From Ulota crispa (lineage: Eukaryota > Streptophyta > Bryopsida > Orthotrichales > Orthotrichaceae): 64,000 nucleotides of DNA. The stretch covers positions 21,796,539 through 21,860,538 of the forward strand of contig OY987248.1 of assembly GCA_963920765.1 (NCBI GenBank), written 5' to 3'. The first letter of the stretch is position 1, and the number at the start of each line of letters is the position of its first letter. The position numbers and the translations under genes are program-made. Shown one piece after another: positions 1 through 64,000 of the stretch. The notes under the pieces were generated by a model that was not told where the DNA came from, did not search any database, and was given only the letters and a program-made list of their open reading frames with translations.

Positions 1-1095
1 CCACATTTGTAGGAATTTATAATGTTAATTGGTGCTTGAGAAGTTAAGAATGATTTTGAAGAAAATTTTAGTAATTGGAAACCCTAAACACATGATGAAT
101 TTGTTCATACTAATGTGCTACACTAAAATATTGAATTTTTTGAAGTATCAATTGGAAATATTAGATTATGAATTCCAAACCATGTTAATTATATCTACAT
201 GCTCAACTACATGTGCTTTTGTTAGCTCCAAAAGAAAAGCTTAGAATCAGCCTTTCAAAAATACAATTGTATGTATATATAATTGCATTGTCCCAAATCC
301 CAAACTTTGAACTTTGGTGAAATTTGAAAACTTTCGGGTACATTTTGTATCAAATACTAACCACTTTGATTATTTTTACAAATAAACAATATAATCAAAG
401 CTTGTAATTTCATCATTGGAATTAATTGTTATCAAACTTAAATTGTAGAAGATGGAAGAACAAAACATATACAGTGAAGGATTACTCAAGTTTTGCAATA
501 AAGTTATAGGAATCTTTAAACATGGGTCTAATGGTTGCCATGTAGCTTATGTGCACTAGAACTAAAACAACTATTTGAGGCACGCAAGACCAACAACACA
601 TTAAATTACATAGATATGTAAATAAAAACAAATTGGATGAGAGCTTTTAGTGTATGTAAATTATAAATTTTTAACACTTCTATTTACATAGAATAAGGCA
701 AATATTAATAACAAAAGATGAATAAAAACAACTACACTTTTGAAATTTTGCAATAGGAATAGGGATTTCAAAAGACCAAAAGCCGACATGGATAGACGAC
801 ATTGGCAGCATGAATGAATGCAAATGATTGATAGATGGGTTGGAGGATTATGTTTAGGAAAAGAATTGACAAATCCTACTAGGCTACCAATTTACTATTG
901 ATTGTAAAGAAGGGCAACCCCAAAAGTCAAAATTTTAGTTCACTTATTGTCTTAAACCTCAAGGTGAATTACTACACTTGTGATATCATATTTTGATAAT
1001 GTAATTCTTAAAACAGAGTTTAACTCCTCTAAATTTAACGAATGAAAAATGGAATTTGCAATTTTCTTAGAAAAACTTATTTTTTTAAATAATTT
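1..1095. other. AT-rich intergenic DNA, no gene recognised
   Basis: AT-rich sequence with stop codons in all frames. The only sizeable open frame (29-244, +) is AT-rich, resembles no family I know and has no splice context. No tRNA, clear repeat or promoter was recognised. Confidence 0.6.
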
Positions 1096-1527
1096 TTAGG
1101 GAATTGATATGTGCACACTCAAGGTTTGATATATGCTCAAATATGTGCACACAAGGGGGGTAAATTTTAGATATTTACTATTGATAAGCTGAATTTCGAA
1201 AGTTTGAATTCATATTTGGATGTAGAGACCTTCATTTAGTTTGGAATCACAAAGGGGATTACAATTAAATAACACCTAGTGGAAAAGCTTAGGTAGGGGA
1301 CAAATTATTACTTTTACCCTTGTTTGTAAAAAAATCTAAGATTTTTCAAGGGACGTTGTTTAATTGTAACCTCCTTTGTGATTCCAAACTAAATGAAGGT
1401 CTTTAAATCCAAATTTGAATGTAAACTTTCCAAATTCAGCTTATCAACAATAAATATCTAAAATTTACCCCGTGTGCTTATATTTGAGCATATATCAAAC
1501 CCCGGATGTGCACATATCAATTACCTA
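1096..1527. mobile_element. Foldback MITE, about 430 bp, unclassified
   Basis: Two arms are reverse complements: about 1096-1280 (reading TTAGGGAATTGATATGTGCA) and about 1345-1527 (ending in the complement of TTAGGTAATTGATATGTGCA). The arms diverge by roughly 10-15 percent and surround a centre of about 65 bp. A possible TA target duplication abuts the ends, which is not decisive in AT-rich DNA. The central part (about 1213-1333) recurs at 56442-56560 inside another palindrome, so this is a dispersed family. No coding capacity. Confidence 0.75.
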
Positions 1528-1639
1528 ATTTTAGCTCGTCTTTGCTGACTTCCTGCTTTCTTACCACACAATAGTGGCCTAAAAAAATAAAAATTTATAA
1601 ATAATTAAATAAAGTTAAAATTAAAATAGGAACCGAAAA

Positions 1640-2314
1640 CGCAAGAGTTGACGTTAGGGCCAAGCACCTGGGTAGATGTGACATGTCACGGGGGGAGGGG
1701 GCAGGGGAAAAAAGGGAAAGGCAGAAGGCAGCTGACTGCTGAGTCTGGGGGGAGAGAAGGAAGAGGGAGAAAGGCTGAGAGAGAGAGAGCCGAGACCAAG
1801 GGAGGGACGGAGGGAGGGGGCCACACCCGGCACTCGCCACTGCAGACCAGAGCTGCTTTGGGGGCACGGCCAAGTCGTGTATCTCTCACTCGGGCGCGGC
1901 TCTGCTCTGCTCGCCTCTGCGCCTTCGCCTCGCTTGCACCCAACTTTATTCGCCTCGCTTGCACCCAACTTTATTCGTCTCGCTGGTTCTGGAGTTTGTG
2001 TTGTTCTTTTGGCCGATCACACTTGGCCCCTCCCTCTTCTGCCCTTTCCCACTCCCACTCCACTCCTCTGCTCTGCTCTGCTGCCCCTCCCCCCCTCCTC
2101 TCTCTCTCTCTCGCCCGCTTGCTTGCTTTTCTCTTGCCCCTTCTCTCTCTCTCTCTCTGTCTTCCATCGTTTTTTTTGCTTACATCGTCTTGCCTCGTGG
2201 TTATTTTTGCTTGCTGGTCCTCCTCCCTTCCTTCCTTCCTTCCTTCCTTCCTGCCTTTGATTACCCTACCTTCGTCTGCATCATGCCCCGCCATCGCTGA
2301 TCGCCTCGTCCCCC
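1640..2314 (+). promoter_or_regulatory. Promoter and CT-rich 5' leader of the WDR20-like gene
   Basis: GC content rises sharply at about 1650. The sequence becomes strongly pyrimidine-rich on the + strand, with CT dinucleotide runs at 2097-2112 and 2143-2158 and a TTCC tetranucleotide run at about 2226-2252, just before the start codon at 2315. A 17-bp sequence (tcgcctcgcttgcaccc) is directly repeated at 1928-1972. Long open frames on both strands here are compositional artefacts of low-complexity leader DNA. The exact transcription start cannot be read. Confidence 0.5.
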
Positions 2315-5300
2315 ATGGCCACGTCCACGGCCCCCACTCCCGGCGTGCGCACTCACTTCAAAACCCCCGAGGGTCGCTACAATCTCTCCCGCGACAAAAC
2401 CCACCCCTCCACCATCCCCCACTACAGCCTTGCCGCCAAGGTCATCGCCCAGGTTTCTTCTCCCCTTCCCTTCCCTCTCTCCTCTCGATTTCTCCGTCGT
2501 CTTCGCCATTTTCGTTAATGTCCTCTTTCCGGACTAGTATCTGAGACTCCACTCAACATTTGTGTTGTTGCTGCTGCTTCAGGTGACGTTGGCGCATCTG
2601 AAAGAGAAGCCCACGCAATCATCGTCTGCGAGCAGCGGCAATTCCAGCACTGCCGGGGGCGTCCGCTTCACAGCTGCTCGGCTTCTAGGAGCAGGCAACG
2701 GCAGCAGAAGTCTGGGGTTTGGAGGAGGAAATGGGTTCACCAATAGGCTTAGTGGTAGTAGCAAATCTCCAACTGCAAGCAACGCTGGGGGTGCCGTGGG
2801 ATTGAGCAACGGTCCTTTGACCTCCTCTTACGATGGCGAAGGGACTTACTTAATTTTCAATGTTGGCGATGCCATCTTCATCAGTGATTACCATTCCCAG
2901 GACAAGGCAAGTCTGTGTCTTCCCAGCCAGCGCATCGTCGTGCTCTGTTTGAATTCTCACTGACTCTTCATTTCAGACTGACATGCACTGGCATTGATTG
3001 ATGAAATTTCTCATATCTTTTTCTCCCCCAGATAATCGGTGGTACACGTTGCTTTAAGCTTATTAATGAGCTTGTCCTCTGGTGGTTGCTATTACGCTGA
3101 AATTTCACCCTTTTTTTTTATGCTAAGGGTTTTAGGGCACTCGTCATCACTATGGTTAAATAAAGCGGAAGAGCTGAATTCTAGGTATCGGGGGTCTTTT
3201 AAACTCAGGTTGAAGTTTGGGATCTTTGAACTTCAACAAAGTGCTGCCAGAAAGAAAGCTGCGACTCCTATATTGCTTTGGATAGCCTTGTTGGGCCGGT
3301 TGTATCACATTCTTCGGCCATGTCGTTGAAGCCTGTTCACTTTTTGTACTTTCAGGAGCCCATCAAGGCCATCCAGTTCAGTGGTGCCAATCCAGTGTGT
3401 CATCACTTTGACGATGATGCGAAGGATGGCAATGACCTGCTCATCGGATTGAGTACCGGGGATGGTGAGTGTCACTCCATCCTGGCTTGTTTTATCGCGC
3501 AGAGGTTTATGACATTTATTTGCTTATAATTCCATCCCATGCTCCTTCGGTACTCCATCGGTGAATATTCCGCAGGTTTTGGATATCACTTTTCACCAAT
3601 ACTTGTTTTCTGTTGTTGAGCTCGTCTAATCGAGACACTCCTAATCTTCTGGGCCACAAAAGAAGACTTTTAGAGGACAGTTGCTCCGACTTTCCTAGAC
3701 TGAAGCTATATTAAATGTTTATACAGTTTACACTGCATCGCTTAGACTGCAATTGCAAGACTCGGGAAAGAAGTTAGTTGGGGCCATGCATTTTAATAAA
3801 GATGGCTCTATCAACAGCAGGTATGGATATCTTTGCTTCCACTATTTGGTGCAGGCTTGCAAGTACTTTGAGGTCTTACAAGTCGTTGGTGACCGTTGAA
3901 AGTTCGAGCCAATGTGTGTCAGCCTTATACCTGTGATCAGAATAAAGTGTCTGCTCAGACATGCTCGGATTTCACACAAATAATAACGCAACTGTCCTGC
4001 TTTTTAAGAGCTTTTTTTGGCTTAAACAATGTGAAAGATTACTTTGGTATGCCGTGATTTGATATGGCACCTCTTGAATTCCAGATGGGATGGAATGTAC
4101 GTAGTGTGGTTGGTTAGATTGGTAATCTACCAGCATGCTGTTGTAACAGATTGACATTGTCCTTTTTGCAGTCGCTGCACAGCGGTTTTGCATGTTCCAA
4201 ACGTCGAGGGCCTTTTTGTGGCAGCGCATGCGGATGGCAATCTCTTTGTTTATGACAAAGTGAGTTCCTCGGCATTTGATTCTTATTATTTTAGTGATTT
4301 TGGAGAGCAGTGTTTGAGCCAATACAGCTATCAACTACTGGGTTTTGGAGGCAGACTTGTGGACCAACACATTGAACATTCTGGCTTGTGAAGTTGAAAT
4401 GTACTTTGTTAAGACTAATTTCTTTTGTTAGTCTAGGGACAATGCACTCTTTCACGTTCTTAGCGGTAGGTTTCTCTGCTCTGGACAGTGAGCACTTTTA
4501 AGATGTGTGTGGAGTTGTAGTTATTTAGAATGCTACTTTTGGGGTGAGGTTGTTTTCTAATGTCGTTCTTATTAAGGCTGAGTTCTTTGATTAAGTAATC
4601 CTCATGTCAACCCGGTTGCCTCTGGGGTGCTCTCTTATGAAGAATTACCTTTCAAACCAATCATCTTTTCCAGATTGACAAGCTGTGACTGTGTTACTCT
4701 CTTAACTTCAATCCTGCATTTTATTTTGCAGTTCTCTTTCTTGTAGTCCAGTTTTTGAGCATGATTGGATCTAAAATGACTTTCGCATTTGTCTGGCAGA
4801 CCAAAGATGGTAGTGGAGATGCTCCATTTCCTCCCATTAAAGACGTGGCTCAGTTTCATGTTGCACATGCCAGGTCTAGTAAGGTACTTCTAGTGAAATC
4901 TTACGCTCTCTCGATTTGCAACGTTTTGAATAGTGCTTTTAAATCTCATCGTTGCCATTAAAAACTTGATTATCTTGCATAGACACCTTGATTTCAAACT
5001 TTTGGCATACCGGATCTTCATGAGTACCACTTCAGTTTTAGGAAAGATTTTAGCGTTGTTTGTTTTATGGCTTATAATGACAGGAACCTGGTTGATGATT
5101 CAATCTGCAGAGCAACCCAATTGCCAGATGGCATGTATGCCAGGGCTCTATTAATGGAATTGCTTTTTCTCGAGACGGTGCTTATCTAGCTACAGTTGGT
5201 CGAGATGGTAAGTTCTGTTGAGTTTTGATGCTCTTGCAAACACAGTTGTAATACTGACGTCAACCTAAAATGAAATCACTTTTGATGGAACAAGTTATCC

Positions 5301-6702
5301 CTTTGCGTTTGTGTTGTGGTTTTGGGAAGGTTGGTGAAGCTTGAACCTTCTCAGTATCAGTTATGGGAGAACAGATGCCGTGCTGAATTGTTTCCAAGTT
5401 TAATATTTGAGGTTGTTTTACTTCTTTGATTTTTCAGGTTATTTAAGGGTTTTTGATTATGCGAAGGAGACCCTTGTATGCGGTTGCAAAAGTTATTTTG
5501 GTGCTTTGCTTTGCTGTTCGTGGAGGTATTGTTCCTAACTCGGGTTTTGTGTACCACGACCCCCCTCCCTTCCCTTTTCCTTTTATTTTTGCTGCCGAAG
5601 GCGATATTGGTCGCTTGTATGGAACTGATATGGTGAACATGAAACGGCAGTCCGGATGGGAAGTATATTTTGACTGGTGGGGAAGACGATCTTGTTCAAG
5701 TCTGGAGTATGGAGGACCAAGCTGTCGTTGCTTGGGGAGAGGGACACAACTCTTGGGTACTGTACTCTTCACCATAGCGCGGGCCACTCTTTTATAGATT
5801 TGCTTGCAATACATTTATTACAACCATTCTATACAAACGCCAATATTGCTTAGATATGCTGCTGGAACAGCCACGGTGGAAGGGTGTCAGCTATGGGATA
5901 TTGACGATGTGGGATGTGATTGGGGAGGGTTGCAGGTCAGCGTGGTGGCCTTCGATCCTTACTGGGAAGCGCCCACCCCCGACACTGGAGCCGGAGATGT
6001 CACTACCTACCGCTTTGGCTCTGTTGGACAGGTGACTTGATTGTCATTTCTGTGTCTCCCCAAGTAAAATATCGCACTGTGTTAGGATTTCATGCGTCTT
6101 TTACTGTCATGTAATGCTACCTGGTTTCTCTCTCTTCGCAGTGTCTGAGCACTAGCTGTAGTCCAATTGCGTATTACAGGGGATGGGGAAAGGTTTTACA
6201 CGTACTCGCTGTACGCTGCGCAAATTGAAGCTGTGGAACTATCAGCATTTTGTTTTGGACCCACAAGTGTGGTGGGTTTGTGTTGGTACAGGATACACAG
6301 CTGCTGCTTTGGGATCTGTCCATGGACGAGGTGGTTGTACCGTTGCGTATGGCCCCTGTCTCCGGCGGTTCTCCTTCCGTGGTATCAACCACCCAGAGCG
6401 CAGGATGGGATGGGGCCGTGCACTCGGCAGGTGGTCCATTACGGCTTGCGCCTGCAAGAAAGGAGGTGCCAAAGCTGGCTCCTGTGATGGCACACCGTGT
6501 GCATGCAGAGCCATTATCCGGGCTTCTATTTTCCAAGGACGCTATTGTAACAGCCTGCCATGAAGGCCATCTGAAGATTTGGGATAGGCCAGGACACAGC
6601 GACACCCTGCCCATTCCTACGCCGGAGGTCTCTGCCACTGCGGGAGTCAAGGACAAGCTCTTGACACCAGGGAAAGGCGGCCTTTCCCATCTGAAGCAAT
6701 GA
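2315..6702 (+). CDS. WDR20/CreC-like WD40 repeat protein (11 exons)
   Basis: Exons: 2315-2452, 2583-2906, 3356-3464, 3727-3820, 4172-4259, 4800-4883, 5111-5207, 5438-5525, 5651-5756, 5936-6031, 6292-6702. They total 1635 nt, giving 544 residues. After a Ser/Gly-rich N-terminus (about 60-120) come WD40 blades with family hallmarks: [82 protein letters not shown] and [16 protein letters not shown] last blade ends HLKIWD at about 520. Relatives are animal WDR20, which activates the USP12/USP46 deubiquitinases, and fungal CreC, partner of CreB. The plant protein presumably scaffolds a deubiquitinase, which is inference. The start is the first ATG in the conserved frame. Intron 2 uses a GC donor (AAG|GCAAGT at 2907). 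Confidence 0.9.
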
Positions 6703-8673
6703 TGCAAGAATTTTGTTCCCCCCTTTTTTTATATTCTGATATCCTTCTCCCGATCCTCTTCTTCTTTTGTGTATGATAAAATTTCTTTTTCTTCACCCAG
6801 GGGGGACGCTTTACTGCCATGCATTCATGCGTTGAGGTGTAGATTTTATTTAGGCCGTCTTTTAGGCACGCAGCAGTGGGAGTTGCAGCAGCAGTAAAGC
6901 CGCCATTTGAGGTTCAGATTGGCCTCGTGCCTTCCCCCAGTACTCATTGAGGAGGTCTCCAATTTGTGAAGACACCTTGAGACCCAGAAATATACATGTG
7001 TACTTTAGAAGGCCTGGAGTTGACTCTCTCATGTGCTCTCAAGACCTGGTTGATAATTTAATGCTGCACTGCCAATATTCGCCAGACTAGGGGCTCTTTT
7101 GGAGAATAATAGTATGAGGCGAAGTAAGAGGCGTCAGTTCAGGCGCCGGACTCTCAAGGAGCTATGAAAATGGAGGGTAAGTGAATTGGAAAGTGGTTAA
7201 CAATCTCACGTGGATTGGTTTTTGAAATAATGGTGCACAAGACTTCTGTCGCACTAGCAGAACCAGTGTAGCGAAACTGCTACTTTTTGGGAGATTAAAT
7301 GTTCGTGCACCTTTCTAAGCATCTTTAGGTCTTTCTTGAAGGGTAAGTGCAAACTGAGAAAGTAGTTTGCCCATTCCTTGCGTACCGTTGCAAAGAAAAA
7401 GGAACCGAAGAATTTTCCCAGTCCAATTTGTTACTGCGACACCTTCATGAAAATTCTGTTTCATCGAAAGCCTTAAAAAAAGTGATAGCTCACATTGTGG
7501 GATGAGCAAGAAATCAATTCTTATAGAATGGGCAGCGAAGATTTCCAGATTGGCAAATTGCTATATGAAAACACCACAAAGTTTTCGGAAGTGCCCATTA
7601 CTCTAGAACTTGTTCTTACTGAAAATTTAGGTGTGTTGAATATGAACTGAATTCGATTTACATCCCCATTTACGTGATACTTTCATTTGTTTCAGCTTAT
7701 CATATCAAATTTCGCAAACTACAAAAATAAAACCGTGTACTACAAACGATGACTCTGATTGTTTCACTAACAGGTTCTGTCACAATATTTAGATCCCGTT
7801 ATATTCCTAATGCATACTTCAAAAGACTAGTCGAATTTCAAAAGGTTACCGTACAGCATAAAAGATTCGAGTTTTGTCCGAAATCGCTCATGCAATTAGC
7901 GGGCATTTAGGGATTGGGATAAAGTACATCACATACGATCAAATCCGAAAAGAACCACCAATGCTAGCACCGCCATCGTCAACATTTGAAGAAGCAGGGC
8001 ACCGCCCGGGAAGGCAGGCAGGCAGATCAATCGGGACAGAGGGGAAGTAGTGAGAATCAAGAGAGGAAGAGAAGAGGCAAGTGGAATACACAAAGGGAAT
8101 GGTGAAGCCATAATTAGTGGCACTGATACACTTCTCTCGGAAGCCAGCCAGCAGCTCGTTGAAGGGAGTAGCGGCTGCTTGAGAATTCGGATTTTCAAAA
8201 CATACACAAGAAAAACAACCTAAATTAACCCAGAATGCTCATTCTGCTGCTGCTGCTGCTGATGCTACGATAATGCTCCACACACACCACTCCTCACGTG
8301 GTCCAGGAAGCACAGAAAACTCGGGATTCACTCCCTCACTCACTCACTCAGACCCCGCCGCCCACCTCAGAAGCTCCGCTCTCTACGCAGAAACAGCAGG
8401 GATGAGGAGGAAGGCAAGGCAAGGCCGGCCTTGCCAGAGGTGTAAGGTAGTCTCCGTCAAAATTGCAAGACAGGGAAAGTTCAAAGGAGCAAAGAAGAAG
8501 AGGAGCAGCTCTAGTACAGTACCATCGTGGATGAGCAGGAGGGTAGGTGATGCCTGCCTGCCAGCCATGACGGTGGTGCGGTACTGCCAAACGCCATTGC
8601 CACTCGCAATGCTCGCCACATGCTCACCGACAGGCCGACCGACCGACCGATGCTGGGGGCCGGGGGCATGGGC
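6703..8673. other. 3' flanks between the WDR20-like gene and PSB27
   Basis: This intergenic stretch holds the 3' flanks of two convergent genes. The region after 6703 is probably 3' UTR of the WDR20-like gene. From about 8220 to 8673 the sequence becomes GC-richer and is probably the PSB27 3' UTR. A CTG run lies at about 8243-8264 and a gacc tetranucleotide run at about 8634-8649. Open frames here show no family resemblance. Confidence 0.5.
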
Positions 8674-9282
8674 CTATCGACCTCGGCTGAGGGCCTTCTC
8701 AGCGTCCTTGACCTCATCCAGGATGCGGTCCTTGCGCTTGGCGGGGATGGGATACGCGGCGCCGAAGCTCACGAAGTGGCCGCTGATGGCGTTGATGACG
8801 GAGTAAATGTTGCTGAACGATGGCTTACCCGCCACCTTCTTGGCCTTCCGGTACTTGGCCACCCATTCGTTGCCTGCCTGCCGCAGCTTGGCCACCGCCG
8901 CTGCCTTGTTAGGATCCGTCTTCTCCAATGCCAGCGTCGTTCGCACCTGATCGATCACTTCGCTGGTTTCGCGCTTGTAATCTTCGTCCGCATCCGCCCG
9001 TGCGCCTGCCACAGCGCCGAATGTGGACACCAGCAATGTAGCCACGGAGAGCTGGCGGCGAGACATCACAGGAGCGTCGGAGGGATCAAATGCGGAGGCG
9101 GAGCAGGACAATCCCAGCGAGGCAGCAGCAGCGTGGCGCTGCACGGGGCATGGGGCGGCCGCATTGCGCATTGCCCCTGAAACAGAAGAAGAGCTAGAAT
9201 TGGAGAGCAAAGAAGCGTGAGGAGGGGTGAGAGAGCAGGGCGAGTGGTGGAAGACCGAAGAGAGGTGCAATGCGGACGCCAT
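8674..9282 (-). CDS. PSB27: PSB27, photosystem II assembly/repair lumenal protein
   Basis: Single-exon gene of 202 residues from the ATG at 9282. An upstream in-frame ATG at 9402 would add 40 residues, but MASALHLSS is the more typical transit-peptide start. The first 70 residues are Ser/Ala-rich, as in a chloroplast transit peptide. Next comes SRRQLSVATLLVSTFGAVAG then ARA, a twin-arginine thylakoid signal with an AxA cleavage site. The mature part (about 100-202) shows family blocks DYKRETSEVIDQVRTTLAL, EWVAKYRKAKKVAGKPSF, NIYSVINAISGHFVSFG and PIPAKRKDRILDEVKDAEKA. Psb27 binds CP43 on the lumenal side during assembly and repair of photosystem II. It is divergent from the CCDC113-like gene, with start codons 600 bp apart. 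Confidence 0.93.
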   Translation of the reverse strand: MASALHLSSVFHHSPCSLTPPHASLLSNSSSSSVSGAMRNAAAPCPVQRHAAAASLGLSCSASAFDPSDAPVMSRRQLSVATLLVSTFGAVAGARADADEDYKRETSEVIDQVRTTLALEKTDPNKAAAVAKLRQAGNEWVAKYRKAKKVAGKPSFSNIYSVINAISGHFVSFGAAYPIPAKRKDRILDEVKDAEKALSRGR

Positions 9283-9881
9283 CGCTGGAGCTGCTGCTGC
9301 AGCAGAGATAAGATGGGCAGCGGGAGCTGCAAACGAGGGAGGAAAGGGAGAAAGTAGAATCCGGAGAGAAGAAGAGAGCTGAAAACGGCGACGGAGTGTC
9401 AAATCAAGAGCACGGCATTCTCAAGTCATGCGATCGGGCGTGGCGTAGCGTTGGCAGCGATTGTGGATGGGCGTGGCACAAGGACGGATTGCAAGGCACG
9501 CAGCGGTCGAAGAAAGCATCCCCTGAGCTTACCCCCTCGTGCCCCAGTGGCAGCAACGCACTGGTGCCTCGCTTGTGGATAAAAAGTCCATATCTCCTTC
9601 CACGGACGGACGTTCCCTCTCGTTCGTCCAAAATCTGTTTTCGTTCGTCCCCATGACCGTCGCCCCTGCCAGTTGGTTACTGGGCCGTCATTCCGAAATG
9701 GCCCTCCTGGTGCCGCGAGGCGTCCTCCTCTCTGCCTCGCCTCTGTCTGCCTTCCTCTTCTGATTGATGCTGTTCCTGTTTGCTGTCGCTCTCTGCCCTC
9801 GTTCACTTCGTGCGCGCTTGCCCTCTCCCATCTTCCGTTCTTTCCATCCATTGCGTGGTTGCAGTTTTAGCCCTCTCTCTC
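9283..9881. promoter_or_regulatory. Bidirectional promoter between PSB27 and the CCDC113-like gene
   Basis: A GC-rich interval of about 600 bp separates two divergent start codons and must hold both promoters and both 5' leaders. The part next to 9882 is pyrimidine-rich on the + strand, like the leaders of other genes in this window. No convincing TATA box was seen. Confidence 0.5.
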
Positions 9882-12800
9882 ATGGCTGATATTCCCGAGG
9901 AAGCCGACGATGCTGCATGTGCAGAGCTCGACGATTTGGCTGCCCAAGAGAAGCCTCCGGCTCCCACGACTCCGCCGGATGTTGGTACCACCCGTGCGGC
10001 CCTGGATGCTGTGGTCATGGAGAAGGATCATGTCCACGTCGAGAACAACTTGCTCTCCGACCATCTCATGGTGCCCTCCCTCACCTCTCTGCCTGACAGT
10101 CGCACCTCCTCTCCTGTCCCTCCCGCCATAGACTTGATGCACGCATGAATGATGAGTTCTTTCTGCCTCCGGGTCCATTAATGCCTGCTTCTAATTCCAC
10201 GCCCACGCACAGTCTGCAGTGCTCAATCCCAGATCCCTTGACAATATCTTTTGTCCTCTATTGCACGTAGATATTTCACAAAGCTGTCCTATGCAGTCTG
10301 CTGCATGAAGCTTATCCACCCCTCGGTTCTTGCGTGGTCGTAAGGCGCTAATTAATACTCCCTTCGTCTCAAAATGATCTTCCTGTTACACAAAATGTTA
10401 TAGATTAAGCTTGAAAAGAACCATTTTTCAAAAAAAAAATTGACCTATGAATAGAGTCTGAAGAGCACCGGTGGCCACTCACTTGATGGCATGGAATTGG
10501 TTAGCATGCTCATGCTTTTGGACTATGTGTAAGTGTCGCTAGCTCCCTTCCTCTTCCAACAAGAAGATCATATTTGGACACTAATAAAGGTCAACAGGAA
10601 GATCATTTTGGGACAGAGGGAGTAATATTTATCGAATGAGTGACCATTGACGTCCTGCCTTTCAGCTCCTTGCCCTAAATCCTGTACGGTTTCCCTGCCA
10701 GCCATGGAACTAGACTCCTCCGTAATCCTGACAAGCATGTGGAAAGTGTGGAGCTGCATTGTGCTGCAGAGGCTCATGATGCGATCGGGGAGCGGAGACA
10801 ACATGCAAATGGTCCAACTGGACTCCTTGGAGGAGCTTGCCGAAGTGTACGAGGAAGTGGAGGAGAATCAAGGGTTTGTGCCCGCTGGTCGCACTTCGTC
10901 GTCACGCATGTCAATCAACATCCCTTCGCCAAGCTCCGACAGCCGCCGGGACTCCTCGACCTACCGCCCTTCGTGGATGCGCAGTGCTCATGACATGGCC
11001 CAGGGCTTGAGCATGGAGGAACGCTGCGACATCGCCGTGGCTGAGACCAAATCCATTCAAGACCAGATGAACATTTATCGGTGAGCATATCATATACTTA
11101 ATTTCCTAGAGCGGGTTCCATTCATCAAGTTCAGACAAAAGCTGCTGCATTTCTCTCTATAATATAACATTCTATGTATGACCTGACTCGCTGGACGGTG
11201 GCAGGCAAGGGTTGGTTGGTTCAACACATACAAGTCTCGATTGAAGCGTCAGATCATATTTATTAACCTTGCTTGGCTCAATTATATCCCTGCTCTTCAA
11301 TCTCACTTCTCGAAGCTTTTTGTGAGCATTGCAGAAACGAAAGCGAGCGCATGTTGGATGAACTGCAGGCCGAGTGTGATGAAGCTGAATTGCGAATTGG
11401 TGAAATACGGAGAGACATCTCGGATTTCCGACGTGAAGTCCTGGCCGAGGCTGCCGAGAGGGGGGCAAAGGCTGCAAGTGCTGAGCATGTGTTAAAGTAA
11501 CACGACTTCTCTTTGATCTTGGCAGCAAAGTCCCCAATCCAATTATTCCTAGTCGCTCTCTTTCTGGTTTCTCTGTCTGTCCCTTGTGACGTTCCGTGAG
11601 CAGCTAGCTGCCTATTCAGTAAAAGTATTTCTGTACAAAATTCTCACATCTAGAAAGAAATGGCAGTCAGGTTCTTGCAGCAGAAAATCAAGACGACTCA
11701 ATTTTCCATAGAGAAGCTCCGGGAGCGTAACGCTACACTGCACCGGAATATTGCCAAAACTGAGGCAACCCTGGAGATTAAGAAAGATCTTTCCGATGTT
11801 CTGCATGCAGTGGACTTCGATCAATTGGCAATTCAGAAGCAGCAACTTGAGACTCGTCTTCGTGATCGTGATAAAGAAGTCTTTCGGCTGAAAGGACAGA
11901 ACCTTAAAACTGAGAAGGTATCCTCCCTCACCCACCTTCAATGAACCTGCATGCAGCTAAACGTGCTTATTGTCATGCTCCTGAATCGTTATGGTGCAGT
12001 ATGTATGTATTTATGATGGAATGGAAGTGGCACGTTAATAATCCTGGAACTGTTGTTGTTTTTATTAGGCGCTGGAAAGAGCTCAGGCCCAGTTGAACTT
12101 GCTTACTGACCAATACAAAGTTATAAAAGAAACGTTAGCCGAGCGAAAGCCTCAGCTTCTCCGCGTTAAGGACGACGCAGCGAAGGCACTAGAGCAAAAG
12201 GTGATATCACAATCTCGGGATATATGGAAGGGTCCTGGTGGAAATGTAGGGTCAGCACATGAAATATTGTCAGCAGGGTAACCGTTGAAAAGAGTAATTT
12301 TGAGCATGCAGGCGAAAGCGCAAGAAGCGTTCTCAGAGTTCATCAAGGAACGAGAAGCATCACAAGGCGAGAAAAAGCCTTCTGTGCTGGAGTACTTGGG
12401 ACTGAAGAAGAAGGTGTCGGACATGCAGCAGATTGCGCACGCTATGCAGATGAAGGTTATTTTTCTTCATTCTTTACTTGTTCGGGAAGAGATCGAATGT
12501 TGTTGTTGTTGATCAGGGGCATACGTACCTAACTTAGTTCCACAAAACTAGGTCTATTATCATGCCACTCACTTCTCGACCGTCGTCTCTGGGCAAACTA
12601 TACAAAAAACAACTCCCCTGCTCCGTGGCATGCAAGCCCTATCAATTGAAGGTGGCCGCCATGGATATATTCAACTTCTTGACTTCAGCTTATTTTTTTC
12701 ATTGCCATCATATCCTACGGGTGAATCACCTTACTTGGGATTGAAAAATGCTAACTTGAAATTAACTTCTAGGATGGTGTATATATGTGAGCACGTCGAG

Positions 12801-12924
12801 TAAATGATGTATCTAGATGATTAATTTTCTGAAATGACGCAATGTATAGGTGGAGGTCACAGATCTTACAGCAACTCAACTGGCTGTCAAACTTCGCAAA
12901 GCAATTAGATCCAGCAAGAAATGA
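9882..12924 (+). CDS. CCDC113/CCDC96-like ciliary coiled-coil protein
   Basis: Well-supported exons: about 10666-11080, 11335-11488, 11654-11917, 12069-12200, 12312-12455, 12850-12924 (stop 12922). The proposed first exon starts at the ATG at 9882 (MADIPEEADDAACAELDDLA) and stays open to 10148. Its donor is unresolved; phase-compatible GTs lie near 9983 and 10099. The protein is almost all coiled coil: LDELQAECDEAELRIGEIRR, then RFLQQKIKTTQFSIEKLRER, DLSDVLHAVDFDQLAIQKQQ and the C-terminal KPSVLEYLGLKKKVSDMQ. That order matches the DUF4201 domain of the axonemal proteins CCDC113 (CFAP263) and CCDC96 (CFAP184). I cannot tell which paralogue this is. In land plants such genes serve sperm flagella. 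A Stowaway-like MITE sits in the first intron. Confidence 0.7.
10358..10622. mobile_element. Stowaway-like (Tc1/mariner) MITE in intron 1 of the CCDC113-like gene
   Basis: The left end reads CTCCCTTCGTCTCAAAATGA and the right end is the complement of CTCCCTCTGTCCCAAAATGA, the classic plant Stowaway terminus. Both ends are flanked by TA (10356-10357 and 10623-10624). The arms extend into an AAGATCATTTTG/CAAAATGATCTT match. Length is 265 bp with no coding capacity. Confidence 0.88.
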
Positions 12925-13652
12925 TAATGTCAACTCGAAGGAGTTGAATGGCATCTAGAGCGGTACATTTGAAATGTCTCACACTCTTAATAATGTCATC
13001 AGTTTTTATTTAGATTCCTTACAAACAATTTCTATAGTGGAGTGCGTAATTTCTGAAATTTAAAATCACAAAGATTTCTCATGTGTAGCTTATCTTTGAG
13101 CGCAAAATCCAACCCTATTGATAGTCATCTTGTTTGGAGTCATGTTGTACTTGATGTGAGTTTATTACAGCGGTACATTATTAAAGCTTGTAGCACGTGG
13201 TCTTTGGTGAACAATGTAGGATAAACAATGTAGTTGAGACTTGTATTGAGAGGAACTTCCTGGCTTGCTTCATGATGTTTGTGAAATTATGCATTTCAAG
13301 TATACTTATCTTGTTGAAAAAAGACAAAGGAACACTTAAAAACTTATCATGCACATTGAGCACCAATGCGTGAGAAATTTAAACTGATGGAACCCCAGGT
13401 TTGTTTGGTTTGATGTATACTTATTACAGCTGTACAACATAACTACGCAACAACAAATTGATAATTATCGAGATTTCTATTCATCATTTCCACGAAACTC
13501 ATAATTACTGCAGTATAGAAAGTTCAATATGGAACGCTGATTTCAAGTGTTGATGTGAGGTCATCCTCATTCCATCCGGCAAATAGGCCCGGTATACCAA
13601 GCCCGTTCTATTCATAGAAAATAGATTATCACACTTAAATTACATTAAAATT
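12925..13652. other. 3' flank of the CCDC113-like gene, AT-rich
   Basis: AT-rich sequence after the stop codon. No further exon, RNA gene or clear repeat was recognised. Part of the first few hundred bases is presumably 3' UTR. Confidence 0.5.
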
Positions 13653-13849
13653 ATATGATTTGAAGGGCATGAATGTTTTTAGTTTTTGTCCTCTTTACTA
13701 AAAATTTCTTATTTAGGCTTGATTTGGAGAGGTCCAAGTTTTTTGGAAGTTAGCTATCATTTGATATAGTATATCTAAATCATGCAATATTTAAACCAAA
13801 ATTTTATTGCGCTTTCACAACAAAAAAATTCATGCCCTTCAAATCATAT
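13653..13849. mobile_element. Small foldback element, about 197 bp
   Basis: The left arm at 13653 (atatgatttgaagggcatga) is repeated in reverse complement ending at 13849 with essentially no mismatch over about 24 bp. The unit sits 9 bp from the next MITE. Target duplications could not be assigned because the flanks are A/T homopolymers. Confidence 0.65.
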
Positions 13850-13858
13850 TATTTTTTA

Positions 13859-14179
13859 GGGAAAATTTCATGGATACCCTTGATGTTTGCAATATTTTCA
13901 TAGGCACCTCTGCTTTTTTTTAAATTTCACAAATACCCTTGGACCATAATTTTTAGACATTTATTTGAAGTGCTTGTACTTTCCTCATAACAGCTATTGA
14001 AGAAGGGAATGCAATGAAACAAAAAAGAAACAACATGCGCACCAACGAAGTAGGGAAGTGACATGCATAACAAAACAAAACCTTAAAAATACGGTCCAAA
14101 GGTACCTCTAAAATTTCTAAAAATGCAAGGGTATCTATGAAAATATTGCAAACTTCAAGGGTATCCATGAAAATTTCCC
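13859..14179. mobile_element. MITE with 9-bp target duplication, possibly Mutator-like
   Basis: Terminal inverted repeats GGGAAAATTTCATGGATACC (left) and its near-perfect complement (right) continue into a TTTGCAATATTTTCATAG match, giving about 45 bp of TIR. The 9 bases TATTTTTTA occur immediately before (13850-13858) and after (14180-14188), as expected for a Mutator-type insertion. The duplication is AT-rich, so chance agreement is possible. A second copy of the family lies at 24944-25268. Confidence 0.75.
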
Positions 14180-14792
14180 TATTTTTTAATATGATAATAT
14201 ATTTTTAATTAATAGATCAAGCTTGGTATATTTGGCCTGTTTTCCAAGTGTATATAAATATATAGGTTATTCAAGTAATTTTGGAATATGCTAATTTTTG
14301 TGAAGCCAAACTTCTTGTTATAAAGTAGGTAGCTTGAATTGTGTCCCTTCTCAAATAAGTGGTCCATAGGTAGCTTGGGACTGGATATGGGGTGGTTCTT
14401 GAAGAGACCCTCCTCTTTAGCCATAGAAGAAAAGGTGTATTCTATTGCAAGAGCCAATAACACTCCTTGATTTCACCTCATCCGTTTATAAGTTGCAAGG
14501 GAATGGTTTATGGGAGACCTAAAATCACAAATAGGTGTACTACAAAAAAAAATTGAAAATTCATCAACAATTCAAAACATATGAAAAATTGTGTTACTTT
14601 TGGCATCCATTTCTCTTTATTTGAAAATTAGACAAAAGATCTTGTATAAAACACCCATGAAAAGGCAAATCATTCATTAAAGTATCACTTTTTGAACTAC
14701 CTACCTTAACAATTCAAAATTACCTTCACTTAGAGCATCTCTGGCAACCTTGCAATTATCTAGGTCTCTTCAATTCCTCTTTAACTGTCTAA
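14180..14792. other. AT-rich intergenic DNA
   Basis: No gene or defined element was recognised. Short open frames have no family resemblance. Confidence 0.5.
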
Positions 14793-14950
14793 GGGCCCCC
14801 TTCCATGTGGAGTCGGGGGCTAGTCAATCTAATAAAAGATAACCGATAATTGGTCAGATCCGGATCCAGTTTTTCCGGACCTTGATTAGACCGATTATTG
14901 GTCATCTTTCATTAGATTGACCAACCCCAACTCCACATGGAAGGGGGCCC
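14793..14950. mobile_element. Tourist/Harbinger-like MITE, 158 bp
   Basis: Near-perfect terminal repeats GGGCCCCCTTCCATGTGGAG are flanked by TAA on both sides (14790-14792 and 14951-14953). A 3-bp TWA duplication and a GGGCC-type terminus are the PIF/Harbinger signature. The inside is also largely palindromic (aaccgataattggtc against gaccgattattggtc), so a transcript would fold into one long hairpin. Confidence 0.85.
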
Positions 14951-15127
14951 TAAGAGGAGATGACCACTTGTATCCCTAATAAGGCAACTTGCAAAGTTTA
15001 ATGCCAACCGATTACAATTCAAGGAACTTACAAAAGCAATAAAATAAGCTATGATGACAAGAATATAGCTTCTAGAGGGTTCAAAGACCCCTTCAAGAAT
15101 GACTTATTTGAAAGGGAAGGTAAATGT

Positions 15128-15994
15128 ATAGTATCAGTTAGTAATGATAGGTAGAATCTATTTTGGCATTTCAAAGAAGTTTGTATAACAAAAAATGTAA
15201 AGGTCATTTTAACCTCATATTTTTGGTATGTGATTCTCATGCAATTCCAATCAACCATACCATATCTTGGTTACTAAAAATAAAAATCCTATTTTTGTTA
15301 AGTTTTTTTGTGTCAAAATTGATGTTTTACAAGAAAGTTGATTAAAACACATTGGTGATGAATTTTTGAGATTTGATTGCATGGATGTGTAGGAGACATT
15401 CATGCCCACACCTCTCCTCCTAACAAACATCTTCAAAAAGGTCAAAATTCCTTCAATGGAGACTTGAACATTGGTGTAATCATGACCAAATTTAGTAAAA
15501 TAGGTCATTCTTTATGGTAATTAAATTGTGCTATTTGACTCATACATTATGATTAAATCTATACCATGGAACATGATGATGTGTTTATTTAGTCAAAAAC
15601 TAATTAAAAAATGGAGATATTTGTTTTATTAAATTTGGTCATGATCATTGCAACATTCAAACCTCTATTGACAAAATTTTGAACTTTTTGAAGATGTTTG
15701 TTAGAAGAGGTGTGGGCATGAATGTCTCGTACACATCCATGCAATCAAATCTCAAAAATTCATCACCAATGTGTTTTAATCAACTTTCTTGTAAAACCGC
15801 AATTTTGACACAAAGAACTTAACAAAAATAGGATTTTATTTTTAGTAACCAAGATTTGATATGGTTTGATTGGGATTGCATGAGAATCACATACCAAAAA
15901 TATGAGGTTAAAATGACCTCTACATTTATTGTTATACAAACTTCTTTGAAATGCCAAAACAAATTCTACCAATCATTACTAACTGGTATTGTAC
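15128..15994. mobile_element. Long foldback element, about 870 bp
   Basis: Two arms of about 360 bp (roughly 15128-15505 and 15630-15994) are reverse complements at about 90 percent by eye, around a spacer of about 125 bp. Outer ends pair agtatcagttagtaatga with its complement at 15970-15987. Open frames seen on both strands are mirror images of one arm and not genes. The class is unknown and no target duplication was assigned. Confidence 0.75.
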
Positions 15995-16015
15995 AAGCAG
16001 ACACCGCTAGAACTG

Positions 16016-16065
16016 GTTGCTTTTCATCCCGATTTGAGCGGTTGCTTTTCATCCGGATTTGAGCG
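16016..16065. repeat. 25-bp tandem duplication
   Basis: The unit gttgcttttcatcc followed by sgatttgagcg occurs twice back to back, at 16016-16040 and 16041-16065, with one difference (c to g). Confidence 0.85.
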
Positions 16066-17459
16066 GGGCCTGGACACTTGGAGGGTTGCAGGAGATGCTC
16101 TCACACAGTTAGTAGGGTTCCAACTTTCAGTTCAAATGAGCACCATGAGTGACATGTTGTTGACCTGGTAACGAATTGTTGTAGTATTTAAATGGGCATG
16201 TTGCATTGGAATTGATAGAACAGCACAAGAAGTCAATTGCACCATGCAACCGACTATCCTAAACCTACTCTAAAGGTCGTCCCTTAAATGGAAAATCAGT
16301 TGGACTGGAGCAATTCACGAGGAGCCAATTGCAAATACAATTGCACGTGAATGCAGATCGAATACGCACTCTCCATACTACGAGTCCTATTTAACGGTAC
16401 ATGAACAAGAACAACCAATGACTCTAAATCATGTTGCAAGCGTCCCAGCTGCAACGTACAAGGCACACAACTCATGTTTTCAGCCTCCTTTTTCCGGCAA
16501 CTTGGGATCATAGTGTCTTTCCAGTACTCCAGCAAAGCTCTTGGAAGTGTAAAATAAGATGTATTGACACAAAACGTTTCAACGATACACATTCCATAAC
16601 AAATGAAAGGTGTGCAATGTCTTCTATCAGTCTTTACTGCCCAAAGTTCATCTCTGAATACCTGCACATAACCAAATATTGTATTTATTAAAGATTATTA
16701 ATAAAGAGCAACCCAGAATAAACTCAAGCTCAGTTGGCAAGAGCCAACGAAACTATGCAGCGTTTCAATACGATGAGTAAAAAAATCTAGAGCACCAACT
16801 GGTGAAGAAGAATATGAGGGCAAATTAGCAACACAAATCCCGACAAACCTGCAACATGAAATCTGAAGCTAACAAACCTGCGTGGTTTACTCTGACGATG
16901 TCCAAACTCGTCAGGGCCAAGTTCTGCACAAGAAGACAAAGATTGTAAAGATCCATCGAGCTCCTAAAATTAAATTTGAGAAATGCACGTGTTGAGAATA
17001 CAGCATCAGTGTCCCAAGAAGTCAACGGACTTGTTCAAATTTTGCGTTTTCCCCTGATACTGAAAGAAACAGAACCTTCGACGTCCTTCAGTATCCTTTT
17101 TATCAACTTCCACCCACATACATTGACGGAAATTCAAATGTTGAGGCGGCATAATGACCTTGATTGGGAGGCGGTTTCCACAGTCCACTTGGCTTTGAAC
17201 CATTTCTGTGAATACATCAAACAAGATTCCACACATTACAACAAGTAGTTGAGGTAGTCCGACGCAAGTAACCAGGGCTGACAATTAGTATCAGCCCCTC
17301 TGTCATCGAGGAATAAATTCACTATCAATGACAAAAAGTCTATTTGACCTAATTGAAATCACGTGTTCAACAGCATGTAATGAAACATCTGAAGTAATTG
17401 GATCAGGACCTAATTAACCCCCTACATGATTGGTTCAAGGAGCTTGCTCAAAAATAAAA
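16066..17459. other. Downstream region of the MLN51 gene
   Basis: Lies after the proposed MLN51 stop on the minus strand. It may contain 3' UTR or further 3' exons if the GTCAGT within the last exon is used as a donor. None of the minus-strand frames resembles known MLN51 C-termini. Confidence 0.4.
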
Positions 17460-20400
17460 CTATATGATATTCTCAAACATAGCAACTGACCCCGTGGGAC
17501 GGAAGGAGGGCGGCTGTGGGGCTGGCTGGCTGAAATACATTGGTGAAGGTGTGCCCTCCATGGTCATGTAAGGTGTAGCATAACCAGCACCTATTGTGCC
17601 ACCTCCTGCCAGTACTGGTATCCTGTTCAAATTTGAGGCCGCCAGAAGGTCAGTTATAAGAAATTAATCTGTCATCACCAACACTGTGACTATAGATTTT
17701 GGATTTGTAAACCATAGGTTAGTCTAGTTACCTAAAATCAACACATGATGAAGAAAAGAGGTGCGAAGTTGAAATGTACCAAGTTACTTCGGAGTTGGGA
17801 AACCCGTATTGCGGTTGGCCAGAATAATTTGGCATGGCCATGCCCACAGCTGGTAGAGGTATGCCTGCAGGTGGATGACCTCCATATTGAACAGCAACTA
17901 CAAAAACATCACACAGTATTATCACTCAGAACCTACACGTCAAGACTTTGGTTTTCGACCTGATGGTAGTAAGTGACAAAGCGGTGAACACATATGTTAT
18001 GCAAATTCAACAATATATTATACATGCATTCGATGATGATAGTTCACTGATGAGTATAAACCACAATATGAGTTGGAATTGGAAACAACAGTTTAATAGC
18101 CAGATATCCAGATACTAACCAGGTCCAACAGCAGGGATCGAAGGAGCAAACCCTGGTTCCACCTTCTGTACACCATTATTAATTCCGGTCGAAGTGCCTC
18201 CGTGGTAAACAAACGGTCCACCCCTTCCTCCCATCACCTGGGTATTCCCCCCTCTAACTCCTCTACCCCCAGTACTTCTTGACCTAGCAGGTTGCACAGA
18301 CGGCCCTAAATTAGCTGGAGTAGAACCGGCTGAAACGTGAGCAGTTGCGCTAGGACCTTGTGCTTCTTGGGCATGTGCTTGTTGTGACTGAGGCTGCACT
18401 GAAGGCAAAGGAGGAGGTTGTCCTTGACTGCTACTGCTACTGCTTCTGGCAACTGTTGATACTGCAGAGAAAATTTCAACGGACACTCAGGACCGGCTAA
18501 TCATTACTCCAATGACCAGAGTATGGTTCCTAGTTTCTAACCCCTTGGGTGTCTTAGCACTACGGATACCCACACAAAACATGATCACATAATGCTGAAA
18601 AGTAAATAACCCAGAAGAGGGTGCAAAATAATTGCAATCTGACTATACATAAAGGCCGAAATTCACATCGTTTTGGCTGATGTCAGAACGGGATCCAAGT
18701 CCGATGAACAACGAATAGCTACACTTCCATCGCTTCCTATTGATTATTAAGGCAACGATTCTAGGATGTGACTTGGTAATACAGCGATGTAGTAAAACCA
18801 ATAAATATTCATAAAACGCGCTATATTTATTTGATAAGAAATCCACCACCATAAAGTGCTGCTTGCTGATCGATTATGAAAGAACTACACACAGATACAG
18901 TTTTTCAGCTCAAGCCAATATTTTACAGACTATATGCCTCTTAAAGGTCTCACGTATATAAATTCGTATCAACCTTCCAGATTCCACGAGAAAGATAGTT
19001 TGAAAAAATACTTTTATGCCTAATGTATTGAACCCACATATCATGTAGTTGAAGCATGTTCCTCACCTGTCTGAGCTGTAGATGATATGACTGGCTGCTG
19101 GGATTGGGTACTGCTCTGTGTTCCTCCGACTTGCAAACCCCTTCCAAAGCCGCCAGATTTGGCGACAAACACTTGAGATCCTGATTTCATCCCTCGATCT
19201 CTTCCTTTAGTGCTTCGATTGATGTTCGCCTGACTGGACTCCGATCCCTCAACTGGTTTTTGTTGCAAAGCGCTTGAAGGAAAAAAAGGTGGCGACGCAG
19301 AGTTCAGCGAACCAGCACCAACTTTTCGAGGAGGAGCTGCGTACTCATGCTTTAAGCTTGCATCCTGTCCCTCCATATTGTTGCTCACGGCACGGTCTTG
19401 GGTTCCTTTGGCTGTTAAAGAACCTGACTCTTGTTGGATTCTGCTGTGCTCGCCTCCTTCGCTTCTTGAGGGGCCACCCTTTCCACGCCCTCGCCTACCA
19501 CGATTTAGGTTTAACTCCTCTGAATCACTGGCAAGCTTACCTACCCATCCTCTGTGTCGATCCCCATTGATACGTCCTCTGCCTCGACTTCTACCCCTTC
19601 CACCTCTGAAAGATCCCTCGTCCCTAAAACTATCATCCCGCAGATTGAGTTCTTCAAATAAATCATGTACCCAGGGCTTCTCATCCTTGGCTTCCCAGAG
19701 TTTCCTGCTGCCTCCCACGCCCCGCCTGCATATTTCATCCGATTAGGCATTCCCTCAAACAGAGGAAAATGTGCACAATGCAATACCAATACTGCAGGCG
19801 ACGAAAAATTCCCCTACAATAGAGTTACTCGAATAGCCACCACGAAAAATATCCGTCAAAACCCTTGTTATCCCACTATTCGTCTGCAGACAAGAAATCA
19901 CAGCTACCTACATTTCATCGACCCGGTCTTTTCCATAAAAAAAACTGAAGCTGGAAACTTGTGCATTAAACTTTCCTTACATCGTCTAGCCATGCTATAG
20001 TTTTGAGATCAATGTATAAGGGAAGAGGCGACTCGCAGATAACTCCAAATAGCGAATCACACATAGCCAGAATACAGAGGATTATTCTGTTGATGCCTAT
20101 GATTTAAATGCAGTCCATGCAGACAAGAATAAGAGGTGCTAGCGTCAGGCACGACTCTGGCGGAATAAGATATCCCACCCTTAGAAAATGCAATTTATAC
20201 ACTCTGGTACCGAAAACTTTATGATTTTGAATTGGCGAATTGCTGCTCAGATTGGTTCTGAACTGACTTGGTACTCTCGTGAGTTAATGTTCAGCAATAA
20301 CAATGAAAAGAGAGACATCGAGAATAACCAGGTTATAGTGCTTGCTTCAATCTAAAATTTACCTGGGACGAGCTCCCGCGACTCCGCGAAAACGATCGTC

Positions 20401-20871
20401 GTGCATGTAGAACGCCCCTGCGGTAGGAACAACGAAAGGCTCTGCCTCTTTCTTTTCCTCGTCCTGGCCCTCGACGCCGTCGATGGCGTCTGCGGCAGCA
20501 ATGCCTTGCGGACCATCCTCGGGGTCGGCACTCTTCCGGCTACCGTCTTCCTGATGCAAACCCTCGTGGTCGTCCTCTTCGTCACTGACTAAGCGGCGAC
20601 GTCGCGGCAAGGCGGCACCGGCCTCTTCCTCGCCATCAGGGGGCGTGCCTTCACCGTCGACCTCGTCGTCGGAGAAAGAATGGGGCGAGGGGTCGTCGTC
20701 GTCGTCGTCGTCATCATCGTCATCATCGGCGGAGGAAACGGCGTCCAGCGGCGCCTCGCGTTCTTCGTCATCACTAGCTTGGCGGCGCCGCAAGGCCAGA
20801 GCGGACGTGCCATCGCTGTCGCTGTCGTACTCGCCCTCCTCTAAGCCAGACTCGGAGAGCGCAGTGGCCAT
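17460..20871 (-). CDS. MLN51: MLN51/CASC3 (Barentsz) exon junction complex protein, 5 exons
   Basis: Exons: 20871-20363, 19725-19067, 18461-18120, 17897-17780, 17622-17460. They total 1791 nt, giving 596 residues. The N-terminus is acidic with a 12-Asp run at residues 49-60. The Btz domain (about 146-200) reads FVVPTAGAFYMHDDRF, then RKLWEAKDEKPWVHDLFEEL after the intron. This domain binds eIF4AIII in the exon junction complex and stabilises it on spliced mRNA. The middle is RG-rich (GGRGRSRGRGR) with Gln/Ser/Pro-rich disorder. The C-terminal exons carry the plant-conserved block PQYGFPNSEVTW joined to IPVLAGGG, which fixed the exon 4 donor (TG|GTACAT). The stop at 17460 is the simplest end; the extreme C-terminus is least certain. 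Confidence 0.88.
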
Positions 20872-21624
20872 GAGGAGGCCCACGAGGAGGCACACTAGGC
20901 AACAGGAGGGGCAACAGCAAAGGTGAGGATGATAAAGGCAGAATAAAGGAGAACCACGTGAGAGAGCAGGAGCGGAACGAGAAGGAGCAAGGAGTGAGAG
21001 CGCGGTCGCATTACAAACGAAGGGCAGACCAGGAAACGAAGAAGTGACAAGACGGCGAACACAACGACGACGACGATGGAAAAAGATAGTAAATGATCCG
21101 GGGTGAAGAAGACAAAAAAAAAAATCCTAACTTACTGAGGGTGAGGCGAAGAACAACAACAACAACATCGGAGTCAGCAGAAACATAACATCGACAGAAA
21201 GACCGACATAGAAGGGGAGAGAGGACCGAGGAACCGGAATGATGGCGCTTGGGGTACCGTAGGAGGCTTCAGAGCTAGAGAGAGAAAGAGGAATGCACTG
21301 TACGGACTCTTTTAGGGTTTAGAGTTTGGGGAGACGGGATGGAAAGAAACTGAACAAGACGAAGGAAAAGGTAAAAGCATGTGTAGGACCTGGAAGAACT
21401 GACCGCTAGTTCAATGCTAGTTGATTGAAATGAGAAAAAATCGTCTGCAATTTGTAAACTTTGGCTAAAAATCGGTGAAAAATTTTTAAAAGAATTATTT
21501 GTAGTATGAAATATAGAAAATAACTGCAAGAGCTCCTTGGTAAACCGGTTCAATATAGGAATGGAAGGAAATCTACCAAAAAATCTCAAATATTTCCCGG
21601 ACCCTTGTAGGACGTTGGAAAGAG
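20872..21624 (-). promoter_or_regulatory. 5' leader and promoter of MLN51, with a telobox-like motif
   Basis: GC-rich, purine-rich on the + strand (pyrimidine-rich on the transcribed strand), then AT-rich from about 21420. TTTAGGGTTT at 21311-21320 is the complement of the plant telobox AAACCCTAAA, about 440 bp upstream of the start codon. The transcription start was not determined. Confidence 0.45.
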
Positions 21625-21628
21625 TTAA

Positions 21629-21854
21629 CCCTTAAAGGACCATAGGGCATAGTATATACGATGCTGTATAATTGGTATTTGCTACTAGTAAGAAGTTTAA
21701 ATTTGAGATCTCAAATAGATCACTAGAACTGCTTTGATCTATTCTCCAACTTCTTTGTTGATCTCAAATGCAGTAAAGGTGTAAATCTATTCTAAATACA
21801 AGAAAAACACCTCGTATTCTACTAGTTGCAGCGGCACGCCGTGTCCATTAGGGG
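21629..21854 (+). mobile_element. TTAA element, class S (copy 1)
   Basis: 226 bp flanked by TTAA at 21625-21628 and 21855-21858. Left end CCCTTAAAGGACCATAGGGC; the right end is the complement of CCCCTAATGGACACGG. Internal hallmark of the class: ttctccaacttctttgttga (about 21750). Non-coding. Other S copies lie at 22954, 24703, 27577 (reverse) and 59670. Confidence 0.85.
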
Positions 21855-22007
21855 TTAAACCCAGTTACGTTGCCGAAGTGAATTAAAAATATTAAAAAAA
21901 CTTATCAATGATAGCTACCAAATGAAATGGCAATTCTAGCGATTGTTTGTACAAAAGTACTTTAGGAACGGTTTTCTACATCACAAATCACCACTTATTT
22001 TACTAAC

Positions 22008-22949
22008 CCTTAACTCGTATAAGACCATAGTTCCTGCGGAGGACAAATGGGATTTTGGGCATGTACTTATGGCTAACCTACTTTGTGCAATTTTTTGAAA
22101 CTTTCATGGAAGATGGGAAATTCAAAGAGCTACGCGAGCTTCTAATTTCTTCTTCATTATGACATTTGACAAAGAAGTTATGCAAGAATTTATGAAAATT
22201 TGGGGAGGATTGCCCGTTTGGGCACCTCAAAAAATTTTATAAAAATTCACATTCATTTAAATAAAAATTTGAAATGGGTTCTTTAGATTATTTTGTACAT
22301 GAGAAGCTTTGACTTGTTAAATTTCAAGCAATGAGATGAAAGCTATGAGGGGTTTTTGTTTGCAGGTAATTATGGATTCTCTACTCTAAAATAAACTTTG
22401 AAGTCCTTTATTTTACTCAATTTTCAATACTTTGGAAAAGTAACTAAACCAAAGGAAGTAGATTGTTTATTACAACATTATCACCATTAGGATTTGCATT
22501 ATTCATTTTAGTAGTTAGATTCTTATCAATACAGTGTTTTGACTCATTCTCTACTTCTTTTTACTTAACACTTTTTTCCCATGTGTTGTGTTGTTCCAAT
22601 TGATTTGAAAATTCTCCCACGTATACCTAACTTGATCTCCTACATGGTATATTAAAAGTACAACTTTGGGTAGAGCAATTTTTTTCATGTAAGAGTGGTC
22701 AAAAGCTTTTGAAATTTACAGATAGCAGGGGAAAAAAACTTTTCCCTTCACTTCAAACGTAAATATCTCCTGGCTCTTCTCCATCTAGAATGACCTAATT
22801 TTTTCTTGTGAGTACCTCTTCTAGTCTAAGGGCAAGCTCCTATGATTGGATTTCAAAAAAAAAAAAAAAAAACCCCTACCTTCTTACTCATCCCCTAGGA
22901 GTGGCAATTTTCAATGATTTTGGCAAAAAAAGGCTTGGTTCTTTAGGTG
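22008..22949 (+). mobile_element. TTAA element, class L (copy 1), decayed left end
   Basis: About 940 bp. The left end is mutated (ctaaccctta), but the subterminal block ggacaaatgggattttgggc matches the L copy at 48664. The right end, ggttctttaggtgttat, runs into the next S element at a mutated junction TTAT. Only short, unrelated open frames. Confidence 0.75.
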
Positions 22950-22953
22950 TTAT

Positions 22954-23179
22954 CCCTTAAATGACCATAGGACAAAGTATATATGATGTTGTAAAATTGG
23001 CATTTGCTACCAATAAGACGTTTTGATTTGGGATATCCAATATCTCACCAAAATTGCTTTGATTTATTCTCCAACTTCTTTGTTGATCTCAAATGTAGTA
23101 GAGGTGTGAATCTCTTCCAAATTCAAGAAAAACACCTTGTATTGTACTAGACGCTAGGGCACGCTCAAACATTTAGGGG
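22954..23179 (+). mobile_element. TTAA element, class S (copy 2)
   Basis: 226 bp, the same length as the copy at 21629 and with the same internal block. It abuts an L element on the left and shares the intact TTAA at 23180-23183 with the M element on the right. Confidence 0.85.
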
Positions 23180-23183
23180 TTAA

Positions 23184-23585
23184 CCCCTAAACGACCACGG
23201 GGAACCATAGATTCTTGGCCGTATCATAATTCTACGATGACTCAAATCTGGGTTTTGTTCATTTCTTGGCGCGGATTGTGAATCTTAGTGGCTAAACAAG
23301 ATCGCTTGCTCCTAGCGCTCCGGCACCGTGTTCATTTCGGGAATCCACCACAGGGTTTTGTAAGTTGCAGATATGCTCCAGCTACGTATTTGTAGCCCAA
23401 CTCTAGTACAAACGCTTTGCAAAGTCAGAAAAACAATCATAGATACATGCCAAACATTGCAAAAGGTGGAGAAGAACAGCAATACACAGCCCTCAAAAAT
23501 CCAAGCGAAACCCAAAACAACAACACCTTTGAAGACAAGAAAACACCATATTTTGGCCACAACGGCACGCTGTGTTGTTTAGGAG
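23184..23585 (+). mobile_element. TTAA element, class M, 402 bp
   Basis: Bounded by TTAA at 23180-23183 and 23586-23589. Ends CCCCTAAACGACCACGG and the complement of CTCCTAAACAACACAGC. The interior is unlike the S and L classes, and this is the only M copy in the window. Open frames on both strands at 23312-23582 look coincidental. Confidence 0.75.
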
Positions 23586-23589
23586 TTAA

Positions 23590-24698
23590 CCCCTAAAAAC
23601 CAAGCCTTTTTTTCTATGAAAGTCACTAAAGACTGCCACTTTGAGGGGAATGAGTAGAAAAGTAGGAAATAAAGTTAGTTTTGCAAATCCTCTAGTAGGA
23701 TCTTGCCTTAGACTAGAAGAGGTACTTGTGGGAAAAAAATCAGGTCATGCCAGACAAAGAGGAGGGAGATATTTACATCTGAAGTGAAAAGAAAAGTTAT
23801 TTTCCATGCTGTCCAAAAAATCCAAAAGCCTTTGACCACTCTTACATGAAAAAAATTGCTCTACACAAAGTTGAGGCTTATTTTTTCCATGTAGAAGACC
23901 AAGTTAGGTATGTGTGGAAGAATTTTCAAATCAATTGGAACTACAGTAGTGCCTCTTTAAGATGAACCTTTATAAAAAAAAACGCTTAGCTAAGATGGAG
24001 ATGAATGTCCTTGGCGGTTGGGGAGCTACAAAAGATGTGTTTGGTTACAATGAATGCTTTCCTTACACAAAATGAATATGCTGTCCAGATACCTTCATCT
24101 TATCGAGGCACCACGGTACACAACACATGGGAAAAAAGTAGTAAGTAAAAAGAAGTAGAGAATGAGTCAAAACACTATATTGATAAGAATCTAATTATTA
24201 AAATGAAATATGCAAATTCCAATGGTTATAATGTTGTAATAAATAATCTACTTCCTTATGTTTAGTTTTTTTTCCAAAGTATTGAAAATTGTGGAAAATA
24301 AAGGATTTCAAAGTTTATTTTAGTGTAGAGGATCCATAACTGCCCACAAACTAAGACATCTCATAACTTTCATCTCACTGATTGAAATTGAATGATTCAA
24401 AATTTCCCACATACAAAAAAATCTAAAGAACCAATTTCAGATTTTTATTTTTAAAAAATACAAATAATAAAGAAGTTTTTGGGTTGTCCAAATTGCCCTT
24501 CCTCCTCCAAGTTGCAGAAACTCTTGCATAATTTCTTTGATTGTCAAATGTCAAAATGAAGAAAAAATTAGATGCTTGTGTAGGTCTTGGAATTTCCCAC
24601 CTTCAATAAAAGTTTTTAAAAATCACAAAAACTAGATTAGCTACAGGTACATGCCCAAAATCCATTTGCCCCCTTGGGGACAATTGGGCCTTTAGGGG
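23590..24698 (-). mobile_element. TTAA element, class L (copy 2), reverse orientation
   Basis: About 1.1 kb. It is the reverse complement of the L element at 22008-22949 with indels, so the two flank S and M as a large inverted repeat. The ends are cccctaaaaaccaagcc and ttgggcctttagggg. The right junction is TTAG (24699-24702), a one-base change from TTAA, and it is shared with the next S element. Confidence 0.8.
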
Positions 24699-24702
24699 TT
24701 AG

Positions 24703-24912
24703 ACAACCATGGGGCATAGTACATACGCTACCGTATAATTGGCATTTGCTACCAATAAGAAGTTCAAATTTAGAATCTCAAGTAGCTCACTAGAACCACT
24801 TTGATCTATTCTCCAACTTCTTTGTTGGTCTCAAGTGTAGTAAAGGTGTAAATCTTCCAAATACAAGAAAAACTCCTCATATTAAATTGGTTGGAGGGGC
24901 ACGTTCAAATGT
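24703..24912 (+). mobile_element. TTAA element, class S (copy 3), 3' end eroded
   Basis: Matches the S class from gacaaccatggggcatag through ttctccaacttctttgttgg to gggcacgttcaaatg, then loses similarity before the expected right terminus. It is the last element of the five-member train. Confidence 0.8.
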
Positions 24913-24943
24913 AATCCTTGAACTTTGGAGCGTGCTGTTGCAT

Positions 24944-25268
24944 GGGAAAATTTCATGGATACACCTAAAATTTGCAATACTTACATAGATACCCTTGCTT
25001 TTTCAGAAAATACACAAATACCCTTGGACCAATATTTTTTAGGCATTTGTTTTGTTGTGCATGCCACTTCCTTTCTTTCTTTATGCATACATTGCTTCTT
25101 CTTTGTTTCAATACATTTCCTTCTTCAAAATTAGTCATGAAGGAAGTACAAACTCACAACAAATAAATTCCTAAGATTTATAGTCCAAGGATATTTGTAT
25201 ATTTTTTTGAAAAATAGGAGTATCTATGTAAATATTGCAAACTTCAGGGGTATCCATGAAATTTTCCC
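24944..25268. mobile_element. Second copy of the GGGAAAATTTC MITE
   Basis: TIR GGGAAAATTTCATGGATACA at the left and the complement of GGGAAAATTTCATGGATACC at the right. It is the same family as 13859-14179, including the internal aatacccttggaccaat block. No 9-bp duplication is visible at this copy. Confidence 0.8.
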
Positions 25269-25586
25269 ATATTTTTAGTAATTTTTTTTTTTTTTCCTTT
25301 TGGTTGAATCTATTCAACATCTTCCAAAAAACAAACAATTCCTTAAAAATTATGTGCTTTTTTTAATGAATTGAAACAAAGTGAACAACTAAGGTTTTAT
25401 TGGCAAGCTCCCTATTTTGAAATTATGTTCATTGTTACTTCTTTGTTGAACATAAATTAGATTAAAGGGGTCTTTTCTTCAAGATTTGATTATAAACCAT
25501 AGTAGTCTATGGAGTTTTTTAATCTAAGTTTTAAAGAAGTTCTACATTCTCATTTGATAGATACATTACAAAGTTATGCATGCTTC
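25269..25586. other. AT-rich intergenic DNA
   Basis: No gene or defined element recognised. Confidence 0.5.
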
Positions 25587-25730
25587 CACTAGAAGAAAAA
25601 TGTGTTCTAAATGATTGGTTCACAACAATTGCAAATGTCTTAAACAATTATAATTGAGTCATCACATACTTGTTTAAGTCATTTGTAGTCATTGAAAACT
25701 AATCTTGTAGGACACATTTTTCTTCTAGTG
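25587..25730. mobile_element. CACTA-like MITE, 144 bp
   Basis: Ends CACTAGAAGAAAAATGTGTT and the complement of CACTAGAAGAAAAATGTGTC, flanked by TTC on both sides (25584-25586 and 25731-25733). A 3-bp duplication with a CACTA terminus is the CACTA/CMC signature. Confidence 0.82.
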
Positions 25731-26906
25731 TTCTTGGAAATGGGCCTTGTAGTCTTGTTTTGAAGTGTAGATGATTTTTTTAGACATTGGGAACTCTTAT
25801 AAACTGATTTTATTTGCACCCTTCAAGTTCATTACATGATTGTAAAAACTGTAAAATATCCTCTAGGACATTTCTTTTTCAATTAACAAAACCCATTTTT
25901 TACCAAGTCATGTACCTCAAACAATATTTGCTTCCATCTTCAAACAAAGAATTTTTTATAGTTGGAATTCATATGGATAACACAAGAAATATTTGCTCCT
26001 CAAATTCTAACAACCCTCGTAACAACCTCCACAATATGAAAAGGATCTAAAGTCCAATTTTGAGAACATTGAAATAACATATACCAATAATTATTGCAAT
26101 TTCCAAAGCTACTTTGGGTCACTCTTTTTCTTTTTCTAGATATTTGTGCATAATTGAGTATTTCTTGCTTTGTTGTCCCATATGCGATATAGTTTTTCCT
26201 TCTTCTTCCAAGCAAACTCAATATTGGTTTTTTTTTAACCCTTTAAAAAAAAATCTCTACTATTGAGAACTGTAGTTTAAAATCTTCCACTACACAGTTT
26301 TCAATGCTATTTGAGGCAATGAAAAACATAATTCATGTCCCATTTTAGAGAGCAAATGAGAAGAAGTACGAAAAGAATTCATCTGCAGAAGTAATTTATT
26401 TTAACATAGAAAAAATAGTACATTGTATGATTTTATTAGTATTATACATAAGACATTGTTGTGGATAAAAAGACATTTGAGTCGATTCCCAAAATAATCG
26501 TTACTTCTTTTTGTGAATCACCTTATATTTAAATTAACAAAAAATAAAAAATGAATATACCTTGAAGGGGTTTTGGGCTTTTGTCTTGGGTATTGTACAA
26601 TATATGTAACCAAAATTAATATAGTTTATCAACCTATTTGAATGGTTTTCCCAAATCTTAGAGATAGTGAGCATGAGCCCCCATCAAGGATAGGGGTTCA
26701 AGCCTATAAAGCCTAAACATGTGGGCTGAAGGTTAGACCCCAATTAGAGAGGATTCTGGACTCTCAGCCGGCATGGCAAACGTCAGAGGGATTTAGGATA
26801 CCCTCTAGTTGCTCCCATGATAACTGGCTCCAACTAAAGATGTTGGACTTCATTTAGCACAAAAGATTGTGGCCCTCTATGTCATGAAAGCAACTCCCCC
26901 AGGGCT
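25731..26906. other. AT-rich intergenic DNA with a possible SINE-like segment
   Basis: Mostly AT-rich without genes. At about 26655-26710 the block cttagagatagtgagcatga is followed by GGTTCAAGCC (26695-26704), which resembles an RNA polymerase III B box. A related block occurs at about 58681-58733. The evidence for a SINE is weak, because no poly(A) tail or target duplication was identified. Confidence 0.35.
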
Positions 26907-26910
26907 TTAA

Positions 26911-28027
26911 CCATTTAGAGACCACATACAATTTCATAAAATCCACTAAAAACAAGGGCAGTGAACTTAGATGTGCAGTTGAATCAAATATGGATTCAAT
27001 TTGAATAATCCAACCGTATAAATGTAAATAATTTGTTTTTGTGATGTACTAAAATTTCAACTAGATCCATTGTTGGAAGTGAAATATCATATTAATGGAG
27101 TGAGCCGTATGTAAAAAATCTCTAGTTTTCCATACTTGCATGGTTTTGAATGTTAATGTTTTTGCTTGAGAAGAGCCTTATATTCCTAAAAATTGAGGTT
27201 TCCCACCTTTTCAATAAGACTAGTTTCACACAAAACAGATAAAAATAGCAATCACAAGGTGTTGCTAAGTGGACAAAAGAGGTAAAAAATCCCACTCTAT
27301 TTGCTACTCTCAAATGGTTCTACAAGAAATTTGAGAAATGCCATGGAAAATCCGATTGATGAAAACAACCAAGAATTGGCCTTGAATGTAGGATGACAAA
27401 TTTCAAAAATGAAATGACAGCATCATTTTAGTAGATCTTCAAACACTACAATTATACAACTACCATATAGAGAAACACTACATGTATCTTTCTTAAGCAA
27501 TTTAAATATTTTTAGAACCGTGAAATTGAAGTTTGACATTCTTTTTGAATATTTGATGTATATTTTGCTGCCTTAACCCTTAAACATTTGAGCATGCCCC
27601 TACGACCAATACAATTTGAGGTTTTTTTCTTGTATTTGGAATGGTTTCACACCGTTACTACATTTGAGATTAATGAAGAAGTTGGAATATCATTTAACGT
27701 GGTTCTAGTGAGCTATTTGAGATCCCAAATTAAAATTTCTTGTTGGTAGCAAATGATAATTATACGACAACATATATACTATGCCCTATGATCATGTAAG
27801 GGATTTTAAACCAAAAATGGATACGTGTTTGAAGCCATGTTATATGACACCATTATTTGTCAGCTCACATATCCAATTTCACTATTATTTTTTCAGATGG
27901 ATGCAAAATTCTTGTAATTGCATGCGTTCTTTAAAACCAAATTTCAAATTGTTTGAGTGATTTTACTCTATAGACCAAAATGTACTCTCTGCAATCAAAT
28001 GTATTTGCTTGTTTGGTCCTTGAAGGG
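26911..28027 (-). mobile_element. TTAA element, class K (copy 1), interrupted by an S element
   Basis: Flanked by TTAA at 26907-26910 and 28028-28031. Ends CCATTTAGAGACCACATAC and the complement of CCCTTCAAGGACCAAAC. It matches the K copy at 54690-55598 in reverse orientation along its whole length, for example caatcacaaggtgt at about 27250. At 27573 the match breaks for an S element and resumes at about 27810 (aaaatggatacgtgttt). Removing the insertion leaves about 880 bp. Its right end lies about 770 bp upstream of the HLB1 start codon. Confidence 0.85.
27577..27805 (-). mobile_element. TTAA element, class S (copy 4), nested in K
   Basis: 229 bp, reverse orientation relative to the other S copies, flanked by TTAA at 27573-27576 and 27806-27809. 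The other K copy carries no S element at the matching place, so this is a younger insertion that shows the TTAA target duplication directly. Confidence 0.88.
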
Positions 28028-28031
28028 TTAA

Positions 28032-28804
28032 ATACACCGAAAATCCAAGACAGACTTCGAGCTTTTTGCCGCATTGGCGTGCCTGTCGCTGCCGCTGCCA
28101 TTGCCGCTGCCGTTGCCGCTGCCGCTGGGTAGGGTCGGGGATGGTTCCCTTCCCTGGCAGGCCTTTCCGCCCGCTCACCCTTGGCTTTCACGGGATGCCT
28201 TCGGCTGCATGCCTCTCTCGCAGGTCGCGGGCTCGTACTTGCTTCTCCTCGTCGCCCTGCTCTTTCCCCGCTTTGCTTTAAGTTACCTTGCCTGCCAGGC
28301 CTTGCAGTCAGGTGCGTGCTCCGATCTCCATCGCCGCTGCCTGTCAAAGGTAGTGTTTATTTCCGCTTTCCTCTCTCCCTTCCCCTACGTTGCTGTCCGT
28401 TGTTTTTTCTCCTCCTCCCCTCTCTCTCTGTTTCCCTTGCAGTAGTTTCTGTCTCGACCATCTTCCATCTATCTCGATCCGATCGCTTCCCTTCGTTCAT
28501 TCTCCTTCGCGATCTTTCTCGCTTTGTCTCTTCCGCCTCTCTCCGCTTCTCCCCTCCGCCACTAGTTGACTCTTCTTCTCTATTTGTGCCTGTCACGATC
28601 GCTCTCCCTGCTCCTGCCTCCCGTCGTCACCTATTTACCCAGACTGGATACTCTCGATGGTCTGCGTCTGCCATGGCTGCATTCATATTGTAGCTCAGGA
28701 TTCCTCCTCTTCCAATTAGGTTACGCATTTCACCCTTTGCAACCCTAACTATCTTGGCTTAGCTCTCACGAGGCCAGGGTTACTACTATCCGGATTTTGT
28801 AGCT
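28032..28804 (+). promoter_or_regulatory. Promoter and pyrimidine-rich 5' leader of HLB1
   Basis: Composition shifts from AT-rich to GC-rich at about 28060, with a TGCCGC-type hexanucleotide run at 28084-28127 and a long C/T-rich leader to about 28650. AACCCTAA (28741-28748) is a telobox-like core near the start codon at 28805. A leader intron is possible but cannot be proved. Confidence 0.45.
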
Positions 28805-31800
28805 ATGGCAGCCGACGGGGAGAACATGACCAACCCAGATGCATCAGATTTTGTGCAGGAAGTCACGCCCTTCCCTCTGGCGCAAGATCTATTGCTCCTC
28901 TCAAAGCAGTCGCTGCCTGAAAATGTTCTGCTGCAGTCAGCATTGAGCGTTACCAGCAAGTCAAACCAAGACGAAGATAGTATTCACGAATTGGTCTCTC
29001 TGGCTCCCGAACATCCGTTTCAACCCTTTATACAAGGTTCGGTAGTGAATGGGGTGGAGTTTTTGGAAGGATTTCAACGTCCTGCCACGGATAGTGTTGA
29101 TGACGAAAGTGAATCTGGTCCTTCTCTAGAGCGCGCACTTTCAGAGAATTCAAAATCTGAGAGTGCTGGCTTAGAGGACGTTTCAGAGAAGCGAGTGGGC
29201 GAGAAAATTGCACTGTTTGAAGGACTGTCTGTACTGCAAGGAGATGACAATGAAGAAGAGGACGCCCTGGGTGAAATAGATGTTTTAGACAGCCAAGATG
29301 ACCGTCAGAATGAGTCTAAGACAATTCTTGGAGTTGAACTTCCCGACGTTCTTCTAAGTGATGCGGTGCCCGGAAATTCTGAGGTTGGCGTGCTGATTGA
29401 TGAAGAGGAACATTTAACAGGACGCACCGCCGTTGCTTCAGCGGAGGATGTTCTATTCGAGGGGCTTAGTCTCGTAGATCCCTCCAGCGAAGCTCCTGCA
29501 AGCGGGACTGTCGGTCCTGAATTGGATGATGTATCTCTGATCGGGAGACTTGAGGAAGCAGCTGACAAGTCTACGGGAGCAGAGGAGGTTGAAAGCGTGG
29601 CGATACGTGAAAGCTCGAATAAAGCGTCCGAAGAAAGCCAAGCATCACAAACGTATCATACAGATATTACAAGTAACAACGGAACACATAAAATCGAAAC
29701 ATTAGGAGAAATATTTTCGAAAGATCATAAAGAAAAAGTGTCACAAGAAGTTGGAAAGGTGACAGGTGAAGAGATCGGCAGTAGCCAGATCATTTCAAGT
29801 GACCATGTCCAAATCGCATCCGACTCCATGGGTAGCACGTCTAAGGCGTACCAAGGCGTTGGGGATTTCGTACCGCCGAGAACTTTGAAAGCAGCATCTG
29901 TGGCCAATTCTGACGGGTATGTGGTCACCTTGATTATGGACTTTTTCCTTCTTTCAATTAATCAATCATGCTGATAACTACTTACTAGGCGTAGGTGATG
30001 TGAATTTTGTTGGCAAAACTCTCGTGTGTGTGTACTGAAATGTTCTATTTTCTCTCACATCGACTCCCTGTAGATCACATATGATGCTTCAAGTTCCTGT
30101 GGAATTCTAAAATACTGGACGACAATGCCATGAATAATGAACTTTTTGGGTACCAAATCTAGTCCTCTATGGTTAAACTTATGTTGACTTGCTGGCTCAT
30201 TTTTTATCGTGACTATGTTTCAGTTGTATGGAATGGATGTGCTTTTCTATTTTGTAAATTTCTGTCACTTTATCTGGTCCTTTTGGAAGTCATTATATTA
30301 AGTAAGGATTGGTTGCACCTTACATACTCCTTTTTCGTTGTTTCAAGTGTGAGGTTGCTCTGATAATCTGACATTAAAAGTTTAATGTCAAGTTATATAC
30401 GAGCAGGTGAAACCCTTGAACCTAGGCTTTCGTCTGTAATCTTTGTTTCACTGTTCTTGGAGCAGCTGACCTAATCCTCGTCATTTGCAGAAATGACGTT
30501 GTGGTTCCAAGGTCATCCACCAGCGGCACAAATATAGTTGGAGACATTCTATACAACATAGCTGTTGGGGATGAGGAAGGACGCTCCCGACAACGCATTC
30601 TGGCTTTTGCGGCTAAGCGGTATGCAGACAGTTAGGATGCAAACTTAGATAACGAAGTCAAACGTGCATGACAATGCTATTATTAATGCCCTGCATCAGA
30701 AAATTATTTATGATGTGAAAGGAGGTAATCATGCGTTTTATTATTGCTTCACAAGGGAGACAGTAGTATGCCTTGTGCCGTTGAGCGCAAATATGGCAGT
30801 TCTACTTGTTCATTGCTTAGGTTAAATCACATGAAACCACCTTATCTCATCCCCTTCCGCGAAAGCCTTCAACAGCACCGTGGCCGCTCCCTTGGAGGCC
30901 ATTGTCCGGGAGATCTCCGTGTAATATGAAAAACAAATAACCTTCCCAGTAGCGTAGATGTAAGGTTCAGTGTGCACTCTATGAGGCTGCTACCTGCTAA
31001 ATCTGAAGATGTACCTGAGCTGTCTTCATCATCCTACACAGGTATGCAGCCAACGTGGAGAGGAATCCTGAGGATCATGATGCGCTTTACAACTGGGCAT
31101 TGGTGCTTCAGGTGCGCCTCTGGCCACATTTACTTCCTTGGTGCCTTGGAATATATTATGTATCAGTCGTTATGTTTGTTGTGTATAATATTTTGGAAAA
31201 CAAGCCCTTTAGTTCTACGCTTTGCTTCCTCAACGTCATTCTATTCTTGCTTTGACCTCCCTATTTGAGCTTTGTACACTCACAAATATATACTTAACTT
31301 TGCAGGAGAGTGCAGATAACGCAGGACCAGAGGTAGGTTCTCCAGGGAAGGATGTATTGCTGGAGGAAGCTTGCAAGAAATATGACGCTGCTACTCAGTT
31401 GTGTCCCACCTTACATGAGGTGCTTTTTTTGTTACCTGGTGTAATATTGAAAATTGGAGTTTCTTTCCCGTTTTCTGCGCTGATATTGTCTGATATCATG
31501 ATTTGCTGCTCCGACCGTGATGAAGCAGGTCTTCTGCTCTGGATCTAGTAGTAACAAGTGGACTTGAATGAGGTCCTCTGTGTTGGGTTATGTTCCGACA
31601 CTTAATGCTTCTTTTCTTCCAGGCTTATTACAATTGGGCCATAGCAATATCCGATCGGGCTAAGATTAGGGGTCGCACAAAGGAAGCCGAAGATCTCTGG
31701 AAACAGGTTGGCGGTCAAGTCCTAGCCCATGAATCTATTTGCTTATCATTGAAGACGTTCTCTTATTGTGTTGAAACATGGATTATCGACCGCTTGTGGG

Positions 31801-34800
31801 TATGTTGTATTTCTGTATTGGATGGTTTCTCTGAGGAGCATCTGACCACTTTTTTTTTTGAGTTCCAAGTTTCATTTTTGCTTCAGAGTTTATCTTTAGA
31901 ATTTGTTGTGCAGATGCTATTGGCAAGCACTCGGTAATTAAAATCATCATGAGCTCAGCCAAGCTTATTTTATAAGTACTGGCCAGCATCCTTGTCATGC
32001 TCTGTGCTTTTTCGTCAGAGAGTGCCTTTTTTTTCAAGATAACGCATAACAACTGAATTGTTATATAGGCTTGTGACAGATATGATCGAGCTGTGCAATT
32101 GAATTGGAACAGTCCGCAGGTATTTCCGATTGATCCGCTATATCTGGCTGCTGTAGCTTTACCTTCGACTTTATAGATGATATATATTCTTTCCACTTGT
32201 TTTTTTGTTCCAGTGGAGGTTGATTGATAATCGTTAGTGCATCCATTCTCATGCTTGATAGATGAATGTATTTTTTTTTTAATTGTGCTTCATGTCTTAC
32301 ACGCAACTGGGTTTTTCTGTCTCTAATGTGTGAAAGATATATCTTTCATTTGCAAAGCACCAGGCCATGATTGCCATCGTGACTTGCAAATTCATTAGCG
32401 CAATCTGTTTACCTCTACTTCCACTTACATACGGGTTTTGTTTGACAGGCCTTGAATAACTGGGGCCTTGCATTACAGGTTACACCTCCACCTGGGATTT
32501 CTTAGTGTTCTACAGTCCATTGATGCTGCAAAGTTACTGAATGGTTCAAGATGCTGACCGTTGGAGATGTTGCTCAATGTGATTCTAATTCTGAATCATG
32601 TTCCTCCTGTTGGTTTTTAAGCTTGGAATTTTGAAATGCAGGAACTCGGAGCTATTGTTGCGTTGAAGGAAAAGCGTGCTATAGTCAAGAAAGCAATAAG
32701 AAAGGTAAGATCTATTAGTGCCTTTCAAAGCTTGAACTGCTGTTTTACATGAAGGCAGAGAGATGTCGGTTTTCTGGCACTGTGATTGACATAAAAACGA
32801 AAAATTGCCAACTACTGTCCAGTTTCGCGCTGCTATTCGACTCCGCTTCGACTTCCATCGTGCGGTTTACAACTTGGGAACGGTGTTGGTAAGTATGAAA
32901 CATCTCTGGTCGTTGTTTAATACTTTTTTGATGTTGCAAAAGCTTTTATGTAGTATGTTTTCTTTGTCTGCGATATCCTGAATCACTCATCTAGTGCTGC
33001 TGTCAATTTGGGCACTACTCAATATGAAATCACTGTCTTCTTTAAAGACGTTTTGCCGATGCGTTATTGGTTGCAATTTTGAGTTAGTTTTATCTGATAG
33101 CCTATATAGGCACATTAATACAATTTAGCAGCGCTTTACTACGCTCACATAAGTACCAGTGAAGGACGCGTGAGTTCTTGCGGGGACTGAATTTTTAAAG
33201 GAAATTATTCTCTGTGGTCTGCATAAATATGGTATGTAGCAAGGGCTAGTTTGTTCTTTAGGGGTCCATCGGGAATCACAAACCCTATGGAGCAAAGCAA
33301 ATAAGGGTTTTGATAGGTCTGGAATGGCCGTTTGGTAGTGTAGGCCTTTTTGCTCGGGATTGAATGTTTTTTTAATGAAAACGGAGTCCCCTAAGACTTT
33401 AGTCTCATTGGTGTTTGCTTATCATTTATGCAATGGTAAACCACAGTACAATCCTCCACTGAAGCATATCACTTATGCGGTATATTCTCCCTTGACAGTA
33501 TGGTTTGGGAGAGGACATCGCAAGGACTGGGCGAAAGTTGACATCGAAAGAACTTACACCAGCCGATTTGAACAGCTTGTCTGCCATCTATATCACTGCT
33601 GCGCATGCTCTGAAGCCTGACTATCCAGTAGGACCCTTTTCCTTTCACTCTCCACCTTCGGATTTTTCTTTCATTGACAACTCTGTTCTGTCCTGCAAAC
33701 ATTTGCCTTGATTATTCTTGTGGATAATTCTATAACCAAGCTAAAAGAAGCTTTTTGTTTAGCGTGGTCTGTTAGTAGGTATAGTGCATGCATGATTTTA
33801 TAAGTGAGTCTGTACAAGGTAAAAGAGATTAAGGAAGGCAAGGAATTGTATAAATGCAGGGATAAGTCTTGTTTCCCAAGTATTTGTTATGTGTTGAGAC
33901 TGAGTTCGAAACAGTATGAATCTTTGGCGTGACCACTTAACGTCCACACGTACTAGTCCCTCTCAAATATATTGCTAGATTAATTTTCCTGAATACTTCG
34001 TACTCACAGTTGATATACTGAGTGGGAAGTGTAGGTGTATCGCGGTGCTTTGCGGCTTGTGCGGAATTTTGTAAGAAATCTCAACTTTGCTTGTGTTATT
34101 GAAGTTTGAAGTGTTTCATGCAATTCGTGTTATTCCGGTCTATATGGGTGTCGCTTTGTTTGTCTCCTGCAGTTGCCGCTGCCTTACCTTCGAGCTGGAT
34201 GGTTGAGGATCCCACCAACTGGAGACTCTCTGGCTCCACACAGTGATTGGTTGCGGTTGTGGTTTGTTCTTGATCACGAAGCCCTTTATGAGGTAATTCA
34301 TAACTATACGATTACGGTCTCTGCTGGAATCTTGTTTGTGGTCTTACTGGATCAATGCTCAGATCACCTTTTTTTATTGAAGTCCATTCGTGCACCCAGC
34401 CCCACCTCTTCCCATCATTTTCCTACAAAAAATGCTCTTGAATAGGTGTTTGTTGTCCAGCTACGAGTTTTCCTTTGAATATGTATGCTTGCTGGGACAC
34501 CCGTGTGCAGATAGAAAAAGTTGACCGGAAGTTTCTTGCACATAGCTACTCAAGACGCTCTAGCACACTTACCTCGGAAAGCAATACTAGCAGCAGTTTT
34601 GCCTCAAGGCCATCAGTTTTAAGAATTGAGATGGAAGACATTTTGTGTCTGGCTCCAACGGCAGATCTTAGCCTCCCACCTGGGGGAGGTTTTTGCATTG
34701 ACACTGACGGTGGTCCACAATATCTGGTTTGTTTATTCTTATGAAGTCCACTTCCTTTTTCTTATTCTATCGAATCCTTATTCTAATTTGTTACCAATGC

Positions 34801-35160
34801 CTGACTATAATATCTGAAGAAGTAGTATGTGCTAGAAACGAGTCTGCATGGTTCTAACATTTTGACTCTTCACATTTGGGTCTAATTTTTGTGATCATGA
34901 ACCTTCCTAAACTTTTGAGATATATCCGTGCTTAGAAGACTATCTCTGCAAGTAGTATTTCACATTTAATTTTTTGCAGAATATCCATTGCTTGGTTTTT
35001 TCTTCAGATAGTAAGCAACAGATGTTGACAAGAGGATGACGGTGTGCAGATAGCAGATACGTGGGATAGCATGGATGCATGGGTGGATGCCATTCGGTTA
35101 GTGTACACAACATATGCACAGGGCAAAAGGGATGCCCTCGCCAACGTGCTAGTTGTCTGA
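28805..35160 (+). CDS. HLB1: HLB1-like TPR protein of the trans-Golgi/early endosome (13 exons)
   Basis: Exons: 28805-29916, 30491-30619, 31042-31111, 31306-31419, 31623-31706, 32069-32119, 32449-32478, 32642-32704, 32823-32888, 33499-33627, 34173-34292, 34511-34726, 35050-35160. Total 2295 nt, giving 764 residues. Residues 1-375 are acidic, Ser/Glu-rich and probably disordered. Then TPR units follow: [63 protein letters not shown] and [20 protein letters not shown]. The C-terminal part (about 590-764) looks like a PH-type fold ([32 protein letters not shown]). Arabidopsis HLB1 (At5g41950) has this layout and acts at the trans-Golgi network and early endosome with actin. One exon is only 30 nt. 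Confidence 0.85.
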
Positions 35161-37077
35161 TGGAACTTTGAAAATGTTAATGGACGAGCTGGGGAGTTGT
35201 ATCATTTAAGTAAATTCATTTTTGGATAGTGGATGTCTTTGCTGTTTAGGCTAGGTACTGGAACACATGACTTCTTGGAAGCTCCAGGCTGATAGCTGTG
35301 CTCCATTATCCCTTTTTTGCCAATAAAGAGGAAATTCTTGATCACTGTTCAATATGTGCCTCACCTTACCAAGGTCCTTGACAATGTTGTCGTAGCTAAC
35401 CATCCTTTGAACTAATGCAAGTGGTGCCGCTTCAGCACCCTTGTCAGTTCTTGGTCCTTCTCAATCTCCTGTACTTCTCTTGCATCTCTAAGGATCGGTA
35501 TTAGCAGAAGAAAAGTAACGTCGCCTCTCCTCTGCCCTCCCTTTTTTCTCCTTTCTCCTCATCTTTCATGGCTGGTTATGAGGAGGGCTGGCTGGCTAGC
35601 TGGTTGGTCATAGGGTTTCCATCCTTCTCTTCACGTTATGGTCCTTCTCCACATTCCTGTCCTATTCTCGTGCATTCGTTGGTTTCGTGCTTGCATCCTG
35701 CGCAGGCAAGCTAGCCCTATCATTTTCACGAGGGCTATTTCCAGAGTGGCTGTCATGTTGGCGCAAGTGCAGTTGTGGGGGAAGGAGTTGTAGCTGGGTA
35801 AGCCTTCAGTGGCTTCTGTCGGTAGGGCGGTAGTAGCACAGTTCCAATATCGTGGTTCTTTCAAGGCAGGAATATCGTAGCTGGTACCGTGGCCTGGCAA
35901 TGAGCGTGGGAGAGATGCATGCAGTTGGCAGGTCTATTGTTATTAGTAGAGATAATGAGAGCTGGGGGGACTTGAAATAAAATTCGCATTAGCAATCCAT
36001 GCGCAATTTCATATTAGTGGTACTCACAGTTGAGTTTCCGTTTTCTCAATCTTCATGGAAAACCTATGTGCCGAGCTATCTGTGACTGGCGCAACACCAG
36101 TTCCGTGAAGATTGAGAAAAAAAATTCTCGTTTCCCAAGCGTGGAGAAATGGCCTAAATTTTTTTTGTGTGAGAACTCTTACCATTTACTTGCTTGTGAA
36201 CTACTTTTGACCCTTGCTTTTTTTGCTCCTTCAATTTGTGACCGTGTTGCCTTCCTCTAAGTAAAATATTCTTTGTTCTTTCATTCTTCATCCTCCATCA
36301 CCCACAAAAGGGGTATCACACCTCCTTCCATGAAGAAGTGCTTCCATAGGCTCCTACAATCGCTCAGCCATTTTTCAATCTTCACAGAAATCTCAATCTC
36401 ACACCAACCGTGACTACCACTATTCACTGCGTCCGGAGACGATGTGATGCTTGGAAGGTTTGTGCAAACATTCTGTTGATTGGATCCTGCTCAGGAATTT
36501 CCTATCTGAGATGGATTTGATGTTTTACATATTTGCATTTCCCTTCGCACTTTTTTTTTTTTTCTTTTCTGTCTTTCCCAGCAGGACAGGTTTTCCTCGA
36601 CTTTTTTCACACTAGTCAGTACGGGATCCTGAGTGGTGAATTCACGTGTATTCACCTGTTCTGCACAAGGAATCCAGATAATGAACTAGATATTTTTTCT
36701 ATCTCACGACAGCGCCGTCGGGTCATAACACGGATCGGGATGGTATTGATCTTGAAACTTGCCCAGCTTGTCACGGTTCCTTTCGTTTGGGGTTATGAGT
36801 GCTATCGTCGAGCGCCTATCAACTCTCACATGCTTTTAACGAATCCGGGGCCTGCCAGCAAGGGCTTGCATCAGTGATTCAGAACGCTCCTCTTGGGCAA
36901 ACATCACTTTCGATAATGCATGTACACATGCACTTATGCTTTTTAGATTTTTCTTTGTAAGATTTTGAAATTGATTTGGTCCCCTTGAGGTTGCAAATTA
37001 GATGGGGAATTTTTCAAATATTCATGGTGGTAGACAATGAAGCAACGGAGCATTAAGTGCTCATTTTGCATTCATGG
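35161..37077. other. 3' flank of HLB1, no further gene recognised
   Basis: Includes the HLB1 3' UTR. Open frames on the + strand (36030-36260, 36533-36877) resemble no family, and I do not call them genes. A 20-bp hairpin lies at 36041-36120 and is listed separately. Confidence 0.5.
36041..36120. repeat. 80-bp hairpin, 20-bp stem
   Basis: The stem TTTTCTCAATCTTCATGGAA (36041-36060) pairs with TTCCGTGAAGATTGAGAAAA (36101-36120) with one G-U type mismatch around a 40-nt loop. A related half-site (tttttcaatcttcacagaa) lies at about 36371. It could be a miRNA-like precursor or a tiny foldback element. Confidence 0.6.
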
Positions 37078-37081
37078 TTAA

Positions 37082-37292
37082 CCCTAAACGTCACAAAAGC
37101 CCTTTGCTGTCGTATGTATAGATGTATTTGAGCTGCTTTGAGGGTTTTCCAAATTTTTTTATGCACCCATCATCATATAACCCTTCAATATGTATGGTTG
37201 TAGCACTTAATTTTCAGCTCATTCAAATTTTTGAATATTGGTTGCAACCACATTTGGTACCATAGCTCCAAAGCCCAAGGGTCCTTTAGGGG
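37082..37292 (+). mobile_element. TTAA element, class F (copy 1), 211 bp
   Basis: Flanked by TTAA at 37078-37081 and 37293-37296. Ends CCCTAAACGTCACAAAAGCC and the complement of CCCCTAAAGGACCCTTGGG. A second copy at 59910-60136 shares the interior (gtatttgagctgct, ttggtaccatagctcca). Confidence 0.85.
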
Positions 37293-37296
37293 TTAA

Positions 37297-38046
37297 GGGT
37301 TTGGAGACATGATTGAGCTCCTTGAAAGGCGATTGTGGTTTACCTGAAGAATATCTGCTCACCTACTTGAATAGATGAAGATTTAAAAAATGTTAGAGTT
37401 GTGAATCGTCTTCACCTCACTACTTGTTTTTAAAAATCTCTTTGCTAGAACCATCTAAAGGACTTAGACCCGTGTTTACTTTCATATCATTACTCATGTT
37501 ATTTTGTATAAATGCAACATTTTTATAATTAAACAATGGGATGTTGTACAATGTTTAATAACTTGGAATCCTAATCTTTGAACATACTTGTTACTTGAAA
37601 TATTGTCACATCATAAGAGGTTTTGCATTAAAGTAATTTACCATCACCCCTAATATTCTTTTCTATGTTCCACAATTGAAATGTTACACAAGATTGAATT
37701 GGAATGCACATGAAAAGTTCATATTTTATGGTTTGATGGAATCTGTATAAAAGAACTTTATGAAAACTCTTTGAAAGGTCAAAACATTGGAAGCGACCTT
37801 AGAGCATAAGGCTATTTGATTTACATAGAGTGAATAAAGTACATATAGTGAAAGGTGGAAGTGCCATCTGATTCTACAAGTTTAGAGCGACATGAAAGTC
37901 AATGATTTGATTCCCATTTAATAAGGAACACTTATTCTAACTTTTTGCTACTTTGTAAACCTTTTCAAAAAATTGCATGATTGGCTTGCCCTTGTTGTGA
38001 GGTTGGATTGTAGCGTATGGATTGTAGCACAGTGGTCTATCTCTTC
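37297..38046. other. AT-rich intergenic DNA
   Basis: Nothing recognised apart from simple AT-rich sequence between two TTAA elements. Confidence 0.5.
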
Positions 38047-38050
38047 TTAA

Positions 38051-38840
38051 CCCCTGAGCGCCCTAGGACCTGAATCCTATTGCTCTTAATTAGTTAAAGG
38101 GGGTTCCTGGGCTGGGATTTGGGGCTATGTGGCTGGGGATTGTTCAATTGCGTAGGGGGTTAGGGTTGGTGATTGTGTGTAGTGGGCTTACAGATCTGGT
38201 GAGTTCAAGTTTGAATGAATTTCCAGCCAGAATTGGGGGTGGTCTTGGTGTCCTTCGCTTCCGCGATCGGGACGACCAGCAACCTAAGTTTCTTCACCAG
38301 TCGGAGGAGCCTAACCTGCTGACCTGGCCTGCTACAACCCTGGGTACATGCCACGGAATGCTGACGGTGCGTGTCACGCACCAGGGTACGGGCTGGCAGA
38401 GCCGGTGCCCAGAATCGCAGAGCCAGTTGTCAAAGCTCTGACCACTCCGACCCAGGCGCATTCAAAACCACATCAAAAATTCATAGCAAAACCAAATTAA
38501 CCCTTGATTTTGGAGGACAGATACTACATGTAAAACGCATGTCGTACAAAAGAATCTACGGTGAATTGGAAACCAACTCATTGCACACCCCACGCAGAAA
38601 CATGGGATCCCCAAAATTTCATGAAAAAACATCGAATCAACCTCTGGTTGACCAGTATAATCTACACCGATAAACGGTGAAATCATATTTTCAAATAACC
38701 AATCGCTGCTAAACCAAAGCTTCTCGTAATTCAAGCGGTCAGTTTTCTTGGATCACAAAGCTGCGCAAACCGCATGGATTGCAAACCGCGAGCCTCCACA
38801 GACCTCAAACGCGCCTCAAAAAACTCCGGGCGCTCAGGGG
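38051..38840 (+). mobile_element. TTAA element, class G (copy 1), 790 bp
   Basis: Flanked by perfect TTAA at 38047-38050 and 38841-38844. The terminal repeats are CCCCTGAGCGCCC on both sides, a perfect 13-bp match that differs from the CCCCTAAAGGACC termini of the other classes. The interior is GC-richer than its surroundings (38100-38450), and an open frame of 104 codons at 38127-38441 resembles nothing I know. Confidence 0.85.
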
Positions 38841-38844
38841 TTAA

Positions 38845-39717
38845 GTACACATTCAATGAAAAGTTCTTTCTTTGCCAAAGATTGGATTGCATTAGACAAA
38901 GCAAATTAGAAACATCCATAGAAGGTTGTACGGTTAGTTCTCATAAACACAGGTGATGCTCAAACAACCTTACAAGTCAAGACAACAAGTACTGTCACAC
39001 TTAAACACTTCAGTCACCTTCCTTACTCCACCCTTTACACCAAACGCAAATATATATTTCCTGAACCAGCAGCAACGGAGGCTTGTTTTCAGAGTGAACC
39101 CAGGCCAACCCAGGCCAGTTGTTGCGAAGTGGAGGTGCATGCTGAGAGTTGAGGGTAAGGCAGTTTTTATCCGGAGGAAACAAAAAGGTTAACGAGGATG
39201 AGCTGACATATCTATTCAACATGTGAAAATATCGATGTAGCCAACCTTGTGCGGCCGATAGGAATACAGCAGGGCTGTGTCACGGATGACAAGCTCAGGT
39301 CCAGCACGAGCGTTGAGCGGAGATATTTAGCAAGTCACAACGATCTCGCTAGAAATGTAGTACAACCCAAACGCAGGCATATGCTAAGAGCAACAGAAAG
39401 CAGGGTCTGCGGCACATGTCCGGGGCCGTACAACTAAGGTAACCTTAACCTCTGCGAACTACATCAAGTTCGTTCGCTGGCAACACGGCTGAACTACTCG
39501 AAACACATCTGGAAGGATTTCTGTGACCTCTCGAATAGCAAATACTATCAGTTGCAGCAACATGCGTACCCAATTGTATCTAAGCTGCATCACAGGGAGG
39601 TGGTCCCAGACTTGCAGTGGACTTCATCTACATGACGTGAGTCACAGGTCTCCTGCCGCTCTTAAGAGCGTAAAAGTTTTAGGCCATGATGGAAAGCATC
39701 TACAAATAATTGAGTTC
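38845..39717. other. 3' flank of AP4B
   Basis: Moderate-GC sequence downstream of the minus-strand AP4B stop, probably in part its 3' UTR. A 10-bp direct repeat (ccaggccaac/ccaggccagt) lies at about 39101-39120. No gene recognised. Confidence 0.45.
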
Positions 39718-42700
39718 TTACACTGACCCAAATGAGCTCAAAATTGCACGAAACAAATCTTGAAATGGCGGTGCTAAAGAAGCATCATCTGCCTTAATTT
39801 TCGCTTGGGAGTGTCCAGTTGATGTGTTGACGACTAACTCCACCAAGAAAAAGCCTGACGTTGGAGGAGAATCAGCCGCTTGGGCATAAAAGAAGAACTT
39901 GAATGCTGGAGCCTTCCCACCAGAGGCCATGACCTCCACCAAGTTGGCTTGCATGTGAGAGATGAGTGGCTGAGGCGTTGGTAGAGCGGCTGGACTTGAC
40001 AATGTATAATCCTATTTGCAAAAAAGAACAGGTCATTGCATGATGAGAATCTTGCATTCGTGTAAAATAATAGCTTTAGCACGCTACTTCGTCAACCCAA
40101 GCAGCCATTGTCCAGGTAATTTTCTGTAGGCCAAACCAATTTCTGATTAAAAAATCAGGTATAATAAATCCTGGGCCTAACCGTAACAAGCACTGTAAGA
40201 GAATTCGGAAAAAAGAAAAAAGAGCAAGTTCTACCCCCTTAATCACCAAGTACATAAAGGATACATAAAGACGTACCAACGTTGACGCAACTGCAAGTTG
40301 ACCCCACTTTCGTTGGAAAGCCTGGGCAACTAAAGACGGTTTAACCTTGAGCCTCAAAGACGTAGGAGCAGGTGTAGAGGCCTCAGCAGTGTTCAGACCA
40401 AGCAAGTCCTCGAAGTCCAGTAAAGAGGTGGGGGCTGCCGCTGACGCAGGGGTAGCCTGGGAAGTGGTAGTAGAAGAAGATGACGACTGTGACCTACAAA
40501 TAACGATATAACAGTCAACACCTAACTTCATTGAAATACAATACTGGTACTATCGAGACATAAGATATTGAAAAAGACACGCAGTACGTGTAAGATAAAC
40601 AAAAACATTCTCTAGTGAACAGAAACATTTCCAGCGGCAATGCCGCTAAAAACTAAAGCACTGTAAACTGATATTCATATGACGCCAATATGACCATCCA
40701 GTAAATCTGTTCAGACTGCAAATCGTAAATATCAATTTCGCCAAAACTCTCTTGGATTTTATAAAAAACAAAAATGATAGAAAAAAATTCTACTAATCCA
40801 TTACGCACTGTAAAGAAATATAGTATAACATAAAACAGAGCCTTAACGGCACGTACTGGTATCGAGCACAATTAAAAAAAATCTACAACAATCGCACGAA
40901 AACTCAACGAACCTTGGAGCAACAGATGAGCTTTCAACTCCAGCCAAATCTGGACCACTGTAATGAGAACCGTTGCTAGCAGCTGCCACGCTTTCTTCTT
41001 TGTCGGATGCACTTAACAGAAGATCATTATCAGTAGCATCCACTAGCTGGCTCGGCAGTACATCCTCGGCAATTGTCGGTCCCATAGGTAATATTCCGGA
41101 ATCATCTGCTAGTTCAATTGGCCCACGGACTTCCTTGTCCAAAAACATATAAGAAGGCTGCACATACCAGCCGCGCCATCAGGGATCCACATCTCCTGTG
41201 CAACATATGAAGCTCAAACTAATCCAAGAGCTCAGATAATCACACTGCCTTAGGATTACCATACCCCAGTCAAAAGGAAACGAAAAGCCTCGCACTTTCT
41301 CGAGAGTATGAACATACTCTTCAGAGATATAGAAACGTGAAGCATAACGAGGTATTTGCGCTTGCCCTTTCACTTTCGAACAACAAAGTCCATTACAAAT
41401 GGCTTTCTATAGGCGAGTGCCTCAGAGCATCGTCAGAAAAGGCCAACGGCTTCGTCAAACCAAAAAAAAAAAAAATGCATTAATCAACACACCTGTTGGT
41501 AAACAACAGACAGACTGTTGAACTCATCGAATATTCGGTCTTTGATCTCGCTGCTCTGTGTGTCTGCAAAAACAGAAACGGCTTGTTTTGTGGGGTTTAC
41601 AACTCGCTCGGCTACCTCCACACCCTGCTGCAATAATCTATAATACAGCAGAGCTCTATCATGCACATCCTGCAATGATCAAGCGAAGTGGCCGTTAAAA
41701 CCTCAGTTCAGAAACACACATAGAAAGTGCACAGACTAAAAATCGAAGACTGCTCAAAATCAAAACTGAAATCCAACATACTGCTCACGTCAACGCGAGG
41801 ACAATTTACGACGAACCCAACTTAGTAAACTTCATTCGCGGTTTACCTGGTGAACGTCAGCAAGTCCAGCTGAAAGTGCAGCACCCAACATCTTGATACT
41901 TTCGGGAGGTCTCTTGAAAAAAATCTTAGTGACTGCTGTCAAAAGCTCCAGTCTTACCTGCCAATCATGTTGATGGCATCAGTTTCGAAGAACAAGACGG
42001 TATCTTCACCAAAAAGGCTAAAACACAAAGTCACGACGTGAATTGGCCCTAATGGGATGCAATATATCTGTAATACCAATAACTAAATAAAAAGGTGTGA
42101 ATGAACGGAATTTATAAGGGTCCACGAAACCAACCTAATTTGATCAGATTGACCAGAGCTGCATAATAAGAAAAATACCTCAGCGGAGTCTTCCTCCATC
42201 CAATTTTCGATAAACCCTTCCAGGATGTAGGGAGCATCGGGCATGTCATAGGCATACTCGCCTAACATCCACACCAACGCGGACTTCGCTTTTGGTTCTG
42301 TCACAGTTTTACTGCTCACACTACCGACCACTGCAATACAATCATGGCTCCATTGGGGATACTTACGAAGAAGGTCTTTCACCAGTACCTGGTCAAAACA
42401 GGCTACAAGATTAGCTAGTACTACCGTTTTTACTTCCGCTTACATGTATGTAATCCAGCGAATTGCAAATTGTAAAAATAATACAGCCACCTAATTTGGC
42501 ATATTTTCGAGATCTTGTGGCTGCTGTCATTAGAAACAAAAGCTACTAACAATCAGAAGCATTCATGGCTTGTGGCGATTTTCACCATTGCTGATGAAAA
42601 TTAAGACGCGATAACTGAAGAATGGTGGACGAGTAGGGACGAGTAGTAGAAAAATAATGGAAAAACAACGGTCCAACGACGGAACAAGGCAGGATACTAA

Positions 42701-45173
42701 CCAAAGTTTCTGCTGTCACATAGTCCTTCTCCATTTCAAGGAACTGAAGTAATCGATCAACAATAGCGTTGACGTCATACTGTTGCAATGCAATTTTCCC
42801 TACAGCACGAATGGATTCCCGGGCTATAGCCACATCCACATTTCCGGCGTACTCAGTGAGCTCTGTCACTGTCAATCATCACCAACTTGCCAACTTCAGT
42901 ACCGCACCCAATACAGACGATGTGAATCTAAACCTAGCAAACCTAGCAACAAAACCGACTTCACAAGCTCATCAAAAGGTGTATTGACCAATTTCAGGTC
43001 AGAATCCTCAACACCACCAAGTCAAAAATCACCAAGCAAACAATCAAATGCAGCTGATGGGAGTTACAACAATCGAGGTTGAATAATTTTAAGCACAGCG
43101 CACTACAATGCAACTTACCAATCTCATATGTGTTTGTTTCGTTAGCGACAGCAGTAAGCATTTCCAACTTCAGTTTCTTCACGTAACTTGGGTCGCTATA
43201 TCGGCAGTAAAAGTGTTTGTAATCATTCGAGAAGAGCGCAGGAGCCCTCAAGACAAGCAAGTGTAAATGACTGAGAACTGCATAAGTTTGTTCGGCGCTT
43301 CCAGAGTTGACTAAAGTCAACAAAGGTGCTTTTATTCGCTCATAGACCTGTGCAGACAAATTCAAGATTTTCAATTCAGGTTCACTTACTCAACCCTTGC
43401 TGCCAAAGCCAAGTAGACAAGGTACAAGAACAAAACCTCAACAGGTGGAAGGTCGTACTTGTTGGTGTATGTCAGCCATTGAAAGGGTCAGATGAAGGAA
43501 AACTTTGATTGTGGCTAGCACAACAGCACTGTTTGTATGCTGCAGTCTGTCTTCAAGAATGTTCATCATGTCGAATGACTCATCGGAATTAGATGGTATG
43601 TACTTTGAGACCATATCTAACACTAAACACTGGGACCATTCAGTGAAGTCCTTTATCCTGTAGCACAACGTAGTCTTAGAAATTCAAGACGAGAAACAGA
43701 CACTTTTCTTTGGACAGCAGAGTTGCCAAGTAAAGGAAAGTAGAGTAAGATGCCATTGTCCATTGCGTGCTGATCACACGAAAATGTCAAACCTGCAAGC
43801 CAGGAAAATTTACAAGATACGGCGCTATCACCCCGGATGTTATAACTTGCGGCGCAACTTCAAACTCTTCACTTCGCAAACAGGAGTGACATCTAACAAA
43901 AATAAGCGAAAAAAAAACAGGAAAAGGTGAGATCTGCGCAGAACAAGGAATACGAAAATTTGCTGCACGTTTGCAGTCGCCACATTATTCACCTGTTTAG
44001 AAGAGAGTATATGACGGGCTTGCTCATGAGATGTTCTCTATCCCTGGCAGCTACTTCCGGAGAGACGTTCGCCTCGGCAGCGTAGATTTCTTGAAGCGCA
44101 CACAAGCAGTTTGCGACCACCTGCCAAATTCGGAAAACATAAGAAATCAGAGCTCCCCCACGCTGAATTACCGGATTACTAACACTAATCCAAGACTCGA
44201 CCAGAGAGGCCATGGAGAACATCTCAGTGACACACACGGACTGATTGAAGTCCTGTACTCAGGTAAATCGTGGGACTACAATGCAAATGCAGTTAAACAA
44301 GAATTCTTATGACTAGTGAGAAACGCAACCCCGAGAAGAGGAGCATTCGGCTTCAGAGAGGGGAAGGGCAACATAAAGTCATTAAAACATTTGTACGAGA
44401 GTGTTTTTTAGATCCATTCCGTTTCAAAAGGCCAACGCCTGCTGACAGCAAGCTCCCCCTGATTGCCAAGGGTAGAGAGGTAAAACATGCCAGGGAAACA
44501 AAATCGGGCAACACGAGAGTTTTGTTACAAAACATAACCTAACAGAGAAATGGGATCCCGATAGGCTACAACGTTGCCTTCCACTCGAAGGAGCAGAAAA
44601 TTAGATAAAATTGCAAGGGGATAGAAGTCGTACTTGAGCGTCGGGGTCATTGAGAAGCAAGGCCCGGAGCATGGCCGGAAACTCATTTTCGGTACACTGA
44701 GAGGGCGCGATGCGATAGAGCTTGAGGACTCCCATGGCAGCCACGGTGCGAACATAACCATTGGCATCCTTGAGACCAGAGCGCAGAGGGCCAATCAGAT
44801 ACTCGAGGAGATTTTTGACGCGCAAGGAGCACAAACTGCGCAAGGCGAGGCCGCGGATCATGGGGTCTTCATCGTGGCAGTCCTTCTGGAGGAAATTGAT
44901 GGTGAGAAGTGCAAGATCGGGATGACCGCGAGCGTAATTGCCAACGTAGAGGTAGCACATTTTTTTGAGGACGAGGTCGGAGGTGGCAGAGCACATGACG
45001 ATGGTGGAGAAGAGGGAGGAGACGTCGATGCCGATGGTCATGTAGGAGATGACCTTGGAGAAGAGCTCGCGCTTGAGGGCTTCGACGCCAGGCTGCTTGC
45101 TGCCGGCCAGCTGCCGGAGTTGCGCCTTGAGGTCCGCGAGCTCGCCCTTGCGAGCCGACGGGTCGGTATTCAT
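39718..45173 (-). CDS. AP4B: AP-4 complex subunit beta (12 exons)
   Basis: Exons: 45173-44634, 44120-43993, 43657-43459, 43347-43119, 42868-42702, 42388-42179, 41957-41847, 41669-41493, 41157-40913, 40493-40277, 40123-40088, 40011-39718. Total 2553 nt, giving 850 residues. The adaptin trunk (1-600) has VISYMTIGIDVSSLFSTIVM, CYLYVGNYARGHPDLALLTI, DEDPMIRGLALRSLCSLRV, RESIRAVGKIALQQYDVNAI and AVSVFADTQSSEIKDRIFDE. These are AP-4 rather than AP-1/2 beta features. A Ser-rich hinge (about 620-720) holds LLDFEDLLGLN, and an appendage-like C-terminus follows. AP-4 sorts cargo, such as vacuolar sorting receptors, at the trans-Golgi network. The 36-nt exon 11 is the least certain. An in-frame ATG at 45191 could add six residues. 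Confidence 0.92.
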
Positions 45174-46277
45174 AGCGCCAAGAGTGGGCAAGGGAGCGAA
45201 GGTGAGTTAGGGTAGGAAAAGCGTAAGTCAGATGGCGGAGGAGGAAGGGCAAGGGCAACTGAAGAGGGCAAGAGCAGGAAACGTAAGTACGTAAGGGAGA
45301 AGTAAGTTAGAGAAGCATCATTATCACAGAAGCGTAGCCACTTCAAGAGAGTTACAAAGTGCACAGGAGGAGTAATGAGAAGACGAACAACGGAACGGCG
45401 AGAGAGATGATGAAGCACACGAATGCCCGCTACCGTGCCTACCGTGCCTTCCTGCGTGTGACGACGATGGGGAACCAATCAGAGAGAGCAATACTCCCTT
45501 TCGACGAGCAGAGGCTGCAGAGCAGAGAAGCGAAGGGGGCCTTGAAATGTACAGAACCCAGTGACCACCGCACGCTATAACTTACCTTCGCTGTCGACAC
45601 CAAGATTTACAGTGTTCAGAGCGGCCGTGCTTAGGAAAGGCGGTAACAAATTGCACTTTTCTGGGAAAAATGAGGACTTACGACATTTATTTGAGTTTTT
45701 CATATGGCCTGTTGTATGAGAAATATGGGCTCCTTCTCAAGAATTTTTTAGGTATTTGGGAATACAAGCTCATGGTAAGGGAGGGTTCTTTCTTATTCAA
45801 ATGAATTTCATTTGGATATAGATAGGGAAGCCCCTGGAGTAGCAATAATGTTCTTAGTGCTACTCAACTCCCTACTCCACCCCGTGGCAGGCAACAAGGG
45901 TGGGGGAGGCAAATCGGACTAGGGATGGTTTGCTCAATCCACTCTAAGCTTCGCTGACACATGGATCTATTACCATGCCATCTCATGTTACCTCCAGTCA
46001 CCATGAATTGTTTTAATCAATAGTTGTTTGCCTTCATAAGCCATTGTCCCCTTGTTTTAACATTTTAAGGATTCTCTTGACTTTTGTAGAGAAAACGAGC
46101 AACCTTTATTTTTCTTTCTTATTTCTCCCATTTATTTATTTATTTTGCTTGATTTGGAAGGAAGGAGAGAAAGATTCATTATCATAATGGAAGGTGTATT
46201 TTTTGGATTTTTGATGTTGAAGAAATAATTCCTCATTTTATGCTACAAAATTTGGACAATTTCAAAATTGCCTCAAA
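45174..46277. other. AP4B promoter side and AT-rich intergenic DNA
   Basis: To about 45600 the sequence is GC-rich and purine-rich on the + strand, so pyrimidine-rich on the AP4B sense strand, as for other leaders here. Beyond that it is AT-rich with no gene. Confidence 0.45.
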
Positions 46278-46543
46278 CACTACAAGAAAATTTGTCCGCA
46301 ATGACATATCCAAATTGACTAAATGTCCAAATTGGATTTTTTTTGACAAAAACGTGTCCAAATTGACTAAATGTCCAAATTGAATTTTTTTGATAAAAAC
46401 TTGTCCAAATTGTCTAAATGTCCAAATGAGGTCCAAATTGAATATTTTTTGACAAAAACATGTCCAAATTGACATAACAATGTCCAAATTAGCGTGACCT
46501 AATTGACAAAAAACGTCCAAATTGACACTGCTCTCTTGTAGTG
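46278..46543. mobile_element. CACTA-like MITE with internal minisatellite, 266 bp
   Basis: Ends CACTACAAGA and the complement of CACTACAAGAGAG, flanked by AAA on both sides (46275-46277 and 46544-46546). The interior is a tandem array of variants of tgtccaaattgactaaatg separated by tttttgacaaaaac. The CACTACAAGA terminus is typical of plant CACTA elements. Confidence 0.82.
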
Positions 46544-46546
46544 AAA

Positions 46547-47938
46547 GTTGGGATTGAAAGCATGGAGGTACTCTTTCAAGCAAAGCACTAAACATTGAGA
46601 GGAATTTTCTTACAGTTATGAGAAAATCTGAGAATTTTTTTTTATTGGACCAATTATTTTGTTAAATTTTTATTTTAGAGTCATGACTAAATGAGTAAAT
46701 CATTTTTCTCAAATTAATGATACAATTGTCAATCATGATTTGCATTCTAAGAAGAAAGTCAATTCAGTTGGGCAACCATGCTTGTTCTCTAATTAAGAAA
46801 TTGCTACTTTCGTATGCATTTTTGATGCTTGCGTAGTTGCAAACAATGTTGATGAGTATGTTTGAATTTTAGAGTTTATTGTTAATGTAAGTTTCAAGAC
46901 ATTTGCTCTTATTTTAGTGAAGATATTTTGTCGTGACTCATGAGATTTTGAGGCACCTTGAGCACAACAAAAGATGTTTTACACCAATTACAAGTAAATG
47001 AATTTTGTGATTTTTTGAATATGTTTGACTTGATTAATTGCCCAAATTGAGTATAAAAGAATTGTTTCATTGGAAGGTAAAACCAATTTTAAATTGGAAA
47101 TGGAACAAACACCTAATCATGATGGCAAATATCATACATAATGTTTGAATATGGTATATTTGTATTAAAATGCTCATATCTTGTAGTGGAACAACGTGGT
47201 AAACAAAAATACTTCGGCAATGAATTATTAACATGGAACAGAAGTTCATGCAAACTTCTTATCTAAAACATTACAAACATGAGTGCAGATAATTTTGTAT
47301 ATCATACCAAGTGGCTACTACGAATTTGATCCATGAATCCCTTAGTGTGTTATTTTTTAACCATACCACAACGCCTGCAAATAAATTACATTTTTGGAAT
47401 GAAAAGTCCATATTTTGATCAAAAACTTACAACGCCATAAAGTAGTTTATTGCTAAGTAATAGGGATTTGAATGATAAAACCTTTTGTATCATAGGATTG
47501 GGAATATGGAGAGTTCAATCCCTAAAGGACCAAAATAACATTTTCTGGCAAAATAGAAAATTTGGGCATCTTATTGTGATCAAAAATTGACATGAGTTTT
47601 GTTGAGGTTTTGATAGAACTTATGTGCAATGATTACTTCTCTAGTTCACCAATTTTCAAAACTATTGAACATAATGGTATGAAGTTATGATAAAATATGT
47701 GACATTTTTTCTAGATTGGGCAATTTTGGCATTCACTACAAAAAAGCTAAATAGATTTGAAATTTTTTGTGCGTACTCTCAATACACACATGTAATACAT
47801 TCCAAAGAGTCAAAATGTCAACAAGCTCATGAACATGAGAAGTCTCTTTATTCACCATAGTCAGCATAGCAACAAAATAGTTATTTTTATTTTTATCTAT
47901 ATATAAAAAATCCCATATTGGATGAAAAAGGAGAGAAT
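46547..47938. other. AT-rich intergenic DNA
   Basis: No gene or clear element was recognised. A single CACTACAAAAAAGC half-site lies at about 47735 without a partner. Confidence 0.5.
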
Positions 47939-48088
47939 CACTACAAGAAATTGTGTCCTAATTGACATGTTCAAATTGACTAAATGTGTTCAAAATGACA
48001 AGAAATTGTCAAATTGGACAATTTTTGTAAATTTAACCATGTTGATTTGGACATATTTTTGTCATTTTGGACAGTTTTCCTTGTAGTA
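47939..48088. mobile_element. CACTA-like MITE, about 150 bp
   Basis: The left end CACTACAAGAAATTGTGTCC and the right end cttgtagta (last base mutated) enclose caaattgac motifs like those in the element at 46278. It interrupts a duplicated segment whose second copy (about 48165-48230) lacks it. Confidence 0.75.
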
Positions 48089-48090
48089 AG

Positions 48091-48230
48091 TTTTGGTGCA
48101 ACTATGAGTTGCATTCCATGCATGTAGCAATAAAGAGTAGTTTAACAAGTATATACCTAGAATCCCATATTAGATGAAAAAGAGAGAGTTTTGGTGCAAT
48201 TATGAGTTGCATTCCATGCATGTAGTAGTA
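48091..48230. repeat. Local direct duplication, about 100 bp apart
   Basis: The segment ttttggtgcaactatgagtt (continuing to gcattccatgcatgtag) at about 48091 recurs at about 48190. The preceding cccatattggatgaaaaagg at 47911 recurs as cccatattagatgaaaaag at about 48165, so the unit is duplicated in tandem and one copy was split by the CACTA MITE. Confidence 0.75.
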
Positions 48231-48663
48231 AACATTAGTTATACTTGGCTTGGGGATAGAGGTACATGATAAGATTGTTATTACTCAATTTGTTTATTGC
48301 AAGAATATTTTTGTTACCTTTGTTGGTACAACAGATACATAAACTATACCAAATAGTGCATTTAGGTTGTCTTATCAATTAGGTTGCCTTACCTTGGAAA
48401 GTTACCTCATGACACGTGGTTTGACCACTTAGGGGTGCATGTAACTCTTTAGATGTTAGGATTTTTTATGCTTTGCGTCATGGACAGAGCTACTTTGTTA
48501 TTTTGCAATTGTGTTGTTATTGCCAAGGCCTTTAAAAGTTGCTTATTGCAATAATTATTGCTGAAAATTACTATAGCAATTGTAACTATTTAAATAGTGT
48601 AAAATTTCAAAAAATTAGTGTGGAGCAACCTAAATGCACTATTTGGTGTAGTTTAACCCTTAA

Positions 48664-49545
48664 CCCCTAAAGGACCAACTGTCCGTTTGGCGGACAAATG
48701 GGATTTTGGGCATGTACCTATGGCCAAACTACTCTGCATAATTTTTTGAAATTTATATTAAAGATGGGGAATTCAAAGATCTATGTGGGCATCTAATTTT
48801 TATTCCATTTGATGCCATGGTGCAAAAATTATGCCCAAATAAGCACAAATTTGGGAACTCCGGGCAGCAAAAAAATTTCTTCTCATAGATTATATATTTT
48901 TCTACATCAAAAGCTTTTATTCATTCCATTTGGACTAGTTATGAGAAAGTAATGGACAATCTTGTTTTTTGGGCAATTCAAGCATCTCTTGAAAAAATAA
49001 CTTATAAACTTCATTTTTGAATGCAATTTTAGTAGCTTTTCAAAACAAATTGTTGGAGAGGGTGAAGTTTGCTTTCTAGAATAACTTCACCATTGGAAAT
49101 ATTGTGTTTCAATTCCATTGCAGGGTTATGAGCAATTTAAGTTTTTATTCAATCTCATACCTTCTTCTGCCTAATGTTTTTTTTAAAGAATGAAAATTAA
49201 TTATTTTTAGTTATTTTTTTTCCAAGATTACCAACTCAACTTCCCACCATGCAAAAATAGAATTCCAAACTTTGTGGTGCAAAATTTTAAGTTGAAAAAG
49301 TTCAAAGTCAAATAATCTAGTCATGCAAGGTGCAAAAAAAGTTGTTTTTTACTTTTTAAATGCAAATATCTTCCAATATGTGCTGTCAAAGTTCTTGAGT
49401 TTTGTATGACACATTCTTATAGTAGTCTAGTACAAGATCTTATGGTTAGATATGCAAAAAGTGATTTTCAAACTTTTTTACTCTTTGCCATAGAGGTGGC
49501 AGTTTTGAGTGTTTTGACAAAATAAAGGCCATGGTCCTTTAGGGT
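48664..49545 (+). mobile_element. TTAA element, class L (copy 3)
   Basis: Left TTAA at 48660-48663, then CCCCTAAAGGACCAACTGTC. The right end is atggtcctttaggg, running into the P element through TTTAAA at 49545-49550. About 880 bp. A subterminal hairpin GTCCG/CGGAC lies at 48681-48695. No transposase-like frame. Confidence 0.85.
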
Positions 49546-49549
49546 TTAA

Positions 49550-50190
49550 ATGTTGCAGAAGCCATTTTGTGGCTTATGGATGACTGAAAAGTGATTTGAC
49601 AATGGAATAACACTATTTTTCATTCAAAATTCCGTTAGGATATGAATAATGCAATCTAAAGCATGTAGATAGATAGCTTTTGCATGAGCAATATTCACAA
49701 AAAGGTCACACTTACCAATTGAGTAGTTAAGATACACCACCGTGTCATTGTATTTTGAATTTTGAGGACCTTTTTACCAAAACTTAATATGAGTTAATAA
49801 AGTAATGTGTTTTTAGTTTGAGCATAACTAGCATTTGAAAGTTTACCAAATCTAGTTTCACCTTGTACTGTAATATTTTGAAAAAATTTAAGTTTTGAAA
49901 ATTTTATTATAGTTACAAGTTGAGTACCTATTACCACAGAATGGTTACTTTTTCTAATTTTACCAACATGGGAAGAGAAATTCCATCATGATGATCTTCA
50001 TCATGATTCACATCCATGATAAAAAAAATTGACATGATTGAATACATTTTGTAATTAATATGCATTTCTTTAGCATTTGCTTCAAAAAACTACAATAATT
50101 TCAAAATTTCACCAAAAATCATGAATATTGTTTATACATGTAGTACGCACATACTTTTTACTACTAGATTGTAGGCCCGTCCTTTAAGGG
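49550..50190 (-). mobile_element. TTAA element, class P (copy 1)
   Basis: Reverse complement of the P copy at 52496-53223 (for example gacaccaccgtgtcattg-type sequence at about 49735, and catcatgatgatcttcatca at about 49985). The right end is the complement of CCCTTAAAGGACGGGCCTAC, followed by TTAA at 50191-50194. The left end is fused to the preceding L element with loss of a few bases. Confidence 0.8.
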
Positions 50191-50334
50191 TTAATTATAA
50201 TTAGCAACAAAGGAAACACTGTGTGTAGTGTGTATTTTGAAGTGGCTAGGGTAATGCAGAGTGGACGGGAGTAGGATCGAGAAGAGCATCAGCGACGAAG
50301 GCAAGCAAGGGATTAAGTTAGGGCAAGGAAAGTG

Positions 50335-50342
50335 AAACCCTA
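50335..50342 (+). promoter_or_regulatory. Telobox upstream of NHP2
   Basis: AAACCCTA lies 241 bp before the NHP2 start codon, in the expected promoter/leader region (50195-50582). Teloboxes are common in plant promoters of ribosome-biogenesis and translation genes. Confidence 0.55.
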
Positions 50343-50582
50343 GGTCACGCTGACGGTCGCTTGCTCGCTCGCTCATAAGCAGAGGTCGGCTTCTCATGGA
50401 GAGAGAGAAAGCTGCCTCGTGAAAGGTCTGCTGTTGCGGCTAACACTCGCTGTGCATCCCTGCGCTAGTCCAGTTCCCCACTCTGTTAGCCTTCGTCCCC
50501 TGCATTGCGACCCTGCCGCCCGCCTGCTTGAGCCTCTCCTGTATCCTGTCCCCTTCCTCCGCTCGCTCACGTTCTTTTCTCT

Positions 50583-52142
50583 ATGGCGAGTGATGGCGAA
50601 GACGATCGCCTCGACAAGCAGAAGGATCGACGCAAACGCCTGGCTGTCTCTCCCATCGCCAAGCCTCTGGCTGGCAAAAAGCTCACGAAAAAAACTCTCA
50701 AGGTCGTCAAGAAAGGTCCGCTTTCCTTCTCGCCTTTCCTGCTCGTTGTTTCTTCTCCGTCAGTTCTCACTGTATTCTCCGTAATTGATTTTCTTTCGAC
50801 TTCACGCTCCATTTCGTTTCTCCTTCTTCTTCTTGTGAGCTGGCATCGTTGTGTCGTAGGCTTGCTTCCTTCCTTTCAGGGATGCAGCATGGCATCCTTT
50901 ATTGCGGCTGTCGTTCGGGATTCCCGTAAAAACCACTAGTTGCTCTGCGAGATCAAGACTCGTCTTGCTTGCGTAGCTCCGACAGAGTGCCCACTTACTG
51001 TTTTTGCGACTTATTTGTTCGTCTTCCTGCAGCTGCTTCATCAAAGCAATTGAAACGGGGAGTTAAGGAAGTTGTGAAGGCTATCAGGAAAGGACAGAAA
51101 GGGTGAGCACATGTCCGTTTAATCACTGCCTTGTTATTTAAGATGGTTTTAAGGGTTTATATCTGTGGGCATGCCTATTGTATTTTAGGATTCTTTCTTA
51201 TTAACATCTTCTACTGAATCAATGAAATAAATACCCACCCGTCATGCAAATGAAGGCTGTGCTGGAAGGTTTCCCTTTGAAAATTGACGCTTTTGATAGA
51301 CTATGGAGATGCTCACCGGTTGCTTGAATAACCCTCTCTTATATATATACTACCCCTTCCCTCTTGTTTTGGTTATTCCATGCAGGTTGGTCATCATAGC
51401 GGGGGATATTTCACCAATTGATGTGATAACGCATGTTCCTATCTTGTGTGAGGATGCTAATATACCTTACATCTATGTGCCATCTAAGGAGGTAATCGTC
51501 TGCTTTATTCCTACTTTCCTAAAGTCTGTTTACTACAAATATATTTGATCATCGTTGCTTCTATTTTCTGTTAATCACGACATGAAGAGTATCTGATTTA
51601 CTATCCGTGGGGTATCGAGCATGGGTTCGCCGAGTCCATTCATTTAGGAATTCTTTCCAGTTTTACGAAGATGCATTTTGCAATGGTTATTTTGTATATT
51701 CTGCCTAAATTCTCTGTTAGCATCTCGGAATATATATTTTAGTCATATTCACTTTGTTGATATTGGAGTAACTCGAGAAGGTTTGCGGGCTCATCGACAA
51801 TTGTGTAACAGGCTACGTGACGAATCTTTCGCATTTAGACTGCCTCCAAGGGAGAAATTAGAATATAGCACTTATGAAGAATTTGAACACATGAAAAATG
51901 CACTCCGATACCTGCTACTGTGTCAATTGTCCCTTTATAAGAATGCTGACTGTTTCTGATCCAACTCTTCAATGCAGGATTTGGGTGGAGCGGGTTCTAC
52001 GAAGAGGCCTACTAGCTGTCTGCTGATATTACCAGTTCCTCCTAAAGGTGGAGTTGGTGAAGAGGAAAGTGCTAAATTTAAAGTAAGTCTTGACGAGGTA
52101 GTGAAGGAAGTGAAGATCTTGTCACAGGCCACGTATGGGTGA
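50583..52142 (+). CDS. NHP2: NHP2, H/ACA snoRNP subunit (L7Ae family), 4 exons
   Basis: Exons: 50583-50715, 51033-51102, 51386-51491, 51978-52142. Total 474 nt, giving 157 residues, the usual size. It starts MASDGEDDRLDKQKDRRKRL and has the Lys-rich lead-in GKKLTKKTLKVVKK. The L7Ae core follows: KQLKRGVKEVVKAIRKGQKG, LVIIAGDISPIDVITHVPIL, DANIPYIYVPSKEDLGGAGS, then KRPTSCLLILP. It ends in a short helix (SLDEVVKEVKILS). NHP2 binds H/ACA guide RNAs with dyskerin, NOP10 and GAR1 for pseudouridylation in the nucleolus. GTAAGT at 52083 inside the last exon could act as an alternative donor, but the open frame continues with a family-like C-terminus. The gene is bracketed by two inverted P elements. 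Confidence 0.92.
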
Positions 52143-52491
52143 CTGGTTACTGTTAGGTGTCGTATCTTTTTCGTTTTTTTTCCTTATATATTTTAATGTA
52201 GCCCGCTGTAGTGATGGGAAACTGAAGTGGTTTTGCTGATCCGCGGGATATAGAACACTTCCGCTGGTCGGCTGTGTAAATTCAAGGGGTCGGTTACAAG
52301 TTTTTGTTCCTTGGAACTTTTCCCTTCCATCACATAATGATCCCTGCAGTTTTGTAGGCACGAATCGCTGATTGCTATGCTCTCTGAGTCTGCAGCGTCT
52401 TTCAGTAGAATGACTGTTAGTTGAACTTAGCTATGAGCGTGTTTGTATGGCATCTCAAATATCAACACCAGAGCTATGTTGAGGCATCATC
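52143..52491 (+). other. NHP2 3' flank
   Basis: Probable 3' UTR and terminator region of NHP2 up to the TTAA that begins the next P element. No other feature. Confidence 0.5.
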
Positions 52492-52495
52492 TTAA

Positions 52496-53223
52496 CCCTT
52501 AAAGGACGGGCCTACAACCGTGGATTTTCCATGGAATTGCAATCATCTTCTAGGAGTTATTTTGGCAAGGCAATCAACATCAAAATTCAATATTATAATT
52601 TTAGTAGCAGGTATGTGCATACTACATGTATAAAACATGTTCATAAATTTTGGTGAAAATTTGAAATTATTGTGGTTTTTTTGAAGCAAATGCTAAAGAA
52701 ATTCATATAAATTACAAAATGTATTGAATTATGCCAATTTTTTTTTATTGTGGATGTGAATCATGATGAAGATCATCATGATGGAATTTTGCTTCCCATG
52801 TTGGTAAAATTAGAAAAAGTAACCATTCCATGGTAATAGGTACTCAACTTGTGACTATAATAAAATTTTCATAACTAAATTTTTTTTAAAGTTTAAAATA
52901 CAAGGACAACTAGATTTGATAAACTTTCTATAACTTGTTATGTTCAAACTAAAAACTCATGATTTTAATAACTTAAATTGAGTTTTGGTAAAAAGGTCCT
53001 CAAAATTCAAAATACAATGACACGGTGGTGCATCTTTACTACTCAATTGGCAAGTGGGACCTTTTTGTGAATATTGTGCATGCAAAAGCTATCCATCTAC
53101 ATGCTTTAGAATTGCACTATTCATATCCCAATGGAATCTTAGATGAAAATCAATGTTATTCCACTCAGAGAGCACTTTTCAGTCATCCAAAAGTCACAAA
53201 ATGGCTCTTGCAACGTTTAAGGG
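52496..53223 (+). mobile_element. TTAA element, class P (copy 2), 728 bp
   Basis: Perfect TTAA at 52492-52495 and 53224-53227. Ends CCCTTAAAGGACGGGCCTAC and the complement of CCCTTAAACGTTGCAAGAGC. The first eight bases of each terminus match (CCCTTAAA). It is inverted relative to the copy at 49550-50190, and the two enclose NHP2. Confidence 0.88.
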
Positions 53224-53227
53224 TTAA

Positions 53228-54034
53228 CCACCAAGTCCTTGGATGGAATCCAAATTTTGAAACTAAAGTTGTTAAGATTGTAAAGCTGTAGAATAGTTCA
53301 ATGTACGTTTCAAACAATAGTTGACTCTTCTGGAGCTATATATCATATCTATAGGGGTGTATCAACTAGTGACTGTCAAAAGGTTCAAATTTCAAACTAA
53401 ACATTCAAAGTTTCAACCCAAATATTTAAAATCTATTATCACAAAAATGTTCATAACATTCAGTAGCACTTAGCACGCTTGCCCTCCCTCCAACTGAAAA
53501 GTGTGGAACATTCCACACCCATCAGTAGCTAAGAGAATACTTGGTTGAATTTGTTAAAGAGTTTATGAAAGAGAGACTCAATTTAGTGCACATACGTTGT
53601 TGTGGGGGCTAGCCATGTCAAAATATATATATATATATATATATAAATAATGATGAAGTTTGTGAATGATACCTGAAGAGAGGCTGGAAAAGCAGCCTCT
53701 CTTCAGACTACTGAATGTTATGGGTGCTTTAGGAGGAGTATGAAACCTCGACCCAACCCGCTTGAAATGATGTACTTGAACAGCTTTTATTATTATGAAA
53801 GCTCTCAACGCTTTCAATGAAAGCAAATGTGTGGGGATGTATGATCAATGGCTTTTACCCATAGCTGTTTAGGGTTAGGATCACAACACTGTAGTGACAA
53901 AGAAGACCTCCCTCCCTAATAGTACCTTCTCCAGGCGTTCGCATGCTCCCTCTTCTTCGCTCCTCCTTCCCTGGAACTTCAGATAAGCTGTACATTTGGA
54001 AAACCACTTCATTCCGAGTGATAGATGTCAGTAA
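53228..54034. other. Intergenic DNA with a TA microsatellite and a perfect hairpin
   Basis: Holds a TA run at about 53624-53644 and a perfect 14-bp hairpin at 53673-53706. No gene recognised. Confidence 0.55.
53673..53706. repeat. Perfect 14-bp stem-loop
   Basis: CTGAAGAGAGGCTG (53673-53686), a 6-nt loop GAAAAG and the exact complement CAGCCTCTCTTCAG (53693-53706). It lies 30 bp after a TA repeat and is GC-rich compared with its surroundings. Confidence 0.8.
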
Positions 54035-54685
54035 CCCCTGAGCGCCCAGCTCAGATTCAGTGCACTGGAGGTTTAGAGGACCTTGAGCCAGTCAAAACCC
54101 TATGGTTATGCAAAAATAAAATCCATGGATATGAACCCTTGAAAGGGGTGGTTACCTTGAGCTTGGAGATCATCTCAAAATTTGGAGAACTTTGACTGCC
54201 CTATTTCCATTATTATAATGGTCAAAGGCGAGTTGAAAATTGATTGTTTGCTTAAATTTATGGACATGTGACAGAATTCTCACCTTATTTTGTCATGATC
54301 AAGTGAAATTACGCTTTGAAATTTTGTACCATGGTTCAAGAATAGGACATCTGCCTATCCTCCAATTTTCAAAGTTTTTGGCAAGATTTAGGATGCTAAA
54401 GTGGACCACAAAAGTGCACAATTCACTGGCATTTGACAATGGTTCTAGTGTAGTCCTACTATTTGTTGTTGCGCTAAACTGCTCCAAAAGTCACTTTTCC
54501 CCATCCACAAGTCATCTCTAACAGAGCATGAGAACTTTATAACCATGTACCCCACTCACTTTAGTAGGGCATGCACTACTTGTACCATTGGTACAATTGG
54601 GCTCCTAGTACCACCCAATCTGGCCAATTGGAACCACAAATTAAATTGAGAGGGGCCATATTTCAGGCACTAGGGCGCTCAAGGG
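54035..54685 (+). mobile_element. TTAA element, class G (copy 2)
   Basis: Left end CCCCTGAGCGCCC after GTAA (a mutated TTAA). The right end, gggcgctcaaggg, is followed by TTAA at 54686-54689, which is shared with the next K element. Shorter than the G copy at 38051 (651 against 790 bp). Confidence 0.8.
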
Positions 54686-54689
54686 TTAA

Positions 54690-55598
54690 CCCTTTAGAGA
54701 CCACCAAACCATATTTTGGTTTGGGAGAGTAGTTTTTGGCCTTTACAGTAAAATCGCTCAACAATTTGGAAAATGATCTTGAAGAGCACTTGTGATCACA
54801 AGAATTTTGCATCTAACCCAAAAAACAACAATAGAATCGGATATGGGAGTTGATAAATAAAGGTGTTTATACATCATGGCCTCAAAATACGTATCCATAT
54901 TTGGTCAAAGATGGATCAAAGCAACAACACAATACATCAAACATCCAAGAAGAATGCCACATTTCAATTGTGCAATCTTAAAAAACTTCAAATTACTCAA
55001 GAAATATGCTTGTATTGTTTCTCTATACGGTAGTAGTACAGTTGTACTATTTGAGAATCCATTGAAATGATGCTATCAATTTATTTTTAAAAAAAAGCTC
55101 ATCCTACATTTAAGGCCAATTCTTAATTGCTTTCACTGACTGGATTTTCAATTAAAAATTTCAAATTTCTTGTAGAGTTGTTTTAGGGTAGAAAAGAAAA
55201 CGAGATTTTTGACCCTTTTTGTCCACTTAGCTACACCTTGTGATTGCTATTTTTGTCTATTTTGAGTGAAATTAGCCTTGTTGGAAAGGTGGAAAACCCT
55301 ACTTTCTAAAAATGTAAAACTCTTCTCAATCAAAGCTTGCATGAAGCACTACCATTCAAAACCACACAAGCATGAAAAACTAGAGATTTCCCATAGTAGG
55401 CTCACTCAATCATTATAATATTTCACCTCCAATGGTAGATCTAGCTGAAATTTTGATGCATTGCAGCAAACAAGGTGTCCTTCACATTTGTACGGTTGAA
55501 TTATTCAAATTTGGTCCATATTTGTTTCAAATGCACATCTAATCTTACTGCCCAGGTTTCTAGTGGATTTTGGGAAATTGTGTGTGGTCTTTAAATGG
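54690..55598 (+). mobile_element. TTAA element, class K (copy 2), 909 bp
   Basis: Flanked by TTAA at 54686-54689 and 55599-55602. Ends CCCTTTAGAGACCACCAAAC and the complement of CCATTTAAAGACCACACAC. It is the uninterrupted relative of the K copy at 26911-28027 and shows no S insertion. Confidence 0.88.
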
Positions 55599-55684
55599 TT
55601 AAACAAATTCTAATACTCTCCTTTTTCTCTAAAGAATTAAATATGCAACCTCTGTGAACAAGATATCCAACTTGCACTTTGTGA

Positions 55685-56880
55685 TGTAAGCTATTCCACA
55701 AGTAGTGCTTGATGCTCTAGTTGGCTAGGGCTAGATGGCATGCCATTTTGGTTGGGCCCGCTGCCTTTCAGCTTGGCACCTTGCCCCGTCCTCCTGCCCA
55801 AACCAGCCTTTAATTTTTTTTTTTGTTCAAGCACCCAACAATGACAGCAAGTAAGAAGATTTTAGGCAGAAATGGATAGAATCTACTAGTTGTACACGTT
55901 CATCGACAAAATTTACTAAGTTTAGGCCCGATTCAGACCAGGACGTCCAATGCCATTGGAGGAAAGGATAAGCATTGTGATTGGCCGATGTGAAGATTTT
56001 CTCCACTGGAACATTCAAACTAGAGGGACGTCCAATGGAGGATGAGTCCATGTCATCACCTTTTCCCTCCAAAAATTGGAGAGGAGCTCACTTGTGGTGG
56101 CCAAGATTTGACACCACCTTGGGAGGTGAACTCAAATCCTCTCCTTTGGACAAAACACTCTCTCTCACTCCATGTGAGGTAGAGACAAAATCAAGTCAAC
56201 TAAGAATAGAAAGAAAAAGAGTGATCCTCCACTAGGCGTTTGGTGCCCAATGTGAATGCATTCACCGGATGGACAAAACCATGATGACATGGCAATTTCC
56301 CCTCCATAACCCACCAGATGAAACACTGGAGAGGAGCTTTCCTCTAGTGGCACCGGACATCCTGGTCTAAATCGGGCCTTAGTAGCTTTCATCCAAATTT
56401 TGGAAAATGCTATGTTTGCTTGGAGAGAGTCCTAAATTCAATTTTGGATTTAGAGACCTCTATTTAGTTTAGAATTTCAAAGGGGGTTACAATTGAACAA
56501 CGCTCAGTGGAAAAGCTTAGGTAGGGGGCAAATTATTACTTGTACCCTTGTTTGTAAAGCTAAGCTTAAAAGTGGATGAAATCGCTAGGACCCTCTCCAA
56601 GCAAACACAACATATTCCAAAATTTGGATGAAAGCTACTAAACTTAATACATTTTGTCAATGAACGTGTACAACTAGTAGATTTTATCCATTTCTGCCCA
56701 AAATCTTCTTACCTGCTGTCATTGTTGGGTGCTGGAACAAAAAACAAAATTTGAAAACTGATTTGGGCAGGAGGACGGGGCAGGGTGCCAGGCTAAAAAG
56801 CACCGGACCCTAGCCAAAACGGCATGCCATCTAGCCCCAGCCTGCTCTAGTCGCGTCAAAACACAGCTTACACGTGCTAT
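55685..56880. repeat. Long imperfect palindrome, about 1.2 kb
   Basis: Outer arms pair ctagatggcatgcc (about 55731) with its complement at about 56820. The next pair is gccccgtcctcctgccc (about 55785) with the complement at about 56766. Then the sequence gtacacgttcatcgacaaaa (about 55892) pairs with its complement at about 56655, and catccaaattttggaaaatg (56390) with its complement at about 56618. The centre (about 56442-56560) is shared with the foldback at 1096-1527. The left arm is split by a Tourist-like MITE (55925-56378). Confidence 0.82.
55925..56378. mobile_element. Tourist/Harbinger-like MITE, 454 bp, in a palindrome arm
   Basis: TIRs GGCCCGATTCAGACCAGGAC and the complement of GGCCCGATTTAGACCAGGAT extend imperfectly to about 42 bp. 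TTA duplications lie at 55922-55924 and 56379-56381. The opposite palindrome arm keeps the unfilled site (aagtttagtagc, read on the minus strand at about 56637), which confirms the exact boundaries and the 3-bp duplication. Confidence 0.92.
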
Positions 56881-58512
56881 GCTGTTTTGAGAATTCAACC
56901 CACATGGTCTAGGACTTCTATGTCTTCCTCGATGTCTTTATTTGACCACAAACTTTACTTTATAAATATGCAGAACATTAATCACAATAGCCCAAAATCT
57001 TCGACTCTACCACCTTGGTTTTTTCCTACGGAGGTCGGAATCTTGTGTTCTTTACAAGAATAGATGCATGTTCAAAATCTTTCAAGAAAGTAAGGACTGC
57101 TACTCGATTTCGTTATGAACAAAGTGCGCGCTAAAACTCACGTTCGATCTAATGACTTTGACACCTCGTTTGTTGGGTCAAGGTCAGATATTGCAAAAGT
57201 TTAGAAATTTATCATAAGGAGATTGAATGTGGGATTTTTGAAATTACAACAAGCCAAATCCACTTATAACGCGTTATTCATTAAATTGGGGAAAACAGGT
57301 GTCCCATTTTGTACCCACCTTAAATCCAAACAGTTATCTTAAATCAGATTCGAAGGTATCAAATTTTGTCTGAGCCACTAAGATTTTTTCCTCTGCAAAT
57401 TCTTTCTCTCAAGTGAGGCCGCGTGGATTGGTTTTAGGAGTACTCCTGAAAATTAACTAAAACCTTCAAAAATCCAATAGTCCCACTTTGTAAGCAAATT
57501 CCCAAATTAACAAATAACGCGTTTTATCCACTTTGGAGCCTAGAAGTTTCCTATATGATTTTTGTCACTTAGTATGATTTTTGAAATTGGTCCAAAGAAC
57601 TTTGTACTACAAATGAAGGCCCGAAATGTGAATATAGAGATGTGGACAAAAATATCCATTCCTCACTCAAATCCTTCCCATGGAATCAATTCTTCATCAA
57701 ATCTAAAACCAATTACATATTTTAAAAACCTATAAAGGGGGAAAATATGTATTAAAATTTTGAAAAGTATAGTATTCCAACTCCATGCCTTTAACTCATG
57801 CCAAGTGCAATTTTGCACTATCAAATATGCTATATTCATCAATTTTTAAATTTCCACCAACAATTTTTTTAATTTTTAATCACTTTCTAGAACTTGAAAT
57901 TGCCTCAACTCAAGCAAGCCTCTTGTAGATAGAAAGAGGGACACAATGCACTAATTTTGACATGAATCGAATTAGGAGAAGTGTTAATAAAAAATCATTT
58001 AAAAAAAGCATCAAATTATGATTAAAATGCTTTTAAAATCACTACAAGTCCACCCTCTGTCTAAAACCAATACCTTTCAAATCTATTAGTAGAGACTTCA
58101 ACATGTGTAATTTTAAATTTTAGATTTTACAAAATACTGATTGTGAGGGAGGGGTCAGGGGTGTGATTGAGGAATGGATCTTTGTGTCCCAATCTCTATC
58201 ATTTTAACGCTCAACAGAGGAGATTTGATGAAGATGAGGGGTTAATGCTCAACAAAGAAGATTTGATGAGGTTCTAATGCTGAGAACTGGATTCACAAAA
58301 AAACAGAAGGCAAACACACGACCTTGAAACCATTCTTAGATTCCATTCAAGCAAACTCACATGTTTATTAGAATTTATCAGCTACTCCCTCTGTCCCTCT
58401 AAAAAGCTCCAAATTAAACAAATTTTTTGCATCGCTGAAAAACTCTCTTTTGCTGATTTTAAACGCGAAGAAAGCAATTTCCATGGTCAATATTCTCATG
58501 GAGGCAAGTTAA
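56881..58512. other. AT-rich intergenic DNA
   Basis: No gene recognised. A single Stowaway-like half-terminus (ctccctctgtccctctaaaa) begins at 58386 without a visible partner, suggesting a truncated MITE. Confidence 0.5.
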
Positions 58513-58734
58513 CCCTAGCCACACACATTTTCACAAAATCTATTAGAATCCGGGGCAATGAACTTGGATGTGCAGTTGAATCAAATATGGATCCAATTTT
58601 GCACCCATAAATAACATTGAGGTTTCATGCTCACATGTTGTACATCCTTGTCATTACATTTATTTATTTCCACAAATTTTCCAAGATTTTAGAGGTGATG
58701 GTTATGGGGACCTCCACGAGGATGGGTGTTTCTA
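58513..58734 (-). mobile_element. TTAA element, class K fragment (copy 3)
   Basis: Follows TTAA at 58509-58512. The block gatgtgcagttgaatcaaat followed by atggatccaattt matches the end of K copy 1 (about 26970-27005), but similarity stops by about 58620. The last part resembles the block at 26655-26705. Truncated. Confidence 0.65.
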
Positions 58735-59665
58735 CCCCCTAAAGGACCAACTGTCCCCTCGGGGGACAAATGGACCTTGGCCATGTACTTATGATTAAAC
58801 TAGTTTTTATAAAATTTTGAAACTTTTGAGGTTGGTAGGGAATTCAAAGATGTACATGCACATCTAAAATTTTCTCCATTCCAACACTTATCAAAGAAGT
58901 TACACACAAATTTCTGAAAAATAGGGAAGGGCAAGCAATCTAGGCAGCCCAAAAAACTTCTTTAAAAAATGAAGTTTTTAAAAATAAAAATCTGAAATTG
59001 ATTCTTTAGATTTTATATATGTGGAAAGCTTTGAATCATTCAACTTTGATTGATGAGTGAGAAGTTTTAGTTTGCGGGTAGGTATGGGACTCCCAAACTT
59101 CCATTCTTTTTGCTCCTTGTAGAATTTGGTGATTTAATTTTTTTTTACTTTTTTTTTTCCAAATTGGAGTAGACTGAGATTCCTTGGTTTTTGCCGTTTG
59201 GATCAAAGTAGTTTAGCTTTCTTAATTTTACATAAATCCTCCAATTTTGCCTAGTGTATATGCAAATTTGATGGCCTTATGGCATTGCAAGATTTTACAA
59301 AGTATGATTCACACCTCCAATTCATTTGAAAATTCTCCTACATTTACCTAACTTGGTCTTCTACATGGGAAAAATAAACCTCAACTTTGCGTAGAGCAAT
59401 TTTTTTAATATTAGAGTTATCAAAGGCTTTTGAAATTTTTGGGCAGCAGGGAAAAAAACTTTTTGTTTCACTTTAGATGTCAATATCTCACTCTTCTAAA
59501 TCTAGAATGAGCTGATTTTCTTACCACAAGTACATCCCATAGTCTAGGGCAAGATGTTACAGTTGAATTTTCAAAAAGAACAATTTTTTGTACCTTTATA
59601 CTCATTCCTCCAAAAGTGGCAATTTATAGTGGTTTTCACAAAAAATGGGCTTGGTCATTTAGGGG
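58735..59665 (+). mobile_element. TTAA element, class L (copy 4), 931 bp
   Basis: The left end, CCCCCTAAAGGACCAACTGT, follows tcta (a decayed TTAA). The right end, ttggtcatttagggg, is followed by TTAA at 59666-59669, shared with the next S element. The subterminal hairpin here is GTCCCC/GGGGAC (58753-58767). Confidence 0.85.
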
Positions 59666-59669
59666 TTAA

Positions 59670-59905
59670 TCCTTAAAGGACAAGGCTACTTTTATACATA
59701 TTGTGTATGCTGCTGTATTATTGGCACATACTACCAACAATTTTATTTAATTTGGAATCTTGACTACCACACTAGAACCACATTGATCTATTCTCCAACT
59801 TCTTTGTTGGTCTCAAATGTAGTAGAGGTCCACATCCACTCCCAAATACAAGAAAAATACACCTTATTGTAATAGTCAAAAAGGGTTGCATTGTCCTTTT
59901 AGAGG
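59670..59905 (+). mobile_element. TTAA element, class S (copy 5)
   Basis: 236 bp between TTAA at 59666-59669 and TTAA at 59906-59909. It contains the class block ttctccaacttctttgttgg. It is the middle member of the L-S-F train. Confidence 0.88.
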
Positions 59906-59909
59906 TTAA

Positions 59910-60136
59910 TCCTTGAATGTCAAAAAAGCCCTTTGCAACCATATATATGGATGACCGTATGTATAGACGTATTTGAGCTGCTCTGAGGGCTTTCCAATTT
60001 TTTTTATGCACCCACCATCATAAAACACTTTAATATGTATGGTTGTAACACTTAATTTCTAGCTGATTCAAGTTTCTAAATGCTGGTTGCGACCGTATTT
60101 GGTACCATAGCTCCACAGCCCAAGGGCCCTTCAGGT
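59910..60136 (+). mobile_element. TTAA element, class F (copy 2)
   Basis: Matches F copy 1 (37082-37292) throughout. It shares the left TTAA with S; the right flank reads ATAA, a likely decayed TTAA. An extra short segment (atatatatggatgaccg) lies near the left end. Confidence 0.8.
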
Positions 60137-61476
60137 ATAAACCCCTAAATGCTTGAGGCCTTTTTTGAGCTTTTAGGAATTTGCTTCAAATTGAACAAAA
60201 ATGCAACATTTCAATAAGCTGTATGAAGTTCTTTTAAGTTGTAACCGTACAAGTTCAAATTAGATATGTTAGAGGTCATACAAGAATAGAAAACACAATA
60301 ATATCACTAACAGATTGAAAGATTATAATGTTTGATCATGAGGGTGTTAAAACTACAAAAATGACTTGAAGCCTTTGAATCCTCTTTTCACATGTTGGAT
60401 CTTAAAAAATGACCATCAAAAAAATATCAGGTTAAAGGAAATAACATATATAACCCCAATCACATTATAGCTTTTCAGAATCTCTTCTACAATCTCTCCA
60501 AATGAATTTTTTGTGTAAATTTTTCTCCAAGATTTAGTTTATTTGAGACTCACTTCCAAGAGCTCTCAACACTAGAGAAAGTCAAGACCCTTGCACAAAA
60601 GCTTGAATAAAAAACTCATAATTAAACATTTTCAAAATCAAATTGTTGATCCTAAAATAAGAGTTCACAAAGAATAAATCCAAAATATAGATTACTAAAA
60701 ATAGTAACTTAGTTAGGTTTATTGAACTTTAGAAGATTACAAACACCAAAAATTGGTGTCGCAGGCAATTAGCGGTTAAGTAACTTAGAGCAACTCCACC
60801 TAGCCTTCAAAAACCGGCCAGCAACAGGGAACTGCTAGTCCCGCCAGAGTCGGATCCTTTTCTTGTACCCACTTGTACAGCTTCTGGCCCGGGCTTTTCT
60901 CGATGGCGGGTTTCCATAAGTCTCACTCGGTATATCTCAACGTTTTGCCGAGCAGGTCTACCGCCCGGCATCGGCTCTTGGTTTTTCTTGCCAGCCTTCC
61001 CGCTCCTTGTTTTTTGTTGCTTCCTGCTCCGTCATGTTCATTGCTCCCTCTTGATTAATGCGCTCGTGCTTGAACTTCCAATCACAGCATTACCTCTAAA
61101 CACGTGGAACACACTGGTGGAACGCACTGGTGTGCTAACATGATCACATGATCACATTCCCTGCTTTCCCTTTCTCGGTCACGGCAAAAGCTTATTAAGC
61201 CGGAGTTGCAAGGTTGCACACGTGGAGATGCTCTTACGATTTGCCGATGCTTCGCGTGAGCCCAGTCACTCTTCAGACTGGCTTCGGGAAGTGCAAGAAG
61301 AACCAGGGGAGCTGGAAAGAGAACGAGGGAACGCGAGGAGCTTGGAGAACTTCGAAAACCAGGGGAACCTACCCGAGATCGACGGTGCTGCTCGACTGCG
61401 CGGGATCGGACGGTCAGGACTGCGCGAAGACCTCTCCAAGCAATTCTGGTTCCGATGCCACGGGGGAGTGTGCGTG
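60137..61476. other. Intergenic DNA and upstream region of the eS6 gene
   Basis: AT-rich to about 60780, then GC-richer. Open frames at 61082-61786 (minus) and 61214-61485 (plus) overlap the eS6 leader in a GC-rich stretch and resemble no family, so I treat them as chance frames. Confidence 0.5.
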
Positions 61477-61485
61477 AAACCCTAA
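61477..61485 (+). promoter_or_regulatory. Telobox upstream of eS6
   Basis: AAACCCTAA, about 100 bp before the eS6 start codon. It is followed by a pyrimidine-rich leader (ctctgtctccttttgcc at about 61525) that could be a TOP-like start. Confidence 0.6.
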
Positions 61486-61585
61486 GATGAGTAGTGCGGG
61501 GGGTAAAGGCCCCGAGGCTCGTGACTCTGTCTCCTTTTGCCTTGCGTGCTTCCCTGCTCCTCCGCATCGTAGCGCTGACGACGCC

Positions 61586-63105
61586 ATGAAGCTGAATATC
61601 GCCAACCCCACTACGGGGTGCCAGAAGAAGGTGGAGATCGATGACGATGCCAAGCTGTAAGTCCTCTTTTCCTCGCGTCCTGCGTCTTTGGTCCTTGGAT
61701 GTCTTGGGGTTTAGGGTTTTTTCGGTTTGCGGCTCCTTTTGTTTCGACGGTGTTTTGGCTCCCGCCGCTGTACTGCTTGGCCACATATTCTAACGTATCG
61801 CCCTGGCGATGCGCGGGAGTATCATGCTCGCTACCGTAAGCCTGCCCTCACGTGTTACTGTATTTTTTCTGGTTCAGTCGCCAATTCTATGACAAGAGGT
61901 TGGCCCAGGAGGTCAGCGGTGACCAGCTCGGAGATGAGTTCAAGGGATACGTGTTCAAGATCATGGGAGGTTGCGACAAGCAGGGTTTCCCGATGAAACA
62001 GGGCGTCCTTACTCAAGGACGTGTCCAGCTCCTTATGCATCGAGGTAAGGTGGTTGTAGCAAGTGCAGGCATGACCGTTCGCCAGTGATTTTGTGTCTGC
62101 ACGATTCTCTGGATGTGTAATCGAGGCCCCTGTTAGTTTGGTACTGAAGGACGAGTCCGTCCGGTGCCATCTTTTTGTTGTGTCAGGGGTATCCTGCTTC
62201 AGAGGACACGGGAGGCGCAACGGAGAGCGCAGACGCAAGTCCGTGAGGGGCTGCATTGTGAGCCCAGACCTCTCTGTTCTGAACCTTGTCATCGTCAAAC
62301 AAGGTACGTCACTTGCGTTTTTCGATTCGGACTTCGGGTTGTCTAGTAGAGCTCCGAGGCTGGTGCTATGGAGAATTACAGGAGCACAGGAAGGAATATC
62401 GCCGGAGACGATGGGTTTCTAGGGTATCAAGACCTAAAAGATGCAGTGTTGGACTTGTGGCAAATGAATGCAATGCTGTCTCATGCTGTTGTCGGGCGAG
62501 TTCGTGCACATGATATTATTTTTATCCGTACGGAGTGGATGCCGGTGAAACTGACATGGATCGTCGTGCCTTCAGGCGACAACGACCTACCTGGCCTCAC
62601 GGACATCGAGAAACCAAGAATGAGGGGACCGAAGAGGGCCACCAAAATTCGCAAGCTTTTCAACCTTACCAAGGAGGACGACGTGAGGAAGTACGTCAAC
62701 ACCTATCGCCGCAGCTTCGTGTCGGCTACAGGTAAATTCTCTTTTCCCTCGGGCAACGGTGGAATGTGTGAAGCGGTATTTTCTTGGACCGAGTGCTTGG
62801 AGTTTTCCTCGTGCGTGGTTCGGGGAGTGCTTGTCGCCGTATCCGTGTGACTCACATTTTGAGTGCCACCAGGTAAGAAAAGGAGCAAGGCACCGAAGAT
62901 CCAGAGGCTGGTGACGCCGTTGACATTGCAGAGGAAGCGGCGCAGAGTGGCAATCAAGAAGCAGAGGGTGTCCAAGGCCAAGACGGAAGCAGCAGAGTAT
63001 CAGAAGCTGTTGGCTCTTCGAATCAAGGAACAGCGTGACCACCGCAGTGAGAGTTTGGCAAAGAAACGCGCGTCTCGTGCCTCCATTGCTAAGCCGGAGG
63101 CTTAG
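61586..63105 (+). CDS. RPS6: 40S ribosomal protein S6 (eS6), 5 exons
   Basis: Exons: 61586-61656, 61878-62044, 62187-62303, 62576-62731, 62873-63105. Total 744 nt, giving 247 residues, normal for plants. It starts [20 protein letters not shown]. Family blocks follow: [80 protein letters not shown] and [20 protein letters not shown]. The C-terminal helix ends [20 protein letters not shown], keeping the RRxS-like serines that TOR-activated S6 kinase phosphorylates in eukaryotes. It is part of the small ribosomal subunit. All four introns are GT-AG and short (142-272 nt apart from the 221-nt first). Confidence 0.97.
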
Positions 63106-64000
63106 GCGATCATTCCAGCTAGAACCTCCACTTGGGTGGCATTTTGTTGCCGATTTATAAGATGCTTCTTTCTTGAGAACCGGCCTTGGAGCAAAGTTTT
63201 CTGGATGGAGACGCGTGTTTTTGCAATACAGTGACTCCTGTTCAGTTCAGTTTGTACCTTCCACGTCCGTAGGGGGGGGGCGCCTGTGAACTCAAATGCT
63301 TGTCTATCAAATGTGAGCTGTATTGTTAACCATGAACGGTGGGGTAGAGGTTTTTCTGAAGTTCGTGCGGGCGATCCCTGTCACCAGCTTGGTTCAATTT
63401 AAAGAGTTCAATGGTTGATCATTCTAACGCATCGACCGTATCGGAAACATGGCATGCGTTGCAGTGACGTCCGCTCCACGCTGTCCGACTACCTGGAGGC
63501 GCTTGGTCTGGACATCGCTTTTCTCCTTTCCCCTTTCTCCTTTTCGTTTGGAGCGAACAGCATAAAAGTTGTGGAGGCACGTGCGCATCCAAATCCCGGT
63601 TCGATAAGACCGATGTGGTTCTGCACAAACGCAGTCCGGAGAGTTTTTTTAGCTTAATTGGCCAATATCCTCCGGTTGTCTAGAGTATACTCCCAGCTAA
63701 GAGAAGATTCCCTTTTTTTTTCCTCAGGAATGGTTGGATGAATTGGATGAATTCAATTTGGCAATTGTCAAAATCAACCAGCTAGCTTGTAACCAAATGC
63801 AGCACTCCCTGTACATTGTGCACAAGCCATTGTGCTGTTCTTAACCCCTCACTATCCCCCTCCGTGCACTTAGAATGCGACTAAGAACACACCAAACGAA
63901 ATGCGACTAAGAACACACCAAACGAAAAGCGACGTGATTTGTCCCCATTTGGCGTGGATGCATGTGACCATTCACTACGCTATTGTTACAATAAGCACGA
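63106..64000. other. eS6 3' flank and intergenic DNA
   Basis: Includes the eS6 3' UTR. TTAACCCC at 63841-63848 might begin another TTAA element running out of the window, but its partner end is not visible. Confidence 0.45.
63875..63926. repeat. Perfect 26-bp tandem duplication
   Basis: The unit atgcgactaagaacacacca followed by aacgaa occurs at 63875-63900 and again, identical, at 63901-63926. Confidence 0.92.

Follow-up and report, generated by a model that had tools for sequence, protein, structure and literature searches.

Putative MITE-like elements joined and nested through single TTAA sites in the moss Ulota crispa

INTRODUCTION

Arrays of MITEs and nested MITEs are already known, from the coral CMITE, from SaTar and from the MITEs of rice and maize. 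Jiang and Wessler reportedly found, in 2001, rice and maize MITEs inserted into and beside other MITEs. The target sites of those nested MITEs are TA or TWA, not TTAA. Insertion into elements has been described as commoner among them than adjacent insertion (PMC5907723, citing Jiang and Wessler 2001), and the same paper describes the SaTar arrays of guayule and rice as linear arrays of unrelated intact elements. For corals, a description of the CMITE reports TTAA-flanked MITEs in arrays and one CMITE in the TTAA of another repeat (CMITE-IN), and gives CC[C/T]T as the hallmark terminus of piggyBac (PMC2872659). Kolobok/T2-MITE elements also target TTAA, and their ends are reported to begin with AGGRR or AG (PMC6004289). 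In plants, PiggyBac is included among the angiosperm MITE superfamilies in a review (PMC10004981), and the kind as such is therefore already in print; in a fern, PiggyBac is reported to form a minor class of repeats (PMC6890710), and the terms piggyBac and TTAA are absent from the main text of a MITE survey of 207 plant genomes (PMC12550479).

Here we describe TTAA-flanked units in the moss Ulota crispa. The window, by which we mean the whole stretch of 64,000 nucleotides that was analysed, comprises positions 21,796,539 to 21,860,538 of contig OY987248.1 (G000:C7:21796539-21860538) in assembly GCA_963920765.1, which holds 274.8 Mb in 157 contigs; coordinates below count from its first nucleotide. 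The window also bears a photosystem II Psb27 gene, at 8674-9402, and an adaptin-like gene.

RESULTS

Anatomy of the train at 22.0-24.9 kb

The initial annotation had described a lone S element between two TTAAs and, downstream of it, five elements (L, S, M, reversed L, S) that abut through single tetranucleotides. The tetranucleotides, TTAT at 22950-22953, TTAA at 23180-23183, TTAA at 23586-23589 and TTAG at 24699-24702, were all read in the sequence where they had been reported, as was the lone element. This element, S1, is a complete S by alignment (21629-21854 on the plus strand, or 21625-21858 with its TTAAs at 21625 and 21855). The TTAA at 22010-22013 is the left border of L (22014-22949, plus strand, 936 bp), which was delimited from the sequence and by comparison with its inverted copy and with other copies. 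TTAT at 22950, read as a mutated TTAA, is the junction common to L and S2 (22954-23179, plus strand), which is 82% identical to S1 in alignment; the three S copies are 78-85% alike over their aligned parts. The TTAA at 23180, whose surrounding 20 bases are an exact TTTAGGGGTTAACCCCTAAA, is common to S2 and M (23184-23585, plus strand), and a second copy of M, 78% identical, adjoins another element in one of the sampled loci (L011). The TTAA at 23586 is common to M and L' (23590-24698, minus strand), which alignment and the element library identify as an inverted L copy with a smaller insert at 23942-24118. That this unit is L reversed was confirmed by three arm pairs within 22050-22742 and 23792-24663, which are 82-84% complementary without gaps. 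At least 44 matches to L were found in the genome, 40 of the 8664 candidates having been scored.

The last S proved to be different in kind from the other units. S1 starts with TTAACCC-TTAA-AGGACCATAGGG; S3 (body at 24703-24912, plus strand, by alignment and element library) is without exactly the first 7 of these bases and begins at S base 8, as TTAG-ACAACCATGGGG at 24699. Its right end is degraded past ~24910, where a clear TTAA is absent. The seven bases CTAACCC at 22003-22009 (plus strand) immediately precede the TTAA of L at 22010, and this stub and the S3 body are in register with the starts of S1 and S2. Since S3 begins at base 8 and a fitting stub stands before L, we read the train not as five abutting units but as four within a fifth, L-S2-M-L' sitting in a TTAA 7 bp inside the left end of S3. 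The stub would then be the mutated outer TTAA and the first three bases of S3, severed from its body, with TTAA 22010-22013 and the mutated TTAG 24699-24702 as the two copies of the TTAA that was hit. Thus L, S2, M and L' do meet through single tetranucleotides, as had been annotated, whereas S3 is read as their recipient and not as a fifth neighbour. In the sampled DNA, TTAACCC with at most one mismatch precedes 30 of 3403 TTAA site-sides.

The same layout recurs at 48653-50195 (minus strand), where X48 appears to have split K48 at a point 7 bp in from the K48 end: the stub TTAACCC at 48653-48659 is followed by TTAA at 48660, X48 at 48664-49545, TTAA at 49546 and the K48 body up to 50195. Comparison with an uninterrupted copy, K52 (52492-53228), makes the TTAA duplication visible at the nested copy. 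At locus L001 two units occupy a single inner TTAA and the rest of the element they split lies beyond them, and at L002 an S copy carries a unit in its inner TTAA. We rejected excision footprints as the origin of the TTAACCC before these ends, because in L001, L002, X48/K48 and S3 the rest of the split element is present beyond the insertion. The 7-bp stub makes it plain which unit received the insertion. The suggestion in the initial annotation that the internal TTAA of CCCTTAAAGG ends offers a second self-target was right, and insertion there seems to have been the fate of S3. Among the few TTAACCCTTAA inner sites in the sampled DNA, 4 were split, 3 of them in loci selected for junctions, and 17 were unsplit; L045 was dropped from this count as it overlaps L044, and S3 was left out since its outer TTAA is mutated.

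Four clusters were identified in the window with the element library. In addition to the train at 22.0-24.9 kb and K48/X48, there is a probable pair at ~27.8 kb (27573-28032), a reversed S beside a P element with a degraded junction near 27801, and a further train of four units at 58.7-60.8 kb (58733-60779, plus strand), in which L-type, S, E60 and N640-type units share TTAAs at 59666 and 59907 and a degraded TATAA at ~60138.

A common end signal

The ends of the units follow a loose consensus, TTAA-CCCCTAAAKGMCCAAGG (125 ends, or 122 without places read twice). The ends used for the consensus were picked on TTAACCC[C/T]TAAA and its first eight positions are therefore selected; outside the selected positions, TTAA stood ahead of CCCCTAAA[GTA]GNCCA in 24 of 29 ends. 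The end word TTAACCCCTAAA, with at most two mismatches, occurred 33 times in the window, whereas 100 shuffles gave 7.6 on average and never more than 15. Genome-wide, exact TTAACCCCTAAA occurred 15,477 times forward and 15,495 times reverse (30,972 in all), with 41 and 36 occurrences for the reversed control, and the exact double end TTTAGGGGTTAACCCCTAAA occurred 335 times, with none for its reversed control. When 30 exact ends were sampled and 1.5 kb was read from each, 26 had a partner end with at most two mismatches; the nearest partner was exact for 14, had one mismatch for 8 and two for 4, and was not found for the remaining 4. Partner ends lay 75-1448 bases away (mean ~700), corresponding to element lengths of ~71-1444 bp in this sample. 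The elements are thus short, have paired inverted ends and are present in high copy number, all features of MITEs. As a rough inference, they may number 15,000-35,000 and make up 4-8% of the genome. No transposase could be picked out by visual inspection of the 25 longest frames of loci L001-L050. Of the eight frames in the window that reach 180 aa, five were compared with Pfam, as was one gag-like frame from L046, and none of the matches was to a transposase family. We judge the elements to be probably non-autonomous, MITE-like and moved by a cut-and-paste mechanism through one common end signal.

Diversity of junction partners

We compared the partners at 19 junctions, comprising 15 of the 335 exact ones (L001-L015, the first on contig C1) and the four in the window. 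The 38 junction arms fell into 18 families and the 19 junctions into 17 distinct pairs, two of which occurred twice. Such variety makes it unlikely that the abutting units are one composite element, and the initial annotation, which had named recurrence of the same combination as the mark of a composite, is upheld in its proposal of serial insertion into TTAAs bordering older elements, for which the TTAA duplication in K48/X48 relative to K52 is further evidence. One of the twice-seen pairs is L-S, in the same orientation and twice within the window, at 22950 and 59666, as would be expected if L-S-M-L' or L-S moved as a block. Five places in the genome also have two L pieces within ~1.2 kb, and two L copies on the contig of the window (C7) lie ~237 bp apart, near the length of S, so that an L-S adjacency is possible there; the comparison of L copies covers a small part of those in the genome. 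However, S also occurs alone, as S1, and adjoining other units, and the two L-S pairs look like members of different subfamilies: L is 69-74% alike to the L-type unit at 58.7 kb, though L' is 81% alike to that unit over 355 bases, and the S unit beside the latter is 73% alike to its nearest library copy. Taken with the 17 distinct pairs, these observations render a larger composite moving as a block quite improbable. Instead of by insertion, the array could have formed by unequal exchange, replication slippage or an error of assembly, and the description of the coral CMITE does ascribe its tandem arrays to slippage (PMC2872659). Here, the neighbouring units are unrelated in sequence, their junctions are TTAA or one change away from it, K48/X48 has an uninterrupted relative, and the mutated junctions TTAT and TTAG oppose a recent assembly join. 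L and L', and likewise the S copies, have diverged from each other about as much as from other copies; as L and L' are 77-82% alike and L is 81-85% alike to its best-scoring near-full copies elsewhere in the genome, local duplication of L and S was rejected on identities. An origin by exchange, slippage or misassembly therefore seems to us highly improbable.

Preference for bordering TTAAs

The initial annotation had gone further and proposed that the system prefers its own ends, to be tested by counting abutting pairs against random expectation. With a uniform null of (30,972/2)^2 divided by ~1.8 million TTAAs, the latter from a density of 0.0066 measured in DNA enriched for these elements, ~132 exact junctions would be expected, and the 335 found are a 2.5-fold excess. 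As a local control, we compared the border TTAA with neighbouring host TTAAs, using outward-facing exact pairs with a gap of 0-30 bp between their TTAAs, of which there were 83. Beside non-abutting ends, 30 TTAAs lay at gaps of 0-30 per 102 ends with at most one mismatch, and 25 per 69 exact ends. The border-to-neighbour ratio (335 x density / 83) was 1.2 with the former and 1.5 with the exact ends, the like-for-like comparison, and was unchanged when stub-type gaps (8 of the 50 listed pairs of the 83) and the gap-3 sites were removed. The simulated ratio was 0.84-1.16 when no preference was set, whether or not regional heterogeneity was included, and 2.9-4.0 at a threefold preference. Forward ends were clustered by a factor of 1.5-1.7 at distances of 1-8 kb, of 1.07 at 0.3-1 kb (from 5 pairs) and of 1.0 above 8 kb, as measured on the first 100 listed of the 15,477 forward ends, in 1.48 Mb of C1; such clustering could explain a large share of the surplus relative to the uniform null. 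In view of the local control and the clustering of ends, we set the 2.5-fold excess aside as proof of preference. A strong preference for the elements' own bordering TTAAs is not supported. Because the site density was sampled, with an error of about a quarter and with double counts from overlapping loci (L029/L030, L035/L036, L039/L040, L044/L045) removed, a preference as high as about twofold is possible. Exact ends represent younger copies, and the behaviour of older ones could differ.

Among places where two elements face each other in loci L016-45, one was at a shared TTAA and four distinct ones were at the next TTAA (L044/L045 counting as one place); the outer ends of L001-15 gave two and one, respectively, and L046-50 none. 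Outside the window, the sampled loci thus have similar numbers of elements facing each other at a shared TTAA and at neighbouring ones. The window is locally rich in junctions by comparison: 6 of its 20 tested ends face another element at the same TTAA, as opposed to 2 of 59 ends in L016-45 and none of the 17 in L046-50 (with a few double counts), and of its 13 TTAAs that border an end with at most one mismatch, 2 border two ends, as opposed to 1 of 100 in the remaining loci once selected junctions were set aside. Thus a local excess remains. The random regions L046-50 gave 24 library hits, some of them small fragments, in four regions and none in the fifth, with two clear shared borders (L047 near 892, L048 near 6846) and a doubtful one (L050 near 483).

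A host-side C directly ahead of TTAA was over-represented (32 of 83 ends, compared to 0.16 of 3396 TTAA flanks) and a G directly beside TTAA was under-represented (8 of 83, compared to 0.18 of the same flanks), which would favour the inner CCC-TTAA over the border GGGG-TTAA. A transposase that seeks out TTAAs at or in its own ends, so that arrays outgrow chance, would fit this C, since a C precedes the TTAA within CCCTTAA ends, and would fit the junction excess over the genome-wide uniform null, a local ratio that is above and not below 1, the shared TTAAs of the tested window ends, and the gaps of CCC or GGG, equal to the stubs of split ends, in 8 of the 50 listed close pairs. The depleted G, however, is the context at every border; host TTAAs nearby are hit nearly as often per site, far from the ratios simulated for a threefold preference; and next-TTAA places outnumber the one shared-TTAA place in L016-45. 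We consider self-targeting of this general kind unlikely, and the initial annotation's claim of it was not borne out as a strong effect; the counting it had called for gave an excess over the uniform null and little over neighbouring host TTAAs. A narrower version, in which the TTAA 7 bp inside CCCTTAA-type ends is the favoured self-target, so that older copies become landing sites and cassettes grow inside split ends, each with its 7-bp TTAACCC stub, is conceivable, and we offer it tentatively.

DISCUSSION

We propose that TTAA-targeting, MITE-like elements have accumulated here by serial and nested insertion, driven by abundance without a strong preference for their own ends, and give this account as a whole a probability of about 0.75. 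The elements would share the TTAA-CCCCTAAAKGMCCAAGG end signal, insert into TTAA and duplicate it, so that each copy brings two fresh border TTAAs and a copy of the CCCTTAA type carries a third, 7 bp inside its end; later insertions would sometimes land in the border or inner TTAAs of older copies. In the train, S3 would have inserted first, the TTAA inside its left end would then have been hit, and further insertions into bordering TTAAs would have built L-S2-M-L', leaving the 7-bp stub of S3 on the far side. The order of insertion within the cassette we infer; the anatomy, the TTAA duplication in the nested copy and the diversity of partners were read directly. The mobiliser may be a common TTAA-specific transposase, perhaps piggyBac-like, and chance per TTAA together with clustering at the kilobase scale would be nearly enough to account for the arrays. 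Such arrays are easily mistaken for composite elements or for proof of self-targeting, and to tell target preference apart from mere abundance, the border TTAA can be compared locally with the closest host TTAA. With some 31,000 exact ends across 275 Mb, a TTAA target and CCC termini, this family would be a useful one in which to look for a TTAA-specific plant transposase. Our searches of open-licence papers, which were not aimed at the exact wording, found no report of cassettes inside a split end with a 7-bp stub.

By sequence criteria, PIF/Harbinger and Kolobok can be set apart from these elements. A 3-bp TWA duplication, as in PIF/Harbinger (Tourist), would give GGGGTTTAACCCC when shared, whereas the spacer here has 4 bases, GGGG-TTAA-CCCC, at 335 places. 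For Tc1/mariner (Stowaway), with its TA duplication and any outer base, the outer T and A are conserved here (TTAA in 24/29 ends), and TTAA is the better fit, although a TA duplication with a strict TTAA target looks identical in sequence. Kolobok shares the TTAA target, but its reported RR or AGGRR terminus differs from the CCC termini found here (PMC6004289). The likeness to piggyBac is closer: TTAA is the target and is duplicated on insertion, as the 24/29 ends after TTAA and X48 in K48 versus K52 indicate, and the termini begin CCC. Against the strict CC[C/T]T motif, however, 107 of the 122 selected ends have C at the fourth base and 15 have T; the termini come near the motif without equalling it, and just the minority CCCT form fits. 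Because few ends fit the strict motif and no transposase was seen in the frames compared, we do not file the elements as piggyBac members; in the way they work, they appear to resemble TTAA-targeting MITEs, among them those of piggyBac.

In arrangement, the closest likenesses are to the arrays and nests cited above. As in rice and maize, MITEs stand within and beside other MITEs. SaTar, as described, likewise places unrelated intact elements in line, but these are non-autonomous MULEs joined via microsatellites and uniformly non-nested, whereas the units here are joined through one TTAA and some are nested (PMC5907723). The coral CMITE, as described, also forms arrays of TTAA-flanked MITEs, but its arrays repeat one unit and are ascribed to slippage, whereas in Ulota crispa unrelated units share single TTAAs (PMC2872659).

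The window held a second train, at 58733-60779, in which four units (L-type, S, E60 and N640-type) were joined at TTAA at 59666, TTAA at 59907, and a degraded site at about 60138. On contig C2 of the same assembly, G000:C2:10942747-10942793 read TTTAGGGG-TTAA-GGG-TTAA-GGG-TTAA, that is, two 7-bp stubs (remnants of an end split at the TTAA 7 bp inside an element) in succession, an arrangement suggesting insertion inside ends more than once. At sampled locus L034 (1406-2980), a 932-bp unit appeared to be nested in a member of the 650-bp family, at a TTAA within its interior; the library match was interrupted at 551/542.

The inverted L copy, L', contained a small insert at 23942-24118, bounded by inverted ends (TACAGTAGTGCCTC... 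/ ...GAGGCACCACGGTA). This insert is probably another type of element, flanked by TA. Shortly past S3, the recipient S copy, lay an unrelated palindromic repeat (24942-25270; 88-bp arms, 85% complementary, spaced 153 bp apart), which may have removed the right end of S3.

The plant telomere word is TTTAGGG; the element ends genome-wide are similar to it in sequence, with one G more.
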